NCBI RefSeq assembly: GCF_010500615.1
Contig: NZ_JAAGNX010000002.1
Coordinates: forward strand, 238,990 to 302,989
DNA from: Oceanipulchritudo coccoides
GTDB lineage: Bacteria; Verrucomicrobiota; Verrucomicrobiia; Opitutales; Oceanipulchritudinaceae
DNA: 64,000 bases
Direction of reading: 5' to 3'
The notes beneath the pieces were generated by a model. The model had not been told where the DNA came from, ran no database searches, and saw only the letters and a program-made list of their open reading frames with translations. The translations under genes and the position numbers were made by a program. Numbering within the stretch: position 1 is the first letter of the stretch; the number at the start of each line of letters is the position of its first letter. This document shows, in pieces, positions 1 through 64,000 of this stretch.

Positions 1-473
1 TCTCATTTTTCAACCTGCTGCGCAATTCATCCGACCTGCGCTTTGCAGAATTTCTCTGGATTCATGATCTATCCATGCCGGATGCGACCATTCCCATTCC
101 CGGGGATGCCGCGCTCCCTTTTATCGGAACGGCCATCAATATCCTCCCCTTCATCTGGGTTGTCTCCATGTACTTCCAGATGAAGATGATGCCCACCCCA
201 TCCATCGATAATGCCCAGACAAAGATTATCAAATGGATGCCTTTCATCTTCTTCCCCTTCACTTACTACTTCTCGAGCGGACTTGTCCTCTACTGGACCA
301 CAACCAACTGCTTCTCCATCTTCCAGCAGTGGATTACAAACCGCACCCGCGACGAAGAGGACGTTGCCATTGAGGAGGAAATTGCTGAAATGGAAGACAA
401 GAAAAAGGGCAAGCTCCCTTCCGGGCCGCTCATTTCGAAGAAAAAGAAGAACCGGAAAAAGGATTCCCGCTAA
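1..473 (+). CDS. yidC: Membrane protein insertase YidC, C-terminal part (5' end outside window)
   Basis: Only the C-terminal ~156 residues are visible; the first full codon is at position 3. YidC inserts and folds inner-membrane proteins, alone or with SecYEG. The fragment shows the family's end: FNLLRNSSDLRFAEFLWIHD, then LSMPD, two hydrophobic helices (around INILPFIWVVSMYFQMKMMP and WMPFIFFPFTYYFSSGLVLY), WTTTNCFSIFQQW, and a highly charged Lys-rich cytosolic tail that ends KKKKNRKKDSR. yebC follows 45 bp downstream on the same strand. yidC is normally part of the origin-proximal rpmH-rnpA-yidC group, which would lie to the left of this window. The identification is firm from the last two membrane helices and the tail. 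Confidence 0.93.
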   Translation, partial: SFFNLLRNSSDLRFAEFLWIHDLSMPDATIPIPGDAALPFIGTAINILPFIWVVSMYFQMKMMPTPSIDNAQTKIIKWMPFIFFPFTYYFSSGLVLYWTTTNCFSIFQQWITNRTRDEEDVAIEEEIAEMEDKKKGKLPSGPLISKKKKNRKKDSR

Positions 474-518
474 GTTAGTTTCATAATAGAACCACACACA
501 CTTAACAGGTAGAAGGAT

Positions 519-1271
519 ATGTCAGGACACAGCAAATGGGCGACGACGAAGCGCCACAAAGCCGCCATCGATGCCAAACGTGGCAAAATTTTCAGTGCCA
601 TTTCCAAGGACTTGACCTTGGCGGCCCGTAACGGGGGAGGCGACCCCGAGTTCAATCCGCGCCTTCGTACGTTCATCAACAAGGCCAAAGCGGCCAATAT
701 GCCGGCAGACAATATCGACCGGGCCATAAAGAAGGGGACCGGTGAACTTCCGGGAGTGGAATACTTTGAGTTGTTATACGAGGGGTATGGCCCGGGCGGT
801 ATCGGAATCATCGTCCAGGTGACGACTGACAATAAAAACCGTGCCGCCAGCGAGGTCCGGTCCACATTCTCCAAACAGGGAGGCAATCTTGCCCAACCGG
901 GATCCGTACAACACTTTTTCACCCGGCAGGGTCAGTTTCTCATTGATTCGGCGAAAGCCACCGAAGACCAGTTGATGGAAATCGGGCTCGAAAACGGGGC
1001 TGAGGACATCATTAACAACGATGACCATTTCGAAATGCGCTGCGCCATGACTGAGTTTGACGACTTGTCATCCGCTCTTGAAAAAGCGGGTGTTGAGCCG
1101 GACAGCGCCGAGCTCGCCTACATTCCGGGAAACGTCACGCCGCTCGAGGACAAGGAAACGGTGCAAAAACTTCTTCGTCTGACAAGTGCTCTGGAGGATC
1201 TGGACGATGTCCAGAACGTCTACGACAACTCCGAGTTTGACGCCAGCCTGATAGACGACGAAGAAGCCTAG
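519..1271 (+). CDS. yebC: YebC/PmpR family DNA-binding regulatory protein
   Basis: 250 residues, the normal family length. The protein opens with the family hallmark MSGHSKWATTKRHKAAIDAK, followed by GKIFSAISKDLTLAARNGGG and NPRLRTFINKAKAANMPADN. Later it shows YEGYGPGGIGIIVQVTTDN and EVRSTFSKQGGNL. YebC-family proteins bind DNA and act as transcriptional regulators; some members help ribosomes through proline stretches. The ATG is preceded by an AAGGAT ribosome-binding site. It probably shares a transcript with yidC, since the gap is only 45 bp. The C-terminus is unusually acidic (EDLDDVQNVYDNSEFDASL). Which of the two family functions applies here cannot be told from sequence. Confidence 0.95.
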   Translation: MSGHSKWATTKRHKAAIDAKRGKIFSAISKDLTLAARNGGGDPEFNPRLRTFINKAKAANMPADNIDRAIKKGTGELPGVEYFELLYEGYGPGGIGIIVQVTTDNKNRAASEVRSTFSKQGGNLAQPGSVQHFFTRQGQFLIDSAKATEDQLMEIGLENGAEDIINNDDHFEMRCAMTEFDDLSSALEKAGVEPDSAELAYIPGNVTPLEDKETVQKLLRLTSALEDLDDVQNVYDNSEFDASLIDDEEA

Positions 1272-1399
1272 TTTCCGGCCTTTACGCAGCCTTTACAAAG
1301 GGGCCCGACAGGGTCACTGGCTGTAAATTTTTGTTAAATCGTCCCTTATAAAAAGGGTTTGATTTGCGGTGTGGAGCAGTCTAAGGCTTTATAGAACGC

Positions 1400-2560
1400 A
1401 TGGCCACATCTACAGCAGCAGCGCCGGGCCGCTCATCCTCCATGTCTGGAAAGAAAAAAGTTTCCTTCTGGGAGAGTCAGCGACTGGCAAAGGTTAAACA
1501 ATATGAGAAGCAGGCAAAGCGGAAGAAGATCAAGCTCGACCAGCTGACCATCTTCACCCAGCAGCTTTCTTCCATGCTTGAAGCGGGGTTGCCTCTGGTC
1601 TCCGCGCTGGAGGCACTACAGGACCAGACCGAAGATCCGGTTTTCCAGATCATCATCCGGAATGTGCGCCATGATGTATCCGGGGGTACCGCCTTCTCCG
1701 AGGCTGTGACCAAATACCCGAATGCCTTCCCGAACTTGTTCACCTCCATGGTGGAAGCCGGTGAAGCATCAGGCGGGCTGGCCAGCATTCTCGGCAAAGT
1801 CGCCATCTACTTTGAAGACACGGTCAAGCTGACCAAGAAAGTCAAAAGCGCGATGACATACCCGATTGCGGTCATTGCCCTGGCTGTGGCACTGGTTCAG
1901 GTCCTTCTCATCTTTGTTATTCCTGTCTTCGCAGATATGTTCTCCAGCTTCGGGAAAGAGCTGCCAAAGCCGACCCTCTTGCTGATCGCGACGTCCAACT
2001 TTCTCAAATCATACATCATTTACCTGATTATTGGTTTCATCGGCCTTTGGTATCTGATCAAAAGGATTGTCAAGACCCCGCGGGGCCGCCGGGCGAAGGA
2101 TGTTTTCTTCATGAAAGTGCCCATTCTGGGCGACCTGCTTCAGAAAATCGCCCTTTCCCGCTTTTGCCGGACCTACGCGATTCTTCTCCGGAGCGGTGTT
2201 CCCATCCTGCGTACCCTGGAGATTGTTTCAAATGCCAGTGGTAACACCTATATCGAGCGAAGCTGCAAGGATATCAGCCGCAATATCAGCCAAGGGGGCC
2301 AACTCTCTGAAACAATTGCGGACATCCCCTACTTTCCCCCAACCGTCAAGCACATGGCGCGCGCGGGTGAACAAACCGGGAATGTGGATGGCATGATGGG
2401 CAAGATTGCCGACTTTTATGATGCTGAGATCGAGACGACAGTTGATTCCCTGACATCACTCATGGAACCAGCCTTGATTGTCTTCCTAGGGATTGTCATC
2501 GGCTCGATCGTCATGGCCATGTTCCTCCCGATCTTCAACCTTGCCGGCGCCATCTCCTGA
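1400..2560 (+). CDS. pilC: Type IV pilus / type II secretion inner-membrane platform protein PilC
   Basis: 386 residues, typical for PilC/GspF, which forms the inner-membrane platform on which the PilB and PilT motors act. Two tandem T2SSF domains are visible. The first spans roughly residues 45-170 (QLTIFTQQLSSMLEAGLPLV, then MVEAGEASGGL). The second spans roughly 250-375 (RFCRTYAILLRSGVPILRTL, then MARAGEQTGNVDGM). Hydrophobic helices lie near 155-180, 200-220 and 358-382. A second ATG at 1442 would give a 372-residue protein that starts MSGKKKVSFW; the extra 14 residues are low-complexity. Three cognate ATPases lie 3-8 kb downstream, but purC and trpS intervene. No pilin, pilMNOPQ or prepilin peptidase gene is in the window. 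Confidence 0.93.
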   Translation: MATSTAAAPGRSSSMSGKKKVSFWESQRLAKVKQYEKQAKRKKIKLDQLTIFTQQLSSMLEAGLPLVSALEALQDQTEDPVFQIIIRNVRHDVSGGTAFSEAVTKYPNAFPNLFTSMVEAGEASGGLASILGKVAIYFEDTVKLTKKVKSAMTYPIAVIALAVALVQVLLIFVIPVFADMFSSFGKELPKPTLLLIATSNFLKSYIIYLIIGFIGLWYLIKRIVKTPRGRRAKDVFFMKVPILGDLLQKIALSRFCRTYAILLRSGVPILRTLEIVSNASGNTYIERSCKDISRNISQGGQLSETIADIPYFPPTVKHMARAGEQTGNVDGMMGKIADFYDAEIETTVDSLTSLMEPALIVFLGIVIGSIVMAMFLPIFNLAGAIS

Positions 2561-2651
2561 TCTTGCAGGTCACAATCAGGCCTGCACCGGGAGTTTGGAT
2601 AATTTCCTTTTCGCTCGCACGAATTGCCCTAGGGTCAATGACAGCATTTGA

Positions 2652-3539
2652 ATGGGGAATCCGCCAAAACGTATTGAGATCAAGGGAAAACTGAGGCCAG
2701 AGAAGGATGAAATCCTCCTTCTGGACAACCATGGCCTGTTGAACCTGTTCAATATCCTGGAACGGCAACTGGAGGGCTTGAATGCCCTTATTCGGGAGGA
2801 TAAGCTAAAGTCATACTCACAGTTCTGCGTGCATATCCTCATGGTGATTTCCGAGGGGGATCTGGAAGAGAAAATTCCGGGCATTGAGAAGGAGCTGGAG
2901 GAGCTCACAACTTATATCCGGGGGTTGATAGAGCGGAAACCCCGGCACCTGGAGTTTTTCAGGGGGATTCTCGAAACGGTTGAAGTGGCACATGTCCGCC
3001 TGCAGGAGTTGAACGAGGACCGGCTCAGCTGGAGAAGCATTCCCTTGGCAGAATTTCGTTCAAGGTTGAACCAGTTCCTGAGTGCAACGGAAAGAGTCAG
3101 TCGAGGCAAATTCCACTTTGTTTATCCGCCCGAAGAGGTTTCCCCGCTCAGTTACAAGATCAACTTTCAGATCAATTCGCAAAATGAGGAATTGATGGCT
3201 CCACCAGTCCTGCATGACACAATACGGGATATCGTTGGCAATGCCCGGAAATACTCCCCTCCAGGCACGGAAATTACGATTGTTTTGCAGGAAACTGAGC
3301 CACCGGGGATAGAATTAAGCGTTTCAGATAGTGGAATTGGTATTCCAGAAACTGAAATAGAGAAGGTCGTGGAATACGGCTACCGCGCCACAAACGCGAT
3401 GGACCGCAACACCATGGGAGCCGGCCTTGGGCTCACAAAGGCCTATTTGCTGAGCCGGAAATTCGGTGGCCGCTTCATAATTGAAAGCACCGAGGGAAAG
3501 GGCGCCAAATTCCAATTGAGCTTGTTTCGACCAACTTGA
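2652..3539 (+). CDS. Soluble orphan sensor histidine kinase-like protein
   Basis: 295 residues with no membrane segment and no recognisable PAS or GAF sensor. The C-terminal HATPase_c domain is clear: N box around DTIRDIVGNARKYSPPG, G1 box DSGIGIP, G2 box GAGLGLTKAYLLSRKFGG, then a GKGAKFQLSLF end. The N-terminal helical half carries a candidate phospho-acceptor His27 in DNHGLLNLFNILERQLEGL, which is unlike the usual HE-x-R/N-x-P H box. The gene lies 91 bp after pilC on the same strand and could be co-transcribed. No response regulator is adjacent, so its partner is unknown. It might act on pilus control, by analogy with PilS or Chp-type kinases, but that is only a contextual guess. Confidence 0.75.
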   Translation: MGNPPKRIEIKGKLRPEKDEILLLDNHGLLNLFNILERQLEGLNALIREDKLKSYSQFCVHILMVISEGDLEEKIPGIEKELEELTTYIRGLIERKPRHLEFFRGILETVEVAHVRLQELNEDRLSWRSIPLAEFRSRLNQFLSATERVSRGKFHFVYPPEEVSPLSYKINFQINSQNEELMAPPVLHDTIRDIVGNARKYSPPGTEITIVLQETEPPGIELSVSDSGIGIPETEIEKVVEYGYRATNAMDRNTMGAGLGLTKAYLLSRKFGGRFIIESTEGKGAKFQLSLFRPT

Positions 3540-3548
3540 AGATCGAAG

Positions 3549-3626
3549 TGGCATCCCGTAGGAGATTTGAACTCCTGTCGCCGGGATGAAAACCCGGTGT
3601 CCTAGGCCTGGCTAGACGAACGGGAC
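3549..3626 (-). tRNA. tRNA-Glu (anticodon TTC)
   Basis: Read on the minus strand, the 78-nt sequence folds as a complete cloverleaf. The acceptor stem is GTCCCGT/ACGGGAT, the D arm includes TCGTCTAG...CTAGGACA, and the anticodon stem CCGGG/CCCGG encloses the loop TTTTCAT with anticodon TTC. The T arm is GGAG-TTCAAAT-CTCC, the discriminator base is G, and the 3' CCA is encoded. The layout closely matches the known bacterial tRNA-Glu. The first pair is G1-U72. The gene is antisense to its surroundings and starts only 9 bp past the histidine kinase stop codon. Confidence 0.95.
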
Positions 3627-3640
3627 CCTTGGAAAGATGC

Positions 3641-3678
3641 AAAAAGCTACGCGGAGAGGGTCCTCCCGCAAGCTTTTT
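3641..3678 (+). terminator. Long hairpin, probable intrinsic terminator before purC
   Basis: An 8-bp outer stem AAAAAGCT/AGCTTTTT encloses a second stem GCGG-A-GAGG/CCTC-CCGC with one bulged A. On the plus strand it sits after the pilC/kinase genes and the antisense tRNA, and before purC. The T run is only five bases and lies within the stem. It is nearly symmetric, so it could also act on the minus strand just upstream of the tRNA. Confidence 0.5.
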
Positions 3679-3736
3679 CTAAAAAAAATTGCGCCTCGCA
3701 CAAATATCAGCACGGTGTTGCCTTTTTCCGGTAACA

Positions 3737-4663
3737 ATGAGCCTACACATGGACGCAAGAACTCTGCGGGAGGCACTTCCAAAGGAAGCCCTTCTGCAAC
3801 TGCCTGAACTACCCTTTAAAAAGGTTGGTTCTGGCAAGGTCAGGGAGATTTATGACACGGGGGAGGCCTTCCTGATTATTGCCACTGACCGGTTGAGTGC
3901 ATTTGACGTTGTTCTGCCTGATGGAATTCCCGGAAAGGGAATAATCCTTACCCAGATCAGCTTGTTCTGGTTTGAAGAGACAGCCTCCTTGATCAGGAAT
4001 CATCTGGTGCCGGGCCACGCCGAGGCCCTTTCAGAATTGCTTTATGATCACAAATCCCTGATCCCGAGGTCCATGCTGGTCCACAAACGCCAGCCATTGT
4101 CTATTGAGGCTGTGGTGCGGCAGTATCTGGCCGGGAGCGGCTGGAAGGATTATCTGAAAACCGGGAGTCTCTTCGGGCTTCCCGTACCAAGTGGTTTGAG
4201 GGAAAGTGAATCCCTTCCGGTGCCCTTCTTTACCCCGACAACAAAGGCGCAGGCTGGTGAGCATGATATTCCCATCACACCGGAGGAGGGCTACAGCCTC
4301 GTTGGTGAGTCACGATTTGAAGAAGTTCGGGATATCAGTTTGAAACTCTTTGCTCTTGGTTCCGCGGCGGCCCGGGCCTGTGGCCTGATTCTGGCCGACA
4401 CAAAATTTGAATTTGGAACGGATGGCAGCGGGAAGCTCTCGCTGATCGATGAAATCCTCACACCCGATTCCTCGCGGTACTGGCCGAAGGACAGCTATGA
4501 GCCGGGACAGCCACAGAAGGCGTTCGACAAGCAATATGTCCGGGACTACCTGGAAACGCTTGATTGGGACAAGACCGCTCCGGGTCCCAAGTTGCCACAG
4601 GAAATCATCCTGCAAACCCAGGCCCGCTACCTTGAAGCGGCCGATAAACTTCTGCCTAAATAA
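3737..4663 (+). CDS. purC: Phosphoribosylaminoimidazole-succinocarboxamide synthase (SAICAR synthetase)
   Basis: Catalyses the ATP-dependent joining of CAIR and aspartate in purine synthesis. Visible motifs are GSGKVREIYD, then DRLSAFDVVLPDGIPGKG, SIEAVVRQYLAGSGWKDY and IDEILTPDSSRYWP. The chosen ATG at 3737 (MSLHMDARTL) gives 308 residues; another ATG at 3749 is equally possible. An in-frame TTG at 3689 would add 16 residues of unlikely composition. At about 308 residues it is the long ADE1-like form (yeast enzyme about 306) and not the roughly 240-residue E. coli type. trpS starts 3 bp after its stop codon, so the two are likely co-transcribed. Confidence 0.93.
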   Translation: MSLHMDARTLREALPKEALLQLPELPFKKVGSGKVREIYDTGEAFLIIATDRLSAFDVVLPDGIPGKGIILTQISLFWFEETASLIRNHLVPGHAEALSELLYDHKSLIPRSMLVHKRQPLSIEAVVRQYLAGSGWKDYLKTGSLFGLPVPSGLRESESLPVPFFTPTTKAQAGEHDIPITPEEGYSLVGESRFEEVRDISLKLFALGSAAARACGLILADTKFEFGTDGSGKLSLIDEILTPDSSRYWPKDSYEPGQPQKAFDKQYVRDYLETLDWDKTAPGPKLPQEIILQTQARYLEAADKLLPK

Positions 4664-4666
4664 TTT

Positions 4667-5674
4667 ATGTCCAGCCCAGAAAAGAAAGTCATCCTTACTT
4701 GTGCCCAGCCAACCGGGCAGCTCCATCTTGGAAATTATTTCGGGGCTCTTCGTAACTGGGCGTCGATGATAGACGATTACGAATGCTTTTTTGGGATTGT
4801 CGACCAGCATGCGATCACCCTCCCCTATGTCCCCGCGGAGCTTCGTCAAGCGACTTACCGTAACCTGGCGCTCTATATCGCCTGTGGGCTTGATCCCTCG
4901 AAGTGCCATCTCTTTTGCCAGAGCCACATCATCGGCCACACCGAACTGGCGTGGGTCCTCGGATGCCTTTGTCCGATCGGCCAGCTTGAGAGGATGACCC
5001 AGTTCAAGGACAAATCCCAGCGGGAGGACAGTGGGTTTATTGGTGCGGGTTTATTAAATTACCCGGTTTTAATGGCGGCGGATATCTTGTTGTACAATGC
5101 CGACCGCGTCCCGGTTGGAGAAGACCAGAAGCAACACGTAGAGCTTTGCCGCGACTTGGCCATCAAGTTCAACAACACTTATTCGGAAACCTTTCGGGTG
5201 CCGGAAGTCTATATCCCGAAGACAGGTGCCCGGATCAAGTCGCTACAGGATCCCTTGAAGAAAATGTCTAAATCCGATGCAAACCAATCGGGTTGTGTGT
5301 ATTTGCTGGATTCCCCAAAGACTATCCGCAAGAAAATCCGCTCGGCGGTGACGGATTCCGGGAGCGAGGTAAGGGCAGGCAAAGACAAACCGGGCATCAC
5401 CAACCTCCTGACAATTTTCAGCTCAGCAACCGGGCGCAGTGTTGAGGATCTCGAAAAACAATTCGAGGGATCACAATACGGGCCCTTCAAGGACGCTGTG
5501 GCAGATGCGGTGATCAATGCCCTTGAACCCATTCAGGCGAAGTATGAGGAAATCCACAACGACAAGGCCTACCTTGACTCGGTTTTCAAGCAGGGGGCTG
5601 AAGTCGCCCAAAAGCGCGCCTATAAGATGATTTCAAAAGTCTACCGCAAGGCAGGCTTTGCCCCGCGTACCTGA
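4667..5674 (+). CDS. trpS: Tryptophan--tRNA ligase
   Basis: 335 residues, the usual length for bacterial TrpRS, a class I synthetase that charges tRNA-Trp. The HIGH-type signature appears at the N-terminus as QPTGQLHLGNYFGAL, and the KMSKS loop as KKMSKSDANQSG. The family motif GLLNYPVLMAADILLYNAD and VPVGEDQKQHVELCRDLA lie between them. It starts 3 bp after purC, which indicates translational coupling or at least a shared transcript. Confidence 0.96.
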   Translation: MSSPEKKVILTCAQPTGQLHLGNYFGALRNWASMIDDYECFFGIVDQHAITLPYVPAELRQATYRNLALYIACGLDPSKCHLFCQSHIIGHTELAWVLGCLCPIGQLERMTQFKDKSQREDSGFIGAGLLNYPVLMAADILLYNADRVPVGEDQKQHVELCRDLAIKFNNTYSETFRVPEVYIPKTGARIKSLQDPLKKMSKSDANQSGCVYLLDSPKTIRKKIRSAVTDSGSEVRAGKDKPGITNLLTIFSSATGRSVEDLEKQFEGSQYGPFKDAVADAVINALEPIQAKYEEIHNDKAYLDSVFKQGAEVAQKRAYKMISKVYRKAGFAPRT

Positions 5675-5752
5675 TTCCGGGCATTTGAATTGCCCGGATT
5701 TAGCCAGTTCGAGGGCTGGTGTTGATTGCAGGTGTTGGTTTTCTGGGAACTG

Positions 5753-7345
5753 ATGCCCAGTTACCGTCCGTTTCTCACACCTTTATTACCAAAGTCGCTG
5801 TCAGGGGTTGCTCAAGCGCGCAGAGAGCCTCCCAAGTCACCATTGGAGGAAGAGGCGCTCCTCGGTGGCTTCCAGGGCCAGGAGGAAAGGATATGGACGC
5901 TCTTGGAGCAGAAGGTAAAGGAATCGTTTGGGATATCGCTGTTGCTCGACCTGCCTGAAAAATGCAGGGTTGTTTCCTGCCCGGGAATGATCCGGCAAAG
6001 GACCCCAAATCGCTTTCTTGTTCTGCAAACCCCGCATACAAACTGGTTTCTGATCGAACAGCCGGCTTCAATCCCCTTGATTGACATGTATTCCGTCGAA
6101 GACCAGAGGGCTGCCATCGCACGGCCGACCCTTTTCGCAAGGCTTTGGCGGGAAATGGAGAACGTTGGAGAACCTGAGGTTGCACCGGACCTTCAAGTCG
6201 AAGAATCCAGCGAGAAAACCGCCCGGGCACTGGAGAAATACATCACCGCATTGGTGCAGATGGGCGATCCGTCCGATTGGCATCTGGAACCGGGCCAGGA
6301 TGGATTCCGCTCGCGGCTCCGAATTGATGGCCGCCTTCAATTGGACGAGTTCATCCCAGCTGCGAAGGGCCGGTGGCTCATCAACTCACTTGTCTCAGTC
6401 ATCGGGCTGAATCCTGCCGCAGGTATCGCCTCAGAAGGACAGTTACTGCATCGGTTGCCTTCGGGAAAAGAGATTCCGCTGAGGGTTTCCATGATCCCCT
6501 CCCAGCACGGTCCAGCGGTTGTGATGCGCTTCCTCTATCCGCTGGAGAAAAGGAAAATGCATCTGGAAATACTGGGCCTGCCACCAGAAGACACGGAAGT
6601 GCTTACCCACCGCTATCAGGCGGGCCGCGGATTGTGGCTCGTCGTGGGCCCAACGGGATCGGGAAAGTCGACAACCCTGCGTGCGTTCCTGCAGCTTTCG
6701 ATAAAGGCGCAGGAAAAAGTTCTGGCCGTTGAGGATCCTGTTGAATTTCCCCTGCCTGGGGCGCACCACCTGTCGGTTGGGGCCCCGCCAGGACTGACAT
6801 GGACGCGGGCACTCCGCGCATTTCTGCGCCAGGCCCCGGATTCCGTTCTAATTGGGGAAATCCGGGATGAGGAAACGGCTACCATCGCACTGCAAGCGGC
6901 GAGGACAGGCCACCGGATTTTGAGCACACTGCATGCCCGTGATAATCCCGGGGTTAAACGGCGTTTATGCGACCTTGGACAGCCTTCGGATTCACTGGAT
7001 AGCGTCTGTGAGTGTATTCTGCATCAGCGCTTGCTCCCACGGTTATGCCCCCATTGTCGCAGTCTGGCGCCTGTATCACAGGCTGCCTCGGCTGAAATTC
7101 GCCGCGCGGGCCTCCCTGTTCCAGCAACGCTGGCATCAGGAAAAGGATGCACGCATTGCCATTCGGGTGTTAAAGGAAGAATGCCCATCTTCTCTTCCGG
7201 AGACTTCAGTCCAAGGAGCGAGACCCGGATTGAACTGCAGAGATCCGCATGGAATGCTGTTTTTCGGCACGAGGTGTCTCTCAATGATGCCCTTCCGCAC
7301 CTTTCAGAACCTCTCCGCTCCCGTTTTGGGATTTGCCAACCGTAA
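5753..7345 (+). CDS. PilB/GspE-type secretion ATPase (first copy)
   Basis: A hexameric assembly ATPase of the type IV pilus/type II secretion family, acting on the cytoplasmic face below PilC. Counting from ATG 5753 (530 aa), a divergent N-terminal domain runs to about residue 150. It is followed by SDWHLEPG (replacing the usual SDIHIEP), Walker [10 protein letters not shown] near 299-306, VEDPVEFPLPGAHH, and Walker B with RQAPDSVLIGEIRDEETA. The PilB zinc-binding cysteines are present as LCPHC and GCTHCHSGVKGR. An in-frame TTG at 5726 would add nine residues; I prefer the ATG, which follows a GGGAAC stretch. The N-terminal MshEN-like domain is too diverged to call. Confidence 0.85.
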   Translation: MPSYRPFLTPLLPKSLSGVAQARREPPKSPLEEEALLGGFQGQEERIWTLLEQKVKESFGISLLLDLPEKCRVVSCPGMIRQRTPNRFLVLQTPHTNWFLIEQPASIPLIDMYSVEDQRAAIARPTLFARLWREMENVGEPEVAPDLQVEESSEKTARALEKYITALVQMGDPSDWHLEPGQDGFRSRLRIDGRLQLDEFIPAAKGRWLINSLVSVIGLNPAAGIASEGQLLHRLPSGKEIPLRVSMIPSQHGPAVVMRFLYPLEKRKMHLEILGLPPEDTEVLTHRYQAGRGLWLVVGPTGSGKSTTLRAFLQLSIKAQEKVLAVEDPVEFPLPGAHHLSVGAPPGLTWTRALRAFLRQAPDSVLIGEIRDEETATIALQAARTGHRILSTLHARDNPGVKRRLCDLGQPSDSLDSVCECILHQRLLPRLCPHCRSLAPVSQAASAEIRRAGLPVPATLASGKGCTHCHSGVKGRMPIFSSGDFSPRSETRIELQRSAWNAVFRHEVSLNDALPHLSEPLRSRFGICQP

Positions 7346-7421
7346 GCTTTCTGTTAAAAAATCCTAAGTAGCAGGTGTCAGCCTTGGAAGTAACGAGAGA
7401 AACCACAAAATGATTTAAGTT

Positions 7422-8543
7422 ATGACATTAGAAGCAGCAGTTGAAAACGAAGCCATGAATTGCCCGTATGAGATGAACGATCTTCTTGAATTGATGGTCG
7501 ATCAGGAGGCAAGTGATCTTCACTTACAGGTTAATCAAGCGCCAACCTTGCGGATTAGCGGCTCCATGGTTCATGTCGAGGGTCCGCCATTGACCGCCTC
7601 GGACACGAAGGCACTGATGCAGGCCATCACTTCCGACGCCATGCAGGAGCAATTGAAGACACGCGGTGGAGCAGACTTCGGTTTTGCCTTTATGGACCGG
7701 GCGCGCTTTCGCGTGAGCGTTATGAAGGCCAAGGGGAACTACGGCATGGTCTTGCGGACCATTCCAAAGGATCTTTTCGGGCTTCGCCAGATCGGGCTCC
7801 CTGATCACGTGAAGGAGCTTCTTACAAGACCGCGCGGGCTGATCCTGGTTACCGGGCCAACCGGATCCGGCAAGTCGACCACCCTCGCCTCCATGGTCAA
7901 TTGGATCAATGAAAACCGCGATGGACACATCATTACCATTGAAGATCCGATCGAGTACTTTCACGAGCACAAGAACTGTATCATTACACAGCGTGAAGTT
8001 GGCAATGATACGCCATCCTTCTCGGAAGCGCTGAGAGGTGCCCTGCGTCAGGATCCCGACGTCATTCTGGTCGGGGAAATGCGTGACCTTGAAACAATCG
8101 AAGCCGCTGTCTCTGCCGCTGAAACGGGTCACCTTGTTTTTGGTACGCTTCATACGACCGGTGCGGCTCGTACGGTTGATCGCATTGTCGATGCGTTCCC
8201 TGATTCCACCAAGGATCAGATTCGTACGCAACTTGCCTCATCGGTTGTCGCTGTCATCTCCCAGGTCCTTCTCAAGAAAAAAGGTGGTGGCCGTATTGCC
8301 GCATTTGAAATCATGGTGACGACCACTTCCGTCGCCGCCTTGATCCGCGAAAACAAGACCTATCGGATCACCTCCGAGATCCAAACTGGTTCACAATATG
8401 GGATGATTGGCCTGGATGCCCATCTCTCCAGCCTCGTCAACCGTGGCCTTGTTGAGCCAAATGACGCTCTCGAAAAGTCCCAGAGCCCCGTTGAGCTGAA
8501 GCAGAAATTCCGCGAGGCCAATATCAGCTTCACCGACATCTAG
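7422..8543 (+). CDS. pilT: Type IV pilus retraction ATPase PilT
   Basis: 373 residues, typical of PilT, the motor that depolymerises pili during twitching. The N-terminal PAS-like part includes [19 protein letters not shown]. Walker [10 protein letters not shown] is at residues 145-153, the Asp box is [12 protein letters not shown], and Walker B is [14 protein letters not shown] near 213-226. The His box is [19 protein letters not shown]. The PilT-specific C-terminal helix motif appears as [20 protein letters not shown], close to the classical AIRNLIRE region. It lies between two PilB-like genes in the same direction, so opposing motors are encoded together. Confidence 0.94.
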
Positions 8544-8569
8544 GGGAATTCAGGAAACGAAACTGTCCG

Positions 8570-10027
8570 ATGCGGGATGCCTTTCCCTACGAATCTAACG
8601 TTTTTTTAATTAGCTCTATTTTGGTACCCGATCCTCTCACGAAGGAAATGTGGGAGAAGGTCGTCGGGGAATGGCGGACTCGCGGCGAGGAATTCACCCT
8701 GATGGAATGGATTATCCATTCCCGTTGTTTAACTGAAACAGTATTGAAACAGTCCTTGGCCGCGGGGACAGGGAGCCGGATGCTGGAAGAGATACTCCCC
8801 GTGTGCGACTCGGAAAAGGATGCCTCGTCATCCGTCTTGGAGAACAACGGATTTCTGGTTGGAAAGGATAGTGAAAACAGGAAAGTCGTTGCGGGAGGGA
8901 AAGAGCTTCCTCCAAGTTTGGAGGAATACCTGGGTGTGAATCATTTTTCATGGGAGTGGGTGTTGTTGAATCCCGTCCGGAAATCAAATTCTAAACCGGA
9001 TTTTGCGGCAGGATCAGAGAAGGAGAGTTCCCCGGATCAATCAACCCTCATGAAAAGAGTGGAGTCACTGCTCATTGAAGCTTCCGCAAATTTTGCTTCG
9101 GACATTCATTTTGAGCGTTTTGATGGCCGCTTGGTTATTCGACGCAAGGAAAGAGGTGGCATGGAGAATATGGGGATATGGAAAGAGCCCGAATGCAGCG
9201 AATGCCTGCGGATTCTCAAGAGACAGGCCAACATTTCGACCGCCCAATTGAGCCTGCCTCAGGATGGCAGACTTGAGGTCAAACAAGGCCCTTCCCGCCT
9301 ATCTTTCAGGGTTTCCCATATTCACGCTGTCAACGGTGAAAGCCTTGTTCTCCGCCTGATTGGGAAAGAATCCATTCTTCCAGAACCAGAGCAGCTTGGG
9401 ATGCCTTCGACCCTTTCCACAAGGGCAAAAACCAGCCTGCTCTATGAGCGCGGTATTGTCCTTTGCACCGGTTCTACTGGTAGTGGAAAAACAACGACAA
9501 TGTGTTCACTAATTTCATCTTTGAACAAACACTGCCTGAAGATACTGACGATTGAGGATCCTATAGAGTTTGATTTATCCAATGCGACCCAGTGTGCTGT
9601 CAATCCTTCTACAGGATGGACCTTTTCCGAAGCACTGAAGGCTTTTCTCAGGCAGGATCCGGATATTATTATGATTGGTGAAATCAGGGACGAAGAATCA
9701 GCGGCCATGGCCTGCCGGGCCGGATTGACCGGCCACAGTGTTCTGTCATCGCTGCATGCCCACTCCCCTGTAGCCGCCCTGGACCGCTTGCAGGCGTGGG
9801 GATTGGCTCCCGGGATTCTTGCAGAATCAATCCGGCTTGTAATCCACCAGAAATTAACGGTGAATCCAAAATCTAAAATCCGCAAAGCTCACTTCAAATG
9901 GATAAGCGGGGATCCGGATGAAATCTACAGCTATTATCTAAATAAAACGATTCCAGCAAGCTGGCCAGTTCCCGACAATCCCCTTGCTCCCTCCACTTCG
10001 GACGGGGTTTCGTATCCTGTAACGTAA
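8570..10027 (+). CDS. PilB/GspE-type ATPase (second copy, no zinc motif)
   Basis: 485 residues. The C-terminal motor domain has Walker A GSTGSGKTT near residue 300, TIEDPIEFDLSNATQCAVNP, and Walker B with FLRQDPDIIMIGEIRDEESA. The His-box region is GLTGHSVLSSLHAHSPVAALDRL, and ASDIHFERFDGR marks the N2 domain. Unlike the first copy and classical PilB, it has no CxxC zinc pair. The C-terminus after the motor core is instead a short unrelated tail (NPKSKIRKAHFKWISG). It starts 26 bp after pilT, with AGGAAACG upstream. Its stop codon directly abuts the stop of the convergent uxaC gene. It may be a specialised or partner-dependent motor; the exact role is unknown. Confidence 0.8.
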   Translation: MRDAFPYESNVFLISSILVPDPLTKEMWEKVVGEWRTRGEEFTLMEWIIHSRCLTETVLKQSLAAGTGSRMLEEILPVCDSEKDASSSVLENNGFLVGKDSENRKVVAGGKELPPSLEEYLGVNHFSWEWVLLNPVRKSNSKPDFAAGSEKESSPDQSTLMKRVESLLIEASANFASDIHFERFDGRLVIRRKERGGMENMGIWKEPECSECLRILKRQANISTAQLSLPQDGRLEVKQGPSRLSFRVSHIHAVNGESLVLRLIGKESILPEPEQLGMPSTLSTRAKTSLLYERGIVLCTGSTGSGKTTTMCSLISSLNKHCLKILTIEDPIEFDLSNATQCAVNPSTGWTFSEALKAFLRQDPDIIMIGEIRDEESAAMACRAGLTGHSVLSSLHAHSPVAALDRLQAWGLAPGILAESIRLVIHQKLTVNPKSKIRKAHFKWISGDPDEIYSYYLNKTIPASWPVPDNPLAPSTSDGVSYPVT

Positions 10028-11446
10028 TTACTTGACGTAATCTCCGAGCTCAAATCCAAAGTAATGAGAAGCGTTGGTATAGCAGATTTTATCAACGAGG
10101 GTTCCGAGAAGGGTCATGTCATTTGGTAGCTCGCCCTTCTCAACGTCCTCACCGATTATTTGGCATATTAGACGGCGGAAGTATTCATGCCGACAATAAC
10201 TCATGAAACTGCGGGAGTCCGTGAGCATACCAACAAAGTGACCGAGCAGGCCGAGGTTTGACAGTGCATTGATCTGCCAGGTCATGCCTTCCTTTTGGTC
10301 AAGGAACCACCAACCGCTTCCAAGCTGCATTTTCCCGGGAACGCTTCCCCTTTGAAAATTTCCTATCATCGTGGCGAACAGATAGTTATCGCGGGGATTC
10401 AAATTGTAGAGGATTGTTTTGGGTAGAATACTCTTTCCCGCGAGTCTCCCTAGATATCGACCGAGAGTTGACCCCTGATCAAAGTCTCCGATCGAGTCAC
10501 AGCCTATGTCCGGCCCGAGGGCATTGTAGAGCTGATCGTTGACATTACGCATCGCACCCAAGTGCAGCTGCTTGACCCAACCCTTCTCCGCGTCGAGTTC
10601 ACCGAAAAACTCCATCAGGTGTGAAGCAAATTGCTTAATCTCCTCCGGTGTCACCGCTTTTCCACTACGAGCCTTATCGAAAATCGCCGTAGCCTCTGCT
10701 TCCGTCGGGAAATCCGCATAACACCTTTCCAGGCCATGGTCTGAAAGCCTGCCGCCAACTGAATGGAAGAAGTCATGCCGGTTCTTCAGGGCATCGCGCA
10801 GACCCGCCAGATTGGAGCAATCCAAGTTACTTACCGCTGAGAGTTTATCGACCCATTGATTCCAGATCGCGACATCATTCAGGGCAATTGCCTTGTCGGG
10901 GCGGAAAGTGGGATAGACCCGGGTCGCTATATTACTCGAGGCAATCTTCTCGTGATGCTCGAGGGAATCCACCGGGTCATCCGTTGTGCAGACAACCGAC
11001 ACTTTAAATTTCTCAAGGATCTTATGCGCGGTCATCGGCCCGTCCGCCAGTTTGGTATTTGCCTCACTCCAGATTTCCTCAGCGGTGTCTGGACCCAGGG
11101 TTTTCTCAATTCCAAAGTAACGCTTCAGCTCCAAGTGGCACCAGTGGTACATTGGGTTACGCAGGCAATCAGGAAGGGTCTTGGCAAAAGCCAGAAATTT
11201 TTCTTTCGGCTCTGCATCGCCAGTGCAATAACGTTCATCGATCCCGTTTGTGCGCATTGTCCGCCACTTGTAGTGATCGCCTTCCAGCCATATTTCAAAC
11301 AGGTTTGCAAATGTCCGGTTGGTTGCAATGTCCTCCGGGGACAAGTGGCAATGGTAATCAATAATGGGCAGGTCCTGTGCATACCCGTGGTACAGCTCCT
11401 TCGCTGCATCGTTCTGCAACAGGAAATCCTCGGTAATAAATGTCAT
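10028..11446 (-). CDS. uxaC: Glucuronate isomerase (uronate isomerase)
   Basis: 472 residues, matching UxaC length. It interconverts D-glucuronate with D-fructuronate, or D-galacturonate with D-tagaturonate, as the first step of hexuronate catabolism. Family motifs include the metal-binding PIIDYHCHLSPEDIATNR near the N-terminus, VVCTTDDPVDSLEHH, GWVKQLHLGAMRN, FWFLDQ-like GSGWWFLDQKEG, and DSRSFMSYCRHEYFRR. It is the last gene of the minus-strand operon, 16 bp after the SDR gene. Its stop codon touches the stop of the convergent PilB-like gene with no spacer. Confidence 0.95.
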   Translation of the reverse strand: MTFITEDFLLQNDAAKELYHGYAQDLPIIDYHCHLSPEDIATNRTFANLFEIWLEGDHYKWRTMRTNGIDERYCTGDAEPKEKFLAFAKTLPDCLRNPMYHWCHLELKRYFGIEKTLGPDTAEEIWSEANTKLADGPMTAHKILEKFKVSVVCTTDDPVDSLEHHEKIASSNIATRVYPTFRPDKAIALNDVAIWNQWVDKLSAVSNLDCSNLAGLRDALKNRHDFFHSVGGRLSDHGLERCYADFPTEAEATAIFDKARSGKAVTPEEIKQFASHLMEFFGELDAEKGWVKQLHLGAMRNVNDQLYNALGPDIGCDSIGDFDQGSTLGRYLGRLAGKSILPKTILYNLNPRDNYLFATMIGNFQRGSVPGKMQLGSGWWFLDQKEGMTWQINALSNLGLLGHFVGMLTDSRSFMSYCRHEYFRRLICQIIGEDVEKGELPNDMTLLGTLVDKICYTNASHYFGFELGDYVK

Positions 11447-11462
11447 TTTAATTCCCGCCCTT

Positions 11463-12245
11463 TTAAATTGTCATGCAGGCATATCCACCATCGACAACCA
11501 GCTCATGTCCGGTAATGAAACTGCCGGCCTTGTCGCTTGCCAGGAGGAGTGTTGCCCCAACTAGTTCCCCGGCATTACCAAAGCGTTTCATTGGAGTATG
11601 TCCCATAATCTGGGCGACCCGTTCCTCCGTGAGAACCTTGCGGTTTTGTTCAGCGGGGAAAAAGCCCGGAACGATTGTATTCACTCGCACGCCCTTGGTG
11701 GCCCACTCGCGGGCGAGGTTCTTGGACAAGTTGTGCACGGCAGCCTTGCTAGCGCTGTAGGTAAAAACCCGCGACAAAGGGATCATTCCCGACATTGATC
11801 CTACATTGATAATGTTCCCACCCTTTCCACGCTCAACCAGATATCCTCCAAAAATCTGGCAGGCCAGATAGACGGATTTGAAATTGAGATTCATGATCCT
11901 GTCCAGTTCCTCCTCTTCCACATCAAGGAAGGGAGTCGGGGAATTCACACCGGCCCCGTTGATGACAATATCAATTTCCCCCGCAAGTGAAGTCGCTTCA
12001 GAGAGAAGCGTTTCCAGGGCCGCCTTTGTACTGACGTCGGCTTTGATAAATTCGGCCTTCCCGCCCATGGTAAGAATCGATTCCATGCGGGCCTTGGCCT
12101 TCTCCTCGTTTCTTCCGACAAGCAGGACACGGGCGCCGGCGCCAGCAAGTCCACCGGCCATTGCTCCACACAGTTCACCAGTACCGCCAATCACCAGCGC
12201 TACTTTTCCCTCAAGGGAAAACAGTTCCTGTATCAATTTGTTCAT
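11463..12245 (-). CDS. SDR-family D-mannonate oxidoreductase (fructuronate reductase), UxuB-like
   Basis: 260-residue classical short-chain dehydrogenase. The NAD(P) fingerprint is GGTGELCG at 20-27, NGAG is near 96-99, and the catalytic Ser150/Tyr163/Lys167 lie in VGSMSG and YSASK. The C-terminal segments [40 protein letters not shown] and [14 protein letters not shown] recall the Bacillus YjmF/UxuB type, which reduces D-fructuronate to D-mannonate. The position directly before uxaC, whose product is fructuronate, fits this well. Gluconate 5-dehydrogenase or KduD activity cannot be excluded from sequence alone. The unrelated long-chain E. coli UxuB type is not present here. Confidence 0.75.
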
Positions 12246-12280
12246 ACCAAATTCCTTCCTAACACCTAAGAACCTAAGAT

Positions 12281-13372
12281 CTACCGAACAACTCGCGCTC
12301 CTCCGCCACTCACGACTTTCTCCACCTCCTTCAGTGTGGCCATTGTCGTGTCTCCGGGTGTTGTCATGGCGAGGGCACCATGCGCCGCTCCATATTCCAC
12401 GGCGGCCTGCGGATCGCCTTTGACCATCAATCCATAAATGAATCCGGAGGCAAAGCTGTCCCCACCTCCCACACGATCCAGGATTTCAAGGGCCGGATAC
12501 TCACGACTCTCGTAGAATTTTCCGTCCATCCACGCCATGGCCCCCCAGTCATTCACCGTCGCGGTCTTGACCGCGCGTAGCGTCGTTGCTGTCGCCTTGA
12601 AGTTAGGGAAGGCTTTGGTCGCGTTGTTAATCATGTTCTTGAAACTCTCAATTGGAAGTTCTGAGAGGTTTTCATCCACGCCTTCCACTTCAAATCCAAG
12701 GCTCGCCGTAAAGTCCTCTTCATTGCCAATCATGACATCAACGTACTTCGCGATTTCCCGGTTTACCTCCTGGGCTTTCTTCAAGCCGCCAATTGTTTTC
12801 CAAAGGGATGGACGGTAATTCAGGTCATAGCTGACAATTGTTCCATGCTTCTGGGCAGCCTTGACCGCCTCAATGGTTACCTCAGCTGCTGTTTCGCTCA
12901 AAGCTGCGTAGATTCCTCCCGTATGAAACCAGCGTGCTCCCCGACGGCCAAAGATTTCTTCCCAGTCGATATCGCCGGGTTTCAATTGGGAGGCCGCTGT
13001 TGTTCCTCTGTCCGGCACACCGACTGCGCCACGAATTCCAAATCCACGCTCTGTGAAATTCAATCCATTGCGGACATTGCGCCCAATTCCGTCATACTCC
13101 TTCCATTGGATGTAACGGGTATCCACTCCGCCCTGAAGAATAAAGTCCTCAATCAGGCGCCCAACCTCGTTGTCGGCGAAGGCGGTGACGACTGCCGTGT
13201 TCAAACCGAAGCAACGGCGAAGGCCGCGGGTGACATTGTATTCTCCTCCGCCTTCCCACGCCTGAAAGGAACGTGCTGTGCGCACACGTCCCTCTCCCGG
13301 ATCAAGCCGGAGCATGACTTCCCCAAGGGAAATGCAATCATATGTACAGTCTTCTTTATTTCGGATTTTCAT
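12281..13372 (-). CDS. kdgK: PfkB-family sugar kinase, probable 2-keto-3-deoxygluconate kinase
   Basis: 363 residues. The ribokinase fold is shown by an N-terminal [20 protein letters not shown], then [19 protein letters not shown] for substrate binding. The PfkB C-terminal signature [14 protein letters not shown] is at 302-315, with catalytic base Asp305. The substrate call comes from context with uxaC and the UxuB-like SDR: this pathway yields 2-keto-3-deoxygluconate (KDG), which needs phosphorylation to KDPG. It is slightly longer than E. coli KdgK (about 309 aa). Neither mannonate dehydratase (uxuA) nor KDPG aldolase (kdgA) is in the operon, so those steps must be encoded elsewhere. Confidence 0.8.
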
Positions 13373-13405
13373 TTGTCGGTGTGTTTAAATTTCAGGTAGA
13401 AAATG

Positions 13406-14497
13406 TTATTGAGCTGTTTTGAAGGAATTTATCTCCCATTGTTGGACACCACACTCGGCCGCCAACGCGTTAAAGCCCTCGATCTCCTTTTCAGAAAAGA
13501 GCAGGCCTCCATTTTTCTCCGAGCGCTTTGCTGCCTCGGCTTCAATTTGACCGGGCAGGAGACAGCTTTCGTTCCCGTGGCCCAGAATGTCCGCTATGAC
13601 ATCCTTCAAGTTTTCAGCTTGGGATTTTCCTCCCGCAAAGGCTCCTCCACTCACCGCATCGGGATGGATAACCTGGAAATAGAAACAAGGCGCATGCTTC
13701 TCACCGTCATCGGCCCAACGGCTCCGCACCGTTGGCAAGCCGCCCCCAATGAGCGCTCCGACTAGTTCATTAACCAAGCTCAGACCGTATCCCTTGTGTG
13801 CCCCAAAGGGGAGCAGGTACTTTGCTTCTCTGGCATCCGTGGTTGGATGGCCATTCTCATCAACCGCCGCGTCAGGTGGAAGGGGCATCCCTTCCCTGGC
13901 AAACTGCTGTACCCGCCCCATCGCTACAACTGAGGTTGCCCAATCAATGACAACCGGAAAACCAACGGCTTCCGTCGTTGGAAAGCCCCAACTGTGAGGA
14001 TTCGTCCCAAGTGTTGGGAATTTGCCTTTGAAGGGAACAACTTCCGCCAATGCGGCTGTACAGTTTGTATAGGCGATATATCCACGCTTGGCGGCATCCA
14101 TTACATAGCCCCCACCCCAAAGGTAGTGAAAGGCATTGTCCACGCTGACAATCCCTACTCCCGTCTTGTCGGCCATCTCAATACACGCCTCCATTGCTTC
14201 ATAGGCCACGGCCTGTCCGAGCTTTCGGTTGGCATTCCAGACTTGTGCCGACGTGAACCGGCTCTCCAGCTTCTCAATTTCGGATGCCGGTTGGCAGCCC
14301 TGTGATCCGCTTCCAAAAAGATGATCGAGATGAAGCGCTTTCAGGGCATTGTGCGTGCGCACTCCGTGCTTGGAGGCATAGGCCGAAAACCGCGCTGCAG
14401 CATCTGCCTCCGCCTCATTAAATCCACGATGCAGATAAGCAGCCTTAACCAGTGCATTGTGCTTTGGTTCTTCTACTACATAAAATTTTTCTGTCAT
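13406..14497 (-). CDS. Malate/L-lactate/2,3-diketogulonate dehydrogenase family (Ldh_2) oxidoreductase
   Basis: 363 residues of the YiaK/MDH-type NAD(P)-dependent reductase family, which has its own fold distinct from Rossmann LDH. Recognisable segments are FSAYASKHGVRTHNALKALH near the N-terminus, GVGIVSVDNAFHYLWGGGYV (with the family His), GTNPHSWGFPTTEAVGFPVV, and LLPFGAHKGYGLSLVNELVG. Members reduce 2-keto acids such as 2,3-diketo-L-gulonate, oxaloacetate or ureidoglycolate. It lies between kdgK and a 2-hydroxyacid dehydrogenase in the hexuronate operon. A keto-acid side reaction of uronate breakdown is plausible, but the substrate is not known. Confidence 0.82.
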   Translation of the reverse strand: MTEKFYVVEEPKHNALVKAAYLHRGFNEAEADAAARFSAYASKHGVRTHNALKALHLDHLFGSGSQGCQPASEIEKLESRFTSAQVWNANRKLGQAVAYEAMEACIEMADKTGVGIVSVDNAFHYLWGGGYVMDAAKRGYIAYTNCTAALAEVVPFKGKFPTLGTNPHSWGFPTTEAVGFPVVIDWATSVVAMGRVQQFAREGMPLPPDAAVDENGHPTTDAREAKYLLPFGAHKGYGLSLVNELVGALIGGGLPTVRSRWADDGEKHAPCFYFQVIHPDAVSGGAFAGGKSQAENLKDVIADILGHGNESCLLPGQIEAEAAKRSEKNGGLLFSEKEIEGFNALAAECGVQQWEINSFKTAQ

Positions 14498-14554
14498 GAT
14501 AATCCTGTTTTCATCTCGGGATAAACCCGCTCGCTACAATTGCATTTCTTTATC

Positions 14555-15535
14555 TTAAGATCCTTGTCCCTCGTCCAACTTGTTGACCTGTGCCAACGGC
14601 TTCTCGCCGTTCATTGCCAGGATAAGATTCTTGACCGAGGCCGTTGCCTGACGAACAACACTTTCATAGGTACGGCTCCCAATATGGGGAGTCACAATGC
14701 AGTTGGGCTCCTTTAACAGGGGATGGTCTGCAGCAGGTGGCTCTTCATCCAGGACATCGGTGCCATAGCCTCCCACCTTGCCTGATTTGAGTGCCTGAAC
14801 CATGGCACTGGTGCTGACCAGCTCACCCCGGGCGCAGTTGATGATAACAACTCCGTCCTTCATCCGGGCTAGACTCTGCGAACTAATCATGTCGCGGGTT
14901 TCCTCCGTGAGATTTGTATGCAGCGAGATGATGTCGCAGGTCTCTAACAATTCCTCGAGTGATTGAGCCTTGGTGATTCCGTACTCATCAGCGAATGCCT
15001 CCGGCCAATACAAGTCGTGCCCAACCAACTCCAACCCGAAGGCCTTGGCCCGTACGGCGACTTCCTTGCCAATTCGGCCAAGTCCGACAATCCCGATGCG
15101 CTTACCCATTATTTCATGGCCAATCAAGCGCTTCCATTTTCCCTCGCGGGTGATGTCGACTTCAGCAATGAGGTTTTTATAAAGCGCTAAAAGCAACGTA
15201 AAGCAGTGCTCCGCAACCGTCGTGTGGTTGACTCCGGGAGTGAAACACACCGGAATTCCCATCTCGGTCGCTGCTTCCACGTCAATCTTGTCCACCCCGA
15301 TTCCGTATTTACTCAAGACGCGAAGGCGGGGACGGGCTTTCTCAATAACTTTGCGGGAGATGGCGTCGTCTCCACAAATATATCCATCCACATCGCCGAC
15401 CAGCGCCAGCGTGTCTTCTTCATTCAAGGGCCCGCGCGCCGTGATGATTTCCCACCCGGTTTCCTTGAGAAGATCGTGATGTGATCCGGGTGTGTCCTGG
15501 AAGGAGGTCGTTGTTAATAATATTCGAGTAGTCAT
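14555..15535 (-). CDS. D-isomer-specific 2-hydroxyacid dehydrogenase (phosphoglycerate dehydrogenase-like)
   Basis: 326 residues. The Rossmann motif [20 protein letters not shown] starts near residue 148. The catalytic triad is Arg236 (INCARGEL), Glu265 (DVLDEEPP) and His284 (VTPHIGSR). The N-terminal [20 protein letters not shown] is typical of SerA-like enzymes. There is no C-terminal ACT domain, so it is the short form. As the first structural gene after lacI in the uronate operon, it is unlikely to serve serine synthesis. A role as a 2-keto-sugar acid or hydroxypyruvate reductase is inferred from context only. Confidence 0.85.
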
Positions 15536-15586
15536 ATCCGATTTGATGAAGTGGGTGTCTTTATTGGTTGATCAGCGGTATTTGAC

Positions 15587-16642
15587 TCAGCATGGGCCGG
15601 TTGACTTCCGCACAACTAAAATAGGTTCTACTTTATAATGGGGCGGCTTGAGTGATTTATCCCTTGTCCAAAGCGCTTTTTGTCCTTTTTCCATGAGCTT
15701 GCCGATGTTCTGATCCACGGTTGTCAGCGGGGGATTGGTCCAGGCTGTCTCGGGAAGGTTGTCCAAGCCGATTATTGAGTAGTCCTGGGGAATCTTTTTT
15801 CCTGCCTCCTGAAGTCCTCTCATCGCTCCAATGGCAATCCGGTCATTGAGACAAAACAGGGCTGTTGGGCCGCCTTTTCCCATTTCAAGAACCTTCCTCG
15901 CCAACAGGGATCCAAATTTATAGTTCTGCTGATCGTATCCAGGTTCATCGATAAACTGCAGGTCCTTCTTGAAATCGAGACCCAGATTTCCAGCTGCCCG
16001 CCGAAGGCCGCGTTTCCGGATACCCTGGTACATGTCGTCACTGCTCAATCCAAGAACAGCAATCTTCTTGTGCCCGAGTTCATGCAGATGACGGAGCTTG
16101 ATTTCCATCGCTTTCCCGCGGTCCAAACTTACCCGGGGAATCGGTAGCGCATGGCGAGGGTCCACCGCGACAATCCCCACTCCCCGCTCCTTCACTTCCT
16201 TGAAAACCGGCGAGTCCACCTCAAGCGTCGATCCAATCAGGACAATTCCATCGACATTGATGGATAAAAAGTGCCGCACAACAGCTTCTTCGACATCGGG
16301 ATCCCCCTCCGGCATTTCAAACATCGCCCGGTATCCAGCCTTCTTCAACTCCTGTTGGATTACCTGGCTCTTGGCCGCCAACACCATTGCCTCAAGATGT
16401 GGAAAACTCACCCCCACCAAACCGCTGGGCACTCCGCGCAAGCCCCGCGCCAGCTTGTTCGGCTCAAATCCAAGATCCTCAACCGCCGCCAGGACACGCT
16501 TCCGGGTCTCCTCCTTCACCCCGTCGTGGCCGTTTAATACTCGCGAGATGGTCCACCGTGAGACCCCCAGATGACGCGCCAACCCAGCCGTTCCTTGAAC
16601 GGTACTGGCGCTTGTGTCGGCTTTCGGGGTTGGTTCAGGCAT
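15587..16642 (-). CDS. LacI-family transcriptional regulator of the uronate operon
   Basis: 351 residues from ATG 16642. The N-terminal helix-turn-helix covers GTAGLARHLGVSRWTISRVL, followed by the hinge helix PNKLARGLRG. The rest is a periplasmic-binding-protein-like effector domain containing GLDNLPETAWTNPPLTTVDQ. A GTG at 16654 would add four residues but lies inside the operator palindrome. No Shine-Dalgarno precedes either start. It is the first gene of a six-gene minus-strand operon with gaps of 16-57 bp, and probably represses it in the absence of a uronate-derived inducer. Control is inferred from gene order and the adjacent palindrome. Confidence 0.88.
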   Translation of the reverse strand: MPEPTPKADTSASTVQGTAGLARHLGVSRWTISRVLNGHDGVKEETRKRVLAAVEDLGFEPNKLARGLRGVPSGLVGVSFPHLEAMVLAAKSQVIQQELKKAGYRAMFEMPEGDPDVEEAVVRHFLSINVDGIVLIGSTLEVDSPVFKEVKERGVGIVAVDPRHALPIPRVSLDRGKAMEIKLRHLHELGHKKIAVLGLSSDDMYQGIRKRGLRRAAGNLGLDFKKDLQFIDEPGYDQQNYKFGSLLARKVLEMGKGGPTALFCLNDRIAIGAMRGLQEAGKKIPQDYSIIGLDNLPETAWTNPPLTTVDQNIGKLMEKGQKALWTRDKSLKPPHYKVEPILVVRKSTGPC

Positions 16643-16666
16643 AAAATCTAACACGTGTTGGATTTT
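16643..16666. promoter_or_regulatory. 24-bp palindromic LacI-type operator at the start of the regulator gene
   Basis: An inverted repeat centred on ACACGTGT, with arms AAAATCTA and TGGATTTT. It has a single mismatched symmetric pair and its axis lies between 16654 and 16655. It ends exactly at the ATG of the lacI-family gene. A central-CG pseudo-palindrome of this kind is typical for LacI-family operators. The position suggests autorepression of the whole operon by blocking RNA polymerase. I found no second copy upstream of the other operon genes. Confidence 0.7.
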
Positions 16667-16760
16667 AGGGAAATGTCAATACTGAATTCAGAGCGGTCCC
16701 CTTGGCGTGGGCCTGATTATCTCACCAACTGCTTAAATAATATCCGAAGCCTTCTTCCTC

Positions 16761-16789
16761 TTGACTGAAGGAAATTGCGGCCATAGCAC
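16761..16789 (+). promoter_or_regulatory. Weak sigma70-like promoter candidate for the S9 peptidase gene
   Basis: TTGACT at 16761-16766 and TAGCAC at 16784-16789 are separated by 17 bp, and the peptidase ATG lies about 75 bp downstream. The -35 box matches at five of six bases, but the -10 box is poor. No other motif stands out in the roughly 200-bp divergent region between lacI and the peptidase. Confidence 0.25.
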
Positions 16790-16862
16790 AGTATGTCTGT
16801 TCACTAATGAAATTCCGGTTTTATTGTGACAGGTTCCAGTGTTCATTTTCATTCTGATTCAT

Positions 16863-18821
16863 ATGATATTAAAAAAGTTGTTCCCCCTCCTTGTGCTCCT
16901 TTTGGGCTCTGTTGCTTTGCATGCTGAAGATTTACCGGTTGAGTATTTCTTCAAGGATCCGACCTTCCGTTCAGTCAAGTTATCCCCGGATGGGACGCAT
17001 ATCGCCGTCCTCGTCCGTTACAATGACATCATGAACCTGGCCGTGATCGAGCTGGCGACGAACAAGCCCGAGATCATCACGCTGGAAAAGCAGGACATCT
17101 CGCGATACTATTGGATAAACAATGACCGGCTCATCTATATGACCGACAAGGTCACGGACACGAAACTTGAGCGGACCGGAGGAATCTTTGCGGTCAACAA
17201 AAACGGCAAAAAGGGCCGGGTACTGGTCGTTCCGCCGGGTGGCGATGATACGAAGGCCAATTACAACGTTGCCATTCCACAATACATTGGCCCTGACCCT
17301 GATTCAGAAAAGCGCATCCTACTTTCCATTGGAAAACGTTCGCGTACCCATCCGGACATTTATTCCATGGACATCAATAACGGCCGTGAGAAGCGGGTCG
17401 TCCTCAACACGGTCAATGCGCGCTATTTCACCACAGACATCAATGATAATGTTAGATTTGGCTTTGAAACGGAACTTGTTGGCAAGACAACTGTCCATTT
17501 CCTGCATCCGGAAACTGACAAATGGGAAGTGCTGACCGAACTGCCGGAAACAGATGCGGACTGGCTGCCCTTGGATTTCTCCCCGGATAGGGACACTTTT
17601 CTGGTGCAAACAAATCTCGACCGTGACCGGACTGTTATCCTGCGATTTAACTGGAAGGACCTCACCTCAGAGCTTGTTTATGAAGATCCCGAATTCGATG
17701 TGAACGTCGATAATTTGATTACCGAGATCAAAAAACAGGACAGGGGTGTAGGTATCGTCTACGAGGCTGAAAAGCCCAAGGCCGTGTATTTTGATGAGCA
17801 GCACAAGAAGCTCCAGGCTATGATCGATTCGGCTTTGCCAAACACCTTCAATGAAATCCTCCAGACCGACGAACAAGGAGGCAAGTTGCTGATTGTTTCG
17901 AGTTCAGACCGCATCATGCCGACCTACTACCTGCTTGACCTGAATGGATTTAAGCTTTCCGAGTTGACCAATATCGCTCCCTGGCTGGATCCCTCAAAGG
18001 CCAGCAGGAAGCTACCGATTTCATTCACTGCCAGTGATGGAGAAACGGTCCATGGATACCTCACCTTGCCATTGGATTTTCAGGCGGGAAATCCTGTCCC
18101 GCTTATTTTAAATCCACACGGGGGACCGTGGGCCCGGGATACCTGGCGCTTGCAGTGGTATTTCGATAATGAACCCCAGTTTTATGCGAACCGCGGGTTC
18201 GCCGTCTTGCAGGTCAATTTCCGTGGCTCCACAGGCTTTGGATCAAAGTTCTTCAATGATCATAAGCAAAACATCGAACGGATGTATCTGGATACCATTG
18301 AAGCGGCTCAATGGGCCATTGACCAAGGGTATGCCCATCCGGATCGCGTCGGAATCGCCGGGGCCAGCTGGGGCGGATACAAGACCATGCTCTGTCTGGT
18401 CAAGAGCCCCGATCTGATCAAGTTTGGCATCAACCTCTTCGGGGTGGTCGATCTCAACGAAGCAATCCTGACGTACCTGCAGTGGAATCGCGAAGAGGCC
18501 TACGATTACTGGTCGGAGAAATTCTATGATCCAAAGGATCCGGAAGGGAAGGCCTACCTCAGGGAATGGAGCCCGATCACTCACATCGATGACATTAAGG
18601 GACCCGTGTTCATCTATCATGGGGTGCGGGACTATAATGTCGACATCGAGCAATCAAGGATGCTGGTCAACGCGTTGGACAGGCTTCATCATCCATACAC
18701 AAAAGTCTTTGATGCCGACGAAATGCATTCTCTCGAAAACCCCGAACTGCGTATCAGGGTCTATAGCGAGATAGATTCCTTTCTGATGCCATTCCGCAAA
18801 AAGTGGGGACTGATTGATTAA
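16863..18821 (+). CDS. Secreted S9-family prolyl oligopeptidase-type peptidase
   Basis: 652 residues from ATG 16863; an upstream GTG at 16839 would add eight residues. A signal peptide (KKLFPLLVLLLGSVALHA, cut before EDLPVEYF) exports it. The N-terminal half is beta-propeller-like (VKLSPDGTHIAVL, DFSPDRDTFLVQT). The C-terminal half is an alpha/beta hydrolase with the oxyanion region NPHGGPWARD and nucleophile Ser near residue 502 in GASWGGYKT. Asp is in HGVRDYNVDIEQ and His in DADEMHSLENPE. Members cleave small peptides after proline or release acyl-amino acids. A secreted hydrolase gene starts 10 bp after its stop. Confidence 0.88.
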   Translation: MILKKLFPLLVLLLGSVALHAEDLPVEYFFKDPTFRSVKLSPDGTHIAVLVRYNDIMNLAVIELATNKPEIITLEKQDISRYYWINNDRLIYMTDKVTDTKLERTGGIFAVNKNGKKGRVLVVPPGGDDTKANYNVAIPQYIGPDPDSEKRILLSIGKRSRTHPDIYSMDINNGREKRVVLNTVNARYFTTDINDNVRFGFETELVGKTTVHFLHPETDKWEVLTELPETDADWLPLDFSPDRDTFLVQTNLDRDRTVILRFNWKDLTSELVYEDPEFDVNVDNLITEIKKQDRGVGIVYEAEKPKAVYFDEQHKKLQAMIDSALPNTFNEILQTDEQGGKLLIVSSSDRIMPTYYLLDLNGFKLSELTNIAPWLDPSKASRKLPISFTASDGETVHGYLTLPLDFQAGNPVPLILNPHGGPWARDTWRLQWYFDNEPQFYANRGFAVLQVNFRGSTGFGSKFFNDHKQNIERMYLDTIEAAQWAIDQGYAHPDRVGIAGASWGGYKTMLCLVKSPDLIKFGINLFGVVDLNEAILTYLQWNREEAYDYWSEKFYDPKDPEGKAYLREWSPITHIDDIKGPVFIYHGVRDYNVDIEQSRMLVNALDRLHHPYTKVFDADEMHSLENPELRIRVYSEIDSFLMPFRKKWGLID

Positions 18822-18831
18822 ATCCACCAAC

Positions 18832-19623
18832 ATGGGTCTGGCCCTCTCCAGCACTTTACTCCTCTGCATATTCAATCTTGGTGCCGGGGAGAGTACGGTC
18901 TATCCAGGCTCAAAGCATGTTTACCCCATTCCCCTTGAGGAAAGGGAGATCAGCTGGATCGAGAGCAGCGGTTTGTCGGGCTACGAGGTTGCGGATTGCG
19001 CCATTGCCATCCCGGAAGGGTTTGATCCCGACCGGGCATATCCTGTCCTTGTCACCTGCGTGACCGGTAACCGCTATCGCAGCAATATCAAGGAAATGGA
19101 CTTGTATTGGCCTGCGGCCATTGCAAAAAACTGGGTCGTGGTCACGGGATGGGCAGACCCCCACCCGGCCCGTGATACAAAGGCCTATCGCCGGGCTGTC
19201 ACGGTCGCCGCCATGAGGAAGTTGGCCGAATTGTTCCCTAACAGTACCGGCTGGCCCGTTGCTGTCGCCGGCTTCTCCGGTGGTGCAAAAAACGCCGCCA
19301 TTACAGGAGCTTATCTCCAGCGTGAAGGGTACCGACTCATTGGGTTCTTTATGGGTGGGTGTAATCAGGATCTTGCGACCACGGCTATGAAAAAACTCTC
19401 GCCCGACAAGGATCTGTTCCGCCAAATCCCGATTTTCCTGAGTACGGGTCTAGCCGATCGGATTTCCACGGTCAGACAGTCGGAAAAAGTCCTTAAATCC
19501 CTAAAGCGATCAAATTTTAAAAATCTACGCTTAAAGACCTACCCCGGCAAACACGTCCTCCACAAGGAACACATCCCCTTGGCCCTTGACTGGTTTGAGG
19601 AAATGGATTCCCCGGAACCTTGA
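18832..19623 (+). CDS. Secreted alpha/beta-hydrolase fold protein, putative esterase or peptidase
   Basis: About 263 residues from ATG 18832. A TTG at 18814 overlapping the preceding stop codon is an alternative start. A signal peptide is visible (LALSSTLLLCIFNLGAGES). The fold is suggested by AIPEGFDPDRAYPVLVTCVT, nucleophile elbow AGFSGGAKNA, a likely acid in STGLADRIS and a likely catalytic His in GKHVLHKEHI. It resembles the poly(3-hydroxybutyrate) depolymerase/feruloyl-esterase-like group only in general layout; the substrate is unknown. It probably forms a two-gene operon with the S9 peptidase. Confidence 0.65.
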   Translation: MGLALSSTLLLCIFNLGAGESTVYPGSKHVYPIPLEEREISWIESSGLSGYEVADCAIAIPEGFDPDRAYPVLVTCVTGNRYRSNIKEMDLYWPAAIAKNWVVVTGWADPHPARDTKAYRRAVTVAAMRKLAELFPNSTGWPVAVAGFSGGAKNAAITGAYLQREGYRLIGFFMGGCNQDLATTAMKKLSPDKDLFRQIPIFLSTGLADRISTVRQSEKVLKSLKRSNFKNLRLKTYPGKHVLHKEHIPLALDWFEEMDSPEP

Positions 19624-19635
19624 GGATTTCAGCCG

Positions 19636-20136
19636 CTACTTGATGCGTTCAACTTTAACGCTGCTGTTGTAGCCCTCTATCTTCAATAAGTAGCCCCCAA
19701 AGACACCCCGGCGAATAAAGACCTTCGGATCATTCACCTTAACAACAAAGGTCTTGGCGTTCGTCTGGCGCCAGACTTGGCCGTTGTCGAGCTTGAAGAG
19801 TGTCTTTCCGCTCCATCCACTGAACTCACCTGATATTGAGCTCTCAATTGTCTCTGGGCCACTGGCCTGAAAAAGGTCTCTCACGCGCGATTTGACTGTT
19901 TCCAGACCAAAGCGGTCCTCCCCCTGCGGAAGGCTGTTCTCAGCCCGCAGAACCTCCTCCTGCTTGCCCAGAAGACCGGATACAGCGGCATTTAATGTCG
20001 CCAGCTCTTCCTTCGACAGCTTGTCCAGGCCGCTGGCCTCAAATGTCTTCCTGCCGAGCTCATCCTTCAGGTCGAAAGAAGCCAACAAGCCCATGGGAAG
20101 CATAACCGTAAGAATCAAAGCAAGAATTTGTTTCAT
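19636..20136 (-). CDS. Small exported protein of unknown function
   Basis: 166 residues with a clear signal peptide (MKQILALILTVMLPMGLLAS). The middle is a charged helix (LDKLSKEELATLNAAVSGLL). The C-terminal part carries SGEFSGWSGKTLFKLDNGQV, then WRQTNAKTFVVKV, IRRGVFGGYLLKIEGY and VKVERIK. I recall similar GWSGKTxFxLDNGQVW segments in hypothetical proteins of other Gram-negative bacteria, but no function. It lies 12 bp from the convergent hydrolase stop. The receptor gene upstream of it on the same strand ends in a terminator, so it is likely transcribed on its own. Confidence 0.7.
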   Translation of the reverse strand: MKQILALILTVMLPMGLLASFDLKDELGRKTFEASGLDKLSKEELATLNAAVSGLLGKQEEVLRAENSLPQGEDRFGLETVKSRVRDLFQASGPETIESSISGEFSGWSGKTLFKLDNGQVWRQTNAKTFVVKVNDPKVFIRRGVFGGYLLKIEGYNSSVKVERIK

Positions 20137-20153
20137 GGGGACTATTTGAGAAT

Positions 20154-20189
20154 AAAAAAAAGGGGCCGCAACTGAAAAGCTGCGGCCCC
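20154..20189 (-). terminator. Strong intrinsic terminator of the TonB-dependent receptor gene
   Basis: On the minus strand a 9-bp GC stem GGGGCCGCA/TGCGGCCCC with a 10-nt loop is followed at once by a run of eight T. It lies 27 bp after the receptor stop codon and just upstream of the small exported-protein gene. It should end the receptor transcript before that gene. Confidence 0.92.
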
Positions 20190-20215
20190 ATTGTTTAAAT
20201 CAGATAACCTTTAAT

Positions 20216-22954
20216 CTACCAATCCTTGGAAACGCGGACGTAGAGGAAGGTTGGTTCGATGTTGTGAACACCGATTGCACGTGTAGTCGTGTCAGCAATG
20301 TCAACCGGAGGCTCTTCATTGAAGACGTTACGTACACCAACAGTAACGGAGGTGTCGTACAATCCGCTGAAGGAAACCTGCGGGTTGAAGCGCCAGTAGG
20401 ACTTGACCACGTCGCCGTACAGACCGTCGTATTCACCAACATAGTCGATGAACAAGGAAGCGGCCCAGTCACCACGACGCCATGCGATCGTAGCATTTGT
20501 ACGCCACTCAGGCTGCGTCCATGTGCCAGCGAATTCGAAGGTATCACCATTCGAATCGGTGTACTCGAAGCTGTTGACGTAAGTGGCTTCCACTTTGAAG
20601 CGGAATTCACCCATGTCGTCAGTGTTGAGTACGTACTGGACAGCAATGTCGAAACCATCTGTGTCCTGTGCTTCAAGATTCTGCCACTGTGTGGAGACAG
20701 ACTGGATCACACCAACAGTCTCTCCCGGATCCGGGGGAAGACGGGTGATGAAGGCATCCCAGAAAGGATCGCCAGAACCAGCAACAATCTGAGTTGCACT
20801 CAGGCGTGAAATCACGTCTGTCTGCTTGAAGCGCCAGTAGTCAACCTCGAGTGAAAGGCCATCGAGCACGTCGATGAACTTGCCCATATCGAGAACCACG
20901 CCAGCATAGTAGCTGTCAGTTTCTTCGGGCTGGAGGCCGGCATTACCGCCACCGATCGTCTTGATCTGAGTGGGGGAATCCTGCGGGCGCAGCGGGTCAT
21001 TCAGGAACTGTGAGGTGAAGCTGACACTGCCCGAGCTGTAAAGGAAGGGAAGGTCAGGAGCACGGAAACTCTCACCATAAGCTACGCGCAAGAGGAGACC
21101 GTCGATCGGAGTGAGCTTCGCACCAATCTTTGGCTTGGTGGTGTCACCGAAATCAGAGTAGTCTTCATAACGGGCAGCCAGCTGAACTTCAGCCAATTCG
21201 AAAACCGGAATGCTCAACTCACCGTAGAGGGACTTGATATCACGGTCACCGAAGACGCTGGAACCTTCACTACCACTCGTGATCTGGCCGGATTCATTGG
21301 CGATCGTACGAACGGAGGCTAATTCTTCATAGCGGTATTCCAAACCGAAGGCAGCCTTGACAATGCCCATGTCACCAAGGTCAACCAGGTCGCCCTGTCC
21401 CTTGAAGTCATATGACCAGAGCTCGAAGCTGTCGACAACAGGATTGGTTCCACGAATGTAATCCAAAACGGCTGTTTCGTTACGGCCAAACGGGTTGGCA
21501 TAGTACAATTCACCATCAATCGTGACACCGTTGAGGGCGTCTTGGAGCTGACGGTCAAATACGGCACCAGGATTGGTGTTTGTGATTTCGGATTCCGTGA
21601 AGAGAACAGCCGAATCAAATGTCCAGGTTTCGATCGGGAGATCCCCGCTCAAACCAGCAACGATACGAGGTGTGTCGCCTTGGATGTCATTGACACGGTT
21701 ACCCGCGTCGAGAATACGCCAGCGGACATTTCCGAGATCAACACCAAACGGGTTGTACGGATTGGTAGCTGGGAGAATCATGACACCGCCATTGCCGTCA
21801 CCGTTTTCATTGAAGAAGAATGCCGGAGTGGCAGCTGCGTCAATGATGGACTCAATGCGGCGGAAACTGGTTTCCACGTATGCGTCGAGTGTATCGGAGA
21901 TAGCGTAGGACAAACGTGTGTAGAAGCCGTATTCACGAGTCTTCGGGAACATACCGGCACTTTCCTGGTAGTTGTAGAACTTGTTTCCGTCCTCGAAGTC
22001 ATCGACGGTCGGGATGAAGTCAGGACCAGGGAGAGCAGGGAGTGCATTGGCCAGAGGAATGCCCTTCAGCGAAGCACGTCCGCTCGGGAACTTCTGGTTG
22101 GCTGCATCATCAGGATCACCATTTGGGTCGATCAGGTAAGCTGTACGGTCAAGTCCGCGAACATTGGCGGAAACGTTGGCCGAGGAGCGCTGGTCGAAAC
22201 CACCAACGGAAGAACCATCGGCTGTCTTGGTCCAGTCAAGGTCGCGGGCAAAGATTGCTTCGCGCTCGCTGTAGTCGATTGTGTAAACGAGGCTTGCACG
22301 GCCGGAGGTAGCTCCACCAATGACAAAAACTTCGTATTCAGCACTATCGGTTTCCATGGTGTTCCCGTAGGAAACTTCTGTGGTCAAACCGTCATATTCC
22401 TTGGTCAGGTTGACGGAAAGCACACCAGCAACAGCGTCCGAACCATAAATAGCCGAAGCACCGTCCTTGAGGATCTGGATGCTTTCAATGGCTGAGGCCG
22501 GGATACTGTTAAGGTCGACAACCTGCTGGAAGCCGTTGAAACCAGGCGTGGCAAACGGAGCAACACGGCGACCATTCAAGAGGGCCAGTGTGTTGTTATT
22601 TCCGAGACCGCGCAGATTCACTGAGCTGACACCAGGAGTGAAGCTGGTACCGGCGTCAACAGAGACAAGGCTCTGACCACTGACGATCGGAAGGGCGCGA
22701 ATCGCATCCCCAGCTGTCGAGAAACCGGTGGCGTCCAGGGCTTCACGGGTGATATTGATCACCGGATTAACTGTTTCCAAGTCCAAGCGCTGGATGTTCG
22801 AACCAACGACTGTGAAGCCTTCAACTTCTTCCAGATCGTCGTCATCGGTAGCATCCTGCGCGAACGCGGAAACAGAAGACAAGAGAAGCAAAGCAAGCAT
22901 ATAGCGCCATGCCTTACTAAACGGATTAATTTTTGTCAGATGTTTCATCATCAT
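20216..22954 (-). CDS. TonB-dependent outer-membrane receptor
   Basis: 912 residues. The signal peptide is YMLALLLLSSVSAFA, cut before QDATDDDD. A TonB-box-like EVEGFTVVGSNI follows, then the plug domain: SSVNLRGLGNNNTLALLNGR, then ALESIQ-like SAIESIQILKDGASAIYGSD and AVAGVLSVNLT. A long beta-barrel ends in the typical aromatic terminus FLYVRVSKDW. It imports an unknown ligand using energy passed on by TonB. The TonB/ExbBD operon is directly upstream on the same strand (153-bp gap), so this receptor is its likely client. The barrel contains NPYNPFG and NPFGRNE segments that I associate with receptors for organic nutrients, not siderophores, but this is weak evidence. Confidence 0.92.
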   Translation of the reverse strand: MMMKHLTKINPFSKAWRYMLALLLLSSVSAFAQDATDDDDLEEVEGFTVVGSNIQRLDLETVNPVINITREALDATGFSTAGDAIRALPIVSGQSLVSVDAGTSFTPGVSSVNLRGLGNNNTLALLNGRRVAPFATPGFNGFQQVVDLNSIPASAIESIQILKDGASAIYGSDAVAGVLSVNLTKEYDGLTTEVSYGNTMETDSAEYEVFVIGGATSGRASLVYTIDYSEREAIFARDLDWTKTADGSSVGGFDQRSSANVSANVRGLDRTAYLIDPNGDPDDAANQKFPSGRASLKGIPLANALPALPGPDFIPTVDDFEDGNKFYNYQESAGMFPKTREYGFYTRLSYAISDTLDAYVETSFRRIESIIDAAATPAFFFNENGDGNGGVMILPATNPYNPFGVDLGNVRWRILDAGNRVNDIQGDTPRIVAGLSGDLPIETWTFDSAVLFTESEITNTNPGAVFDRQLQDALNGVTIDGELYYANPFGRNETAVLDYIRGTNPVVDSFELWSYDFKGQGDLVDLGDMGIVKAAFGLEYRYEELASVRTIANESGQITSGSEGSSVFGDRDIKSLYGELSIPVFELAEVQLAARYEDYSDFGDTTKPKIGAKLTPIDGLLLRVAYGESFRAPDLPFLYSSGSVSFTSQFLNDPLRPQDSPTQIKTIGGGNAGLQPEETDSYYAGVVLDMGKFIDVLDGLSLEVDYWRFKQTDVISRLSATQIVAGSGDPFWDAFITRLPPDPGETVGVIQSVSTQWQNLEAQDTDGFDIAVQYVLNTDDMGEFRFKVEATYVNSFEYTDSNGDTFEFAGTWTQPEWRTNATIAWRRGDWAASLFIDYVGEYDGLYGDVVKSYWRFNPQVSFSGLYDTSVTVGVRNVFNEEPPVDIADTTTRAIGVHNIEPTFLYVRVSKDW

Positions 22955-23011
22955 TTGTTGTGATTGTAGTTTGATAGGAATCTGAACGATTTACATTCAG
23001 ATAAGAACAGC

Positions 23012-23029
23012 GGGGATTATCAGATCCCC
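23012..23029 (-). terminator. Short hairpin between the TPR gene and the receptor gene
   Basis: GGGGAT/ATCCCC with a 6-nt loop, located 79 bp after the TPR-protein stop and 58 bp before the receptor start. It lacks a T run on the minus strand. It could be a weak attenuator or 5' stabilising hairpin of the receptor mRNA. No convincing promoter or Fur-like box is seen in this 153-bp gap. Confidence 0.25.
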
Positions 23030-23107
23030 AATGGAAAAAGCAACTATTTTGAACGTTTTCTTATAGCGGTCGTCGCTGCCTCTTTTGAGGTATTTGACCC
23101 TAAAAAC

Positions 23108-24481
23108 CTATAAAGCGCGGTTATACACCGCTTTCACAGCATTAAGAAAATCCTGCACATTGGCAGAGTATTCCATTGCGAGTGCTCCCTCGAGCTGGCG
23201 GATGGCCATGGCGTATTCTTTCTGGCGGACGTAGATCCGTGCCAGTTGCAGCTGTGCTTCCCTTTGGAAGTCTGGGAGTTGCACGGCGCGCTCGTAGTAA
23301 TAGATGGCCGATTCGTCATCGCCGATGCTCTGGTTGTAGTCTCCCAGAAGGGAAAGGGCATTCCCGTTGAGGGGATCCTGGTCGAGGACATCCTCAAGGA
23401 TTGCCGCGGCTTCTTCATTTTCACCTTCTGCAAGTGCAAGCTGGGCCTTCAGGTTCAGAACCTCGCGGGATTCCTCATCACTGAGATTGGCGCTGTGAAC
23501 CGCTTCCATTTCAGCGAGAAAGACCTTTGCTTCTGCATAAAAGCCCCGCTGAAGAAAGGCTTTCAGGGCGCGGATGCTCTTGTTGATTGTAAAACCACCA
23601 GATTTGAGGGCATCCTGATAGGCAGTCAGGGCGAGGTTTGCGAGTCCGCCATTCACGTAAATATCGCCAAGTAAGCCCAAGGCAGCCGGCTTGGCTTCCT
23701 TTCGACGGCGAAGGACCTCAAGGTAATAGCCCGCGGTCTCGGCCTCATTCAAGGAAAGGTAGGCATTGGCAATGGATGTGTAGAAGGCAAAACGATCGGG
23801 AAGCTCAGCGATCAGCTGTTTAAACTCAGCAATGGCCTCTGCATACCGCTCTGTACGCATCAATGCTTCCGCTTTTCCGATTCGCCATTCGCGATTATCC
23901 GGATTGAGCAGGGAAGCTTGCCTGTAACCTTCAAGAGCTGCTGCCGGGTTACCCTCATTCAAGTAACTGAAGGCGAGTAGCCCGAATGTCTCGCCAGTCC
24001 CGTCACCCATTTCAATGGATTTCACGAGGGCCTTGATAGCCTCGCCATAGGAACCATTCTGGATAAGGGCCAGGCCGAGGTTCTTGTATGCGCGGCGGAA
24101 GTTCGGGAATTTACGGATAGCTTCTTGATATTGCCCGGAAGCCTCCGCGTAGCGTCCGTTTTGAAGATAAAGGTTCGCGAGGGTATAGTTAAGGGCGGCG
24201 GAAACCGTGCTGGGATCCGCGGCAGAGCGCACCGCACTGGCCAATTTTTCCGTGGCCTGAACCGATTGATTGATGGCCAGAAGGTCTGCCAGTTCCTTGA
24301 ACAAGTCCGCTTCCTTTTCGGTAATCTTCGGCTCCTGGTCTGTCAGGGGAAGAAAAGACCCGGCAAAGCTCTTCACAAAACCGGGATCGTTCCAGACTTC
24401 GGTAAGGACCATTTGTTGTGCCGAAAGGCCGAATGGGAGTGTGCCAAGGAGGCAAATGAGGGAGAATTTTAGATTCTTCAT
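23108..24481 (-). CDS. Periplasmic TPR-repeat protein of the TonB system
   Basis: 457 residues with a signal peptide (NLKFSLICLLGTLPFGLSA). At least eight tetratricopeptide-like repeats follow. Examples are AASALNYTLANLYLQNGRY-like segments, GQYQEAIRKFPNFRRAYKNL, LEGYRQASLLNPDNREW, and ESAIYYYERAVQLPDFQREA. TPR arrays bind protein partners. The gene is the last of the DUF3450-TtpC-ExbB-ExbD-TonB set, 11 bp after tonB. A TPR protein in this slot is known from Vibrio- and Shewanella-type TonB2 clusters. It probably contacts TonB or the receptor in the periplasm; the exact role is not established. Confidence 0.85.
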   Translation of the reverse strand: MKNLKFSLICLLGTLPFGLSAQQMVLTEVWNDPGFVKSFAGSFLPLTDQEPKITEKEADLFKELADLLAINQSVQATEKLASAVRSAADPSTVSAALNYTLANLYLQNGRYAEASGQYQEAIRKFPNFRRAYKNLGLALIQNGSYGEAIKALVKSIEMGDGTGETFGLLAFSYLNEGNPAAALEGYRQASLLNPDNREWRIGKAEALMRTERYAEAIAEFKQLIAELPDRFAFYTSIANAYLSLNEAETAGYYLEVLRRRKEAKPAALGLLGDIYVNGGLANLALTAYQDALKSGGFTINKSIRALKAFLQRGFYAEAKVFLAEMEAVHSANLSDEESREVLNLKAQLALAEGENEEAAAILEDVLDQDPLNGNALSLLGDYNQSIGDDESAIYYYERAVQLPDFQREAQLQLARIYVRQKEYAMAIRQLEGALAMEYSANVQDFLNAVKAVYNRAL

Positions 24482-24492
24482 GATGGCAATTC

Positions 24493-25170
24493 CTAGAGTT
24501 GGAAGGGAATGGTTATCTTGTAGCGGGCGCGAACGGGCTTTCCGTCCTTGGTGGGTATTTCAAAACGGCAACGGGTGATTGCCAGCCGGGTGGGCTGAAT
24601 GAACGTCCGGCTACCCTGCCAGTCGCTCACGCTCTCAATCGTGACCTCGCCCTTTTGATCAATAATGATAATCAACGTGACGGATCCGGTCACACCCCGG
24701 GCCAGAAGCTCCGTGGGATACTGGGGCATGACGCGCTTGACCATCCTGGGTGTCCGGTCGAGTTCAATAACGTCGAAAATCTGTAGCTCGTCCCCGGTGT
24801 TGATCGCCGAGGAGAATGCATCCAGGTCGAAGGCGGCAGTTCCGGCACCGCCGAGACCGGGGTTCAGGGCGGATTCAAGCTGGCTGAGGTCAAGAAGCTC
24901 CGGAGGCTGTTCCAGCTCAGGCTCTTCTTCCTGTTCCTCTTCTTCCTCGGGCGGTGGTGGCTCCGGGGGAGGAGGTTCCGGGGGAGGAAGATTGGCCACA
25001 TCCACCGAGCGAAGGGTTTTGTCCCTGGGATCACCGGAAAGGGCCTGAGTAAAGGGCAGAATCGCCAAAATGGCCAGTGTCATCAGAATTGTCGCAATAA
25101 CAATCCGGATCACGTACCGGTTGGATTTCTGCACCTGGTAGCCAACTAGCCTGTCTGAACGGGGGGGCAT
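24493..25170 (-). CDS. tonB: Energy transducer TonB
   Basis: 225 residues. One N-terminal anchor (VIRIVIATILMTLAILAILP) is followed by a Pro/Glu-rich spacer (PPPEPPPPEPPPPEEEEEQE). The C-terminal TonB domain is YPTELLARGVTGSVTLIIII with WQGSRTFIQPTRLAITRCRF. It transmits the proton-motive force from ExbBD to outer-membrane receptors. At about 225 residues with a short spacer it resembles the TonB2 class. Its start codon overlaps the ExbD stop by one base, indicating translational coupling. Confidence 0.9.
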   Translation of the reverse strand: MPPRSDRLVGYQVQKSNRYVIRIVIATILMTLAILAILPFTQALSGDPRDKTLRSVDVANLPPPEPPPPEPPPPEEEEEQEEEPELEQPPELLDLSQLESALNPGLGGAGTAAFDLDAFSSAINTGDELQIFDVIELDRTPRMVKRVMPQYPTELLARGVTGSVTLIIIIDQKGEVTIESVSDWQGSRTFIQPTRLAITRCRFEIPTKDGKPVRARYKITIPFQL

Positions 25171-25580
25171 CAGGAATCTTCAGTCGAGATATTTACGGAG
25201 TTAGCACCAGCGAGCTTTGCCTCATCAATGACGCGGACAAGAATCCGGGTCGGAACATTTTCATCCGCCTGAATGATTACCGGCATCTTGGGATCGTCCT
25301 GGACAAGGCGTTTCACAACACTGCGAACCCCGTTTACGCCGATATCACGACCCCCATAAACCACATTGTTGTTGGCGGTGATGGCGATCAGGATACTGTT
25401 CTTCTCCAGTTGGATCTGGGAGGCGGCCTGTGGCTTGGTGACTTCAACTCCCGTTTCTTCAACAAAGACCGTTGTCACGATAAAGAAGATAAGGAGGATA
25501 AAGACCATATCGATCAGAGGAGATATGTTAATATCCTCGCTGGCCCCCCGGTTAGCAGAAAATACGCGTCTACGCTTCAT
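25170..25580 (-). CDS. exbD: Biopolymer transport protein ExbD
   Basis: 136 residues. The single membrane helix contains the essential proton-carrying aspartate Asp24 in [21 protein letters not shown] short periplasmic domain follows ([38 protein letters not shown]). With ExbB it forms the proton-driven motor for TonB. Its ATG overlaps the exbB stop by four bases. Confidence 0.93.
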
Positions 25581-26212
25581 GCGGATTCCTCGTTCAGGTT
25601 AAGTTTTTTTTCGTATAGCTGGATGGTCAGGGCCTCCATGGTCGTCAGGCAGGCCTCCATTTCATTCCGGCGTTTTTGTATCAAAGTCGCCATGACATAA
25701 GCTGGGATAGCAATGATCAGGCCGGTCTGGGTGGTGATCAGTGCTTCCGAGATACCGGCGGCAATCTGGTCCACTGTGCTTCCGCCCGAGCTGATCGCCA
25801 GACCACTGAAGGTGGTCAACATGCCCATAACGGTTCCGAGCAATCCCATCAGAGGGGCTGTCGTAATCAAAATCAGGAGGAATGCCCGCTTGCTATCAAT
25901 TTCAGACAGGTAGGAACTGAATATCTCCGCAAAACGGGCCCTCACTTCATCCACCGAACTGACCTCGTCATTCTGGGTGTAATCCAGCACTTGGCGCAGC
26001 TCGTCTTTGGCGATACTCGGCTTCTCAACAAGTCCAATCAAGCGATCCCGGTTCACTTTGTAAAAATGGTGCTCGGAAAAGAAATAGAAGAGCTTGAAAG
26101 CCGTGTAATAGATCGTCAGGGCCAACAAGGTAAGCGGAACCATGAGCGAACCCCCGTCTGTGAGGATCGTCATGAACTCAGCCTGAAACTGTTCCCAGAT
26201 GGAATTATTCAA
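25577..26212 (-). CDS. exbB: MotA/TolQ/ExbB proton channel protein (ExbB2-like)
   Basis: 211 residues. The family core is [20 protein letters not shown] followed by [21 protein letters not shown] first helix lies near residues 20-45. It is the short ExbB2-like form with a large cytosolic loop between helix 1 and helix 2. It sits 18 bp after the TtpC-like gene, which carries a second ExbB-type domain. The operon therefore encodes two different ExbB-domain proteins for one ExbD and one TonB. Confidence 0.92.
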
Positions 26213-26230
26213 TGGTCGGACTCCGACGGA

Positions 26231-27616
26231 TTAGTTTTTGCGGACCAGCCCGTTCACGAAGGCAACGGCCATCCGTTCCATGTTCGCCATGACGCCTTGC
26301 GCGCGACGGTTCAACAGGGCGTGCATGATCAATGAGGGAATGGCCACAATCAGGCCAAATTCAGTTGTCACGAGTGCTTCGGAAATACCACTGGAGAGCT
26401 GCTTGGCATCCCCTGTCCCGAAAATGGTAATCAACTTGAAGGTATTGATCATCCCGGTAACCGTCCCAAGAAGACCCATCAGCGGGGCCGTTGCAGCGGT
26501 TACGGCGATAAAGGGAAGCAACCGTTCAAGCCGGGGCTGGACCTCCAGCATGCGCTCGTACATGACTTCCTCAATCAGCTCCTTGCTTTCCTCGCTGTGC
26601 TCAACGGCATCCACAAGCATTGACTGCGCAGGTCCTTGGACAGCTTTGGCGAGTTTCATCGCCTCATCGCGATTGCCTTCGTTCAGCGCCTTCAAGATGC
26701 CATGCAGGGCTCCTGCACGCGGCATTTTGACGGAGTAAATTTCGTAGACCTTGAAGAGGGCTGTGAGCGTCGCCAAGAGGGCGAAGAACAAAATCGGCCA
26801 GATCCAGATACCCCCTTTTTGAATATGCTCCCAGAGAGTCTCTTCTTGAGCGGCCATGGCCAACGCACTACCCAGGGTTGGGTCGACAGGCAGTTGACCG
26901 CTCCCGGCTGTGATTGTAGCGCTGATTTGATTGTCGAGGTCCGGGCTCAATCCGATGATCGGAGGCAGCAAACCGGCCTTCAGGGCGACTCCGGCCGCAT
27001 CGCTCGAGTCACTCGTATAGTATGTTGTGGGGCCCATCAGGAGGAATTTGCCTTGTTCCACTTCACCATTCGAGACCACCGCCTCGCCCGGAAATATCTG
27101 GCCACCGGAAATACTTTTAAAGCGCTCAATCGAGGTCTGGAGGATGAATATCTGGTCAAGGAGGCGTTTCACCTTGCCCATTTGATCCTCCCCAATGGAG
27201 ACATTTGCCGCTTCCCGGAATTTATCGATTTCATTCGAATACAACTGCTGCTCGGGCAGGGCGATATCGCGCTCAAAGCGCTCCCCAAAATCCGCCACCA
27301 GATTGGCCACGTAATCAAGCTGCTCCTGGCGCTTCTCGACACGCACCTGCAGGGCGTTCAAATCCACTGTGCTGTTGTCCTTGAGGCGCTGTGCGCGCTC
27401 AGCAGCGCGCCGCTTGTCGCGAAGGTCTGCCTTTAGGGCGTTCAGCTCCCTGGCAAGGGGGATCTGCTCATCCTTGATCGATTCCTGCAGATCGGAATAA
27501 CGACTGAGCGCGTCTTCCAGATCGGCCTTAGCCCCCGCTTGGGCTTGGGATAGAGTCGCTCCAAAAACAATAACAGAGGAGAGTAGGAAAGAAATAATAC
27601 TGAATAGGTATTTCAC
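26231..27616 (-). CDS. TtpC-like MotA/TolQ/ExbB protein with periplasmic coiled-coil domain
   Basis: 461 residues in two parts. An N-terminal signal peptide (FSIISFLLSSVIVFGATLS) is followed by a periplasmic region of about 230 residues that begins as a coiled coil (ELNALKADLRDKRRAAERAQ). The C-terminal half is an ExbB channel unit. It has an anchor helix around GIWIWPILFFALLATLTALF, then [20 protein letters not shown] and GISEALVTTEFGLIVAIPSL. This matches TtpC, the extra component required by Vibrio TonB2 systems. The downstream order exbB-exbD-tonB-TPR is also that of the Vibrio type. It lies 40 bp after the DUF3450 gene. Confidence 0.87.
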   Translation of the reverse strand: MKYLFSIISFLLSSVIVFGATLSQAQAGAKADLEDALSRYSDLQESIKDEQIPLARELNALKADLRDKRRAAERAQRLKDNSTVDLNALQVRVEKRQEQLDYVANLVADFGERFERDIALPEQQLYSNEIDKFREAANVSIGEDQMGKVKRLLDQIFILQTSIERFKSISGGQIFPGEAVVSNGEVEQGKFLLMGPTTYYTSDSSDAAGVALKAGLLPPIIGLSPDLDNQISATITAGSGQLPVDPTLGSALAMAAQEETLWEHIQKGGIWIWPILFFALLATLTALFKVYEIYSVKMPRAGALHGILKALNEGNRDEAMKLAKAVQGPAQSMLVDAVEHSEESKELIEEVMYERMLEVQPRLERLLPFIAVTAATAPLMGLLGTVTGMINTFKLITIFGTGDAKQLSSGISEALVTTEFGLIVAIPSLIMHALLNRRAQGVMANMERMAVAFVNGLVRKN

Positions 27617-27656
27617 AAAATGTCCCGGTTTAATGATTAAAGGTAGTGGGGATCCG

Positions 27657-28427
27657 TTAATTTACGGAAACGGGAAGTTCCACATATTTGGCTTGTTGGG
27701 TGCCTCGGTAGATCTCGACGAAATTCCTGGCGGCTGAGACAAGCTCGTCGTCATCCTTCCACTCCCAACCATCGGATCCCATCACACCCACGCCAGCGTG
27801 CTCATTTGCCTGGTCGACGTAATAAGAGGCTCCGAGTCCAAAATAGATGCTCTCGGTCTGGACTGTCCGGCCAGCTTCAAATTCACGAAACCCTTCAACC
27901 ACCGTCACTACCTGGTTGAATTTCTGCACCTGAGTCAAAATTGCCACAATGGGCTGGATGCGTTGACCCACAGACAACTTCGACGCCTTGGGATCCTCGG
28001 GTATGGTTGAAAACAGGGGATTTAACTCCTCTTGGAGCGGTGGTGGCAAAAAGGCCTGCAATCCCTTCATCGCCGTTTCGGCTGCGATCAGGCCTTCCAC
28101 AACCTTGGCTTCAAACTCTTTTACCGCCTTGTCCTGTTCTGTCAGGTCGGCACGGCGTGTCTCAGCAGCGCTGGTGTCCTTCTCCGCGGCCTCGATCAAC
28201 TCCGTTAAGGTCTCAATCTCTTGGGTGTATATAGAGATCAAATTCTCCATTGAGGATTTATTGGCCTCCCACTCCGCCTTGACGTCGCTGATTAAACGCT
28301 CCGTCTCAACCCACTCTTCAAGTGTGTTCACTGTTTCCTCGAGAGGGGACTCCGCCGTTGATGCGGATACCCAGAAAAATGCCCCACTCAACGCCAGAGC
28401 TACTTTTAAAAACCTGTTTACTGCCAT
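27657..28427 (-). CDS. DUF3450-family exported coiled-coil protein
   Basis: 256 residues from ATG 28427; an upstream in-frame start at 28496 would put 23 non-hydrophobic residues before the signal peptide and would lie inside the promoter. A signal peptide (KVALALSGAFFWVSASTAES) precedes a long coiled coil (EWEANKSSMENLISIYTQEI, and on through ETLTELIEAAEKD). A conserved C-terminal domain has QTESIYFGLGASYYVDQANE and AGVGVMGSDGWEW. The DUF3450 assignment is by my recall of this pattern. The family is commonly encoded upstream of ttpC-exbB-exbD-tonB clusters. Its molecular role is unknown; a periplasmic scaffold for the TtpC coiled coil is a guess. Confidence 0.75.
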   Translation of the reverse strand: MAVNRFLKVALALSGAFFWVSASTAESPLEETVNTLEEWVETERLISDVKAEWEANKSSMENLISIYTQEIETLTELIEAAEKDTSAAETRRADLTEQDKAVKEFEAKVVEGLIAAETAMKGLQAFLPPPLQEELNPLFSTIPEDPKASKLSVGQRIQPIVAILTQVQKFNQVVTVVEGFREFEAGRTVQTESIYFGLGASYYVDQANEHAGVGVMGSDGWEWKDDDELVSAARNFVEIYRGTQQAKYVELPVSVN

Positions 28428-28463
28428 GGAATTCCTTTGATTTTCGGTTTGCGAAAGGTGCGA

Positions 28464-28492
28464 AAAATTCCCCCTTCTCCCGACCTTGTCAA
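28464..28492 (-). promoter_or_regulatory. Candidate sigma70 promoter of the TonB2-type operon
   Basis: On the minus strand a perfect -35 box TTGACA (28492-28487) is followed after 17 bp by AATTTT (28469-28464), a weak -10. The DUF3450 ATG at 28427 lies about 30 nt after the expected start site. The rest of the 269-bp divergent gap up to apbE is AT-rich, and I see no clear promoter for apbE or operator palindrome in it. Confidence 0.4.
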
Positions 28493-28696
28493 GCAAGTGT
28501 GAATGTGGGGTTCGCGGGGCAAGAAACCACAGAAAGAAAATCCTTCTTGTGTGTATAAGTAAATCTTGACGAAATTTCCTTTGTGTTTAGACGAGCTAAT
28601 AGACTTTAATTTATCAAATTGTTGAAAAACTTCATCTTGAGGCGATCGCAAGGAGACCCTAAAACGAGCATCGAACCCCTAATAAAACTTTACTGA

Positions 28697-29707
28697 ATGA
28701 AACGTCGTCAATTCATGCTATCGCTTGCAGGATCAGCCGCGTTGGTTGGCTGGGCCGGATGGAAAACCGTATCGGGATCCGGGAAACCGTGGACAAGTGG
28801 ATTGAGCCGCTTAAGCCGAAGCTCATGGGCTCTTGGAACACAAGTTAAGCTGACTGTTTTTCATGGTGACGAAACGGGCGCCAAGGTGGCGCTGGAGGAG
28901 GCATTTGCCGAGTTGGAGCGCGTGGAATCTGTGATGAGCTTGTATCGCTCCGACAGCCAGATCTGCCAACTAAACCGCACCGGGCAACTGGAATCACCAC
29001 ACCCATATCTTGTTGAAGTATTGAAGACCGCCGAGCGGGTTTCAGCCGAGACATCCGGTGCCTTTGATATTACCGTCCAGCCCCTCTACAAATTATATGC
29101 TGAGCATAACGAGCGTGGAATCCGCCCTGGCGATGATGATATCGCCGCTGTTCTGAAACGGGTTGGGTGGAAACGTGTAAAGCTGGGGGATGAGTTTGTC
29201 TCTCTGGAAGGCGAAGAAACAGAAATCACCTTGAACGGAATCGCGCAGGGATTTGCTGCCGATGCGGTGGGAAAAGTTTTGCAGAAGCATGGCATTCAAC
29301 ACGCCCTGATCGACACCGGCGAGGTGAATGCCGTGGGAGGACACGTCGAGCATGACAATTGGAACATCGGGATCAAGCATCCCCGCGAAGAAGGCAGCCT
29401 TCTGGCTCTGGCCCAGCTCAACGGCCGGTGCCTGGCTACCTCGGGGGACTATGAAACCCGCTTTGGTTCCGGTTATGAATTCCATCATTTGCTGGATCCG
29501 CAAACTGGGCGCTCCCCACAGGAATTATCAAGCGTTTCCGTGGTAGCCCCCACTGCGCTGGAGGCCGACGCCCTTTCGACAGCGCTCTTCCTGACCGGAA
29601 TGGACCGCGGGATGCAGCTCATTGAATCCATTCCAGAGGCCGACGCCCTATTTGTTTCAAAGACGGGCAAGGTGGTCAAAACATCCGGATTTCCCATTCA
29701 CAGTTAA
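28697..29707 (+). CDS. apbE: FAD:protein FMN transferase ApbE
   Basis: 336 residues. A twin-arginine-like signal (KRRQFMLSLAGSAALVGWAG) directs export. The family features are ALGTQVKLTVFHGD, EFERVE-like ELERVESVMSLYRSDSQICQ, TSGAFDITVQPLYKLYAEH, LNGIAQGFAADAVGKVLQKH, DTGEVNAVGG and ATSGDYETRF. The metal-ligand tail region is APTALEADALSTALFLTGMD. ApbE attaches FMN to a threonine in the DxxT/S-GAT motif of RnfG and RnfD. Both targets carry that motif here, so ApbE at the head of the cluster is functionally apt. Confidence 0.94.
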   Translation: MKRRQFMLSLAGSAALVGWAGWKTVSGSGKPWTSGLSRLSRSSWALGTQVKLTVFHGDETGAKVALEEAFAELERVESVMSLYRSDSQICQLNRTGQLESPHPYLVEVLKTAERVSAETSGAFDITVQPLYKLYAEHNERGIRPGDDDIAAVLKRVGWKRVKLGDEFVSLEGEETEITLNGIAQGFAADAVGKVLQKHGIQHALIDTGEVNAVGGHVEHDNWNIGIKHPREEGSLLALAQLNGRCLATSGDYETRFGSGYEFHHLLDPQTGRSPQELSSVSVVAPTALEADALSTALFLTGMDRGMQLIESIPEADALFVSKTGKVVKTSGFPIHS

Positions 29708-29736
29708 CCGGTAACATTTTAAGAAAGCCCCCCTAA

Positions 29737-30624
29737 ATGACCGAACTGACCACATACCTCTTGAGTACAGTTATCTTCATGGGGGTTTTGGGGCTTGTTC
29801 TGGCAAGCGTTCTGGCTTTCGCCAACAAGAAGCTGCACGTGCATGAGGATCCCCGGATTGACGAAGTCGAGCAAATGCTCCCCGGGACCAATTGTGGTGC
29901 TTGCGGCAGTCCTGGTTGCCGCGCATTTGCAGAATCCTGCGTATCGGGGAAAGCCAACCCCGGAAGTTGTACCGTTAGCCCGAAGGAGATGACTGAATTC
30001 ATTGGATCCTATCTGGGCGTGGAAGTGGGGAACTCCGAGAAAGTCGTGGCCCGTCTGGCCTGCGCAGGAGGAAACCATGTTGCCAAGATGCGGGCCGAGT
30101 ATGCGGGAATGGGTTCCTGCCGAGCGGCCGTTGCCGCCGGTGGTGGAGGCAAGGCTTGTGCATGGGGCTGCCTGGGGCTCGCTGATTGTGCGGAATCCTG
30201 TGACTTCGATGCCATTCACATGAATCGCTTCGGCCTGCCGATTGTCGACGAAGACAAGTGCGTGGCCTGTAATGACTGTGTTGTGGCCTGCCCTCTCGAT
30301 CTATTTGAGCTCCATCCCGTCAGCCACCGCCTATGGGTCGCCTGTAAAAGCCTTGCCGAAGGCGATGAGGCCCTTGCCGACTGCGAAGTGGCTTGCACGG
30401 GATGTGCCCGGTGCGCCGCGGATGCGCCGGAAGGGCTCATACAGATAAAAAACAATCTGGCCGTTATTGATTACGCCAAAAACAATCTGGCGACCCCGTT
30501 GGCAATCCAGCGCTGCCCGACTGGCGCAATCGTCTGGAATGAAAAAGGCCAGACGCAGAAGGGTTCAGCGGCGAAAAAGATCATCCGCAAGGAACCTCTT
30601 CCAATACAACCCGACCACACCTGA
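29737..30624 (+). CDS. rnfB: Rnf complex subunit RnfB (long, multi-cluster form)
   Basis: 295 residues, against about 190 for the E. coli homologue. An N-terminal membrane helix (STVIFMGVLGLVLASVLAFA) is followed by the Rnf-type cluster domain NCGACGSPGCRAFAESC (Cys53, 56, 61, 68). Ferredoxin-like cysteine groups follow at 141-155 (CAWGCLGLADCAESCD), at 175-185 (CVACNDCVVACP) and at about 216-226 (CEVACTGCARC). RnfB takes electrons from reduced ferredoxin. The next gene in the same direction is not rnfC but a pyruvate:ferredoxin oxidoreductase, which would supply that ferredoxin. Confidence 0.92.
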   Translation: MTELTTYLLSTVIFMGVLGLVLASVLAFANKKLHVHEDPRIDEVEQMLPGTNCGACGSPGCRAFAESCVSGKANPGSCTVSPKEMTEFIGSYLGVEVGNSEKVVARLACAGGNHVAKMRAEYAGMGSCRAAVAAGGGGKACAWGCLGLADCAESCDFDAIHMNRFGLPIVDEDKCVACNDCVVACPLDLFELHPVSHRLWVACKSLAEGDEALADCEVACTGCARCAADAPEGLIQIKNNLAVIDYAKNNLATPLAIQRCPTGAIVWNEKGQTQKGSAAKKIIRKEPLPIQPDHT

Positions 30625-30669
30625 ATTTAGCTCTTTTATACAATATCAACACCAAAAATGTAGTGAATT

Positions 30670-33600
30670 ATGGCTTCTGAAACAAAAAAAGCAAAGTACC
30701 CGGGAATCCCGGTGGCCATGGACGGTAACACCGCTGTCATCATGTGTGAGCGGGAATCAAGCGACGCGGCGGGGGCATACCCGATCACGCCGTCGACCCA
30801 GATGGGTGAATACTGGGCGGAGGAAACCGCCCGGGGCCACATCAATATCTCGGGCCGTCCACTCATCTTTGTGGAACCGGAAGGAGAACACGCTGCAGCC
30901 GGGGTCACCGCCGGGATGTCCATGAGTGGCCTGCGCGCATCCAATTTCTCCTCCGGTCAGGGGATCGCCTACATGCACGAATCCCTGTATGGTGCTGTTG
31001 GTAAGCGCCTTCCCTATATCCTCAACATTGGTTGCCGCGCGATCACCAAGACCACGCTCAATGTGCACGCTGGCCATGACGATTATCACCTGATGGATGA
31101 TACCGGCTTCTTCCAAGTCATGGGTAAAAGTGCCCAGGAGGCAGCCGATTTAAATATCATCTCGCGCAAGATTGCCGAAATCTCCCTCACGCCGGGCGCA
31201 GTCGGCCAGGATGGATTTTTGACGACTCACCTCATTGAGACCCTCACGGTTCCCGAACGGGAACTGATTGAGGAATACCTCGGTCTTCCGGATGACATGA
31301 TCGATACGCCGACGCCGGCCCAGAAGATTCTGTATGGTGAAAAGCGCCGTCGTGTTCCCATCCTCTGGGACGTTGATAACCCGGTTGTTTCAGGCCCGGT
31401 CCAGAATCAGGATGCTTACATGCAGTCCGTAGCGGCGCAAAGGCCTTACTTCTTTGATCACATCAAGGATATCACAGACACCTGCATGGCCGAATTCGGC
31501 GCCTTGACCGGACGGGATTACAAGCGCGTTGCCACCTACAAGTGCGACGATGCTGAATACATCATTGTCGGGATGGGAAGCGTGATTGGGACAGCGGAAG
31601 CGGTTGCCGATTACCTCCGTGAAAAGCGCGGCCTCAAGGTGGGCGTGGTGAACATGACCATGTTCCGGCCATTCCCGGGTGACCTTTTGGGTGGATTGCT
31701 GAAGGGCCGCAAGGGCGTTGCCGTTCTCGAACGGACAGACCAGCCATTGGCGGAGGACTTGCCACTGATCCGCGAAATCCGCGCCACCGTCAGCAAGTGT
31801 ATTGAAAACGGCATGATTGGCAAAGGCGAGGAACTCCCCTACCCGACTTACGCCACATACAAGAAGCCGGGAGACGCACCGGTCCTGTATTCCGGTTGCT
31901 TTGGCATGGGAAGCCGCGACCTGCAGCCCGAAGGGGTTGTTGGGGCAGTCGAAAACATGCTGCCGAAGGGCAAAAAGAAACGCTTCTATTACTTGTCCAT
32001 CGACTTCCTGCACGATAAGCCGTCTTCACCGAAGAACGAGATCTACCAGCAGAAGCTCGAGGAGTATTACCCGAACGTCCGCGAACTGGCCGTCAAGGGC
32101 AGTGAAAACCCGAACCTCCTTCCAGACGGGGCGGTCACAGTGCGGATGCACTCTGTCGGTGGCTGGGGAGCGATCACGACCGGTAAGAACCTGGCCATCA
32201 CGCTCTACGACCTGCTCGGATACGACATCAAGGCCAATCCGAAATACGGTTCCGAGAAAAAGGGCCAGCCGACGACTTACTACCTCTCGGCAGCACCGGA
32301 ACCCATCCGCATCAACTGCGAATACTACTTTGTCGACGCGGTGCTTTCACCGGATCCCAATGTCTTTAGCCACTCAAATCCATTGTTCGGGCTGATCAAG
32401 GGCGGTGTCTTCATCATCCAAAGCGATCTTGAAACTCCGCAAGATGTCTGGGAATCCTTCCCTCCTGAGGCACGTAAGTACATTATTGATAACGACATCA
32501 AGGTTTGTTACCTCGATGCCTTCAAGATTGCCCGCGAGGAAGCCTCTGACGTGGAGCTCCAGTTCCGTATGCAGGGAATTGCGTTCCAGGGTGCCTTTTT
32601 CGCCGGCTCCACCTTGATGGACAAGGCCAACCTGAACGAGGAATCCCTCTTCAAGGCAATCCGCGACCAGGTAACGAAGAAGTTCGGCAGCAAGGGCGCA
32701 CGCGTTGTCGAGGACAACATGCGCGTTGTCCGTCGTGGCTTCGACGAAATCACAGTTATTGATCCGAAGACGGTTGCCGCTCCGAGCGGTGGACAGGTCG
32801 AGAAGAAGACCAACCTCCCCATTATGCTGAAGCGCATGATGCCGAGTGATGACCCGAAGACCGACATCCATCGGTTCTGGGAACAGACCGGTAGCTTCTA
32901 CCTGGGTGGTCGTCCGAACGACAACCTGGCCGATCCGTTCAATGCCATGAGCTTGATCCCCGCGAACACCGGGCTTTACCGCGACATGACGCAGATCCGC
33001 TTCAACCACCCGGTTTGGAATCCTGAAAAATGTACCGCCTGCAGCGACTGTTTCACGATTTGTCCGGACAGCGCCATCCCGGGATTGGCCGTGCCGATTG
33101 CCTCCGCCTTCGAAACGACCATCAAACGCGTCCAGAAGGCCGGCCATGAAGTGAAGCTTCTCCCGAAAGCGGTTCGCACCGTGGAAAAGAAGCTCCGTAC
33201 CTCCGCCAAACCCGGCGACGCTCCGAGCATAGACACGCGTCCGCTGCTTGAAAAGGCCATCAACGAGACGATTGCGGAAGCAAACGGGGATGCCGAAGCC
33301 CTCAAGGAAGAATTCAAATGGTTCCGCGAGGAAATGGGCGATTTCAAGTTTGCCCTGACCAAGCCATACTTCGACCAGCGTGAAAAGAGCCAGGCCGGCA
33401 CAGGCGGGCTCTACGCCATCACCATCAATCCGTACACCTGTAAGGGCTGTATGCTCTGTGTGGATGTCTGTGATGATGACGCGCTCACGGTCATGACGCA
33501 GACAACGGATTCAGTCACCAGCCTCAAAAAGGAATGGGATTACTGGCTGGACCTGCCCACCACCCCACCGGACTTCATCCGGATCGACGACATCGACGAG

Positions 33601-35598
33601 AAGATCGGCGCCCTTGAGACAATGCTCATGGACAAGTCCGTCTACTCATCAATGGCCTGTGGTGACGGTGCCTGTACCGGTTGTGGCGAGAAGACTGTCC
33701 TGCACATCTTCACCAGCACGATTACCGCGCTGATGCAGCGCCGGGTAAAGAAGCACATTGAATACCTTGATGAACTCATCGCGAAGCTTGAGCAGCATCT
33801 GAAAAACAAGCTGGCTGACACGGTTGACATCAGCGACCTGGCCGCCGTCAAGGCTGCTGTCTCGTCGCACAAGGACAAGGACCTGAAGCTCTCCGAGCTC
33901 GCACAGGAACTGGACAAGGGCAAAGCGGGTTCACCGCTTGATCAGGATTGGCTGGCGTGGATCAGTGATCTCCTGGCCAAGCTGAAGGATCTGAAGTGGC
34001 GCTATGTTGAAGGTCCCACGAAGAATGGTCGGGCAAGCCTCGGCTTCCAGAATGCCACCGGATGTTCTTCTGTCTACGGGTCTTCTTATCCGTACAATCC
34101 GTATCCGTTCCCGTGGTCCAATCACCTCTTCCAGGATGCACCTTCCGTCTCCCTCGGTCTTTTTGAAGGCCACATGCGGAAAATGGCTGATGGCTTCAAG
34201 GCCATCCGCCTTGCTGAAGGCGAACTTGAAGGCAAGTCCTACACGGAACAGGAAGCATCCCTCACATTCTTCAACTGGAAGCAATTCACTGATGAGGAAT
34301 ACCTGATGAGCCCGCCGGTTGTCGCCGTGGGCGGTGACGGAGCGATGTTTGACATTGGCTTCCAGAATGTTTCCCGCGCCCTTATGGCGGGTCGTCCATT
34401 GAAGATCTTCGTTCTCGACACGCAGGTTTACTCGAACACGGGTGGACAAGCCTGTACCTCCGGCTTTATCGGCCAGGTCTCCGACATGGCACCGTATGGA
34501 GCCGCATGGAAGGGCAAGGAAGAAAGCCGCAAGGAAATGAGCCTCATCGGTGCGGCGCACCGTACAGCCTTCATTTTCCAGGGGAACGTCTCCAATTACA
34601 CGCACCTGATCGAAGGTTTCATCGACGGCCTGAACACTCGCCGTCCGGCCATGTTCAATATCTACGCGGTCTGTCAACCCGAGCACGGTGTCTCGGACGA
34701 TGCCACGTACATTCGCAGCAAGATGGCCCTTGAATCACGGGCTTACCCGGTCATGCGCTTCGATCCTGATGCGGGCGACTCATGGGAAGACTGCTTCGAT
34801 CTGGAAGGTAACCCGTCCCTGGAAAGCGACTGGCCTGTCTACAACCTTGAATACGAGGATGATGACGGCAACAAGCAGACCATGGAACTACCGATGACCT
34901 TCGCGGACTTTGCGGTTCAGGAAGCGCGCTTCCGGAAGCACTTCCGCAAGGCCCCTCAGGACACATGGAACGAGAACATGGTTCCGATGGCTGAGTTCCT
35001 CGAGCTCGACCAGGAAGAACGCGAAGGGCAGTTCCCATACGTATGGGCAGTGGACAAGAAGAACCGCCTCATGCGGGTCCTTGTTGCTGAAGAAATGGTC
35101 CGTTCCTGTGAAGAACGCCTCGGCTTCTGGCAAACCCTCAAGGGATTGGCCGGACTGACCAAGAAAATCGATCCCGAGCAAATTGCCTCCCAGGTCCGCA
35201 GCGAGACAGCCCAAAAGCTGGCTTCCGGCCTCATGGCAATGCTGGCCGGAAACGGCTCTCCAGCACAGTTGGTGGATATGCCGGTAGCAACCGCAGCAGC
35301 CCCAGCAGCGGAGGGTGCCCCAACAAATGGATCCGCTTCCGGCGGGGCCTTTGAAGCGGCTTGGATTGACCAGTCAGAGTGTACTTCCTGCGATGAGTGT
35401 GTGAACATCAACCCGAAGATCTTCGAGTACGACGGCAACAAGAAGGCCTTCGTCAAGGATGCTCGGGGTGGACCCTTCAAGGATATTGTCCGCGCGGCGG
35501 AAAAGTGCACCGGTCGGTGCATTCATCCCGGCACGCCGGCTGATCCCAGTGAAAAGGGCGTGGATAAACTGATCAAGCGGGCGGAGAAATTCCAGTAA
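30670..35598 (+). CDS. nifJ: Pyruvate:ferredoxin (flavodoxin) oxidoreductase, extended form with C-terminal ferredoxin domain
   Basis: 1642 residues, whereas usual single-chain PFOR is about 1170-1200. It oxidatively decarboxylates pyruvate to acetyl-CoA and reduces ferredoxin. In order: the N-terminal pyrimidine-type domain (AGAYPITPSTQMGEYWAEE; VEPEGEHAAAGVTAGMSMSG), then the gamma domain (SVGGWGAITTGKNLAITLYD). A two-cluster ferredoxin domain follows (CTACSDCFTICP near 787, CKGCMLCVDVC near 923), and then the TPP domain (GDGACTGCGEKTVL near 997, VAVGGDGAMFDIGFQNVSRA near 1220). The two cluster motifs are about 136 residues apart, and the TPP domain holds a helical insertion (~1030-1110). 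After an Ala/Gly-rich linker, residues ~1565-1625 form an extra ferredoxin-like domain (CTSCDECVNINPKIFEYDG, CTGRC). It sits between rnfB and rnfC. Confidence 0.93.
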   Translation: MASETKKAKYPGIPVAMDGNTAVIMCERESSDAAGAYPITPSTQMGEYWAEETARGHINISGRPLIFVEPEGEHAAAGVTAGMSMSGLRASNFSSGQGIAYMHESLYGAVGKRLPYILNIGCRAITKTTLNVHAGHDDYHLMDDTGFFQVMGKSAQEAADLNIISRKIAEISLTPGAVGQDGFLTTHLIETLTVPERELIEEYLGLPDDMIDTPTPAQKILYGEKRRRVPILWDVDNPVVSGPVQNQDAYMQSVAAQRPYFFDHIKDITDTCMAEFGALTGRDYKRVATYKCDDAEYIIVGMGSVIGTAEAVADYLREKRGLKVGVVNMTMFRPFPGDLLGGLLKGRKGVAVLERTDQPLAEDLPLIREIRATVSKCIENGMIGKGEELPYPTYATYKKPGDAPVLYSGCFGMGSRDLQPEGVVGAVENMLPKGKKKRFYYLSIDFLHDKPSSPKNEIYQQKLEEYYPNVRELAVKGSENPNLLPDGAVTVRMHSVGGWGAITTGKNLAITLYDLLGYDIKANPKYGSEKKGQPTTYYLSAAPEPIRINCEYYFVDAVLSPDPNVFSHSNPLFGLIKGGVFIIQSDLETPQDVWESFPPEARKYIIDNDIKVCYLDAFKIAREEASDVELQFRMQGIAFQGAFFAGSTLMDKANLNEESLFKAIRDQVTKKFGSKGARVVEDNMRVVRRGFDEITVIDPKTVAAPSGGQVEKKTNLPIMLKRMMPSDDPKTDIHRFWEQTGSFYLGGRPNDNLADPFNAMSLIPANTGLYRDMTQIRFNHPVWNPEKCTACSDCFTICPDSAIPGLAVPIASAFETTIKRVQKAGHEVKLLPKAVRTVEKKLRTSAKPGDAPSIDTRPLLEKAINETIAEANGDAEALKEEFKWFREEMGDFKFALTKPYFDQREKSQAGTGGLYAITINPYTCKGCMLCVDVCDDDALTVMTQTTDSVTSLKKEWDYWLDLPTTPPDFIRIDDIDEKIGALETMLMDKSVYSSMACGDGACTGCGEKTVLHIFTSTITALMQRRVKKHIEYLDELIAKLEQHLKNKLADTVDISDLAAVKAAVSSHKDKDLKLSELAQELDKGKAGSPLDQDWLAWISDLLAKLKDLKWRYVEGPTKNGRASLGFQNATGCSSVYGSSYPYNPYPFPWSNHLFQDAPSVSLGLFEGHMRKMADGFKAIRLAEGELEGKSYTEQEASLTFFNWKQFTDEEYLMSPPVVAVGGDGAMFDIGFQNVSRALMAGRPLKIFVLDTQVYSNTGGQACTSGFIGQVSDMAPYGAAWKGKEESRKEMSLIGAAHRTAFIFQGNVSNYTHLIEGFIDGLNTRRPAMFNIYAVCQPEHGVSDDATYIRSKMALESRAYPVMRFDPDAGDSWEDCFDLEGNPSLESDWPVYNLEYEDDDGNKQTMELPMTFADFAVQEARFRKHFRKAPQDTWNENMVPMAEFLELDQEEREGQFPYVWAVDKKNRLMRVLVAEEMVRSCEERLGFWQTLKGLAGLTKKIDPEQIASQVRSETAQKLASGLMAMLAGNGSPAQLVDMPVATAAAPAAEGAPTNGSASGGAFEAAWIDQSECTSCDECVNINPKIFEYDGNKKAFVKDARGGPFKDIVRAAEKCTGRCIHPGTPADPSEKGVDKLIKRAEKFQ

Positions 35599-35654
35599 AC
35601 CGGAATTGGATGCTCGAATGAACGTGATTACACACTGTCAGGAAATCCACTGAA

Positions 35655-37025
35655 ATGATGCACGGCCTGAAAAGTCTCTTTGATCCGGCGCATTGGATGC
35701 GGAGTACATTCTCGCACGGGGTTCACCCGGAAGAGAACAAGCATTACACCGCAAACAAGCCGATCCGGCGACTGCCTTTCCCTCCGGAGTTGGTGATCCC
35801 GCTGTCACAACATGCGGGAGCACCCTCCGAGATGGTGGTCCATCCGGGACAGGAGGTTCTTCGTGGACAGTTGATCGCCAAGGCAGGCGGATTTGTCTCG
35901 GTTCCCCAGCATGCTCCCGCCACGGGTGTCATCAAGCGGGTTGAGCTGATGCCGACTTCCAAGGGGCCCAGGACACCCTCGGTTATTCTCGAGGTTTATC
36001 CGGGCGACAGTCAGGAAGTGCGTTACTTTGAACCGCGGGATGTGAATGCCATGTCCGCGAAGGAGATTGCCCAGGCCGTTCAAGATACTGGTTTGGTCGG
36101 TCTTGGCGGGGCGGCTTTCCCAACCCATGTTAAGCTTTCCCCACCAAAGGAACACAAGGTCCATACCGTCCTGATCAACGGGTGCGAATGCGAGCCGTTC
36201 CTCACCACCGATCACCGCATCATGGTGGAGCAGGCGAAGGATCTCGTTTCAGGGACCCAGATCTTCATGCGGGCCCTGGGGGCCGAGAAGGCCATTATCG
36301 GGACGGAAGAAAACAAGTTGGACGCGGTGGAAGCGATTGAAAAAGTCCTTCCTGCGGACGGATCCATCACCGTTAAGGCGGTCCAGACAAAGTATCCGCA
36401 AGGGGCGGAGAAGATGTTGGCTAAGGCCCTCATGGATATTGAGATTCCCTCCGGTAATTTCCCTTCATCCGTTGGATTGGCGGTCTTTAATGTCTCCTCA
36501 ACAGCCCAGCTGGGCCAACTGCTTCCGCGCAGCCAGGGAATCATTGAACGGGTCGTGACAATCACGGGACCGGGGGTGGATCGCCCGGGCAACTACATTG
36601 TCCCCATCGGGACGCCTTTACGCTTTATCCTTGATCAGCTGGGTTTCAGCGGTACCGCGCAACATCTGATTATGGGTGGGCCCATGATGGGTGGGACAGT
36701 CGCCTCTTTGGATGTCCCGATTACAAAGGGTTGCGGCGGGGTCCTTGTCTTGACCGAACAGGACATGCGCGGAATTCAGCCAAACTCTTATCCCTGTATC
36801 AGCTGCGCCAAATGCCTGGAAGCCTGCCCGATGCATTTGAATCCGTCCCAGCTCGGCAAACTCGCCTACAAGCACCGCTACGAGGAAATGGCGGAATCCT
36901 TCCACCTGAATGATTGCTTCGAGTGTGGCTGCTGCAGCTTTGTCTGCCCTTCCAACATCCCTCTAGTGCAGTATTTCCGAATCGCCAAGTCCAGTAACCG
37001 GCAAGCCCCGAAGAAAGCGTCATGA
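35655..37025 (+). CDS. rnfC: Rnf complex subunit RnfC
   Basis: 456 residues. RnfC carries the NADH site and two [4Fe-4S] clusters at the membrane's cytosolic face. Visible are FSHGVHPEENKHYTANKPIR, the Gly-rich nucleotide region GLVGLGGAAFPTHVKLSPP, NGCECEPFLTTDHRIMVEQA, and GGPMMGGTVASLDVPITKG. The cluster motifs are CISCAKCLEACPMHLNP near residue 381 and CFECGCCSFVCPSNIPL near 421. It lacks the long Ala-rich C-terminal repeats of the E. coli protein. Its stop overlaps the rnfD ATG by four bases. Confidence 0.95.
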   Translation: MMHGLKSLFDPAHWMRSTFSHGVHPEENKHYTANKPIRRLPFPPELVIPLSQHAGAPSEMVVHPGQEVLRGQLIAKAGGFVSVPQHAPATGVIKRVELMPTSKGPRTPSVILEVYPGDSQEVRYFEPRDVNAMSAKEIAQAVQDTGLVGLGGAAFPTHVKLSPPKEHKVHTVLINGCECEPFLTTDHRIMVEQAKDLVSGTQIFMRALGAEKAIIGTEENKLDAVEAIEKVLPADGSITVKAVQTKYPQGAEKMLAKALMDIEIPSGNFPSSVGLAVFNVSSTAQLGQLLPRSQGIIERVVTITGPGVDRPGNYIVPIGTPLRFILDQLGFSGTAQHLIMGGPMMGGTVASLDVPITKGCGGVLVLTEQDMRGIQPNSYPCISCAKCLEACPMHLNPSQLGKLAYKHRYEEMAESFHLNDCFECGCCSFVCPSNIPLVQYFRIAKSSNRQAPKKAS

Positions 37026-38077
37026 GTGAATCAGCCGCCAATGTAATTTTGCGGACGTCCCCGCACTTCCGCTCCCACAACCGGGTGGATACCATCATGC
37101 GGAATGTTGTCTACGCGCTCCTGCCGGTCTGCGCCTTTTCCGTCTACCAGTTTGGCATCAGCGTGTTGGCTCTTTTGATCACCTGCACCGCTACTTGCCT
37201 CTTGACCGAGCATTTTGTGTGCAAACTGTCCGGCAAGCCCTCCACAACAAATGACTGGAGTGTTGCGATCACCGGGCTTCTTCTCGGCCTGATCCTTCCC
37301 CCCGGCTTTCCGCTCTGGATGGCTGCTGTGGCCGCCATTTTTGGCGTCGGTATTGGAAAAATGTTCTTTGGCGGGCTTGGTTTCAACATCATGAACCCGG
37401 CTCTTGTCGGGCGTGCCTTTGCCCAGGCGGCCTTCACTGTTCCGGCCACCACATGGACACCGTTCATGGCGGAAAACCGCTTTACTGACTTTATTCCAAG
37501 CACCCTCACGATGCCATTCATGAAGCCGGTCCCGGTTGCCGATTGGATTGCTTCCGTGAGCCCGGATGGTTGGACCGGGGCGACCCCCCTCGCCCTGATG
37601 AAATTTGATCAGATTTCCACCGAGCCTGTGCGGCTCATGCTGGGAACCACCGCCGGTTCTGCTGGTGAGACCTCCGCGTTATTGATCCTGATCTGCGGGC
37701 TCTATCTTGTCGCGCGGAGAATGATGGACTGGCGGATCACCTTCAGCGTTCTCCTTACCGCCGGGGCGACCTCCGGGATCTTTTATATGATCAACCCCGC
37801 TGTTTACCCGGATCCAATTTTCACCATCTTTTCCGGAGGCCTGATGCTGGGCGCCGTCTTCATGGCGACGGACATGGTCTCCTCGCCGGTCACTCCGCTG
37901 GGAATCTGGATCTACGGTGCCTTGATCGGTTTTATCACTGTCATTATCCGCCTCTTTGGCGGGCTGAATGAGGGCGTCATGTATGCCATTCTTTTGGCAA
38001 ATGCCTGCTCCCCGTTGATTAGTTCCTTCACACAACCCCGCATCTACGGGGCTCTTGCCAAGAAAGGTGCCGCATGA
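37022..38077 (+). CDS. rnfD: Rnf complex membrane subunit RnfD
   Basis: 351 residues with about nine hydrophobic helices, of the NqrB/RnfD family. The FMN-attachment motif is DGWTGATPLALM, giving Thr188 as the flavinylated residue. Other family segments are FFGGLGFNIMNPALVGRAFA and FMATDMVSSPVTPLGIWIYG. Start and stop codons overlap rnfC and rnfG by four bases each (ATGA), showing tight translational coupling. Confidence 0.94.
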   Translation: MSESAANVILRTSPHFRSHNRVDTIMRNVVYALLPVCAFSVYQFGISVLALLITCTATCLLTEHFVCKLSGKPSTTNDWSVAITGLLLGLILPPGFPLWMAAVAAIFGVGIGKMFFGGLGFNIMNPALVGRAFAQAAFTVPATTWTPFMAENRFTDFIPSTLTMPFMKPVPVADWIASVSPDGWTGATPLALMKFDQISTEPVRLMLGTTAGSAGETSALLILICGLYLVARRMMDWRITFSVLLTAGATSGIFYMINPAVYPDPIFTIFSGGLMLGAVFMATDMVSSPVTPLGIWIYGALIGFITVIIRLFGGLNEGVMYAILLANACSPLISSFTQPRIYGALAKKGAA

Positions 38078-38760
38078 GCGAGGAAACCACACCTCCATCC
38101 GCTTCGCCTAAAAGCAGCTCGCTGATCCTCACCTTGGGGATTATTGCCATGCTTTCGGGCCTCATGGTTGTTCTCACTTTTCAACTGACAAAGCCGCGCA
38201 TCGCCCTCAACAAACAGCGCGCGCTTGAAAAGGCGGTCTTCACGGTCCTGCCGGAAGCCACTGTCAGGAAAAACTTCTTTCTCGATGAGTCGGGCCTCGC
38301 CGCCCTTCCCGATGAGGCCTTTGCGGATGCCAACGTATTTGCCGGATATGATGACGCAGGTAAGCTCGCTGGCCTGGCAATGGAAGCCTCCGCCCGAGGG
38401 TATCAGGATGTCGTGACAATCCTCTACGGCTACTCGGTGGATAATGAAGCTGTCATTGGAATAACCGTCCTCCAAAGCACGGAAACGCCCGGACTGGGTG
38501 ACAAAGTGGAAACAGATCCGGATTTTCTGGCCAACTTCGAAAAGCTGGACGCTCGCCTCAACAACACCGGTACGGCCATGGCGAATGAAATTGTCACGGT
38601 CAAGAACGGCAAGAAAACCGATCCCTGGCAAATTGATGGAATTTCCGGAGCAACCGTCACCTCAACCGCCATCGGGACCGGATTGCGGAGGAGCACCAAC
38701 GAGATGCTTCCATTGCTCGCCAAATACAAGTCATCTCTTCCAAGGAGCCTGAGCGAATGA
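38074..38760 (+). CDS. rnfG: Rnf complex subunit RnfG (flavoprotein)
   Basis: 228 residues: one N-terminal membrane helix (LILTLGIIAMLSGLMVVLTF) and a periplasmic FMN-binding domain. The ApbE target motif is DGISGATVTSTAIG, with Thr194 as the likely FMN site. The family segment ETPGLGDKVETDPDFLANF precedes it. RnfG passes electrons between the membrane 2Fe-2S centre and RnfD. It is coupled to rnfD by a 4-bp overlap. Confidence 0.93.
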   Translation: MSEETTPPSASPKSSSLILTLGIIAMLSGLMVVLTFQLTKPRIALNKQRALEKAVFTVLPEATVRKNFFLDESGLAALPDEAFADANVFAGYDDAGKLAGLAMEASARGYQDVVTILYGYSVDNEAVIGITVLQSTETPGLGDKVETDPDFLANFEKLDARLNNTGTAMANEIVTVKNGKKTDPWQIDGISGATVTSTAIGTGLRRSTNEMLPLLAKYKSSLPRSLSE

Positions 38761-38785
38761 GCCCGTATTTGAAAGGATTCAAGTC

Positions 38786-39445
38786 ATGGTAAAAGACCCG
38801 AGAATTCCCGATCCCTTGAGCTGGAAGACATTCAGCCAGGGTTTGTGGAATGAAAACCCGGTGTTCGTCATGCTTCTCGGGCTGTGCCCGGTGCTGGCAG
38901 TGACAAATACTTCCATGAATGCCTTGGCAATGGGACTGGCGACTACCTTTGTTTTGCTGGCCTCCGGGATTCTGGTCTCCCTTCTGCGGAAGATCATCCC
39001 GAAACAGGTCCGGATTGCCTCCTACATTATCATCATCGCCACCTTTGTGACGATTGCCGACTACGCCATCCAGGCCATCAGCCTGGACCTCTACAGGGCC
39101 CTTGGTGCTTTCATCCAGTTGATTGTCGTTAACTGCATCATCCTTGGACGGGCGGAGGCCTACGCCTCCAAGAACAACGTGGTCAATGCGGCCGTCAACG
39201 CCCTTGGAATGGGTGTCGGGTTTACGATTGCGCTGTTATGTCTTGGCATCGTCCGGGAAGTGCTGGGTAGCGGCGCAATCTTCGGAATAGACCTTTTTGG
39301 AACCAACTTCCAGCCATGGGCCATCTTTGTCCTGCCTCCGGGGGGATTCTTCGTCCTGGCCTTCTGGTTGTTCCTTTTCTCCGTTGTCAAAAAGCGCAAA
39401 ACCCAGCGCGCAACCATCGAGGAGGACATCGCCAATGCAGCCTGA
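38786..39445 (+). CDS. rnfE: Rnf complex membrane subunit RnfE
   Basis: 219 residues, six predicted helices. The two cysteines that help hold the intramembrane [2Fe-2S] centre are in LLGLCPVLAVTNT (Cys34) and VVNCIILGRAEA (Cys117). The family sequence RIASYIIIIATFVTIADYAI is present. An AAGGATT ribosome-binding site precedes the ATG, 25 bp after rnfG. The rnfA start codon lies 11 bp inside its 3' end. Confidence 0.94.
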   Translation: MVKDPRIPDPLSWKTFSQGLWNENPVFVMLLGLCPVLAVTNTSMNALAMGLATTFVLLASGILVSLLRKIIPKQVRIASYIIIIATFVTIADYAIQAISLDLYRALGAFIQLIVVNCIILGRAEAYASKNNVVNAAVNALGMGVGFTIALLCLGIVREVLGSGAIFGIDLFGTNFQPWAIFVLPPGGFFVLAFWLFLFSVVKKRKTQRATIEEDIANAA

Positions 39446-40016
39446 TTCATTAACCTTTATTTTTCTCAACGCATTTATCATCAACAACTTCGTGCTGGCG
39501 ATGTTCCTTGGCCTATGCCCTTTTCTGGGTGTCTCAGGCAAGTTGAAAACCGCCTGGAACATGGGGCTCGCGGTCATCTTTGTCATGTTCGTGAGCTCAA
39601 ACTGCGCCTACCTGATCAACAAGATACTCGTTGCCTATAATCTGGAGTTTCTTCGGCTGATCAGCTATATTGCAGTCATTGCTTCCTCTGTTCAGCTCGT
39701 TGAGATGGCCGTCAAGAAATTCAGTCCCGCCCTGTTCCGGACCCTCGGGATCTTCCTTCCCCTGATCACGACGAACTGTGCCATTTTGGGACTGGCCTTG
39801 TTTCAAACAAACCGCGGCTACAACCTTCCGCAATGTCTTGCCTTCAGCGTAGGCGCTGGAATGGGGTTCACGCTGGCCCTGATGCTCATGGCCGGCTTAC
39901 GGGAAAAACTGGAGCTGGCGGACGTGCCGGACGTCAGTATGGGGGCCGCCCTCAGCCTGACAATTGGTGGTCTGCTTTCACTCGCCTTCATGGGCTTTGC
40001 CGGACTGGGAGGATGA
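39435..40016 (+). CDS. rnfA: Rnf complex membrane subunit RnfA
   Basis: 193 residues from ATG 39435, which overlaps the rnfE end by 11 bp. Six helices are predicted, with the paired cysteines Cys28 (FLGLCPFLG) and Cys115 (TTNCAILGLALF) that complete the [2Fe-2S] site with RnfE. The open frame extends further upstream over rnfE, but that extension encodes non-hydrophobic, unconserved residues and is rejected. A GMGFTLALMLMAGLREKLEL segment matches the family. Confidence 0.94.
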   Translation: MQPDSLTFIFLNAFIINNFVLAMFLGLCPFLGVSGKLKTAWNMGLAVIFVMFVSSNCAYLINKILVAYNLEFLRLISYIAVIASSVQLVEMAVKKFSPALFRTLGIFLPLITTNCAILGLALFQTNRGYNLPQCLAFSVGAGMGFTLALMLMAGLREKLELADVPDVSMGAALSLTIGGLLSLAFMGFAGLGG

Positions 40017-40023
40017 ACCTGCG

Positions 40024-40248
40024 ATGATCGTTACATACTTGATTGCCATGCTGATAATCCTCGGACTTTTGTCCGGCTGGGTTGGCGTGCAGCATTTGTC
40101 GCGGTCTTTCAATGCGCGCCATCCCGAATTGAGCCTGACCACGGAAGAAGAAACCGCCTGTGGCATGTTCTGCTTTTGCAAAAACGGCAACAAGTGCCCC
40201 CGGAAGAAATCCCCGGTACCCAAGAAGGATAACTTACCCATCCACTGA
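40024..40248 (+). CDS. Small cysteine-rich membrane protein, NqrM-like (DUF539-like)
   Basis: 74 residues, starting 8 bp after the rnfA stop. One N-terminal helix (VTYLIAMLIILGLLSGWVGV) is followed by a short tail with four cysteines at 46, 50, 52 and 58 (TACGMFCFCKNGNKCPRKK). This layout of one helix plus a short Cys cluster resembles NqrM, the factor that delivers iron for the membrane 2Fe-2S centre in the related Nqr complex. RnfA/RnfE hold the equivalent centre, so an assembly role fits. The similarity is by pattern only; a direct electron-transfer role is possible too. Confidence 0.6.
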   Translation: MIVTYLIAMLIILGLLSGWVGVQHLSRSFNARHPELSLTTEEETACGMFCFCKNGNKCPRKKSPVPKKDNLPIH

Positions 40249-40280
40249 AATTTAAATTCAAAAACCAGGAGAAGAAAATT

Positions 40281-41141
40281 ATGAACCTTACTGAATATGA
40301 TATCAGCCGTCCATATAAGGCGACGGTCGTTAAATCAGAGCGTATCACGGATGAAAGCACGGACGAAGTCCGGCACATCACATTAAATGTCTCGGATGCC
40401 ACTTTCCACTATCTGGAAGGACAAAGCGTCGGGGTTCTTGTCCCGGGTCCGCATCAGTTTGGTAATGAAACCCACATGCGCCTCTACTCCATCGCCAATG
40501 CGCGCCAGGGCGAGGAACAGAACATGTCGGAAATTTCCCTCTGTGTCCGGCGTTGCTTCTACATAGATGAAGTCAGCGGTGAACGCTACCCAGGCGTGGC
40601 CTCGAATTTCCTTTGTGACCGCGTTCCCGGCGATCAAGTTGAATTGGCCGGTCCCTACGGCCGTCACTTCATGCCGCCGCGCGACAAGACTTGCAATATT
40701 CTCATGATTGGAATCGGGACGGGCATTGCTCCGTTCCGCGCATTCCTGAAACACGTCTATGAGGAGCGTAAGGAATGGACCGGTAAGGTTCGCCTCTTCT
40801 ATGGTGCCAAGACCGGTATGGACCTGCTCTACATGAACGACAAGAACGGGGACCTTGCCAATTACTACGACAAGGAAACCTTCAAGGCGATCGAAGCATT
40901 GAGCCCACGGCCGCATGCGGATGCCCCGGAGGAAATTGATCGGACACTGGTTGAAAACAAGGATGAAGTCTGGGAGCTTGTGAAAGATCCAAAGACATAC
41001 GTCTACGTCTCCGGCCTCTCCCGCCTTGAGGAAACTCTCGACAAGACCCTCGCCGAAATGGCTGGGTCCGCGGAAGCATGGGGCGAGATGAAAAAGCAGA
41101 TGGCGGCACAGGGTCGCTGGGCCACGCTCTTCTACGAGTAA
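40281..41141 (+). CDS. Plant-type ferredoxin--NADP(+) reductase
   Basis: 286 residues. The FAD-binding barrel has MRLYSIANARQG (residues 66-77) and GVASNFLCDRVPGDQVELAG. The NADP domain has MIGIGTGIAPFRAFLKHVYE around 142-160, KVRLFYGAKTGMDLLY, and YVYVSGLSRLEETLDK. The final aromatic that stacks on the flavin is in WATLFYE. It exchanges electrons between ferredoxin and NADP(H). An AGGAGAAG ribosome-binding site lies before the ATG. Its place at the end of the rnf-PFOR gene set suggests a second outlet for PFOR electrons, to NADPH for biosynthesis. Confidence 0.88.
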   Translation: MNLTEYDISRPYKATVVKSERITDESTDEVRHITLNVSDATFHYLEGQSVGVLVPGPHQFGNETHMRLYSIANARQGEEQNMSEISLCVRRCFYIDEVSGERYPGVASNFLCDRVPGDQVELAGPYGRHFMPPRDKTCNILMIGIGTGIAPFRAFLKHVYEERKEWTGKVRLFYGAKTGMDLLYMNDKNGDLANYYDKETFKAIEALSPRPHADAPEEIDRTLVENKDEVWELVKDPKTYVYVSGLSRLEETLDKTLAEMAGSAEAWGEMKKQMAAQGRWATLFYE

Positions 41142-41258
41142 TTGGCAGATTGCCCTGCATCCTTTAAATTTCGGCACTCTCTACCTGCGCTTGATTTTCA
41201 TATCGCCAAAGGGCACCGGGTAACGCACAATAAGCTTACCCCTAACCCCTAAGGCCAT

Positions 41259-42239
41259 ATGAATCTAAAAACGCGTTATCTCGGATTTGAACTGTCCAAC
41301 CCTTTTCTGGTGGGGGCTTCTCCCCTCGTCTATGATTTGGATACGGTCAAGCGTCTCGAGGATGCCGGGGCGGCCGCTGTTGTCATGCACTCCCTCTTTG
41401 AGGAGCAAATTGTACGTGATAATATCCGCGGGTTTCCACACTTGGACAAATCAAGAGTGGGTATCTACCCGGAGTCTCGGCACTTTCCCCTTCATCCTGA
41501 CGCTTATCTGGACCATCTCCAAAAGCTGAAACAAACAGTTAAGCTTCCCATCGTTGCCAGTTTGAATGGCGTCCATGTCGGCACATGGGTTGAGTACGCA
41601 AAACTGATCCAGGAGGCCGGTGCGGATGCATTGGAATTGAATCTGTATTTTACCCCCCGCAGCGACAGCGACCCAAGCAGCGAGATTGAGAAAACCGCTC
41701 TCAACATTGTCAGTACCGTGAAGGAAAACCTCTCCCTCCCGTTGGCCGTGAAAATTGCACCGTTCTACACGGGGATACCAAGGTTTGTTCAGCGACTGGA
41801 AGAAGCAGGCGCGCAGGCTGCCGTTCTCTTCAACAGCTTTTTCCAACCAGACATCGATATTGAAACGATGACCTACAAGGAGAACTTTTCCCTCTCGGAA
41901 CCCCATGCCCTACTATTGCGTACCCGCTGGATCGCCACCCTGCATGGTCGGGTTGGCCTGGACCTCAGCCTGAGCGGTGGGATTGATTCACCGGAAGATG
42001 CCGTAAAGGGCCTCATGGCCGGAGCAACAAGTATTCAGGTCGTCTCCTGCCTTTTGAAAAAGGGACCGGAATATCTAAGTGAATTCATTGAGGATTTCAG
42101 CAATTGGATGGAGCGACATGACTTCGAGTCATTGGATCAGCTGCGCGGCATCCTGAGCTTTGCCCAGAGTAGCAATACGGAGGCAATGGCCCGGGCAGGA
42201 TATCTGCACATGCTCCAAGCGTGGAAACCGGATGCCTAG
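41259..42239 (+). CDS. Dihydroorotate dehydrogenase-like flavoprotein
   Basis: 326-residue FMN TIM-barrel protein. Typical segments are RYLGFELSNPFLVGASPLVY, LPIVASLNGVHVGTWVEYAK, AGADALELNLYF, PLAVKIAPFY, LDLSLSGGIDSPEDAVKGLM and GATSIQVVSCLLKKGPEYL. True PyrD enzymes usually have a catalytic Ser or Cys in an N-C/S-P-x-G context that I do not find here. This subgroup is often annotated as DHOD-like and, as far as I know, often neighbours nifJ in other phyla. The function is unknown; a redox partner to PFOR is possible. Its stop codon shares CTAG with the convergent AEC transporter gene. Confidence 0.8.
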   Translation: MNLKTRYLGFELSNPFLVGASPLVYDLDTVKRLEDAGAAAVVMHSLFEEQIVRDNIRGFPHLDKSRVGIYPESRHFPLHPDAYLDHLQKLKQTVKLPIVASLNGVHVGTWVEYAKLIQEAGADALELNLYFTPRSDSDPSSEIEKTALNIVSTVKENLSLPLAVKIAPFYTGIPRFVQRLEEAGAQAAVLFNSFFQPDIDIETMTYKENFSLSEPHALLLRTRWIATLHGRVGLDLSLSGGIDSPEDAVKGLMAGATSIQVVSCLLKKGPEYLSEFIEDFSNWMERHDFESLDQLRGILSFAQSSNTEAMARAGYLHMLQAWKPDA

Positions 42240-43189
42240 AAAACGAACCACGCCCCGAACTGGATCCACAAAGGCATTGTAATGACAGAGGCAAGGGTTG
42301 TCGAGATGACGACCTTCACGGCCACAGATGCTTCTCCCCCGTAGTGACGGGCCAATACAATTGGTAAAATACCGGCTGGCATCGCTGCTTGTATCAAGAT
42401 TACCTGCCTGAGTTCCGTAGAGAGACCGGGGAGAGTTGCCGCTACGACGAGAAAGACCATGGGCAACAAGCCCAGTCTGAGCAGAATCGAGGCGACCGGT
42501 ATCTTGAAGTTTTCCAAAACGCCCTTGTTTTTAAGCAGGTCTGCAATAGCCGCGCCAGCGAGCAATATTCCCACCGGAATGCTGCAGGCGCCCAACATGG
42601 AGATCAGGCGCAGGAGCGGCTCGGGCATTTCGCTGTCCATTCCGCTTGAATTGATCATAAGGGAGACAAGAAGCGCAATCAACGGTGGATTGAAAAGTTG
42701 CTTGATTGTACCACGGTGAAATTGCCCGGAAATGAGAATGATCCCAGCCGTCCAGATCGCGACCTCAACTCCCACGTTGTGGACAAGCAAGACACCGAGT
42801 GTTTCCCGGTCGCCGAACAGGGCGATGATTAACGGAATAGGAATGTATCCATAATTGTAGATACCGTTACAAAATGCGAAGGTGCGTAGCCCCTTCCCTT
42901 TTTCAAGACCGATCAGCTTGGCTATTCCATAGCCGGCAAGAAAACCGGCGACTGTGGTGAGAAAGCCGACAAGCGGTGCAGCGAGCAGGTTGGGCGCTTC
43001 CTTGACTGCGGGATTGCCGATGAGGAAGTCGAGAAACAGGCAGGGATAAAATACTCTCACAACCAATTTCATGATCGATACATCGGCTTCTTTCGTCAGC
43101 ACATTTGTTCGACGAAGAATCAATCCGATCAAAAGCAGTGCGAATACTGGAATCGCTGCCCCAAGGATCGTTTGTATCGGCAGTTCCAT
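42236..43189 (-). CDS. AEC-family (auxin efflux carrier-like) permease
   Basis: 317 residues with about ten hydrophobic helices in two inverted halves. Segments include IPVFALLLIGLILRRTNVLT, FAFCNGIYNYGYIPIPLIIA, HNVGVEVAIWTAGIILISG and PVGILLAGAAIADLL. AEC proteins export or import small organic acids such as malate in bacteria; the substrate here is unknown. The gene follows the DUF2270 gene by 9 bp on the same strand. Confidence 0.87.
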   Translation of the reverse strand: MELPIQTILGAAIPVFALLLIGLILRRTNVLTKEADVSIMKLVVRVFYPCLFLDFLIGNPAVKEAPNLLAAPLVGFLTTVAGFLAGYGIAKLIGLEKGKGLRTFAFCNGIYNYGYIPIPLIIALFGDRETLGVLLVHNVGVEVAIWTAGIILISGQFHRGTIKQLFNPPLIALLVSLMINSSGMDSEMPEPLLRLISMLGACSIPVGILLAGAAIADLLKNKGVLENFKIPVASILLRLGLLPMVFLVVAATLPGLSTELRQVILIQAAMPAGILPIVLARHYGGEASVAVKVVISTTLASVITMPLWIQFGAWFVF

Positions 43190-43198
43190 GACAGCCTT

Positions 43199-43888
43199 CT
43201 ATAGGTTCCAGTTGCCGCTGGAAGGCCGGCGCTGGAATTCGCCTAGCGCTGTCCGCTTCCAGTGGCCATAAAGATAAAGGAAGCCAAGATAGACATAAAA
43301 CAAGCCGAGGATAGACAGGAAAACATATTCCGGCAGGGGCTGATTGGCACAGAATTCCGTGATAAAGGTTTCCACCGAATTGGCGTTCCGGATTTCCAGG
43401 GCATGGACAGCCCAGGCGCCAATCAATATCATGTAGATCCAAATATAATTCCTTCGGAATCGGCGTGATAATGCCTCCAGAAAACTGATTTTATAAGAAG
43501 GCAGGATCAGGTCTTCTCCCATTTGGCGACGCCAGTTCCCCTCAAGGCGCTTGTTGGAAAGTGTCACTACCGGAAAGATGAAGTGGGATTCCAGCATCCG
43601 CACGCGTGCCCGGTAAGCATCATAAAATCGATACCGGCGTGCTTCAATCGTGAGCAAAAGATAAACAATAAAATTGGCCAGTATGAAGAGGAAGTTGCTT
43701 GATTCGGCGTGGTTCCATGCGAACGAGACAATGCCCGTAAGGCCGATAATCGCCCAATGGGTGGTTGTATCAAAACGCTGTCGCCAGATCATCATGCGGC
43801 CAAGCTCGCCGCGATAAAAGTGGACCATCGTTGCCGCGTAGTCCTTTGGGAAGTTGTAGCAGTTTTCGTCGGTGTTTTCCGTACTCAT
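43199..43888 (-). CDS. DUF2270 integral membrane protein
   Basis: 229 residues. The family opening VHFYRGELGRMMIWRQRFDT is followed by TTHWAIIGLTGIVSFAWN and a helix FLFILANFIVYLLLTIEARR. Then come YRFYDAYRARVRMLESHF and two C-terminal helices (NYIWIYMILIGAWAVHALEI; PEYVFLSILGLFYVYLGFLY). The function of the family is unknown. It probably forms an operon with the downstream AEC transporter. The 118-bp gap upstream shows no clear promoter or terminator. Confidence 0.8.
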   Translation of the reverse strand: MSTENTDENCYNFPKDYAATMVHFYRGELGRMMIWRQRFDTTTHWAIIGLTGIVSFAWNHAESSNFLFILANFIVYLLLTIEARRYRFYDAYRARVRMLESHFIFPVVTLSNKRLEGNWRRQMGEDLILPSYKISFLEALSRRFRRNYIWIYMILIGAWAVHALEIRNANSVETFITEFCANQPLPEYVFLSILGLFYVYLGFLYLYGHWKRTALGEFQRRPSSGNWNL

Positions 43889-44006
43889 AGGTTGGTCCTC
43901 TCAGGCCCAGATAAATCATGTGTCTGGATCGGCCTGTCGGGGTAAACCATGCTTTCCCGTGCACGAAGGATCAAGTCTCTTTCCGGGCACCGCTATCGCC
44001 CGCTCG

Positions 44007-44942
44007 TTAATTTGGCAGATAGGCCCAGGCGCCCGAACTTGATTCCTGTTCGCCGACCGGCAGGTAAGTCCATTTGCGCAGCAAGGCGACGTAAGCATAG
44101 TCCCCGACCGGATATACCCAGCCCAGAAAATCGCCGGTATTGACCCATCCGTCAGGTTCGATATCAAATCCTCCCCACGCCGGTGTTTCCCCCAGGACCA
44201 ACTGATCAATGGCGACATATGAAGGTGTGTTGATTCCCCATGGGGCACTGTCAGTTGAATCCAGACTGAAGCCAATCTCATACACAAGGTGACCTGTCCC
44301 TCCGGCCAGCTCCAAGAGGGAAACTTCGTTCCATCCCTGCACAATGCCTTTTGGGTCGGTCTCTTCCCGGTAATCAGCCAGGTATACCTCTACTGAACCA
44401 AGAATTTGTCCGCTCGCTCCGTACCCGCTAAGGGTCAATTTGAAATAATCTCCATCGCCAAACTTCTTCGCAAAGTCATCCCCGTCACGCATCGAAAGCG
44501 CTGCATAGGTCGTGTTGCTCACGGATATCGAGATTGGAGACTTTGCCCCAACCGGCAGCTCTATTCCCGCAGGGGCGTATGCCACCGCATAGGCACTTCC
44601 TTCTGCCGCAACGCCCACATAACTGCTGTATTGATTTCCAAATCCTGCTGTTTCGGTATCCGATGTTGTCGAATAGCTCCAGCCCGTCCAACCAGTAAAC
44701 CCTCCTCCGAAATCCGTGAACGTATTCTTTAAAAAGGCTCCCTCGCTGGTAAAGCCTCCCGCTCCATCCGATCCGTTGTAATAAACGCCTCCGCCGGGAC
44801 CCGCGTATTCCTGCAGCGGCGGCACCGTCACCGGCAGGTCCTCGAATCCCACCGTGATCTCCCCCGTCACCAGTGACACGCCTGCCAATAAGAATAGCAG
44901 AGGGCTTATGTTCTTTTTCTCAGGACAACTGGTTTTTCGCAT
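44007..44942 (-). CDS. Secreted DUF4465-like protein with aromatic C-terminal tail
   Basis: 311 residues with an N-terminal hydrophobic signal (ISPLLFLLAGVSLVTGE). The body has the layout I associate with DUF4465: TFTDFGGGFTGWTGWSYSTT, then FGNQYSSYVGVAAEGSAYAV, DGDYFKLTLSGYGASGQILG, and a final PSYVAIDQLVLGE. The last ~50 residues are rich in Trp and Tyr (WVNTGDFLGWVYPVGDYAYV, WTYLPVGE, AWAYLPN). They resemble the tryptophan-rich tails repeated on many secreted proteins in this phylum and may be a sorting or surface-attachment signal. The protein's role is unknown. Confidence 0.65.
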   Translation of the reverse strand: MRKTSCPEKKNISPLLFLLAGVSLVTGEITVGFEDLPVTVPPLQEYAGPGGGVYYNGSDGAGGFTSEGAFLKNTFTDFGGGFTGWTGWSYSTTSDTETAGFGNQYSSYVGVAAEGSAYAVAYAPAGIELPVGAKSPISISVSNTTYAALSMRDGDDFAKKFGDGDYFKLTLSGYGASGQILGSVEVYLADYREETDPKGIVQGWNEVSLLELAGGTGHLVYEIGFSLDSTDSAPWGINTPSYVAIDQLVLGETPAWGGFDIEPDGWVNTGDFLGWVYPVGDYAYVALLRKWTYLPVGEQESSSGAWAYLPN

Positions 44943-45016
44943 CTTAATGGCATTGAGTTGTCAATAAGCGCGGGTGGCAAGGGGATTTTGCGGGAAGTTG
45001 GATTTTGGGTGCGGCC

Positions 45017-45676
45017 TCAGCGCAGAGCGATCGGCGGATCGAGGATTTCGCGGTAAAGGACCGCCTTGCGGAGGGAGTTTGGATGGCGTAGGCCCGACAA
45101 GACGGCGGTGCGTAGCTGAGTGGAAGAGTCCAGAGGAACAGATTCGTGTTCAAAGAGCTTCCGCGAATCGGCCTGCCGTTTCACGCTTGCCTCATTGGTC
45201 ATCTTTCGGGCTTGAACCAGGGCTGCATCGTGCTGCTTACGGGCTTCCCGAAGGCGTTTTCTCTGCTCGATCAATTGTTGCTCGACACCGGAAACAGGGC
45301 TCTTCGCCTGGATCGTTCGAGCCTGATGGACAACTACCGGTCGGGACTCGTGTGCAGGCTGACTTTGCTGTGTTGATGGGCTCGCGCTGGATTGCCGGGA
45401 TTCCGGAAGATTCGGGTCATACGCCTGTTGAGGAGAGGCTCTACCCTGTTGTGAAGCCTGCTTGCGCTCCTCGATTTTGCGGCGGATTTCCTCGCGGATC
45501 TGCCTGGCCTTTTCCATTGGATCTTCTTCCGGATTGATCTCTTCCTCCGCAGCCTCGCCCTTTTTCTTCGAGCCGAAGAACTGGGCGAGGCCGTAGAGAA
45601 CAAAGAAGACAACCGGAAGGAGCGTTTCCCAATCAAAGGAAGCGGCGCACTGAATGATCTGCGGGCTTTCGCTCAT
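45017..45676 (-). CDS. Hypothetical membrane-anchored coiled-coil protein of the FloA/NfeD operon
   Basis: 219 residues. A single helix near the N-terminus (WETLLPVVFFVLYGLAQFFG) is followed by a charged coiled coil (MEKARQIREEIRRKIEERKQ), a Gln/Ser/Pro-rich linker, and a second helical part. The C-terminus (SLRKAVLYREILDPPIALR) is a short conserved ending I recall from hypothetical proteins in Verrucomicrobia and Planctomycetes. It lies 33 bp after floA on the same strand, so it may be a flotillin-associated scaffold, but nothing proves this. Confidence 0.7.
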   Translation of the reverse strand: MSESPQIIQCAASFDWETLLPVVFFVLYGLAQFFGSKKKGEAAEEEINPEEDPMEKARQIREEIRRKIEERKQASQQGRASPQQAYDPNLPESRQSSASPSTQQSQPAHESRPVVVHQARTIQAKSPVSGVEQQLIEQRKRLREARKQHDAALVQARKMTNEASVKRQADSRKLFEHESVPLDSSTQLRTAVLSGLRHPNSLRKAVLYREILDPPIALR

Positions 45677-45709
45677 TTATTATGAAACGGCACGGGGCCT
45701 TCCCCATAA

Positions 45710-46741
45710 TTACTGCGGATCCCTTGAATCCTCAGGCTTGGCAATGGATTGGCGCATATCGGTATCGGATTCGATATTCTTAAGGCGCATATAGTCCATC
45801 ACACCAAGGTTTCCTTTACGGAAAGCTTCTGCCATGGCGAGCGGGACTTGGGCTTGGGCTTCAACCACCTTGGCCTGCATCTCCTGGACCTTGGCCTGCA
45901 TTTCCTGCTCAAGGGCGACAGCCGCGGCGCGACGAATTTCCGCCTGGGCCTGGGCCATGTTTTTGTTGGCCTCGGCTTGGGCAACCTGAAGTTGCGCCCC
46001 GACGTTTTCACCAACATCCACATCAGCAATATCAATTGAAAGGATTTCGAAAGCCGTGCCGGTATCAAGGCCACGGTTGAGAACATTCCGGGAAATCGAA
46101 TCCGGATTCTCGAGGACCCACTTGTAGCTTTCCGCGGAACCGATTGTTGTGACAATCCCTTCACCCACACGGGCGATGATGGTTTCCTCCTGGGCGCTCC
46201 CGACGTAGTGCTCAAGGTTTGATCGCACCGTGACCCGTGCGCGCGCCTTGACTTGAATCCCGTCCTTGGCAACCCCGTCAATCGTGCTTTTTCCCATATT
46301 CGGGTTTGGGCAATCGATCACCATCGGATTAATGGAGGTACGGACAGCCTGGATAATTGATTTTTCGGTCCCCTTGGTAGCGAGATCGATCGCACAGCCC
46401 TGGTCCCAATCAAGGGGGATCCCGGCTTTCTGGGCATTAATCAGTCCTGATATGGTCTGGAGAATATCCCCGCCAGCCATGAAGTGGGTTTCGAATTCAT
46501 TCACCGTTATCGGCAGGCCTGCTTTAACCGCCATAATCCGGGCGTCCACAATAACGGAGTAAGGCAATTTGCGCAGATAGCGCATGGCGATGAGGTTCCA
46601 CATGCTGACCGGCGCTCCGGATGAGAAGGCCTTGAGCCAGACACTCAGGAAGGATCCCACAATGAAGAGCAGGATAAGAATAACGACCAGGCCAAGAATG
46701 GCACCGATCTGCGGCAGGGTGATGGCGATTAGTAGGTTCAT
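45710..46741 (-). CDS. floA: Flotillin-like protein FloA
   Basis: 343 residues. An N-terminal membrane hairpin ([20 protein letters not shown]) is followed by the YqfA/FloA core ([60 protein letters not shown]). A Gln/Ala/Glu-rich oligomerisation helix follows ([20 protein letters not shown]). FloA organises membrane microdomains. Its ATG overlaps the stop of the short NfeD gene by four bases, the usual floA-nfeD coupling. Confidence 0.94.
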
Positions 46742-47199
46742 TTCTTTTCTACGATGAGTTTAAAAGTTTCAGTGCGGACAACACGGATGAATGCCCCTTT
46801 TTCAAGATATCCATCCAAGGCGGAAGCCGTATAAGCTTTACCTTCAATTTCAACTTTGCCGCTGGGGGCAAGTATTGTCAAGGTGACCCCCTCTTGCCCA
46901 ACCAGTTTTTCATCCGCTCTGGGATTCAGTTTTGCCGAAATGGATGACTGGAGAGATAGTTGACGCCCAAAGCGGGTCTTGGAAAGGACACGGATCTCGA
47001 TGAAGAACATCAAAAGGGCACCCACAAGCCCAAGGAAGAGGATTGTGATCGCCCAGATCAGGCCAAACTCGGTGTAGGCCACCGCGGAAGCTGCCAGAAG
47101 AAGAATGCCTCCCAACACGGCGAGCACCCCTCCCGGAAGAAAAATCTCAAAAAAGAAGAGGACGAAAGCAGTAATGATTAATCCGATCAACAAGCTCAT
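46738..47199 (-). CDS. Short NfeD-family membrane protein
   Basis: 153 residues. Several hydrophobic helices ([40 protein letters not shown]) precede a C-terminal NfeD OB-fold domain ([20 protein letters not shown], then [20 protein letters not shown]). It is the partner of FloA. It overlaps both neighbours by ATGA four-base overlaps, so the three genes are translationally linked. Confidence 0.9.
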
Positions 47200-48758
47200 G
47201 ATGACAAATCCTCCTCTGCTTCAACCAGAAGGCTGAAGTTTTTATATCCCGTGACGACCACCGGGGTTCCGCGGTCAAGGGAACCGATTGCCACAGACGC
47301 CTGATACCGTTTTCCGTCAATGGAAACCTCCCCAAGCGGATGCATGGGGCCAACCACAACACCCTTCGCGCCGACATCCGGAAGAGCCTCCGTGCCGCGC
47401 ACTTCTCCGCCTCCGGATATCACAGGATCAGGCATGGCGCCGGATATGGAATGAACGAGTCTACCATAAATGGGCGTATTCGGCAGGAATCGCCAGATCA
47501 GCCACAGCCCGAATGCTGCAATGGCGAAGGCTCCCAGAATTTCATACAGGGCCGCCCATATTGAATCCATTTCCACTGTGAACGAAATGCCGCCCGGGCC
47601 ATCCCCATCGGGAGTAGGCCATATGTCCGAAAGGGACCAGAGCAAGGAGCCGAGGATGAAAACAAGTCCAAGGACAAGAAAAACAAAAGTCCCCGGCAGA
47701 AGGAATATATCGACAACGATAAAGACCAGTCCGAGGAGAAAAAACAGGATGGCCTCAAAGCCGGCCAGTCCGGCCAGGTAGTTGCTGGCAAATACAATCG
47801 CGACAAGCGTGAGGCCGGCGATTCCGAACAAACCGAAACCGGGAGTCTTGAATTCAACAAAGAGGAGCAACAATCCGAGGCCTAATAAAATGGGCGCAAT
47901 AGAGTCCAGATACTTGGCGGCCTCCTCCGACCAGGAAATTTCGAAGGTTTCAAGGACGGTCACCCCTTCCCCGTAGCGCTGGGCCAGGAGATCGTCCAAA
48001 TCCGTGGCAATGCCGTCCGCAAGGAGGGGAAACGGGGGATCACCGTACAGCTCGACGGCTTCGGCAGCGGTCACGGAGAGTAACTCCCCCTCTGCCTTTA
48101 AAACCTTTCCGTCAATCTCCAACTCATAATCGAGATCGGCCATGGCCCTGATAACCTCTGCACGATAGGGAAATTCCCCGGTGTAACTGCGCATGCGGGC
48201 CAACAGGTAGCTGTTGATTTTCGCTTTCATGCTTTCGTCAATCTCCTGCCCGCCTCCGGAAACAACCGCAGCGGCCCCCATGACCCCGTCCGGGGCAAAA
48301 TAGATGGAATCGGTCGCCATGCTGATATAGGCTCCGGCTGAGATCGCGTCCTTGTTCACAAACGTGATGGTCTCCCCATCAAAGCGTTCGAGCAGCTCCA
48401 TCATATCGAGCGTGACATCCAGACGGCCACCAGGCGTATCCATATCCAGGACGATGACATTCACGTTCTGCTCAATCGCCTGCTTGATGCTGCGCCGGAG
48501 AATAAACAGGTTTGGCTTGGAAATGCCTTCGGTGATGGGAACCCGGTAGACATGAACCTTGCCATCATCACTCATGAGCGGCTTGGCTCGTTCTTCCGGT
48601 GTCATTGTTTCGACCGCGATGGCCTCAACAACAGGATCCGCACGCTTGGAGACAGCCGCGGGCGGGTCTTCTTTTTCCGGTGCGGGGCCCCAATTGGCGA
48701 AAGCCGTTAATCCGAAGAAAAAAAGGAAAAGAAAGAGGGTATTGCATGACCTTGTCAT
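47196..48758 (-). CDS. Long NfeD protein with ClpP-class serine protease domain
   Basis: 520 residues. A signal peptide (LFLFLFFFGLTAFA) is followed by a ClpP/SppA-like periplasmic protease domain: VIVLDMDTPGGRLDVTLDMM, with nucleophile Ser140 in AISAGAYISMATDSI and a likely general-base Lys at 178 or 180. Then come several membrane helices (ILLGLGLLLLFVEFKTPGFG; AILFFLLGLVFIVVDIFLLP) and a C-terminal NfeD OB domain (VGAKGVVVGPMHPLGEVSID). Homologues cleave stomatin-like proteins such as the FloA neighbour. It is the first gene of the operon and diverges from queG across 47 bp. Confidence 0.9.
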   Translation of the reverse strand: MTRSCNTLFLFLFFFGLTAFANWGPAPEKEDPPAAVSKRADPVVEAIAVETMTPEERAKPLMSDDGKVHVYRVPITEGISKPNLFILRRSIKQAIEQNVNVIVLDMDTPGGRLDVTLDMMELLERFDGETITFVNKDAISAGAYISMATDSIYFAPDGVMGAAAVVSGGGQEIDESMKAKINSYLLARMRSYTGEFPYRAEVIRAMADLDYELEIDGKVLKAEGELLSVTAAEAVELYGDPPFPLLADGIATDLDDLLAQRYGEGVTVLETFEISWSEEAAKYLDSIAPILLGLGLLLLFVEFKTPGFGLFGIAGLTLVAIVFASNYLAGLAGFEAILFFLLGLVFIVVDIFLLPGTFVFLVLGLVFILGSLLWSLSDIWPTPDGDGPGGISFTVEMDSIWAALYEILGAFAIAAFGLWLIWRFLPNTPIYGRLVHSISGAMPDPVISGGGEVRGTEALPDVGAKGVVVGPMHPLGEVSIDGKRYQASVAIGSLDRGTPVVVTGYKNFSLLVEAEEDLSS

Positions 48759-48805
48759 CTTGTTCCTTAATTAAACCGGATTTCCCCACTTCACAAGCAC
48801 TCTCG

Positions 48806-49822
48806 ATGAAGAATCTCGACCCCAATGAAGCCAAAAGAATCCTTGTTGAAAAGGCAGGGAGCCTCGGGCTGGATCCGGTGGGAGTGGCTCCGGTACCAGC
48901 GGAGCTACGGCAGGATTACTTTTACAAGTGGCTTGAGACGGACCAGCACGGAGAGATGGGATGGATGGCGCGGGATCCGGAACGACGCGCCAACCCCGAA
49001 CAAGTTCAACCCGGGGCGCATTGCATCCTGTGCTTTGGCTTGAATTACTACCAACCGGAGCCCGGTCGCCGGGGCCGCATTGCCAAGTACGCTCTCGGGA
49101 AGGATTATCACAAGGTGATGATCAACAAGCTGAAGACACTCTGTAAATGGCTTCAGGAAATAGGCGCCACCAACCGGCCTTATGTCGATACGGGGCCACT
49201 GCTGGAAAAACCGATTGCCGCCCTTGCTGGCATTGGATGGCAGGGGAAGAACACCATGGTTCTCAATGGAGAGCACGGGCAGTGGTTGTTTTTGGGGTTT
49301 ATCCTGACGACTTTTCCGTTTCCAGTGGACAAACCACAGCAGGACCGGTGTGGCACATGCACCCGCTGTATCGATATTTGCCCGACACGCGCCATCACCG
49401 CGCCCTATCAACTGGACGCCCGCAAATGCATTTCCTACCTGACGATTGAGCACAAGGGGTCCATCCCCCTGCCCTACCGGCGGTTGATGGGTGACCATCT
49501 TTACGGCTGTGACGATTGCCTTGATATTTGCCCATGGAACAAATGGGCGCGAAAAACCCGGGAAGCGGCCTTTGAAGCACGCGATTATCCGGATCTCCGC
49601 GAATTGTTAACCATGGATGATGATGCGTTTAACAATCTCTTTGCGGGATCTCCTGTCCGCCGCCTGAAGCGGCCCCGCTTCCTGAGGAATGTCTGTATTG
49701 TCCTGGGCAATTCCGGCACACGGGAGGATTTACCCGTGCTTAAAAAGGCCGCCATGGATCCGGACACCTTGATCGCCGAGCACGCCCAATGGGCTATTGC
49801 GGAGATCGAGGACCGCGGATAA
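48806..49822 (+). CDS. queG: Epoxyqueuosine reductase
   Basis: 338 residues from ATG 48806 (MKNLDPNEAKR); the open frame runs further upstream across the divergent NfeD gene, but that part is not conserved. QueG performs the last step of queuosine synthesis in tRNA, using cobalamin and two [4Fe-4S] clusters. Motifs are GMGW-like EMGWMARDPERRANPEQVQP, RPYVDTGPLLEKPIAALAG, GIGWQGKNTMVLN, CGTCTRCIDICPTRAI and CDDCLDICPWNKWA. The C-terminal HEAT-like part is somewhat shorter than in E. coli (379 aa). Confidence 0.93.
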   Translation: MKNLDPNEAKRILVEKAGSLGLDPVGVAPVPAELRQDYFYKWLETDQHGEMGWMARDPERRANPEQVQPGAHCILCFGLNYYQPEPGRRGRIAKYALGKDYHKVMINKLKTLCKWLQEIGATNRPYVDTGPLLEKPIAALAGIGWQGKNTMVLNGEHGQWLFLGFILTTFPFPVDKPQQDRCGTCTRCIDICPTRAITAPYQLDARKCISYLTIEHKGSIPLPYRRLMGDHLYGCDDCLDICPWNKWARKTREAAFEARDYPDLRELLTMDDDAFNNLFAGSPVRRLKRPRFLRNVCIVLGNSGTREDLPVLKKAAMDPDTLIAEHAQWAIAEIEDRG

Positions 49823-49884
49823 GTCCATTCAGCACTCAAAATCAATCCTTGTCGGGGTGCGGATTCAACCCTAGCCTGCCATTA

Positions 49885-50913
49885 ATGGAAACGGTGAGCA
49901 GGTTTATCCCCATTGCGATCACATTGCCTGCAGTCGTCTTTGGATTGTGGCTGCTCCATTGGGTGCTTCTCGGGAGGCACAAGGACCTGGCAAGTGAGAA
50001 GAAATTTACCCGGCAACTAATCATGCTCGGGCTGACGATTGTCGGTGTGGTCAGCATCGCGCTGGCCCTTCCTGTCGTGGAAAGCACCCGCAACCAGGTC
50101 ATTGCCTTCATCGGGCTTGTTGTCTCAGGGATTCTCGCTTTTTCCTCTACCACCCTCTTCGCAAATCTCATGGGGGGCCTCATGATGCGCATCACCCAAC
50201 CCTTCCGGGCGGGTGACTTTATCCGGGTCGAGGAATACTTTGGCCGTGTGGCCGAACGGGGATTAATGGATACCGAGATACAAACGGAGACCCGGGAATT
50301 AATTGCCATCCCAAACACTTTCCTCATCTCGCATCCCGTGTCAGTGATCCGAAGCTCCGGCACCATTGTCTCGGCCACTCTTTCCCTTGGATACGACCTT
50401 CACCACTCACAGATTGAACCGCTTCTCACGGAAGCCGCGAGTTCATGCGGGCTTGAAGAGCCGTTCGTTCATATCATGAAGCTCGGGGACACCGCTGTCA
50501 CCTACAAGGTCAATGGCATGTTGAAGGAAACCAAGAGCTTCCTCACCGCCAAATCCAAGCTATATGCGGCTGTCCTCGACCGCTTGCACCGGGAGAATAT
50601 TGAAATTGTCTCCCCGGCATTCATGAACCAGCGCCCCCTCAGGGACGGGCAGCAATTCATTCCACAGCCTGTTTATGCGAAGTCTGTCACGGCCGCGACG
50701 GAGGCCGAAAAGATCGTCTTCGACAAGGCCGAGGAAGCCGAGGCGCGTGAGTTTGAGCGGGAATCCCTGAAGGCGGAAATCCAGAAACTCGAGGAGGAGC
50801 TCAAATTGGCTGAAGGGGATGAAAAGGAACGCCTCCGCTACCAACTGGAAGGATCCAAGGAAGCCCTTGAAACCCTTGGGAAACCTGCCGATACATCCAC
50901 TGACAACCCTTGA
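49885..50913 (+). CDS. MscS-family mechanosensitive channel
   Basis: 342 residues from ATG 49885, 62 bp after queG. Three N-terminal helices (IAITLPAVVFGLWLLHWVLL; LIMLGLTIVGVVSIALALPV; VIAFIGLVVSGILAFSSTTL) lead into the pore and beta domain FANLMGGLMMRITQPFRAGD, FIRVEEYFGRVAERGL and IPNTFLISHPVSVI. A C-terminal coiled coil (EREFERESLKAEIQ-like EFERESLKAEIQKLEEELKL) extends past the usual MscS body. It probably releases solutes under hypo-osmotic stress. Confidence 0.87.
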   Translation: METVSRFIPIAITLPAVVFGLWLLHWVLLGRHKDLASEKKFTRQLIMLGLTIVGVVSIALALPVVESTRNQVIAFIGLVVSGILAFSSTTLFANLMGGLMMRITQPFRAGDFIRVEEYFGRVAERGLMDTEIQTETRELIAIPNTFLISHPVSVIRSSGTIVSATLSLGYDLHHSQIEPLLTEAASSCGLEEPFVHIMKLGDTAVTYKVNGMLKETKSFLTAKSKLYAAVLDRLHRENIEIVSPAFMNQRPLRDGQQFIPQPVYAKSVTAATEAEKIVFDKAEEAEAREFERESLKAEIQKLEEELKLAEGDEKERLRYQLEGSKEALETLGKPADTSTDNP

Positions 50914-50919
50914 CCGGAC

Positions 50920-51327
50920 ATGATTAAGCGAGTCGCACACATTTGTATCCATTCTGAGGACCTTGGAAAAACAGAGGCTTTTTATTGCAAGGGTCTTGGC
51001 ATGAAGCGCTATTTCGACTTTCAGCGTGAGGCGGAGCTCTTTGGCTTTTACCTCAAGGCGGGAAATGATTCCTTTATCGAAGTCTTCAAGGGCAAACCGG
51101 ATGCTGCAGAGGGTGCCATCAGGCATGTTGCCCTTGAGGTCGATGACATTGAATCCGTTCTGGAGGATGTCGCCAAGGCCGGCTTTCCGGTGGGGGAAAA
51201 GAAAATGGGCGCTGACTTGTCTTGGCAGGCCTGGCTCGAAGACCCGAACGGGGTCAAGATCGAGTTGCACGAGTATACTTCCGAGAGTTCCCAGCTGACC
51301 GGCCGGGACTGCGTGGTCGACTGGTAG
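50920..51327 (+). CDS. VOC-superfamily (glyoxalase I-like) protein
   Basis: 135 residues forming two beta-alpha-beta-beta-beta units. Metal-ligand-like positions lie in RVAHICIHSEDLGKTEAFYC (His), SFIEVFKG (Glu), IRHVALEVDD (His) and VKIELHEYT (Glu). The H-E-H-E set matches glyoxalase I and related dioxygenases or isomerases. It lies 6 bp after the MscS gene. The substrate cannot be told. Confidence 0.85.
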   Translation: MIKRVAHICIHSEDLGKTEAFYCKGLGMKRYFDFQREAELFGFYLKAGNDSFIEVFKGKPDAAEGAIRHVALEVDDIESVLEDVAKAGFPVGEKKMGADLSWQAWLEDPNGVKIELHEYTSESSQLTGRDCVVDW

Positions 51328-51330
51328 AGC

Positions 51331-51636
51331 CTAGTTACGCAGACTGACCAGGGTCGCTCCCCAACCACCAGCATTGCCGGGCGCCAAGGTGTAGGATTTT
51401 ACCCGTTCGTGCCGCTCGAGAAGGGCGTGGACTTGCTGGCGCAGGACGCCCATTCCTTTTCCGTGGATGATCCTCAGTTCATGGATGCCTTTTTCCTCGC
51501 AAGCCTCAATATAAGCCAGAACGACCGCCTTAACCTCCCTCGGGTGAAAAGTGTGCAGGTCCAGGACACCGTCCACCGGCACTTCAAGGGGATCATTAAA
51601 ATCAGCTGATTCCTGCTCGCCGTTCTGTGTGGTCAT
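51331..51636 (-). CDS. Stand-alone Smr-domain protein
   Basis: 101 residues, a single small MutS-related (Smr) domain: LDLHTFHPREVKAVVLAYIE, then LRIIHGKGMGVLRQQVHALL and GGWGATLVSL. Smr domains are endonucleases or nucleic-acid binders; recent work links bacterial members to ribosome-collision mRNA cleavage. The conserved LDLH and HGKG motifs are intact. The gene lies 33 bp after hrpB in the same direction and ends 3 bp from the convergent VOC gene. Confidence 0.88.
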   Translation of the reverse strand: MTTQNGEQESADFNDPLEVPVDGVLDLHTFHPREVKAVVLAYIEACEEKGIHELRIIHGKGMGVLRQQVHALLERHERVKSYTLAPGNAGGWGATLVSLRN

Positions 51637-51669
51637 GATTTCGCAGAATGGGCCCGAAACGAGGCAAAA

Positions 51670-54183
51670 TCAACGCCATTCATGCTTTGGATAGCGGCCG
51701 AACAGGTCTTTCCGGATCTGGGGATACTGCCCCGTCCAGAACCCGTCCAGATCATCGGTAATCTGCACCGGGCGGCCATTTGGAGCGAGGATTTCAAGCC
51801 GCAGAGGCTGCTTTCCTTGACAAATGACGAGTGATTTTCCCGGAACATCATACAATTGCTGGATGCGCGCCGGGAGGACCACCGTACCGTCTTCCTCGTA
51901 GCGGAGCTTGACCCGGCTTCCTCCCGGAAGCGGAAATCTCGGTGGAGCCCATTCATCAACGAGAGGCAGCATCGCATCGGGTAACCAGCTTTGCAGGACT
52001 GGCAGGACGGCCCGGTCCTTCACTTCCTTGTAGGCGGTCGATCCCTCGCAGATTTGTTCGATCAATAAAAGCCGGTCCGCCTGCTCGATAGGCTTGATTT
52101 CAAGCTCTGGACAAGCGCGGGCCAGCACGTTGAGGCGACGAATCCATGTCTCGGCCTCATTGTCCCATTTTTTCAGGATCCACCCCTCGCTGACGATATG
52201 CTCCGCGAGGACTTGCGCGGCTCCGGCTGGATCCGGCTCCCCGTTTTCCCGTTCTTCAAGGAGTAGTCCCCGGAAAACTGTCCGCTCAACCCGTTCGACT
52301 CGGCGGCGGGCTTGATCCATACGCTCCACGCCTTCCTGAATGACTTCGCCCGGATATAGCTCATCCAGCCAGCTGCGTTCAATAACGGTGTTTCCGCCGA
52401 GAAAAAGGGTCGCTTCTCCCCGGAATTCGCGCTCCTCGACCTCCGCTGAGACAAATAGCCCAGCCCCGCCTATCAAGCTTCCACGGCGGATTTCGCCCCG
52501 GCGGCCATGCACGAGCTCACAACGGAGGGTGCCCCGGTCCAAGCGCTTGGCGAGATGATCCACGTATCCGGTCAGCAGGCATTTGGCAAAATCCTGCACG
52601 GTCCCTCCTCCTCCGCTTTCACGATTACACGTCAGGCGCTTGAGTTGCTCGAATACTCGACTGGCTTGCCTCAAAGTCTGGCCGTGCACACCCCATTCGC
52701 GGCACCAAGCCATTGAGCCGCCGGCTTTCATCGCCTGTTGCCAGACAAGGACCCCCTGGAGCAGATCGGAAACCCCTTCTGCTGCTGCCCACCAGGCCTC
52801 CCGCTCAGCAGCCTTTCTCTTGTCATTGATGGGAAGAATCAGTTGTCGTCCCTCGCTCAGCGCAATAGCCGCAATGAGCAGATCCTCACAGCCCGCTTCT
52901 TGCCCGGCAACCAGGATGCGGCTGAAGCGGGGATGCAAGGGGAAGCGGGCCAATGTCCGGCCAAGTGCCGTGATTTTTCCGTCGCGGGAGGCGCCGAGGT
53001 CTGTGAGGAGCTCCCCGGCATGCTCCCAAGCAAGCTGAGGGGGCGGCTCCAGCCAGGGAAAGGAGTCCGCCTGACCAAGGGAAAGCAGTTGCAGGCGAAT
53101 CTCCGTCAGATCAAGTCGCTGGATCTCTGGAGGCGTGAAGGCAGACCGGTGTTCATGATCCTTTCTTGACCAGAGCCGGAAGCAGTGTCCCGGCGCAACG
53201 CGGCCCGCCCGGCCGGCGCGCTGGTCTGCACTCGCCCGGCTGATTTTTTCGGTCAAAAGGGTGTTCACTCCCCTTCGCGCATCAAAGTCTGGAATTCGGG
53301 CCAGCCCGCAATCAATCACGGTCCGAATCCCCGGAAGGGTCAGCGAGGTTTCCGCGATATTCGTTGAGACAATGACCCGAGGCACCGAACCGGTACCAAT
53401 TGCCTTGTCCTGGGAGGTGGCGTCCAGCTCCCCGTGAAGGGGATAGACCTCCCAGCCACGAGCTGCCCGGCTTGCCTGGATTGCCTCCACGGTGCGCATG
53501 ATCTCGTACTTGCCCGGCATGAAGACCAGGATGTCCCCTTCAGCCCCCGCCTCCACCGCACGGCGAAAGCCCTCCGCCGCCTGATCCCACACACGGTCCG
53601 TCCCGGCAGCGCCAAGATAATTGACTTCAACCGGATATTGTCGGCCCTCGCTCTCCAATACCTCCGCTTCAGGCAGATAGGACTTTAAGCCGGCCACTTC
53701 AAGGGTCGCTGAGAAAATCCCAATGCGGCCACCCCACCCTGCTTTCTGACGCGCCAAGGCAAGCCCGAGGCCCACGTCCCCTTCAAGGTGTCGCTCGTGA
53801 AATTCATCAAATAGGATTGCCCCGACCCCTTTCAGATCGTCCCCGCCCGCCAACATCCGCAAAAGCAATCCTTCCGTGACATAGAGCAAACGAGTTGACG
53901 GGCTCCTGCGCGATTCAAAGCGGATCTGGTAGCCAGCCACCTGCCCCACGGGCTGGTCCAGCTCGCTGGCAACGCGTCGGGCAAGGAGGCGGGCGGCCAT
54001 TCTGCGGGGTTGCAGGATGATGATGGTTTTATCTTCCGGAAAATCCTTCCATTCCATAAGGAAACGGGGCACACGGGTGGATTTGCCGGACCCAGTTGGC
54101 GCTCGGAGGATAAAATTGGGACTTTTTGACCAGGCCGCGTGCAAATCCGGAAGCAGGTCATCAATAGGGAGCGCGATGGGCAT
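51670..54183 (-). CDS. hrpB: ATP-dependent RNA helicase HrpB
   Basis: 837 residues from ATG 54183, close to the E. coli HrpB length. The open frame has 173 more residues upstream, but these lie antisense to mnmE and are not helicase-like. DEAH-box motifs: Walker [11 protein letters not shown] (28-37), motif II FDEFHERHLEGDVGLGLALA, motif III SATLE, motif V STNIAETSLTLPGIRTVIDC and motif VI QRAGRAGRVAPG. The C-terminus carries the HrpB-specific domain (PLVDEWAPPRFPLPGGSRVK; WTGQYPQIRKDLFGRYPKHE). Its cellular role is poorly known. It diverges from mnmE across 81 bp. Confidence 0.95.
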   Translation of the reverse strand: MPIALPIDDLLPDLHAAWSKSPNFILRAPTGSGKSTRVPRFLMEWKDFPEDKTIIILQPRRMAARLLARRVASELDQPVGQVAGYQIRFESRRSPSTRLLYVTEGLLLRMLAGGDDLKGVGAILFDEFHERHLEGDVGLGLALARQKAGWGGRIGIFSATLEVAGLKSYLPEAEVLESEGRQYPVEVNYLGAAGTDRVWDQAAEGFRRAVEAGAEGDILVFMPGKYEIMRTVEAIQASRAARGWEVYPLHGELDATSQDKAIGTGSVPRVIVSTNIAETSLTLPGIRTVIDCGLARIPDFDARRGVNTLLTEKISRASADQRAGRAGRVAPGHCFRLWSRKDHEHRSAFTPPEIQRLDLTEIRLQLLSLGQADSFPWLEPPPQLAWEHAGELLTDLGASRDGKITALGRTLARFPLHPRFSRILVAGQEAGCEDLLIAAIALSEGRQLILPINDKRKAAEREAWWAAAEGVSDLLQGVLVWQQAMKAGGSMAWCREWGVHGQTLRQASRVFEQLKRLTCNRESGGGGTVQDFAKCLLTGYVDHLAKRLDRGTLRCELVHGRRGEIRRGSLIGGAGLFVSAEVEEREFRGEATLFLGGNTVIERSWLDELYPGEVIQEGVERMDQARRRVERVERTVFRGLLLEERENGEPDPAGAAQVLAEHIVSEGWILKKWDNEAETWIRRLNVLARACPELEIKPIEQADRLLLIEQICEGSTAYKEVKDRAVLPVLQSWLPDAMLPLVDEWAPPRFPLPGGSRVKLRYEEDGTVVLPARIQQLYDVPGKSLVICQGKQPLRLEILAPNGRPVQITDDLDGFWTGQYPQIRKDLFGRYPKHEWR

Positions 54184-54264
54184 GCTTATGGATAGGCCTA
54201 CTAAGGGGGAAAAGAAAAGCAAAAGATGTTGCCTCCTAAGGGTTTTCACTTCCCCTGTAGACTT

Positions 54265-55617
54265 ATGACGCCGATTGACACCATTATCGCCCCCGCCACG
54301 GCCTCCGGAGAGGCCGCGTTGGCTGTAATCCGGGTGAGCGGACCGCTCGTTCCGGAGCTGGTTGAAGCAATCTTTGGCAAGGCTCCCCTGCCCCGTCAGG
54401 TACGATTGGGCCGCTATCTTTCCACAGATGGACGAACTCTCGATACCTTGATCTACACGGTTTACGAGGAGGGCAAATCTTACAGCGGTGATTGGCTTCT
54501 TGAGCTCACCCCCCACGGCAACCCGTGGTTGGTCCGTAAAATCCTTGATGATCTCCTTGGCCGGGGCTGTCGGTTGGCCGAAGCGGGTGAATTCACGCGC
54601 CGGGCCTTTTTGAACGGAAAGCTGGACTTGAGTCAGGCTGAAGCGGTCGTCCAGGTCATACAGGCCCGCTCTGAACGGGCTCTGGAGGCGGCCAGGCGCC
54701 AATTGTCGGGTTCGGTGGGCCGGACTGTTGATTCACTCGTTGACCGGCTCCTCGTCGTCACGGCGATGTTGGAGGCCTACATCGACTTTCCAGAGGAGGA
54801 TCTTCCACCGGAGGACCAAAAGGGTCCCGCACAGGCGCTCTCCTCCCTTGTCACGGACATGGAAAGCCTCATTGCCACACGTCAATACGCCTCCCTTCTG
54901 CACGACGGGGTCAAATGCGTTATCCTCGGCGAACCCAACGTTGGGAAATCCAGCCTCCTCAATGCCTTGACGGGTGAAGATCGCGTCATTGTCTCCGCTG
55001 AGCCCGGAACAACCCGGGATTATGTCGAGGAACGCATCCATATTGGCCCCTACCTGCTTCGCATAATTGATACTGCCGGGCTCCACGAAGCCGCTTCATC
55101 TCTGGAGGAAGAGGGCATCCACCGTTCGCTTGAGCAGATCGAGTCGGCCGACCTGCTCCTTGTCGTGCTCGACTCCACGCGGCCCGCCCCCACCCTGCCC
55201 GATCCGGTCGTCCGCCTCTTGAATGAGCGGAACACCGTTGTCGTTGTGAACAAGGTGGATCTCGCCGAGGGGAAAGATCTCGCCGCTTTTGCCGCAGATT
55301 GTCCGCATGTTCCGATTTCCGCCGCCAAACAGACGGGTCTGAATGATCTTCGGGAGGTCATCCGCCGCTCCCTTGAGGAGGGTTTGGTCATTCCCGATGA
55401 AAGTGCCGTTATTGTCTCCGCCCGCCATGCCGAGGCCCTCGCGCAGGCCAAATCCCTCCTTCAAGAGAGCCGTGAGAAGCTCCGGGAAGGTCTTCCCGCA
55501 GAGCTGGTCGCCTCCGACCTCCATGCCGCCATTGAATCCATGGGCCTTATCACGGGAAAGATCGATAATGAGTCCATTCTGGATCGACTTTTTAACCGGT
55601 TTTGCATTGGTAAGTAA
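54265..55617 (+). CDS. mnmE: tRNA uridine-5-carboxymethylaminomethyl modification GTPase MnmE
   Basis: 450 residues from ATG 54265. The N-terminal folate-binding domain opens TPIDTIIAPATASGEAALAV and has EFTRRAFLNGKLDLSQAEAV. The inserted G domain has G1 GEPNVGKSS near 222-230, the switch region VSAEPGTTRDYV and G3 DTAG, with NKVD later. The protein ends FNRFCIGK, the invariant terminal cysteine motif. MnmE and MnmG together modify the wobble uridine of several tRNAs, and mnmG follows 17 bp downstream. Confidence 0.97.
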   Translation: MTPIDTIIAPATASGEAALAVIRVSGPLVPELVEAIFGKAPLPRQVRLGRYLSTDGRTLDTLIYTVYEEGKSYSGDWLLELTPHGNPWLVRKILDDLLGRGCRLAEAGEFTRRAFLNGKLDLSQAEAVVQVIQARSERALEAARRQLSGSVGRTVDSLVDRLLVVTAMLEAYIDFPEEDLPPEDQKGPAQALSSLVTDMESLIATRQYASLLHDGVKCVILGEPNVGKSSLLNALTGEDRVIVSAEPGTTRDYVEERIHIGPYLLRIIDTAGLHEAASSLEEEGIHRSLEQIESADLLLVVLDSTRPAPTLPDPVVRLLNERNTVVVVNKVDLAEGKDLAAFAADCPHVPISAAKQTGLNDLREVIRRSLEEGLVIPDESAVIVSARHAEALAQAKSLLQESREKLREGLPAELVASDLHAAIESMGLITGKIDNESILDRLFNRFCIGK

Positions 55618-55634
55618 TTGTTTATTAAAGGTTT

Positions 55635-57539
55635 ATGAATTCTCAGAACCATTTTGACATCATTGTCTGCGGCGCCGGACACGCCGGCTGCGAAGCCGCC
55701 CTCGCCGCTGCCCGGATGGGTGCCAGAACACTCATGCTGACCGGCAATATCGACACCATTGCCCAGATGTCCTGCAATCCGGCCATCGGCGGACTCGCCA
55801 AGGGACACATGGTCCGGGAAATTGATGCCCTGGGCGGTGAAATGGCGATCAATACAGATCTAACCGCGATCCAGTTCCGCCTCCTCAATGCCTCCAAAGG
55901 CCCTGCCGTGCAAGCCTGCCGCGCCCAGTGTGACAAGAAGGCGTACCAGTTCCGGATGAAGCACACCCTGGAGCTCACACCCAACCTCAGCGTCTTTCAG
56001 GCACTGGTCACAGGCTTGATGTACAAAAATGGCGCGGTCACCGGCGTTGAGACTCAATTGGGGATGACTTTCACCGCAAAGGCCGTCATTGTCACCACCG
56101 GGACCTTTCTTCGCGCATTGATGCACGTTGGGCGCTCCAAGTCGGAAGGCGGCCGCATGGGTGATTTCAGCGCCAAGACCCTCTCCAATTCCTTCTCGGA
56201 GGCCGGGATTGAGCTATCACGCCTTAAAACAGGCACGCCATGCCGCTTGCTGGGCCGCTCAATCGACTTTTCAAGCATGGAACCCCAGCACGGGGATCCG
56301 CTCCCCACCCTGTTTGCCTTCTATGACACGCGCTCGGATGAGTCGATGTTCCACGTGGAACAGGGTCAGCGTGTCCCAACCGACGAATTCAAACGGCAAA
56401 TGTTCCACGTGGAACAAAACGGGCAACGACGGATCGGAGAATGCCCCGGAAACAATCAAGTACCCTGCTGGACAACCAGCACCACAGAGAAAACACACCA
56501 GCTCATACAGGACAACCTGCATCAATCCGCCCTCTACGCCGGGGAAATTCAGGGCACGGGACCCCGCTATTGTCCCTCCATTGAAGATAAGATCGTCCGC
56601 TTCACCGAAAAACCCCAGCACAAGCTGTTTCTTGAGCCGGAAGGCCGCCACACCGACGAATGGTACGTTAACGGCCTCTCAACAAGTCTGCCATTCGATG
56701 TACAACAGGAAATGCTTAAAACCATCCCCGGGCTGGAAAACGCGCACATGCTGAGACCGGCCTATGCCGTTGAGTACGATTTCGCCCAACCAACGCAGTT
56801 ATTTGCCTCACTTGAGTCAAAGAAAGTGGAAAATCTGTTCTTTGCCGGCCAGATCAACGGAACTTCCGGGTATGAGGAAGCCGCCGCACAGGGATTAATT
56901 GCCGGAATCAACGCAACATTGAAGATTCGCGGGGAAAAACCCGTCTACATTGGCCGCGAGACCGCCTATATTGGTGTCCTTATCGATGACCTTGTGACAA
57001 AAGGGACAACCGAGCCGTACAGAATGTTTACTTCACGGGCCGAACATCGGCTTTTATTCAACCAAGGATCAGCTGAGCTGCGTCTCGCACAGCTCGTTGA
57101 GACCTGCAGACTGGTCCCGGAAGACCGCCTCAAGCGCATTCAGGCCAAACAAACGGCTGTGGAGAAGTGGGTTGATAAGTTTGAGCGCGAAACCCGGAGT
57201 GGGGGAACCTGGGGGGACTTTATCCGACGGGACGGCGATATTAACGAAACACCCGTCACGTTTCGTGAACTTTCGAAGGAAACCCAGGAAGAAGTCCTGT
57301 ACCGGGTCCGGTATAAGGGATACCTCGAGCGGGAAATGCGGACTATCGCGAAACTGCAACAAACAGACCGGATCCGCATTCCCAGGGATTTAGACTACAC
57401 GGCGGTGTCGGGACTCAGGGCCGAAGCAGCACAAAAGTTGAACACCATCCGACCTGACACACTCGGCCAGGCGTCGCGCATTTCGGGAGTCAATCCGACC
57501 GATATCACCATCATAATGATTGCGCTGAGGGTTTCTTAA
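55635..57539 (+). CDS. mnmG: tRNA uridine-5-carboxymethylaminomethyl modification enzyme MnmG (GidA), with parS-bearing insertion
   Basis: 634 residues. The FAD fingerprint [18 protein letters not shown] is near residue 12. Family motifs are [30 protein letters not shown]-like [47 protein letters not shown], and [20 protein letters not shown]. Between [13 protein letters not shown] and [14 protein letters not shown] there is an insertion of about 40 residues (~232-275) not seen in the E. coli protein. It contains MFHVEQ twice, at 238-243 and 256-261. Both copies are encoded by perfect ParB-site palindromes. MnmG works with MnmE on tRNA wobble uridines. Confidence 0.97.
56347..56362. other. 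parS centromere-like site 1 (ParB binding) inside mnmG
   Basis: TGTTCCACGTGGAACA, a perfect 16-bp palindrome. It matches the conserved bacterial chromosomal parS consensus (TGTTNCACGTGNAACA). It is read in frame by mnmG as FHVEQ after Met238. ParB-CTP clamps load at such sites to segregate origins. parAB genes are not in the window. Confidence 0.9.
56401..56416. other. parS centromere-like site 2 inside mnmG
   Basis: An exact second copy of TGTTCCACGTGGAACA, 54 bp (18 codons) after the first and in the same reading frame, again encoding MFHVEQ. I found no other CACGTG-centred sequence in the window that matches this consensus. Confidence 0.9.
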
Positions 57540-57550
57540 ATCGTTGGTAT

Positions 57551-57614
57551 ACAATTGTTTATGTAGTTTTATGCCGTTGTAACCCCCTCGCTGCGTATTG
57601 TCACACAATTGTTT
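57551..57614. repeat. Two direct copies of ACAATTGTTT upstream of the response-regulator gene
   Basis: The 10-mer occurs at 57551-57560 and 57605-57614 in the 139-bp gap between mnmG and the PhoB-like gene. Each contains the palindrome ACAATTGT. They may be paired regulator-binding sites controlling the two-component operon. They do not resemble the known Pho box. Confidence 0.35.
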
Positions 57615-57678
57615 CCCAATTGGCGTTGCCGTGAAGCCCATGAGCGCTTTGCTTGTACAAAAGTCTGCTCAACGGAAA

Positions 57679-58377
57679 ATGAAAACATTATCAGGCAAAC
57701 GCATTTTAATCGTCGATGACGAGCCGGATGTGACGGAGTTGATCTCGTACAAGCTCGCGAGAGAAGGTTGCGAGGTAGAAGTCCTCAATGATCCACTACA
57801 GGTTATTGGGACAGCCCGTGAATTTCGGCCGGACCTCTTCATTCTGGATATCATGATGCCGGAGCTTGATGGATTGAAGGTTTGTCGTTTGATCCGGGCC
57901 GATCGGGAACTTAAATCCGTGCCGGTCATTTTCCTGACAGCGCGGGGAGAGGTGGAGAACCGGATTGAAGGACTGGAGCAGGGAGGTGACGACTACATCG
58001 CCAAACCCTTTGATACGAAAGAACTGATCCTGAGGATAGGCTCTGTCCTGAAGCGCTCGGGACCTGGAACTGAAAAGGAAAAGGAACGTCTTGTCTCGGG
58101 AAGTATTGTCCTCGACGAAGAACTGCACCAGGTAAGTGTCGCGGGTAAAGAGGTCGAATTAACAGCAACGGAATTCAAACTGTTGAAGTTGCTCATGCAG
58201 AGAAAGGGTAGGGTGCTGACGCGGGAAAATCTCCTCGTCAACGTCTGGAATTACGACACCAACACGGAAACGCGGACCATCGACACACACATCAGGCGGT
58301 TGAGGGAAAAACTGGCCGGGGACTCCAATCCAATCGAAACCGTTCGCGGGGTAGGGTACCGTTTCATCGCGAATTAA
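57679..58377 (+). CDS. OmpR/PhoB-family response regulator
   Basis: 232 residues from ATG 57679 (MKTLSGKRILIVDDEPD); upstream in-frame ATGs at 57598 and 57640 would add unconserved residues. The receiver domain has acidic Asp13/Asp14, phospho-acceptor Asp57 in FILDIMMPELDG, and Lys in YIAKPF. The C-terminal winged helix shows VELTATEFKLLKLLMQRKGR and TRTIDTHIRRLREKLAGD, then VRGVGYRF. It is paired with the following PhoR-like kinase. Phosphate control is a fair guess from the domain pairing, but no Pho target genes are near. Confidence 0.92.
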   Translation: MKTLSGKRILIVDDEPDVTELISYKLAREGCEVEVLNDPLQVIGTAREFRPDLFILDIMMPELDGLKVCRLIRADRELKSVPVIFLTARGEVENRIEGLEQGGDDYIAKPFDTKELILRIGSVLKRSGPGTEKEKERLVSGSIVLDEELHQVSVAGKEVELTATEFKLLKLLMQRKGRVLTRENLLVNVWNYDTNTETRTIDTHIRRLREKLAGDSNPIETVRGVGYRFIAN

Positions 58378-58398
58378 ACCCCTTTATTTGTAGTTGTT

Positions 58399-59670
58399 TT
58401 GTCATTACTTTTTATAGTCACCCTGATTCTTTTTTGCATCGTGCTGATGCAACTGCTTTCCATGAGAAAGGCCGTGAGGGGCCTCACTGAGGCAGCCCGG
58501 GAAAGCAGGCCCGTGCTTGTGGATAAGCGGGGAGGGCCCTTCAACAGCGGGCTCGTTAGGGGTCTTGTATTCGCTTACAATGAATTAATCCGGGAAAAGG
58601 CTGACATTTCCGATACCGGGAAAAAGCAGTTCGAACAGATACAGGCCACACTCGCCAACCTCCGGGAAGCTGTGGTCATGATCGACGAGGAGAAGCGGAT
58701 CCAGCTGGCAAACCCGGCCTTTGGGAAAATTATCGGGGAAGAGATGAATCCGGTCGGTCATCGTCTCGACCTCTATATTTCCAGTCCGGATTTCCTTGAA
58801 TTCCTGTCAACGATGAGCAACTCGGATGAGGGAAGCCAGACGGAACTTGAGGCGGTTGTCGGCGGAAGAACCTGCTGGCTTGAGATTAGCATGGCTCCCC
58901 TGCCAAAGTATTTGTATCCAGAAAACCGCTACACGCTGTTTGTGCTCCATGACATAACCCGGCAGAAAGGCCTTGAAAGGATGCGGTCGGATTTTGTCGC
59001 AAACGTCTCGCACGAGCTTCGCACACCCGTCACCGTAATCAAGGGATTTGCCGAGACCCTGGTGGAGGACCATGAGGAACTTCCGTCGAGCGAACAAATC
59101 CGTTTCCTTGAGAAAATCCACGACCACTCGACCCGTCTTGACCATCTTTTACGCGACCTCCTGCTCCTCTCCCGGATTGAATCGGCGGAGATGGGGCTGG
59201 AGAGGGAAGCGCTTTCCCTGTCCAGTTTTTTGTCCGGCAGGAGAGATGCCTGGAAAGCCATTCTCGAGGGTAGAGGCGGAGAACTGGAGCTCATCCACGA
59301 AGGAGAAAATGACCAGATCATGGCAGACCCTCTGCGCTTGACCCAGGTCATCACGAATCTTCTGCAAAATGCGGTTTTGCATGCGAAGGGCTTCACGCGC
59401 ATTCGCCTGAAAACACATGTTGAAGAGGCAATGGTCCTGCTCGTCGTCGAAGATGACGGCGCCGGCATACCGGAAAAGGACCTGCCGCATATTTTCCAAC
59501 GATTTTACCGGGTGGAAAAGGGCCGATCCAGGGATTCCGGGGGAACGGGATTGGGCTTATCCATCGTGAAGCACATTGTCGTCCGACACGGCGGCAATAT
59601 TCTGGCCCGGAACGTGAAGGGTGGGGGAACGGCTATTGAGATTCGCTTTCCCCGGTTTCAAGAGGGCTGA
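58399..59670 (+). CDS. PhoR-like membrane sensor histidine kinase
   Basis: 423 residues from a TTG start at 58399, chosen because it keeps the N-terminal helix (LLFIVTLILFCIVLMQLLSM). An ATG at 58447 would lose most of it. A PAS domain spans about 82-185 (EAVVMIDEEKRIQLANPAFG). HisKA follows with His205 in FVANVSHELRTPVTVIKGFA. HATPase_c has LTQVITNLLQNAVLHAKG, DDGAGIPEKDLPHIFQRFYR and GTGLGLSIVKHIV. There is a single membrane helix and no periplasmic sensor, as in some PhoR types. The 3' end overlaps trmB on the other strand by 38 bp. Confidence 0.9.
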   Translation: MSLLFIVTLILFCIVLMQLLSMRKAVRGLTEAARESRPVLVDKRGGPFNSGLVRGLVFAYNELIREKADISDTGKKQFEQIQATLANLREAVVMIDEEKRIQLANPAFGKIIGEEMNPVGHRLDLYISSPDFLEFLSTMSNSDEGSQTELEAVVGGRTCWLEISMAPLPKYLYPENRYTLFVLHDITRQKGLERMRSDFVANVSHELRTPVTVIKGFAETLVEDHEELPSSEQIRFLEKIHDHSTRLDHLLRDLLLLSRIESAEMGLEREALSLSSFLSGRRDAWKAILEGRGGELELIHEGENDQIMADPLRLTQVITNLLQNAVLHAKGFTRIRLKTHVEEAMVLLVVEDDGAGIPEKDLPHIFQRFYRVEKGRSRDSGGTGLGLSIVKHIVVRHGGNILARNVKGGGTAIEIRFPRFQEG

Positions 59671-60274
59671 AGCACGCCGTGAGCGATTGATAATCGCCGA
59701 GCAGGTCCTGAAAAAAGGAGGGATTTTCAAACGGCCACTCAATATCGTCACGAATGTGCCAATCAGCGTGGGAGGCGATGACTTCCATCCCCCAGGCAAA
59801 ATTCTCCGGATGATCCGTCCGAAAATGGAGCTGGGTTCCCTCTTTGGCAATCTGGCCGAGGGCGTCGAGCAGGCTGCTTTGGAGAATCCGGTTCTTGGCG
59901 TGACGCTTTTTCGGCCACGGATCCGGGAAGAGAATGAAGACCCGTTCCAATGTCAGGTGCTCCGGCCACGCCTTAAGAAATTCCCGAATTTCCGCCTTGA
60001 GGAAATGCAGGTTCTGCAAATTCCGCTTATCCCGTTTCTGGCAGGCTTTCAAAATCCGCTTTGTGACAAGATCCACGCCGATGCAACGCTTGTCGGGATG
60101 CTGAAGGGCATAGGCGGTCAGGTAGTGACCGTGGCCACATCCAATCTCGAGGGTGACGGTCTCTGGAACCCGCGCGATCTCAACCAGCGTTTCCCGGAGG
60201 CGTCGGATCCGTTCAGCCTGGCGGTCAAGAAAGCGCTGCTGGCCCTCCGGCAGGGATGCGGCCATTTCGCTCAT
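59633..60274 (-). CDS. trmB: tRNA (guanine-N7-)-methyltransferase
   Basis: 213 residues from ATG 60274 (MSEMAASLPEG). Another ATG at 60286 would add four residues, but 60274 forms an ATGA overlap with the upstream small gene. The SAM-binding motif is VTLEIGCGHGHYLTAYALQH. The TrmB signature RVFILFPDPWPKKRHAKNRI and the substrate segment LHFRTDHPENFAWGME are present. It makes m7G46 in tRNAs. Its last 38 bp are antisense to the 3' end of the histidine kinase gene. Confidence 0.93.
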   Translation of the reverse strand: MSEMAASLPEGQQRFLDRQAERIRRLRETLVEIARVPETVTLEIGCGHGHYLTAYALQHPDKRCIGVDLVTKRILKACQKRDKRNLQNLHFLKAEIREFLKAWPEHLTLERVFILFPDPWPKKRHAKNRILQSSLLDALGQIAKEGTQLHFRTDHPENFAWGMEVIASHADWHIRDDIEWPFENPSFFQDLLGDYQSLTACFSPLETGESESQ

Positions 60275-60483
60275 AGGGTAAGCCAAGCGAGGAATACCAA
60301 CTGAAGGACCAGGAACAGGCAGACGAGGGTCCAGAAGAAGAAACTGAGGGCATTAAACGCGATCTTGCGTTCCTGATGAGAAAGGTTTGGAAGGACAGGA
60401 GCTTCCCCGCGTGGAAGGACGTTCCTGTTACGGAGTTTCCCGATGTCACCAGTGATGTCTTTTGCCCCAGGCATGGATTCCAT
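60271..60483 (-). CDS. Small single-helix membrane protein upstream of trmB
   Basis: 70 residues. The N-terminal half is polar (MESMPGAKDITGDIGKLRNR). The C-terminus is one hydrophobic helix (FFFWTLVCLFLVLQLVFLAW). The stop codon overlaps the trmB start as ATGA, which supports real translation and coupling. I do not recognise the family. It is the gene closest to the AT-rich origin-like gap. Confidence 0.55.
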   Translation of the reverse strand: MESMPGAKDITGDIGKLRNRNVLPRGEAPVLPNLSHQERKIAFNALSFFFWTLVCLFLVLQLVFLAWLTL

Positions 60484-60750
60484 AAGAAGTTATCTTTTAT
60501 TATATATAAAGAACTTCTTCTTAATATAGGGTGTGAATATCTTAACATCTCCGTAAGCCACTGAATATTAATTAGAAACAAAGCAAAAAAATGTTGATCC
60601 GGATGTGCCTGGATACTCGGGAACACGGCGGATAACCTTATCCACATCTTCTTCACAGCCGAGAAGGGTTTTCATTCACAGGTTTTGCCCAGTTCACAGT
60701 GAGTAAAAAAAGCACTCAAGGGTTGACGCACTCATAAAAGAAATCCATCC
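60484..60750. other. AT-rich intergenic region with a consensus DnaA box (origin-like or atp promoter region)
   Basis: 267 bp without a gene. The left part (about 60490-60600) is very AT-rich (TTTTATTATATATAAAG and flanks). A perfect DnaA box TTATCCACA is at 60638-60646. Looser variants are TGTGAATAT at 60532-60540 (reverse strand ATATTCACA), TTCTTCACA at 60649-60657 and TCATTCACA at 60672-60680. The order mnmG, this gap, then the atp operon recalls the E. coli mnmG-atp-oriC neighbourhood. It must also contain the atp promoter; I found no good -35/-10 pair. Against an origin, plus-strand genes flank both sides. Confidence 0.35.
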
Positions 60751-61647
60751 ATGCCTCTTTTCAGCAGCCTCATTTCGATCATGTTCGCGAGCTTCAAGAA
60801 GTTAATTCATAAAGGGTTACCCGTCGCCGGAATTTTCGCCGCGACGGACGCTTTGGCGGTCTCAGCCAGTCCCTACAAGCTGGTCGAGGAGAGCCTTTTC
60901 GGGCTGCCGATCACGAACTCCATGGTCATGAGCTGGGCCATTTCCCTGATTATCATCGTCGGGGTGCGCCTGATGGTGAAAAAGCCCACCTTGATCCCAA
61001 GTGCCGGTCAGGCTGTTGTCGAAAACATGCTTGGCGGGATACGAGACATCATGGAACCAATTGTTGGCAAGTCCATGATTAAGAAGACCTTCCCGCTGCT
61101 GATCGCCCTCTTTACCTTTATTCTCATTCAGAATTGGAGTGGAATGTTGCCGGGCGTGGGCGCCTTCGGATTCTACGATGAACATGAGCATTTGAAGTAT
61201 TGGATGCGGCCCGGAAACGCTGATTTAAATATGACAATCGCCTTGGCCCTCGTCTCGGCAGTCTTTGCATGGACATACTTCGTTTTCCGTTACGCGGGGC
61301 TGAAAGTGCTGATTTATGATCTATTCGGCAACAAGGCTGATCCGAAGGAAGTGCCGAAAGTCATCTATGTTCTCCTTTTCCCGATCTTCTTCATGGTCGG
61401 AATGATCGAGGTCGTCTCCATTCTCTTTCGTCCCGTTTCTCTCTCCTTCCGACTGTTTGGTAATGTTTTCGGGGGAGAAAACTTGCTCGCCAATATGACG
61501 AGCCTGGCCTCCTGGATTGTCCCAGTGCCTTTCTATTTTTTGGAAATCCTCATTGGCGCCGTCCAGGCGCTGGTTTTCACCCTGTTGACGGCCGTCTACA
61601 TCGGCTTGATCTGCAACCATGGAGATGACGAGGAACACGCCCACTAA
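60751..61647 (+). CDS. atpB: F0F1 ATP synthase subunit a
   Basis: 298 residues, with an N-terminal extension relative to E. coli (271 aa). Helices include [20 protein letters not shown]. The proton half-channel helix carries the essential arginine, Arg234, in [40 protein letters not shown] and [20 protein letters not shown] complete the family pattern. It is first in the atp operon; no atpI gene is seen before it. Confidence 0.95.
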
Positions 61648-61745
61648 CCTTTCCCGTTGGGACCGGTGCCAGAGGTAACCAATCCTCACCGAGTGCCGGG
61701 CAGCGAGAAACTGATTAAGAACAAAAAACCTAAACAAGTAAGATT

Positions 61746-61967
61746 ATGAACGAAATCATCGCAGCAATTGAAGGAAATATCCACTACGGTCTCCAGGGCG
61801 CTATCGGCTGTGCCGCTGCCGCCATCGGTGTAGGCCTTGTCGGCATGAAGGCTGTTGAAGCCGTTGGCCGCAACCCCGGAGCATCCGGTAAGGTTCTCGT
61901 CCAATCCATCATTGGTATGGCTTTGGCGGAAGCTGTTGCTTTCTACGCCCTCTTCCTGGGACGCTAA
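61746..61967 (+). CDS. atpE: F0F1 ATP synthase subunit c
   Basis: 73-residue two-helix hairpin. Helix 1 is GAIGCAAAAIGVGLVGMKAV, the polar loop is EAVGRNPGASGK, and helix 2 is SIIGMALAEAVAFYALFLG with ion-binding Glu62. The Gln in helix 1 and the Glu-Ser pair in helix 2 that mark sodium-type rings are absent, so proton coupling is likely. A GC-rich hairpin follows the stop codon. Confidence 0.95.
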   Translation: MNEIIAAIEGNIHYGLQGAIGCAAAAIGVGLVGMKAVEAVGRNPGASGKVLVQSIIGMALAEAVAFYALFLGR

Positions 61968-61973
61968 TTTTGC

Positions 61974-62012
61974 AGGCGCACCTGGCCAAACCCGGGTGCG
62001 CCTCCCTTTTTC
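61974..62012 (+). terminator. Intercistronic hairpin between atpE and atpF (attenuator or mRNA stabiliser)
   Basis: A 9-bp stem AGGCGCACC/GGTGCGCCT is followed by CCCTTTTTCC. It lies 7 bp after the atpE stop and 32 bp before the atpF start. It could terminate part of the transcripts or protect the atpBE segment, giving more subunit c than b. Confidence 0.6.
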
Positions 62013-62044
62013 CGGAATTTAACCGACCTTAACCCACGTTCACC

Positions 62045-62611
62045 ATGTTGGAGTCCATCACGATCATCGCCGCCGCCACGGGTCAAGCCGCGGAGGCAGT
62101 CGCGGAAACAAGCCTTGTCGGCAAATTCGGCATCGACTGGAAGCTGATCCTTGCCCAGGCCGTCAATTTCATTGTCGTGGCTTTCCTGCTGTGGCGTTTT
62201 GCCTTCAAGCCAGTCATGGCGACCCTCGATGAGCGTCAGCACAAGATTGCCGAGGGGCTGCAGTTTGCCGAGGAATCCAAGACCCAGCTGGCCGAGACCG
62301 AAAAGCGGCAGGCCGAGGTGTTGCGGGAGGCGAACGTCAAGGCACAGGAGATTCTCCACGAAGCCCGTGAAAATGCCCGTGAATTTGAGGACAAGATGAA
62401 AGCCGAGACTTCCTCCCAGATTGAAGACATGCGTCGTCGCGGGGATGAGGCCAACGAGCTCGAGCGGCAGAAGATGCTAACCGAGGTTCGTCAGGAAATC
62501 GCCCGCCTGGTTGTTCTGACATCAGGGAAGGTTCTCCAGCGCGAGCTCAGTGACGACGAAAAGAACCGACTCGACAAATCCGCGGCCGAGGAAATCTCCC
62601 AGCTCAACTAG
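62045..62611 (+). CDS. atpF: F0F1 ATP synthase subunit b
   Basis: 188 residues. A single helix [20 protein letters not shown] is followed by [20 protein letters not shown] and a long charged coiled coil ([20 protein letters not shown]). It forms the peripheral stalk linking F0 to F1. The start lies 77 bp after atpE, across the hairpin. Confidence 0.93.
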
Positions 62612-62613
62612 AA

Positions 62614-63009
62614 ATGCTGAACCCGAGGGACATCAAACTTTCAAAGAAGCTTGCCCAACTGGTTGTTGAGGCCGGTGAAGCGGGGATTCCCGAAATCAAG
62701 CCCGCGATTGAAGCAATCCTGGTCGGTCGTTCCGCGGCTGACCGCAAGGCCTTCCTCAAATCCTTCCTCAAGGCGGCAACCCGCGAGATCCACAAGGTTA
62801 CGTTGACCGTTGAGTCGGCCGCTGTACTTTCGCAGGATGTACTTGATCAGCTAGTTGCGCATTTCAACGAAGGAAGGGCCCGCCCCCTTGAGGTAATCCG
62901 GAAGACAAACCCGAGCCTGATCGCGGGCATGCGGGTCCGCCTTGGTGACTCGGTCTACGATGCGTCCCTGTCCCATAATCTGCAAACCCTTGCATCCCGC
63001 ATCCGCTAA
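62614..63009 (+). CDS. atpH: F0F1 ATP synthase subunit delta, short form
   Basis: 131 residues, against about 177 in E. coli. The N-terminal helical bundle is shortened. The C-terminal part has the family pattern VTLTVESAAVLSQDVLDQLV and NPSLIAGMRVRLGDSVYDAS, then LSHNLQTLASRI. It tops the F1 head and joins it to subunit b. It starts 2 bp after atpF. The identification rests on the C-terminal motif and position. Confidence 0.88.
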   Translation: MLNPRDIKLSKKLAQLVVEAGEAGIPEIKPAIEAILVGRSAADRKAFLKSFLKAATREIHKVTLTVESAAVLSQDVLDQLVAHFNEGRARPLEVIRKTNPSLIAGMRVRLGDSVYDASLSHNLQTLASRIR

Positions 63010-63036
63010 TATTTTTCAAAGAATCCATTTAAGAAA

Positions 63037-64000
<964 letters not shown>

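Follow-up and report, generated by a model that had tools for sequence, protein, structure and literature searches.

The window, a stretch of 64,000 nucleotides from Oceanipulchritudo coccoides, carries a gene cassette in which a long PFOR with a tethered C-terminal ferredoxin is encoded between rnfB and rnfC. The gene order is deeply conserved, and the PFOR has been inherited together with a distinct clade of Rnf. The block has stayed together in at least nine phyla, and PFOR and Rnf are therefore likely to operate jointly, linking pyruvate chemistry to an ion gradient.

Open reading frame and profile analysis of the window identified eleven genes between positions 28697 and 42239, all on the + strand, in the order apbE-rnfB-PFOR-rnfCDGEA-(nqrM-like)-FNR-DHOD-like. 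The first-pass annotation had given the same strand, limits, and gene list but had counted ten genes. The features are as follows.

28697..29707, +, apbE, FAD:protein FMN transferase, 336 aa (Pfam ApbE, E=6e-74)
29737..30624, +, rnfB, 295 aa, PFOR-linked subfamily with the conserved C-terminal tail CPTGAIVW...KKIxRK (TIGR01944, 89.9 bits against a cut-off of 68.7)
30670..35598, +, long PFOR, 1642 aa (Pfam POR_N, PFOR_II, POR, Fer4, and Fer4_13; PDB matches to PFORs)
35272..35595, +, C-terminal ferredoxin domain of PFOR and the tail after it, residues ~1535-1642, with the last part of the A/G/S/P-rich tether (AlphaFold2 model, match to D. africanus ferredoxin I)
35655..37025, +, rnfC, NADH/FMN and Fe-S subunit, 456 aa (TIGR01945, 490 against 246 bits)
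37022..38077, +, rnfD, membrane FMN subunit with TGATPLA motif (TIGR01946, 298 against 207 bits)
38074..38760, +, rnfG, FMN-binding subunit with SGATVT flavinylation motif (Pfam FMN_bind; TIGR01947, 99.2 against a cut-off of 102)
38786..39445, +, rnfE, membrane subunit (TIGR01948, 235 against 213 bits)
39435..40016, +, rnfA, membrane subunit (TIGR01943, 231 against 229 bits)
40024..40248, +, NqrM-like small membrane protein, 74 aa, with a CxxxCxC...C tail (homologues at the same site in 32/49 clusters with long flanks)
40281..41141, +, FNR, plant/PetH-type flavoprotein reductase (best PDB match Synechococcus FNR, E=5e-49)
41259..42239, +, DHOD-like flavoprotein, PRK07565 family (NF005741, 370 against 303 bits)

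Intergenic gaps in the cassette range from -11 to +56 bp, with the sole exception of 117 bp 5' of the DHOD-like gene, and opposite-strand genes border the block on both sides. A search for internal terminators and promoters in the cassette gave no more matches of either kind than shuffled sequence, with terminator-like matches equal to the number expected.

The window PFOR consists of 1642 aa, compared with 1171-1231 aa in solved PFORs, and is thus ~440 aa over the standard length; neither this extra length nor the ferredoxin domain at its end had been noticed in the first-pass annotation. Besides a full PFOR core with three [4Fe-4S] sites, the protein has helical insertions and, at its C-terminus, a ferredoxin with a single [4Fe-4S] cluster. 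The domain-V cluster Cys (788-798 and 924-934), the proximal-cluster Cys (1002, 1005, 1132, and 1335), and the Cys of the C-terminal ferredoxin (1571, 1574, 1577, and 1613) were each invariant in 87/87 family PFORs. All 16 cluster Cys are present in every member, and the tethered ferredoxin is a domain of all 87. Residues T40, E73, R123, and N1256 were also invariant in the 87 sequences and align with the TPP/pyruvate site of known PFOR structures.

An AlphaFold2 model of residues 770-1642, run with 34 relatives (mean pLDDT 77), placed a helical insertion between the domain-V motifs and a long helical hairpin ahead of the TPP domain. The ferredoxin domain was modelled with confidence (pLDDT 80-90) and superposed on D. 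africanus ferredoxin I with an rmsd of 0.7 and a TM score of 0.86 by target length, and the remainder of the model matched PFOR structures. The tether, which spans 33-97 residues across the family (from L1521 to the first ferredoxin Cys), had pLDDT values of <50 and is predicted to be disordered.

All six Rnf subunits (A, B, C, D, G, and E) were recognised in the cassette. With the curated TIGR models, RnfA, B, C, D, and E scored above the cut-offs, and RnfG, which has the FMN_bind domain and the flavinylation motif, fell just under. The cassette RnfC aligns end to end with the NADH-linked RnfC of C. tetanomorphum and A. woodii. When aligned over their full length with 7zc6 and 9eri, RnfB and RnfC proved to have intact Fe-S ligands, save one RnfB cluster, and RnfC an intact flavin/NADH domain; the Rnf membrane Cys and the flavinylation motifs of RnfD and RnfG are likewise present. 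In 74 aligned cassette copies, the Cys missing from RnfB are precisely the four that ligate one [4Fe-4S] cluster in C. tetanomorphum and A. woodii, where they are kept. Replacement of this cluster by the PFOR ferredoxin was considered and dropped: the same four Cys are mostly or wholly missing in 20 non-PFOR RnfBs of the same phylum group, so their loss is no evidence for PFOR wiring. By contrast, the core motif of the RnfB tail (CPTGAIVW, then a basic segment) was found in 72/78 PFOR-linked RnfBs and in 0/20 other PVC RnfBs; judged by these alignments, the C-terminal tail is specific to PFOR linkage.

A scan of genome contigs detected at least 579 relatives of the window PFOR. The detailed rates given here rest on the best 80 of these (L050-L129) and are valid for close relatives of the window PFOR. 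These 80 belong to Verrucomicrobiota, Kiritimatiellota, Pseudomonadota, Acidobacteriota, Hydrogenedentota, Calditrichota, Bacteroidota, and Myxococcota; together with Gemmatimonadota, at least nine phyla carry rnfB-PFOR-rnfCDGEA. Plasmid records of Persicobacter and Gemmatirosa contain the same PFOR (59% and 51% identity) with rnf alongside. Within the best 80 of at least 579, rnfB was located directly upstream of PFOR in 62 of the 72 loci with enough flank and 3' of FNR in five more, all from Bacteroidota, and rnfC was located directly downstream in 62 of the 65 testable loci. Two of the other three have rnfC slightly farther off, and only L126 is without rnf. In a few genomes (G067 and G201), PFOR-rnfCDGEA is kept and rnfB lies on a separate contig. 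The separation of rnfB from rnfC by a PFOR gene, described in the first-pass annotation as an unfamiliar order, is therefore not rare, as it occurs in nearly all of the best 80 of at least 579 relatives and in nine phyla. Chance adjacency or an assembly artefact is ruled out by this recurrence across phyla. In evenly drawn samples, an Rnf-linked PFOR was present in 10/289 genomes of the window's phylum and in 15/274 genomes of the class of Thiocapsa, and in the latter sample rnf adjoined PFOR in nearly all cases with sufficient flank. The non-PFOR Rnf clusters examined in the window's phylum were mostly of the order rnfABCDGE.

The Rnf genes of the cassette have been inherited with the PFOR gene. 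A survey of RnfB in the window's phylum gave nine proteins at ≥60% identity, all in genomes with the long Rnf-linked PFOR; the other RnfBs, at ≤42% identity, occurred in genomes without an Rnf-linked PFOR or as second copies. The PFOR-linked RnfCs formed one clade (support 100/99, present in all bootstrap trees), separate from other PVC Rnf and from the RnfCs of C. tetanomorphum, A. woodii, and A. vinelandii; the tree was built without ordinary Bacteroidota Rnf and does not fix the sister of this clade. Mantel correlations with PFOR distances were 0.89 for RnfC, 0.81 for FNR, 0.79 for RnfD, and 0.78 for RnfB, with 0/999 permutations as high in each case, and in part reflect shared species history. 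The linkage of PFOR with Rnf genes is conserved, and it has been passed on together with a separate Rnf clade; this fits the co-expression and the functional unit that had been suggested from the window.

On balance, we favour, with slightly better than even confidence, a dedicated, ion-coupled PFOR-Rnf module for the reaction pyruvate + CoA + NAD+ <-> acetyl-CoA + CO2 + NADH, with ferredoxin linking PFOR to RnfB. Electrons would pass between pyruvate/acetyl-CoA and the three internal [4Fe-4S] clusters of the long PFOR, and the tethered ferredoxin would shuttle them between PFOR and RnfB, either way. Within Rnf, flavins and clusters would relay the electrons as far as RnfC, where NAD(H) reacts, and Na+ or H+ would be moved, so that the net reaction would be both reversible and ion coupled. 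ApbE would attach the flavins, the NqrM-like protein may help to insert the membrane Fe-S centre, and FNR could be a second point at which NAD(P)H enters or leaves. Gene order, domain make-up, cofactor ligands, conservation, and joint inheritance are observed, whereas the path from ferredoxin to RnfB, a physical contact, the substrate, the coupling, and the direction are inferred. More tentatively, and at rather less than even chances, PFOR and Rnf may be assembled into a supercomplex acting as an ion-pumping pyruvate:NAD+ oxidoreductase (a reversible pyruvate synthase), with the tethered ferredoxin swinging between PFOR and RnfB and low-potential electrons kept from the soluble pool, in at least nine phyla, including aerobes with pyruvate dehydrogenase.

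The direction of the reaction was considered from the host genome (3.5 Mb, 99% complete), which encodes aa3 and cbb3 oxidases, PDH E1, OGDH E1, and three NuoF, and gave no match to isocitrate lyase. As a respiring aerobe, the host should not need PFOR for pyruvate oxidation in air. Because it respires, has PDH, and gave no isocitrate lyase match, reductive pyruvate synthesis is a live alternative: Rnf would spend the ion gradient and NADH to supply low-potential electrons, and PFOR would act as a pyruvate synthase that carboxylates acetyl-CoA during assimilation of acetate, fatty acids, or PHA. Purple sulfur, thiotrophic, and Rhodocyclales bacteria account for many carriers among the best 80 of at least 579 relatives, which is in line with this direction, as is the reductive use of PFOR reported for Ca. 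Kentron symbionts during PHA mobilisation, where Rnf is also present (PMC6593406). However, cyanobacteria with PDH run PFOR oxidatively under air when NADH is high (PMC8887894), and the ethylmalonyl-CoA pathway could stand in for isocitrate lyase. A module that runs in reverse is a serious possibility, at somewhat less than even chances. Set against each other, oxidation of pyruvate at high NADH or low oxygen and Rnf-driven pyruvate synthesis appear about equally likely, and for this reason the unit is described here as reversible; the first-pass annotation had considered oxidation only, and the reverse is equally open.

PFOR and Rnf might instead share an operon through co-regulation only, with ferredoxin as a soluble carrier, no dedicated docking, and a fused ferredoxin that serves several partners. 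Similar tethered ferredoxins occur in two-subunit 2-oxoacid oxidoreductases with no rnf nearby (L045 and L048; G046 and G004), so a ferredoxin fusion alone is no proof of Rnf wiring. The cassette FNR could use the same ferredoxin domain, and rnfB shifts within the cluster or leaves it in some lineages. On the other hand, seven related long PFORs of the window's phylum (~37% identity), all encoded away from rnf, have no C-terminal ferredoxin (7/7), and one genome, G109, contains one long PFOR of each kind, the Rnf-linked one with the ferredoxin and the other without it. Within the long-PFOR family, the tethered ferredoxin therefore appears tied to the partnership with Rnf. The linkage-specific RnfB tail also argues against co-regulation only, as does the result that no free ferredoxin gene was found within the window's cassette. 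We consider this explanation unlikely and retain the dedicated module as the preferred reading, against which we counted the ferredoxin fusions elsewhere without rnf, the split rnfB of G067 and G201, and L126.

The conserved residues point to pyruvate as the substrate of the long PFOR. The protein is only ~30% identical to ordinary PFORs and, although related to NifJ, scores outside the TIGR02176 equivalog (383.7 bits, below the curated NCBIfam cut-off of 911). Action on another 2-oxoacid, e.g., 2-oxobutyrate, 2-oxoglutarate, or a branched-chain oxoacid, is nevertheless improbable, given that its closest solved relatives in a PDB search are PFORs over most of its length and that none of the 87 family members departs from the YPITPST motif, R123, or the SNTGG asparagine, all of which fall in the pyruvate and TPP site when aligned with PFOR.

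The accessory genes differ in how closely they belong to the cassette. ApbE, which by family knowledge presumably flavinylates RnfD and RnfG, fits the flavinylation motifs TGATPLA and SGATVT of these subunits, and apbE is also upstream of rnfB in five other loci (L050, L051, L052, L123, and L124). The NqrM-like gene and FNR are each found downstream in 32/49 clusters with long flanks. The NqrM-like protein has one membrane segment and a Cys-rich tail, and it is this layout that suggests the assignment; identification by profile failed, as the window protein had no Pfam match at E≤10 and none of three homologues matched NqrM (DUF539). The FNR fold was supported, and the cassette FNR is PetH-like, not NqrF. 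Its proposed role as an exit to NADPH is unproven, because the aligned cassette FNRs, compared with PetH, lack the K/R-x-Y part of the NADP 2'-phosphate motif (S-R ... K/R-x-Y) and mostly have SPRP...L there. The DHOD-like flavoprotein, which had been listed as a linked member, was rejected as a core of the mechanism: none of the other cassettes examined has one, and of 21 homologues in relatives, the window's own excluded, 13 are encoded no more than 1 kb from an ordinary PFOR gene. By this distribution, it is a companion of PFORs in general.

If this proposal holds, cells would have a route besides pyruvate dehydrogenase in which the energy that PDH dissipates as heat is saved in an ion gradient, or else a pyruvate synthase driven by a pump, with which to assimilate acetate. 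The unit would also illustrate how bacteria exposed to oxygen can keep strongly reducing electrons away from soluble ferredoxin. It is common in lineages that can be cultured (Thiocapsa, Allochromatium, Ectothiorhodospira, Algoriphagus, and Persicobacter), which makes it directly testable.

Both Rnf and PFOR are familiar systems, and it is established that they pair in metabolism. What appears to be new is the fixed cassette, the ferredoxin-tethered long PFOR family, and its own Rnf clade. The first-pass annotation had allowed that the order might prove widespread and already described; the survey of rnfB/rnfC neighbourhoods bore out the former, and we could not find a report of PFOR inside an rnf operon, or a description of the PFOR family or the Rnf clade, in the full-text literature searched, which covers few subscription journals and makes such absence weak evidence.

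Compared with known Rnf complexes (rnfABCDGE, rnfCDGEAB, or rnfBCDGEA), the cassette shares the six subunits, the flavinylation motifs, the membrane Cys, and an NADH-type RnfC, but differs in its distinct RnfC clade, the special tail of RnfB, the PFOR gene between rnfB and rnfC, and the NqrM-like gene and FNR downstream. The window PFOR shares its order of domains, its three [4Fe-4S] sites, and its TPP/pyruvate residues with the homodimeric PFOR/NifJ enzymes of Desulfovibrio africanus (1b0p) and Moorella (6cin), to which, with 1642 instead of 1171-1231 aa, it adds the helical insertions and the tethered C-terminal ferredoxin. The non-rnf long PFOR paralogues of Verrucomicrobiota (G023, G047, G109, G141, G204, G277, and G326; ~1560-1660 aa, ~37% identity) have the same core but, unlike the cassette PFOR, neither the C-terminal ferredoxin nor adjoining rnf genes. 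The accessory set of ApbE, a small Cys-rich membrane protein, and an FNR-family gene resembles that of Na+-NQR, in whose nqr operons NqrM and ApbE genes occur (PMC12174285). In contrast to Na+-NQR, however, the cassette subunits score as Rnf and not NQR, RnfB is retained, and the FNR is of the PetH and not the NqrF type.

The PFOR-rnfCDGEA-nqrM-like-FNR cassette was complete in two genomes, G067 (loci L164 and L165) and G201 (L166 and L167), and in both the PFOR-type rnfB was located on a separate contig. This arrangement suggests that rnfB can be relocated while the module is retained. In Calditrichales, locus L090 (contig WGCN01000087.1) contained a tandem pair of rnf clusters. At the edge of the locus, the first cluster likewise opens with part of a PFOR gene and an rnfC, and two PFOR-type rnfB genes were found on the same contig.

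A sister family of long PFORs (L046, L047, and L215-L219; 37% identity) lacks the ferredoxin domain, unlike the long PFOR of the window, and no obvious redox partner gene adjoins its members. A C-terminal tethered CxxCxxC ferredoxin resembling that of the long PFOR was observed in the second subunit (817-834 aa) of two other enzymes, with no rnf nearby:

L045:3586-8952, two-subunit 2-oxoacid oxidoreductase
L048:8203-13351, two-subunit 2-oxoacid oxidoreductase

Upstream of the operon lies a cluster that looks like a TonB2-type energy-transducing system, and the host also encodes a lone RnfC-like protein, beside which no other rnf genes were seen:

Window 23108-28496, strand opposite to the operon, TPR protein, TonB, ExbD, ExbB, MotA/ExbB-like protein, and DUF3450 protein
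G000:C2:205104-206474 (L214:5105-6475), host genome, RnfC/PduS/PrdC-like protein of 457 aa

Compared with clostridial RnfB, the RnfB proteins encoded by those rnfABCDGE clusters of the window's phylum that were examined (L144-L163) have lost one [4Fe-4S] cluster from the last ferredoxin module.
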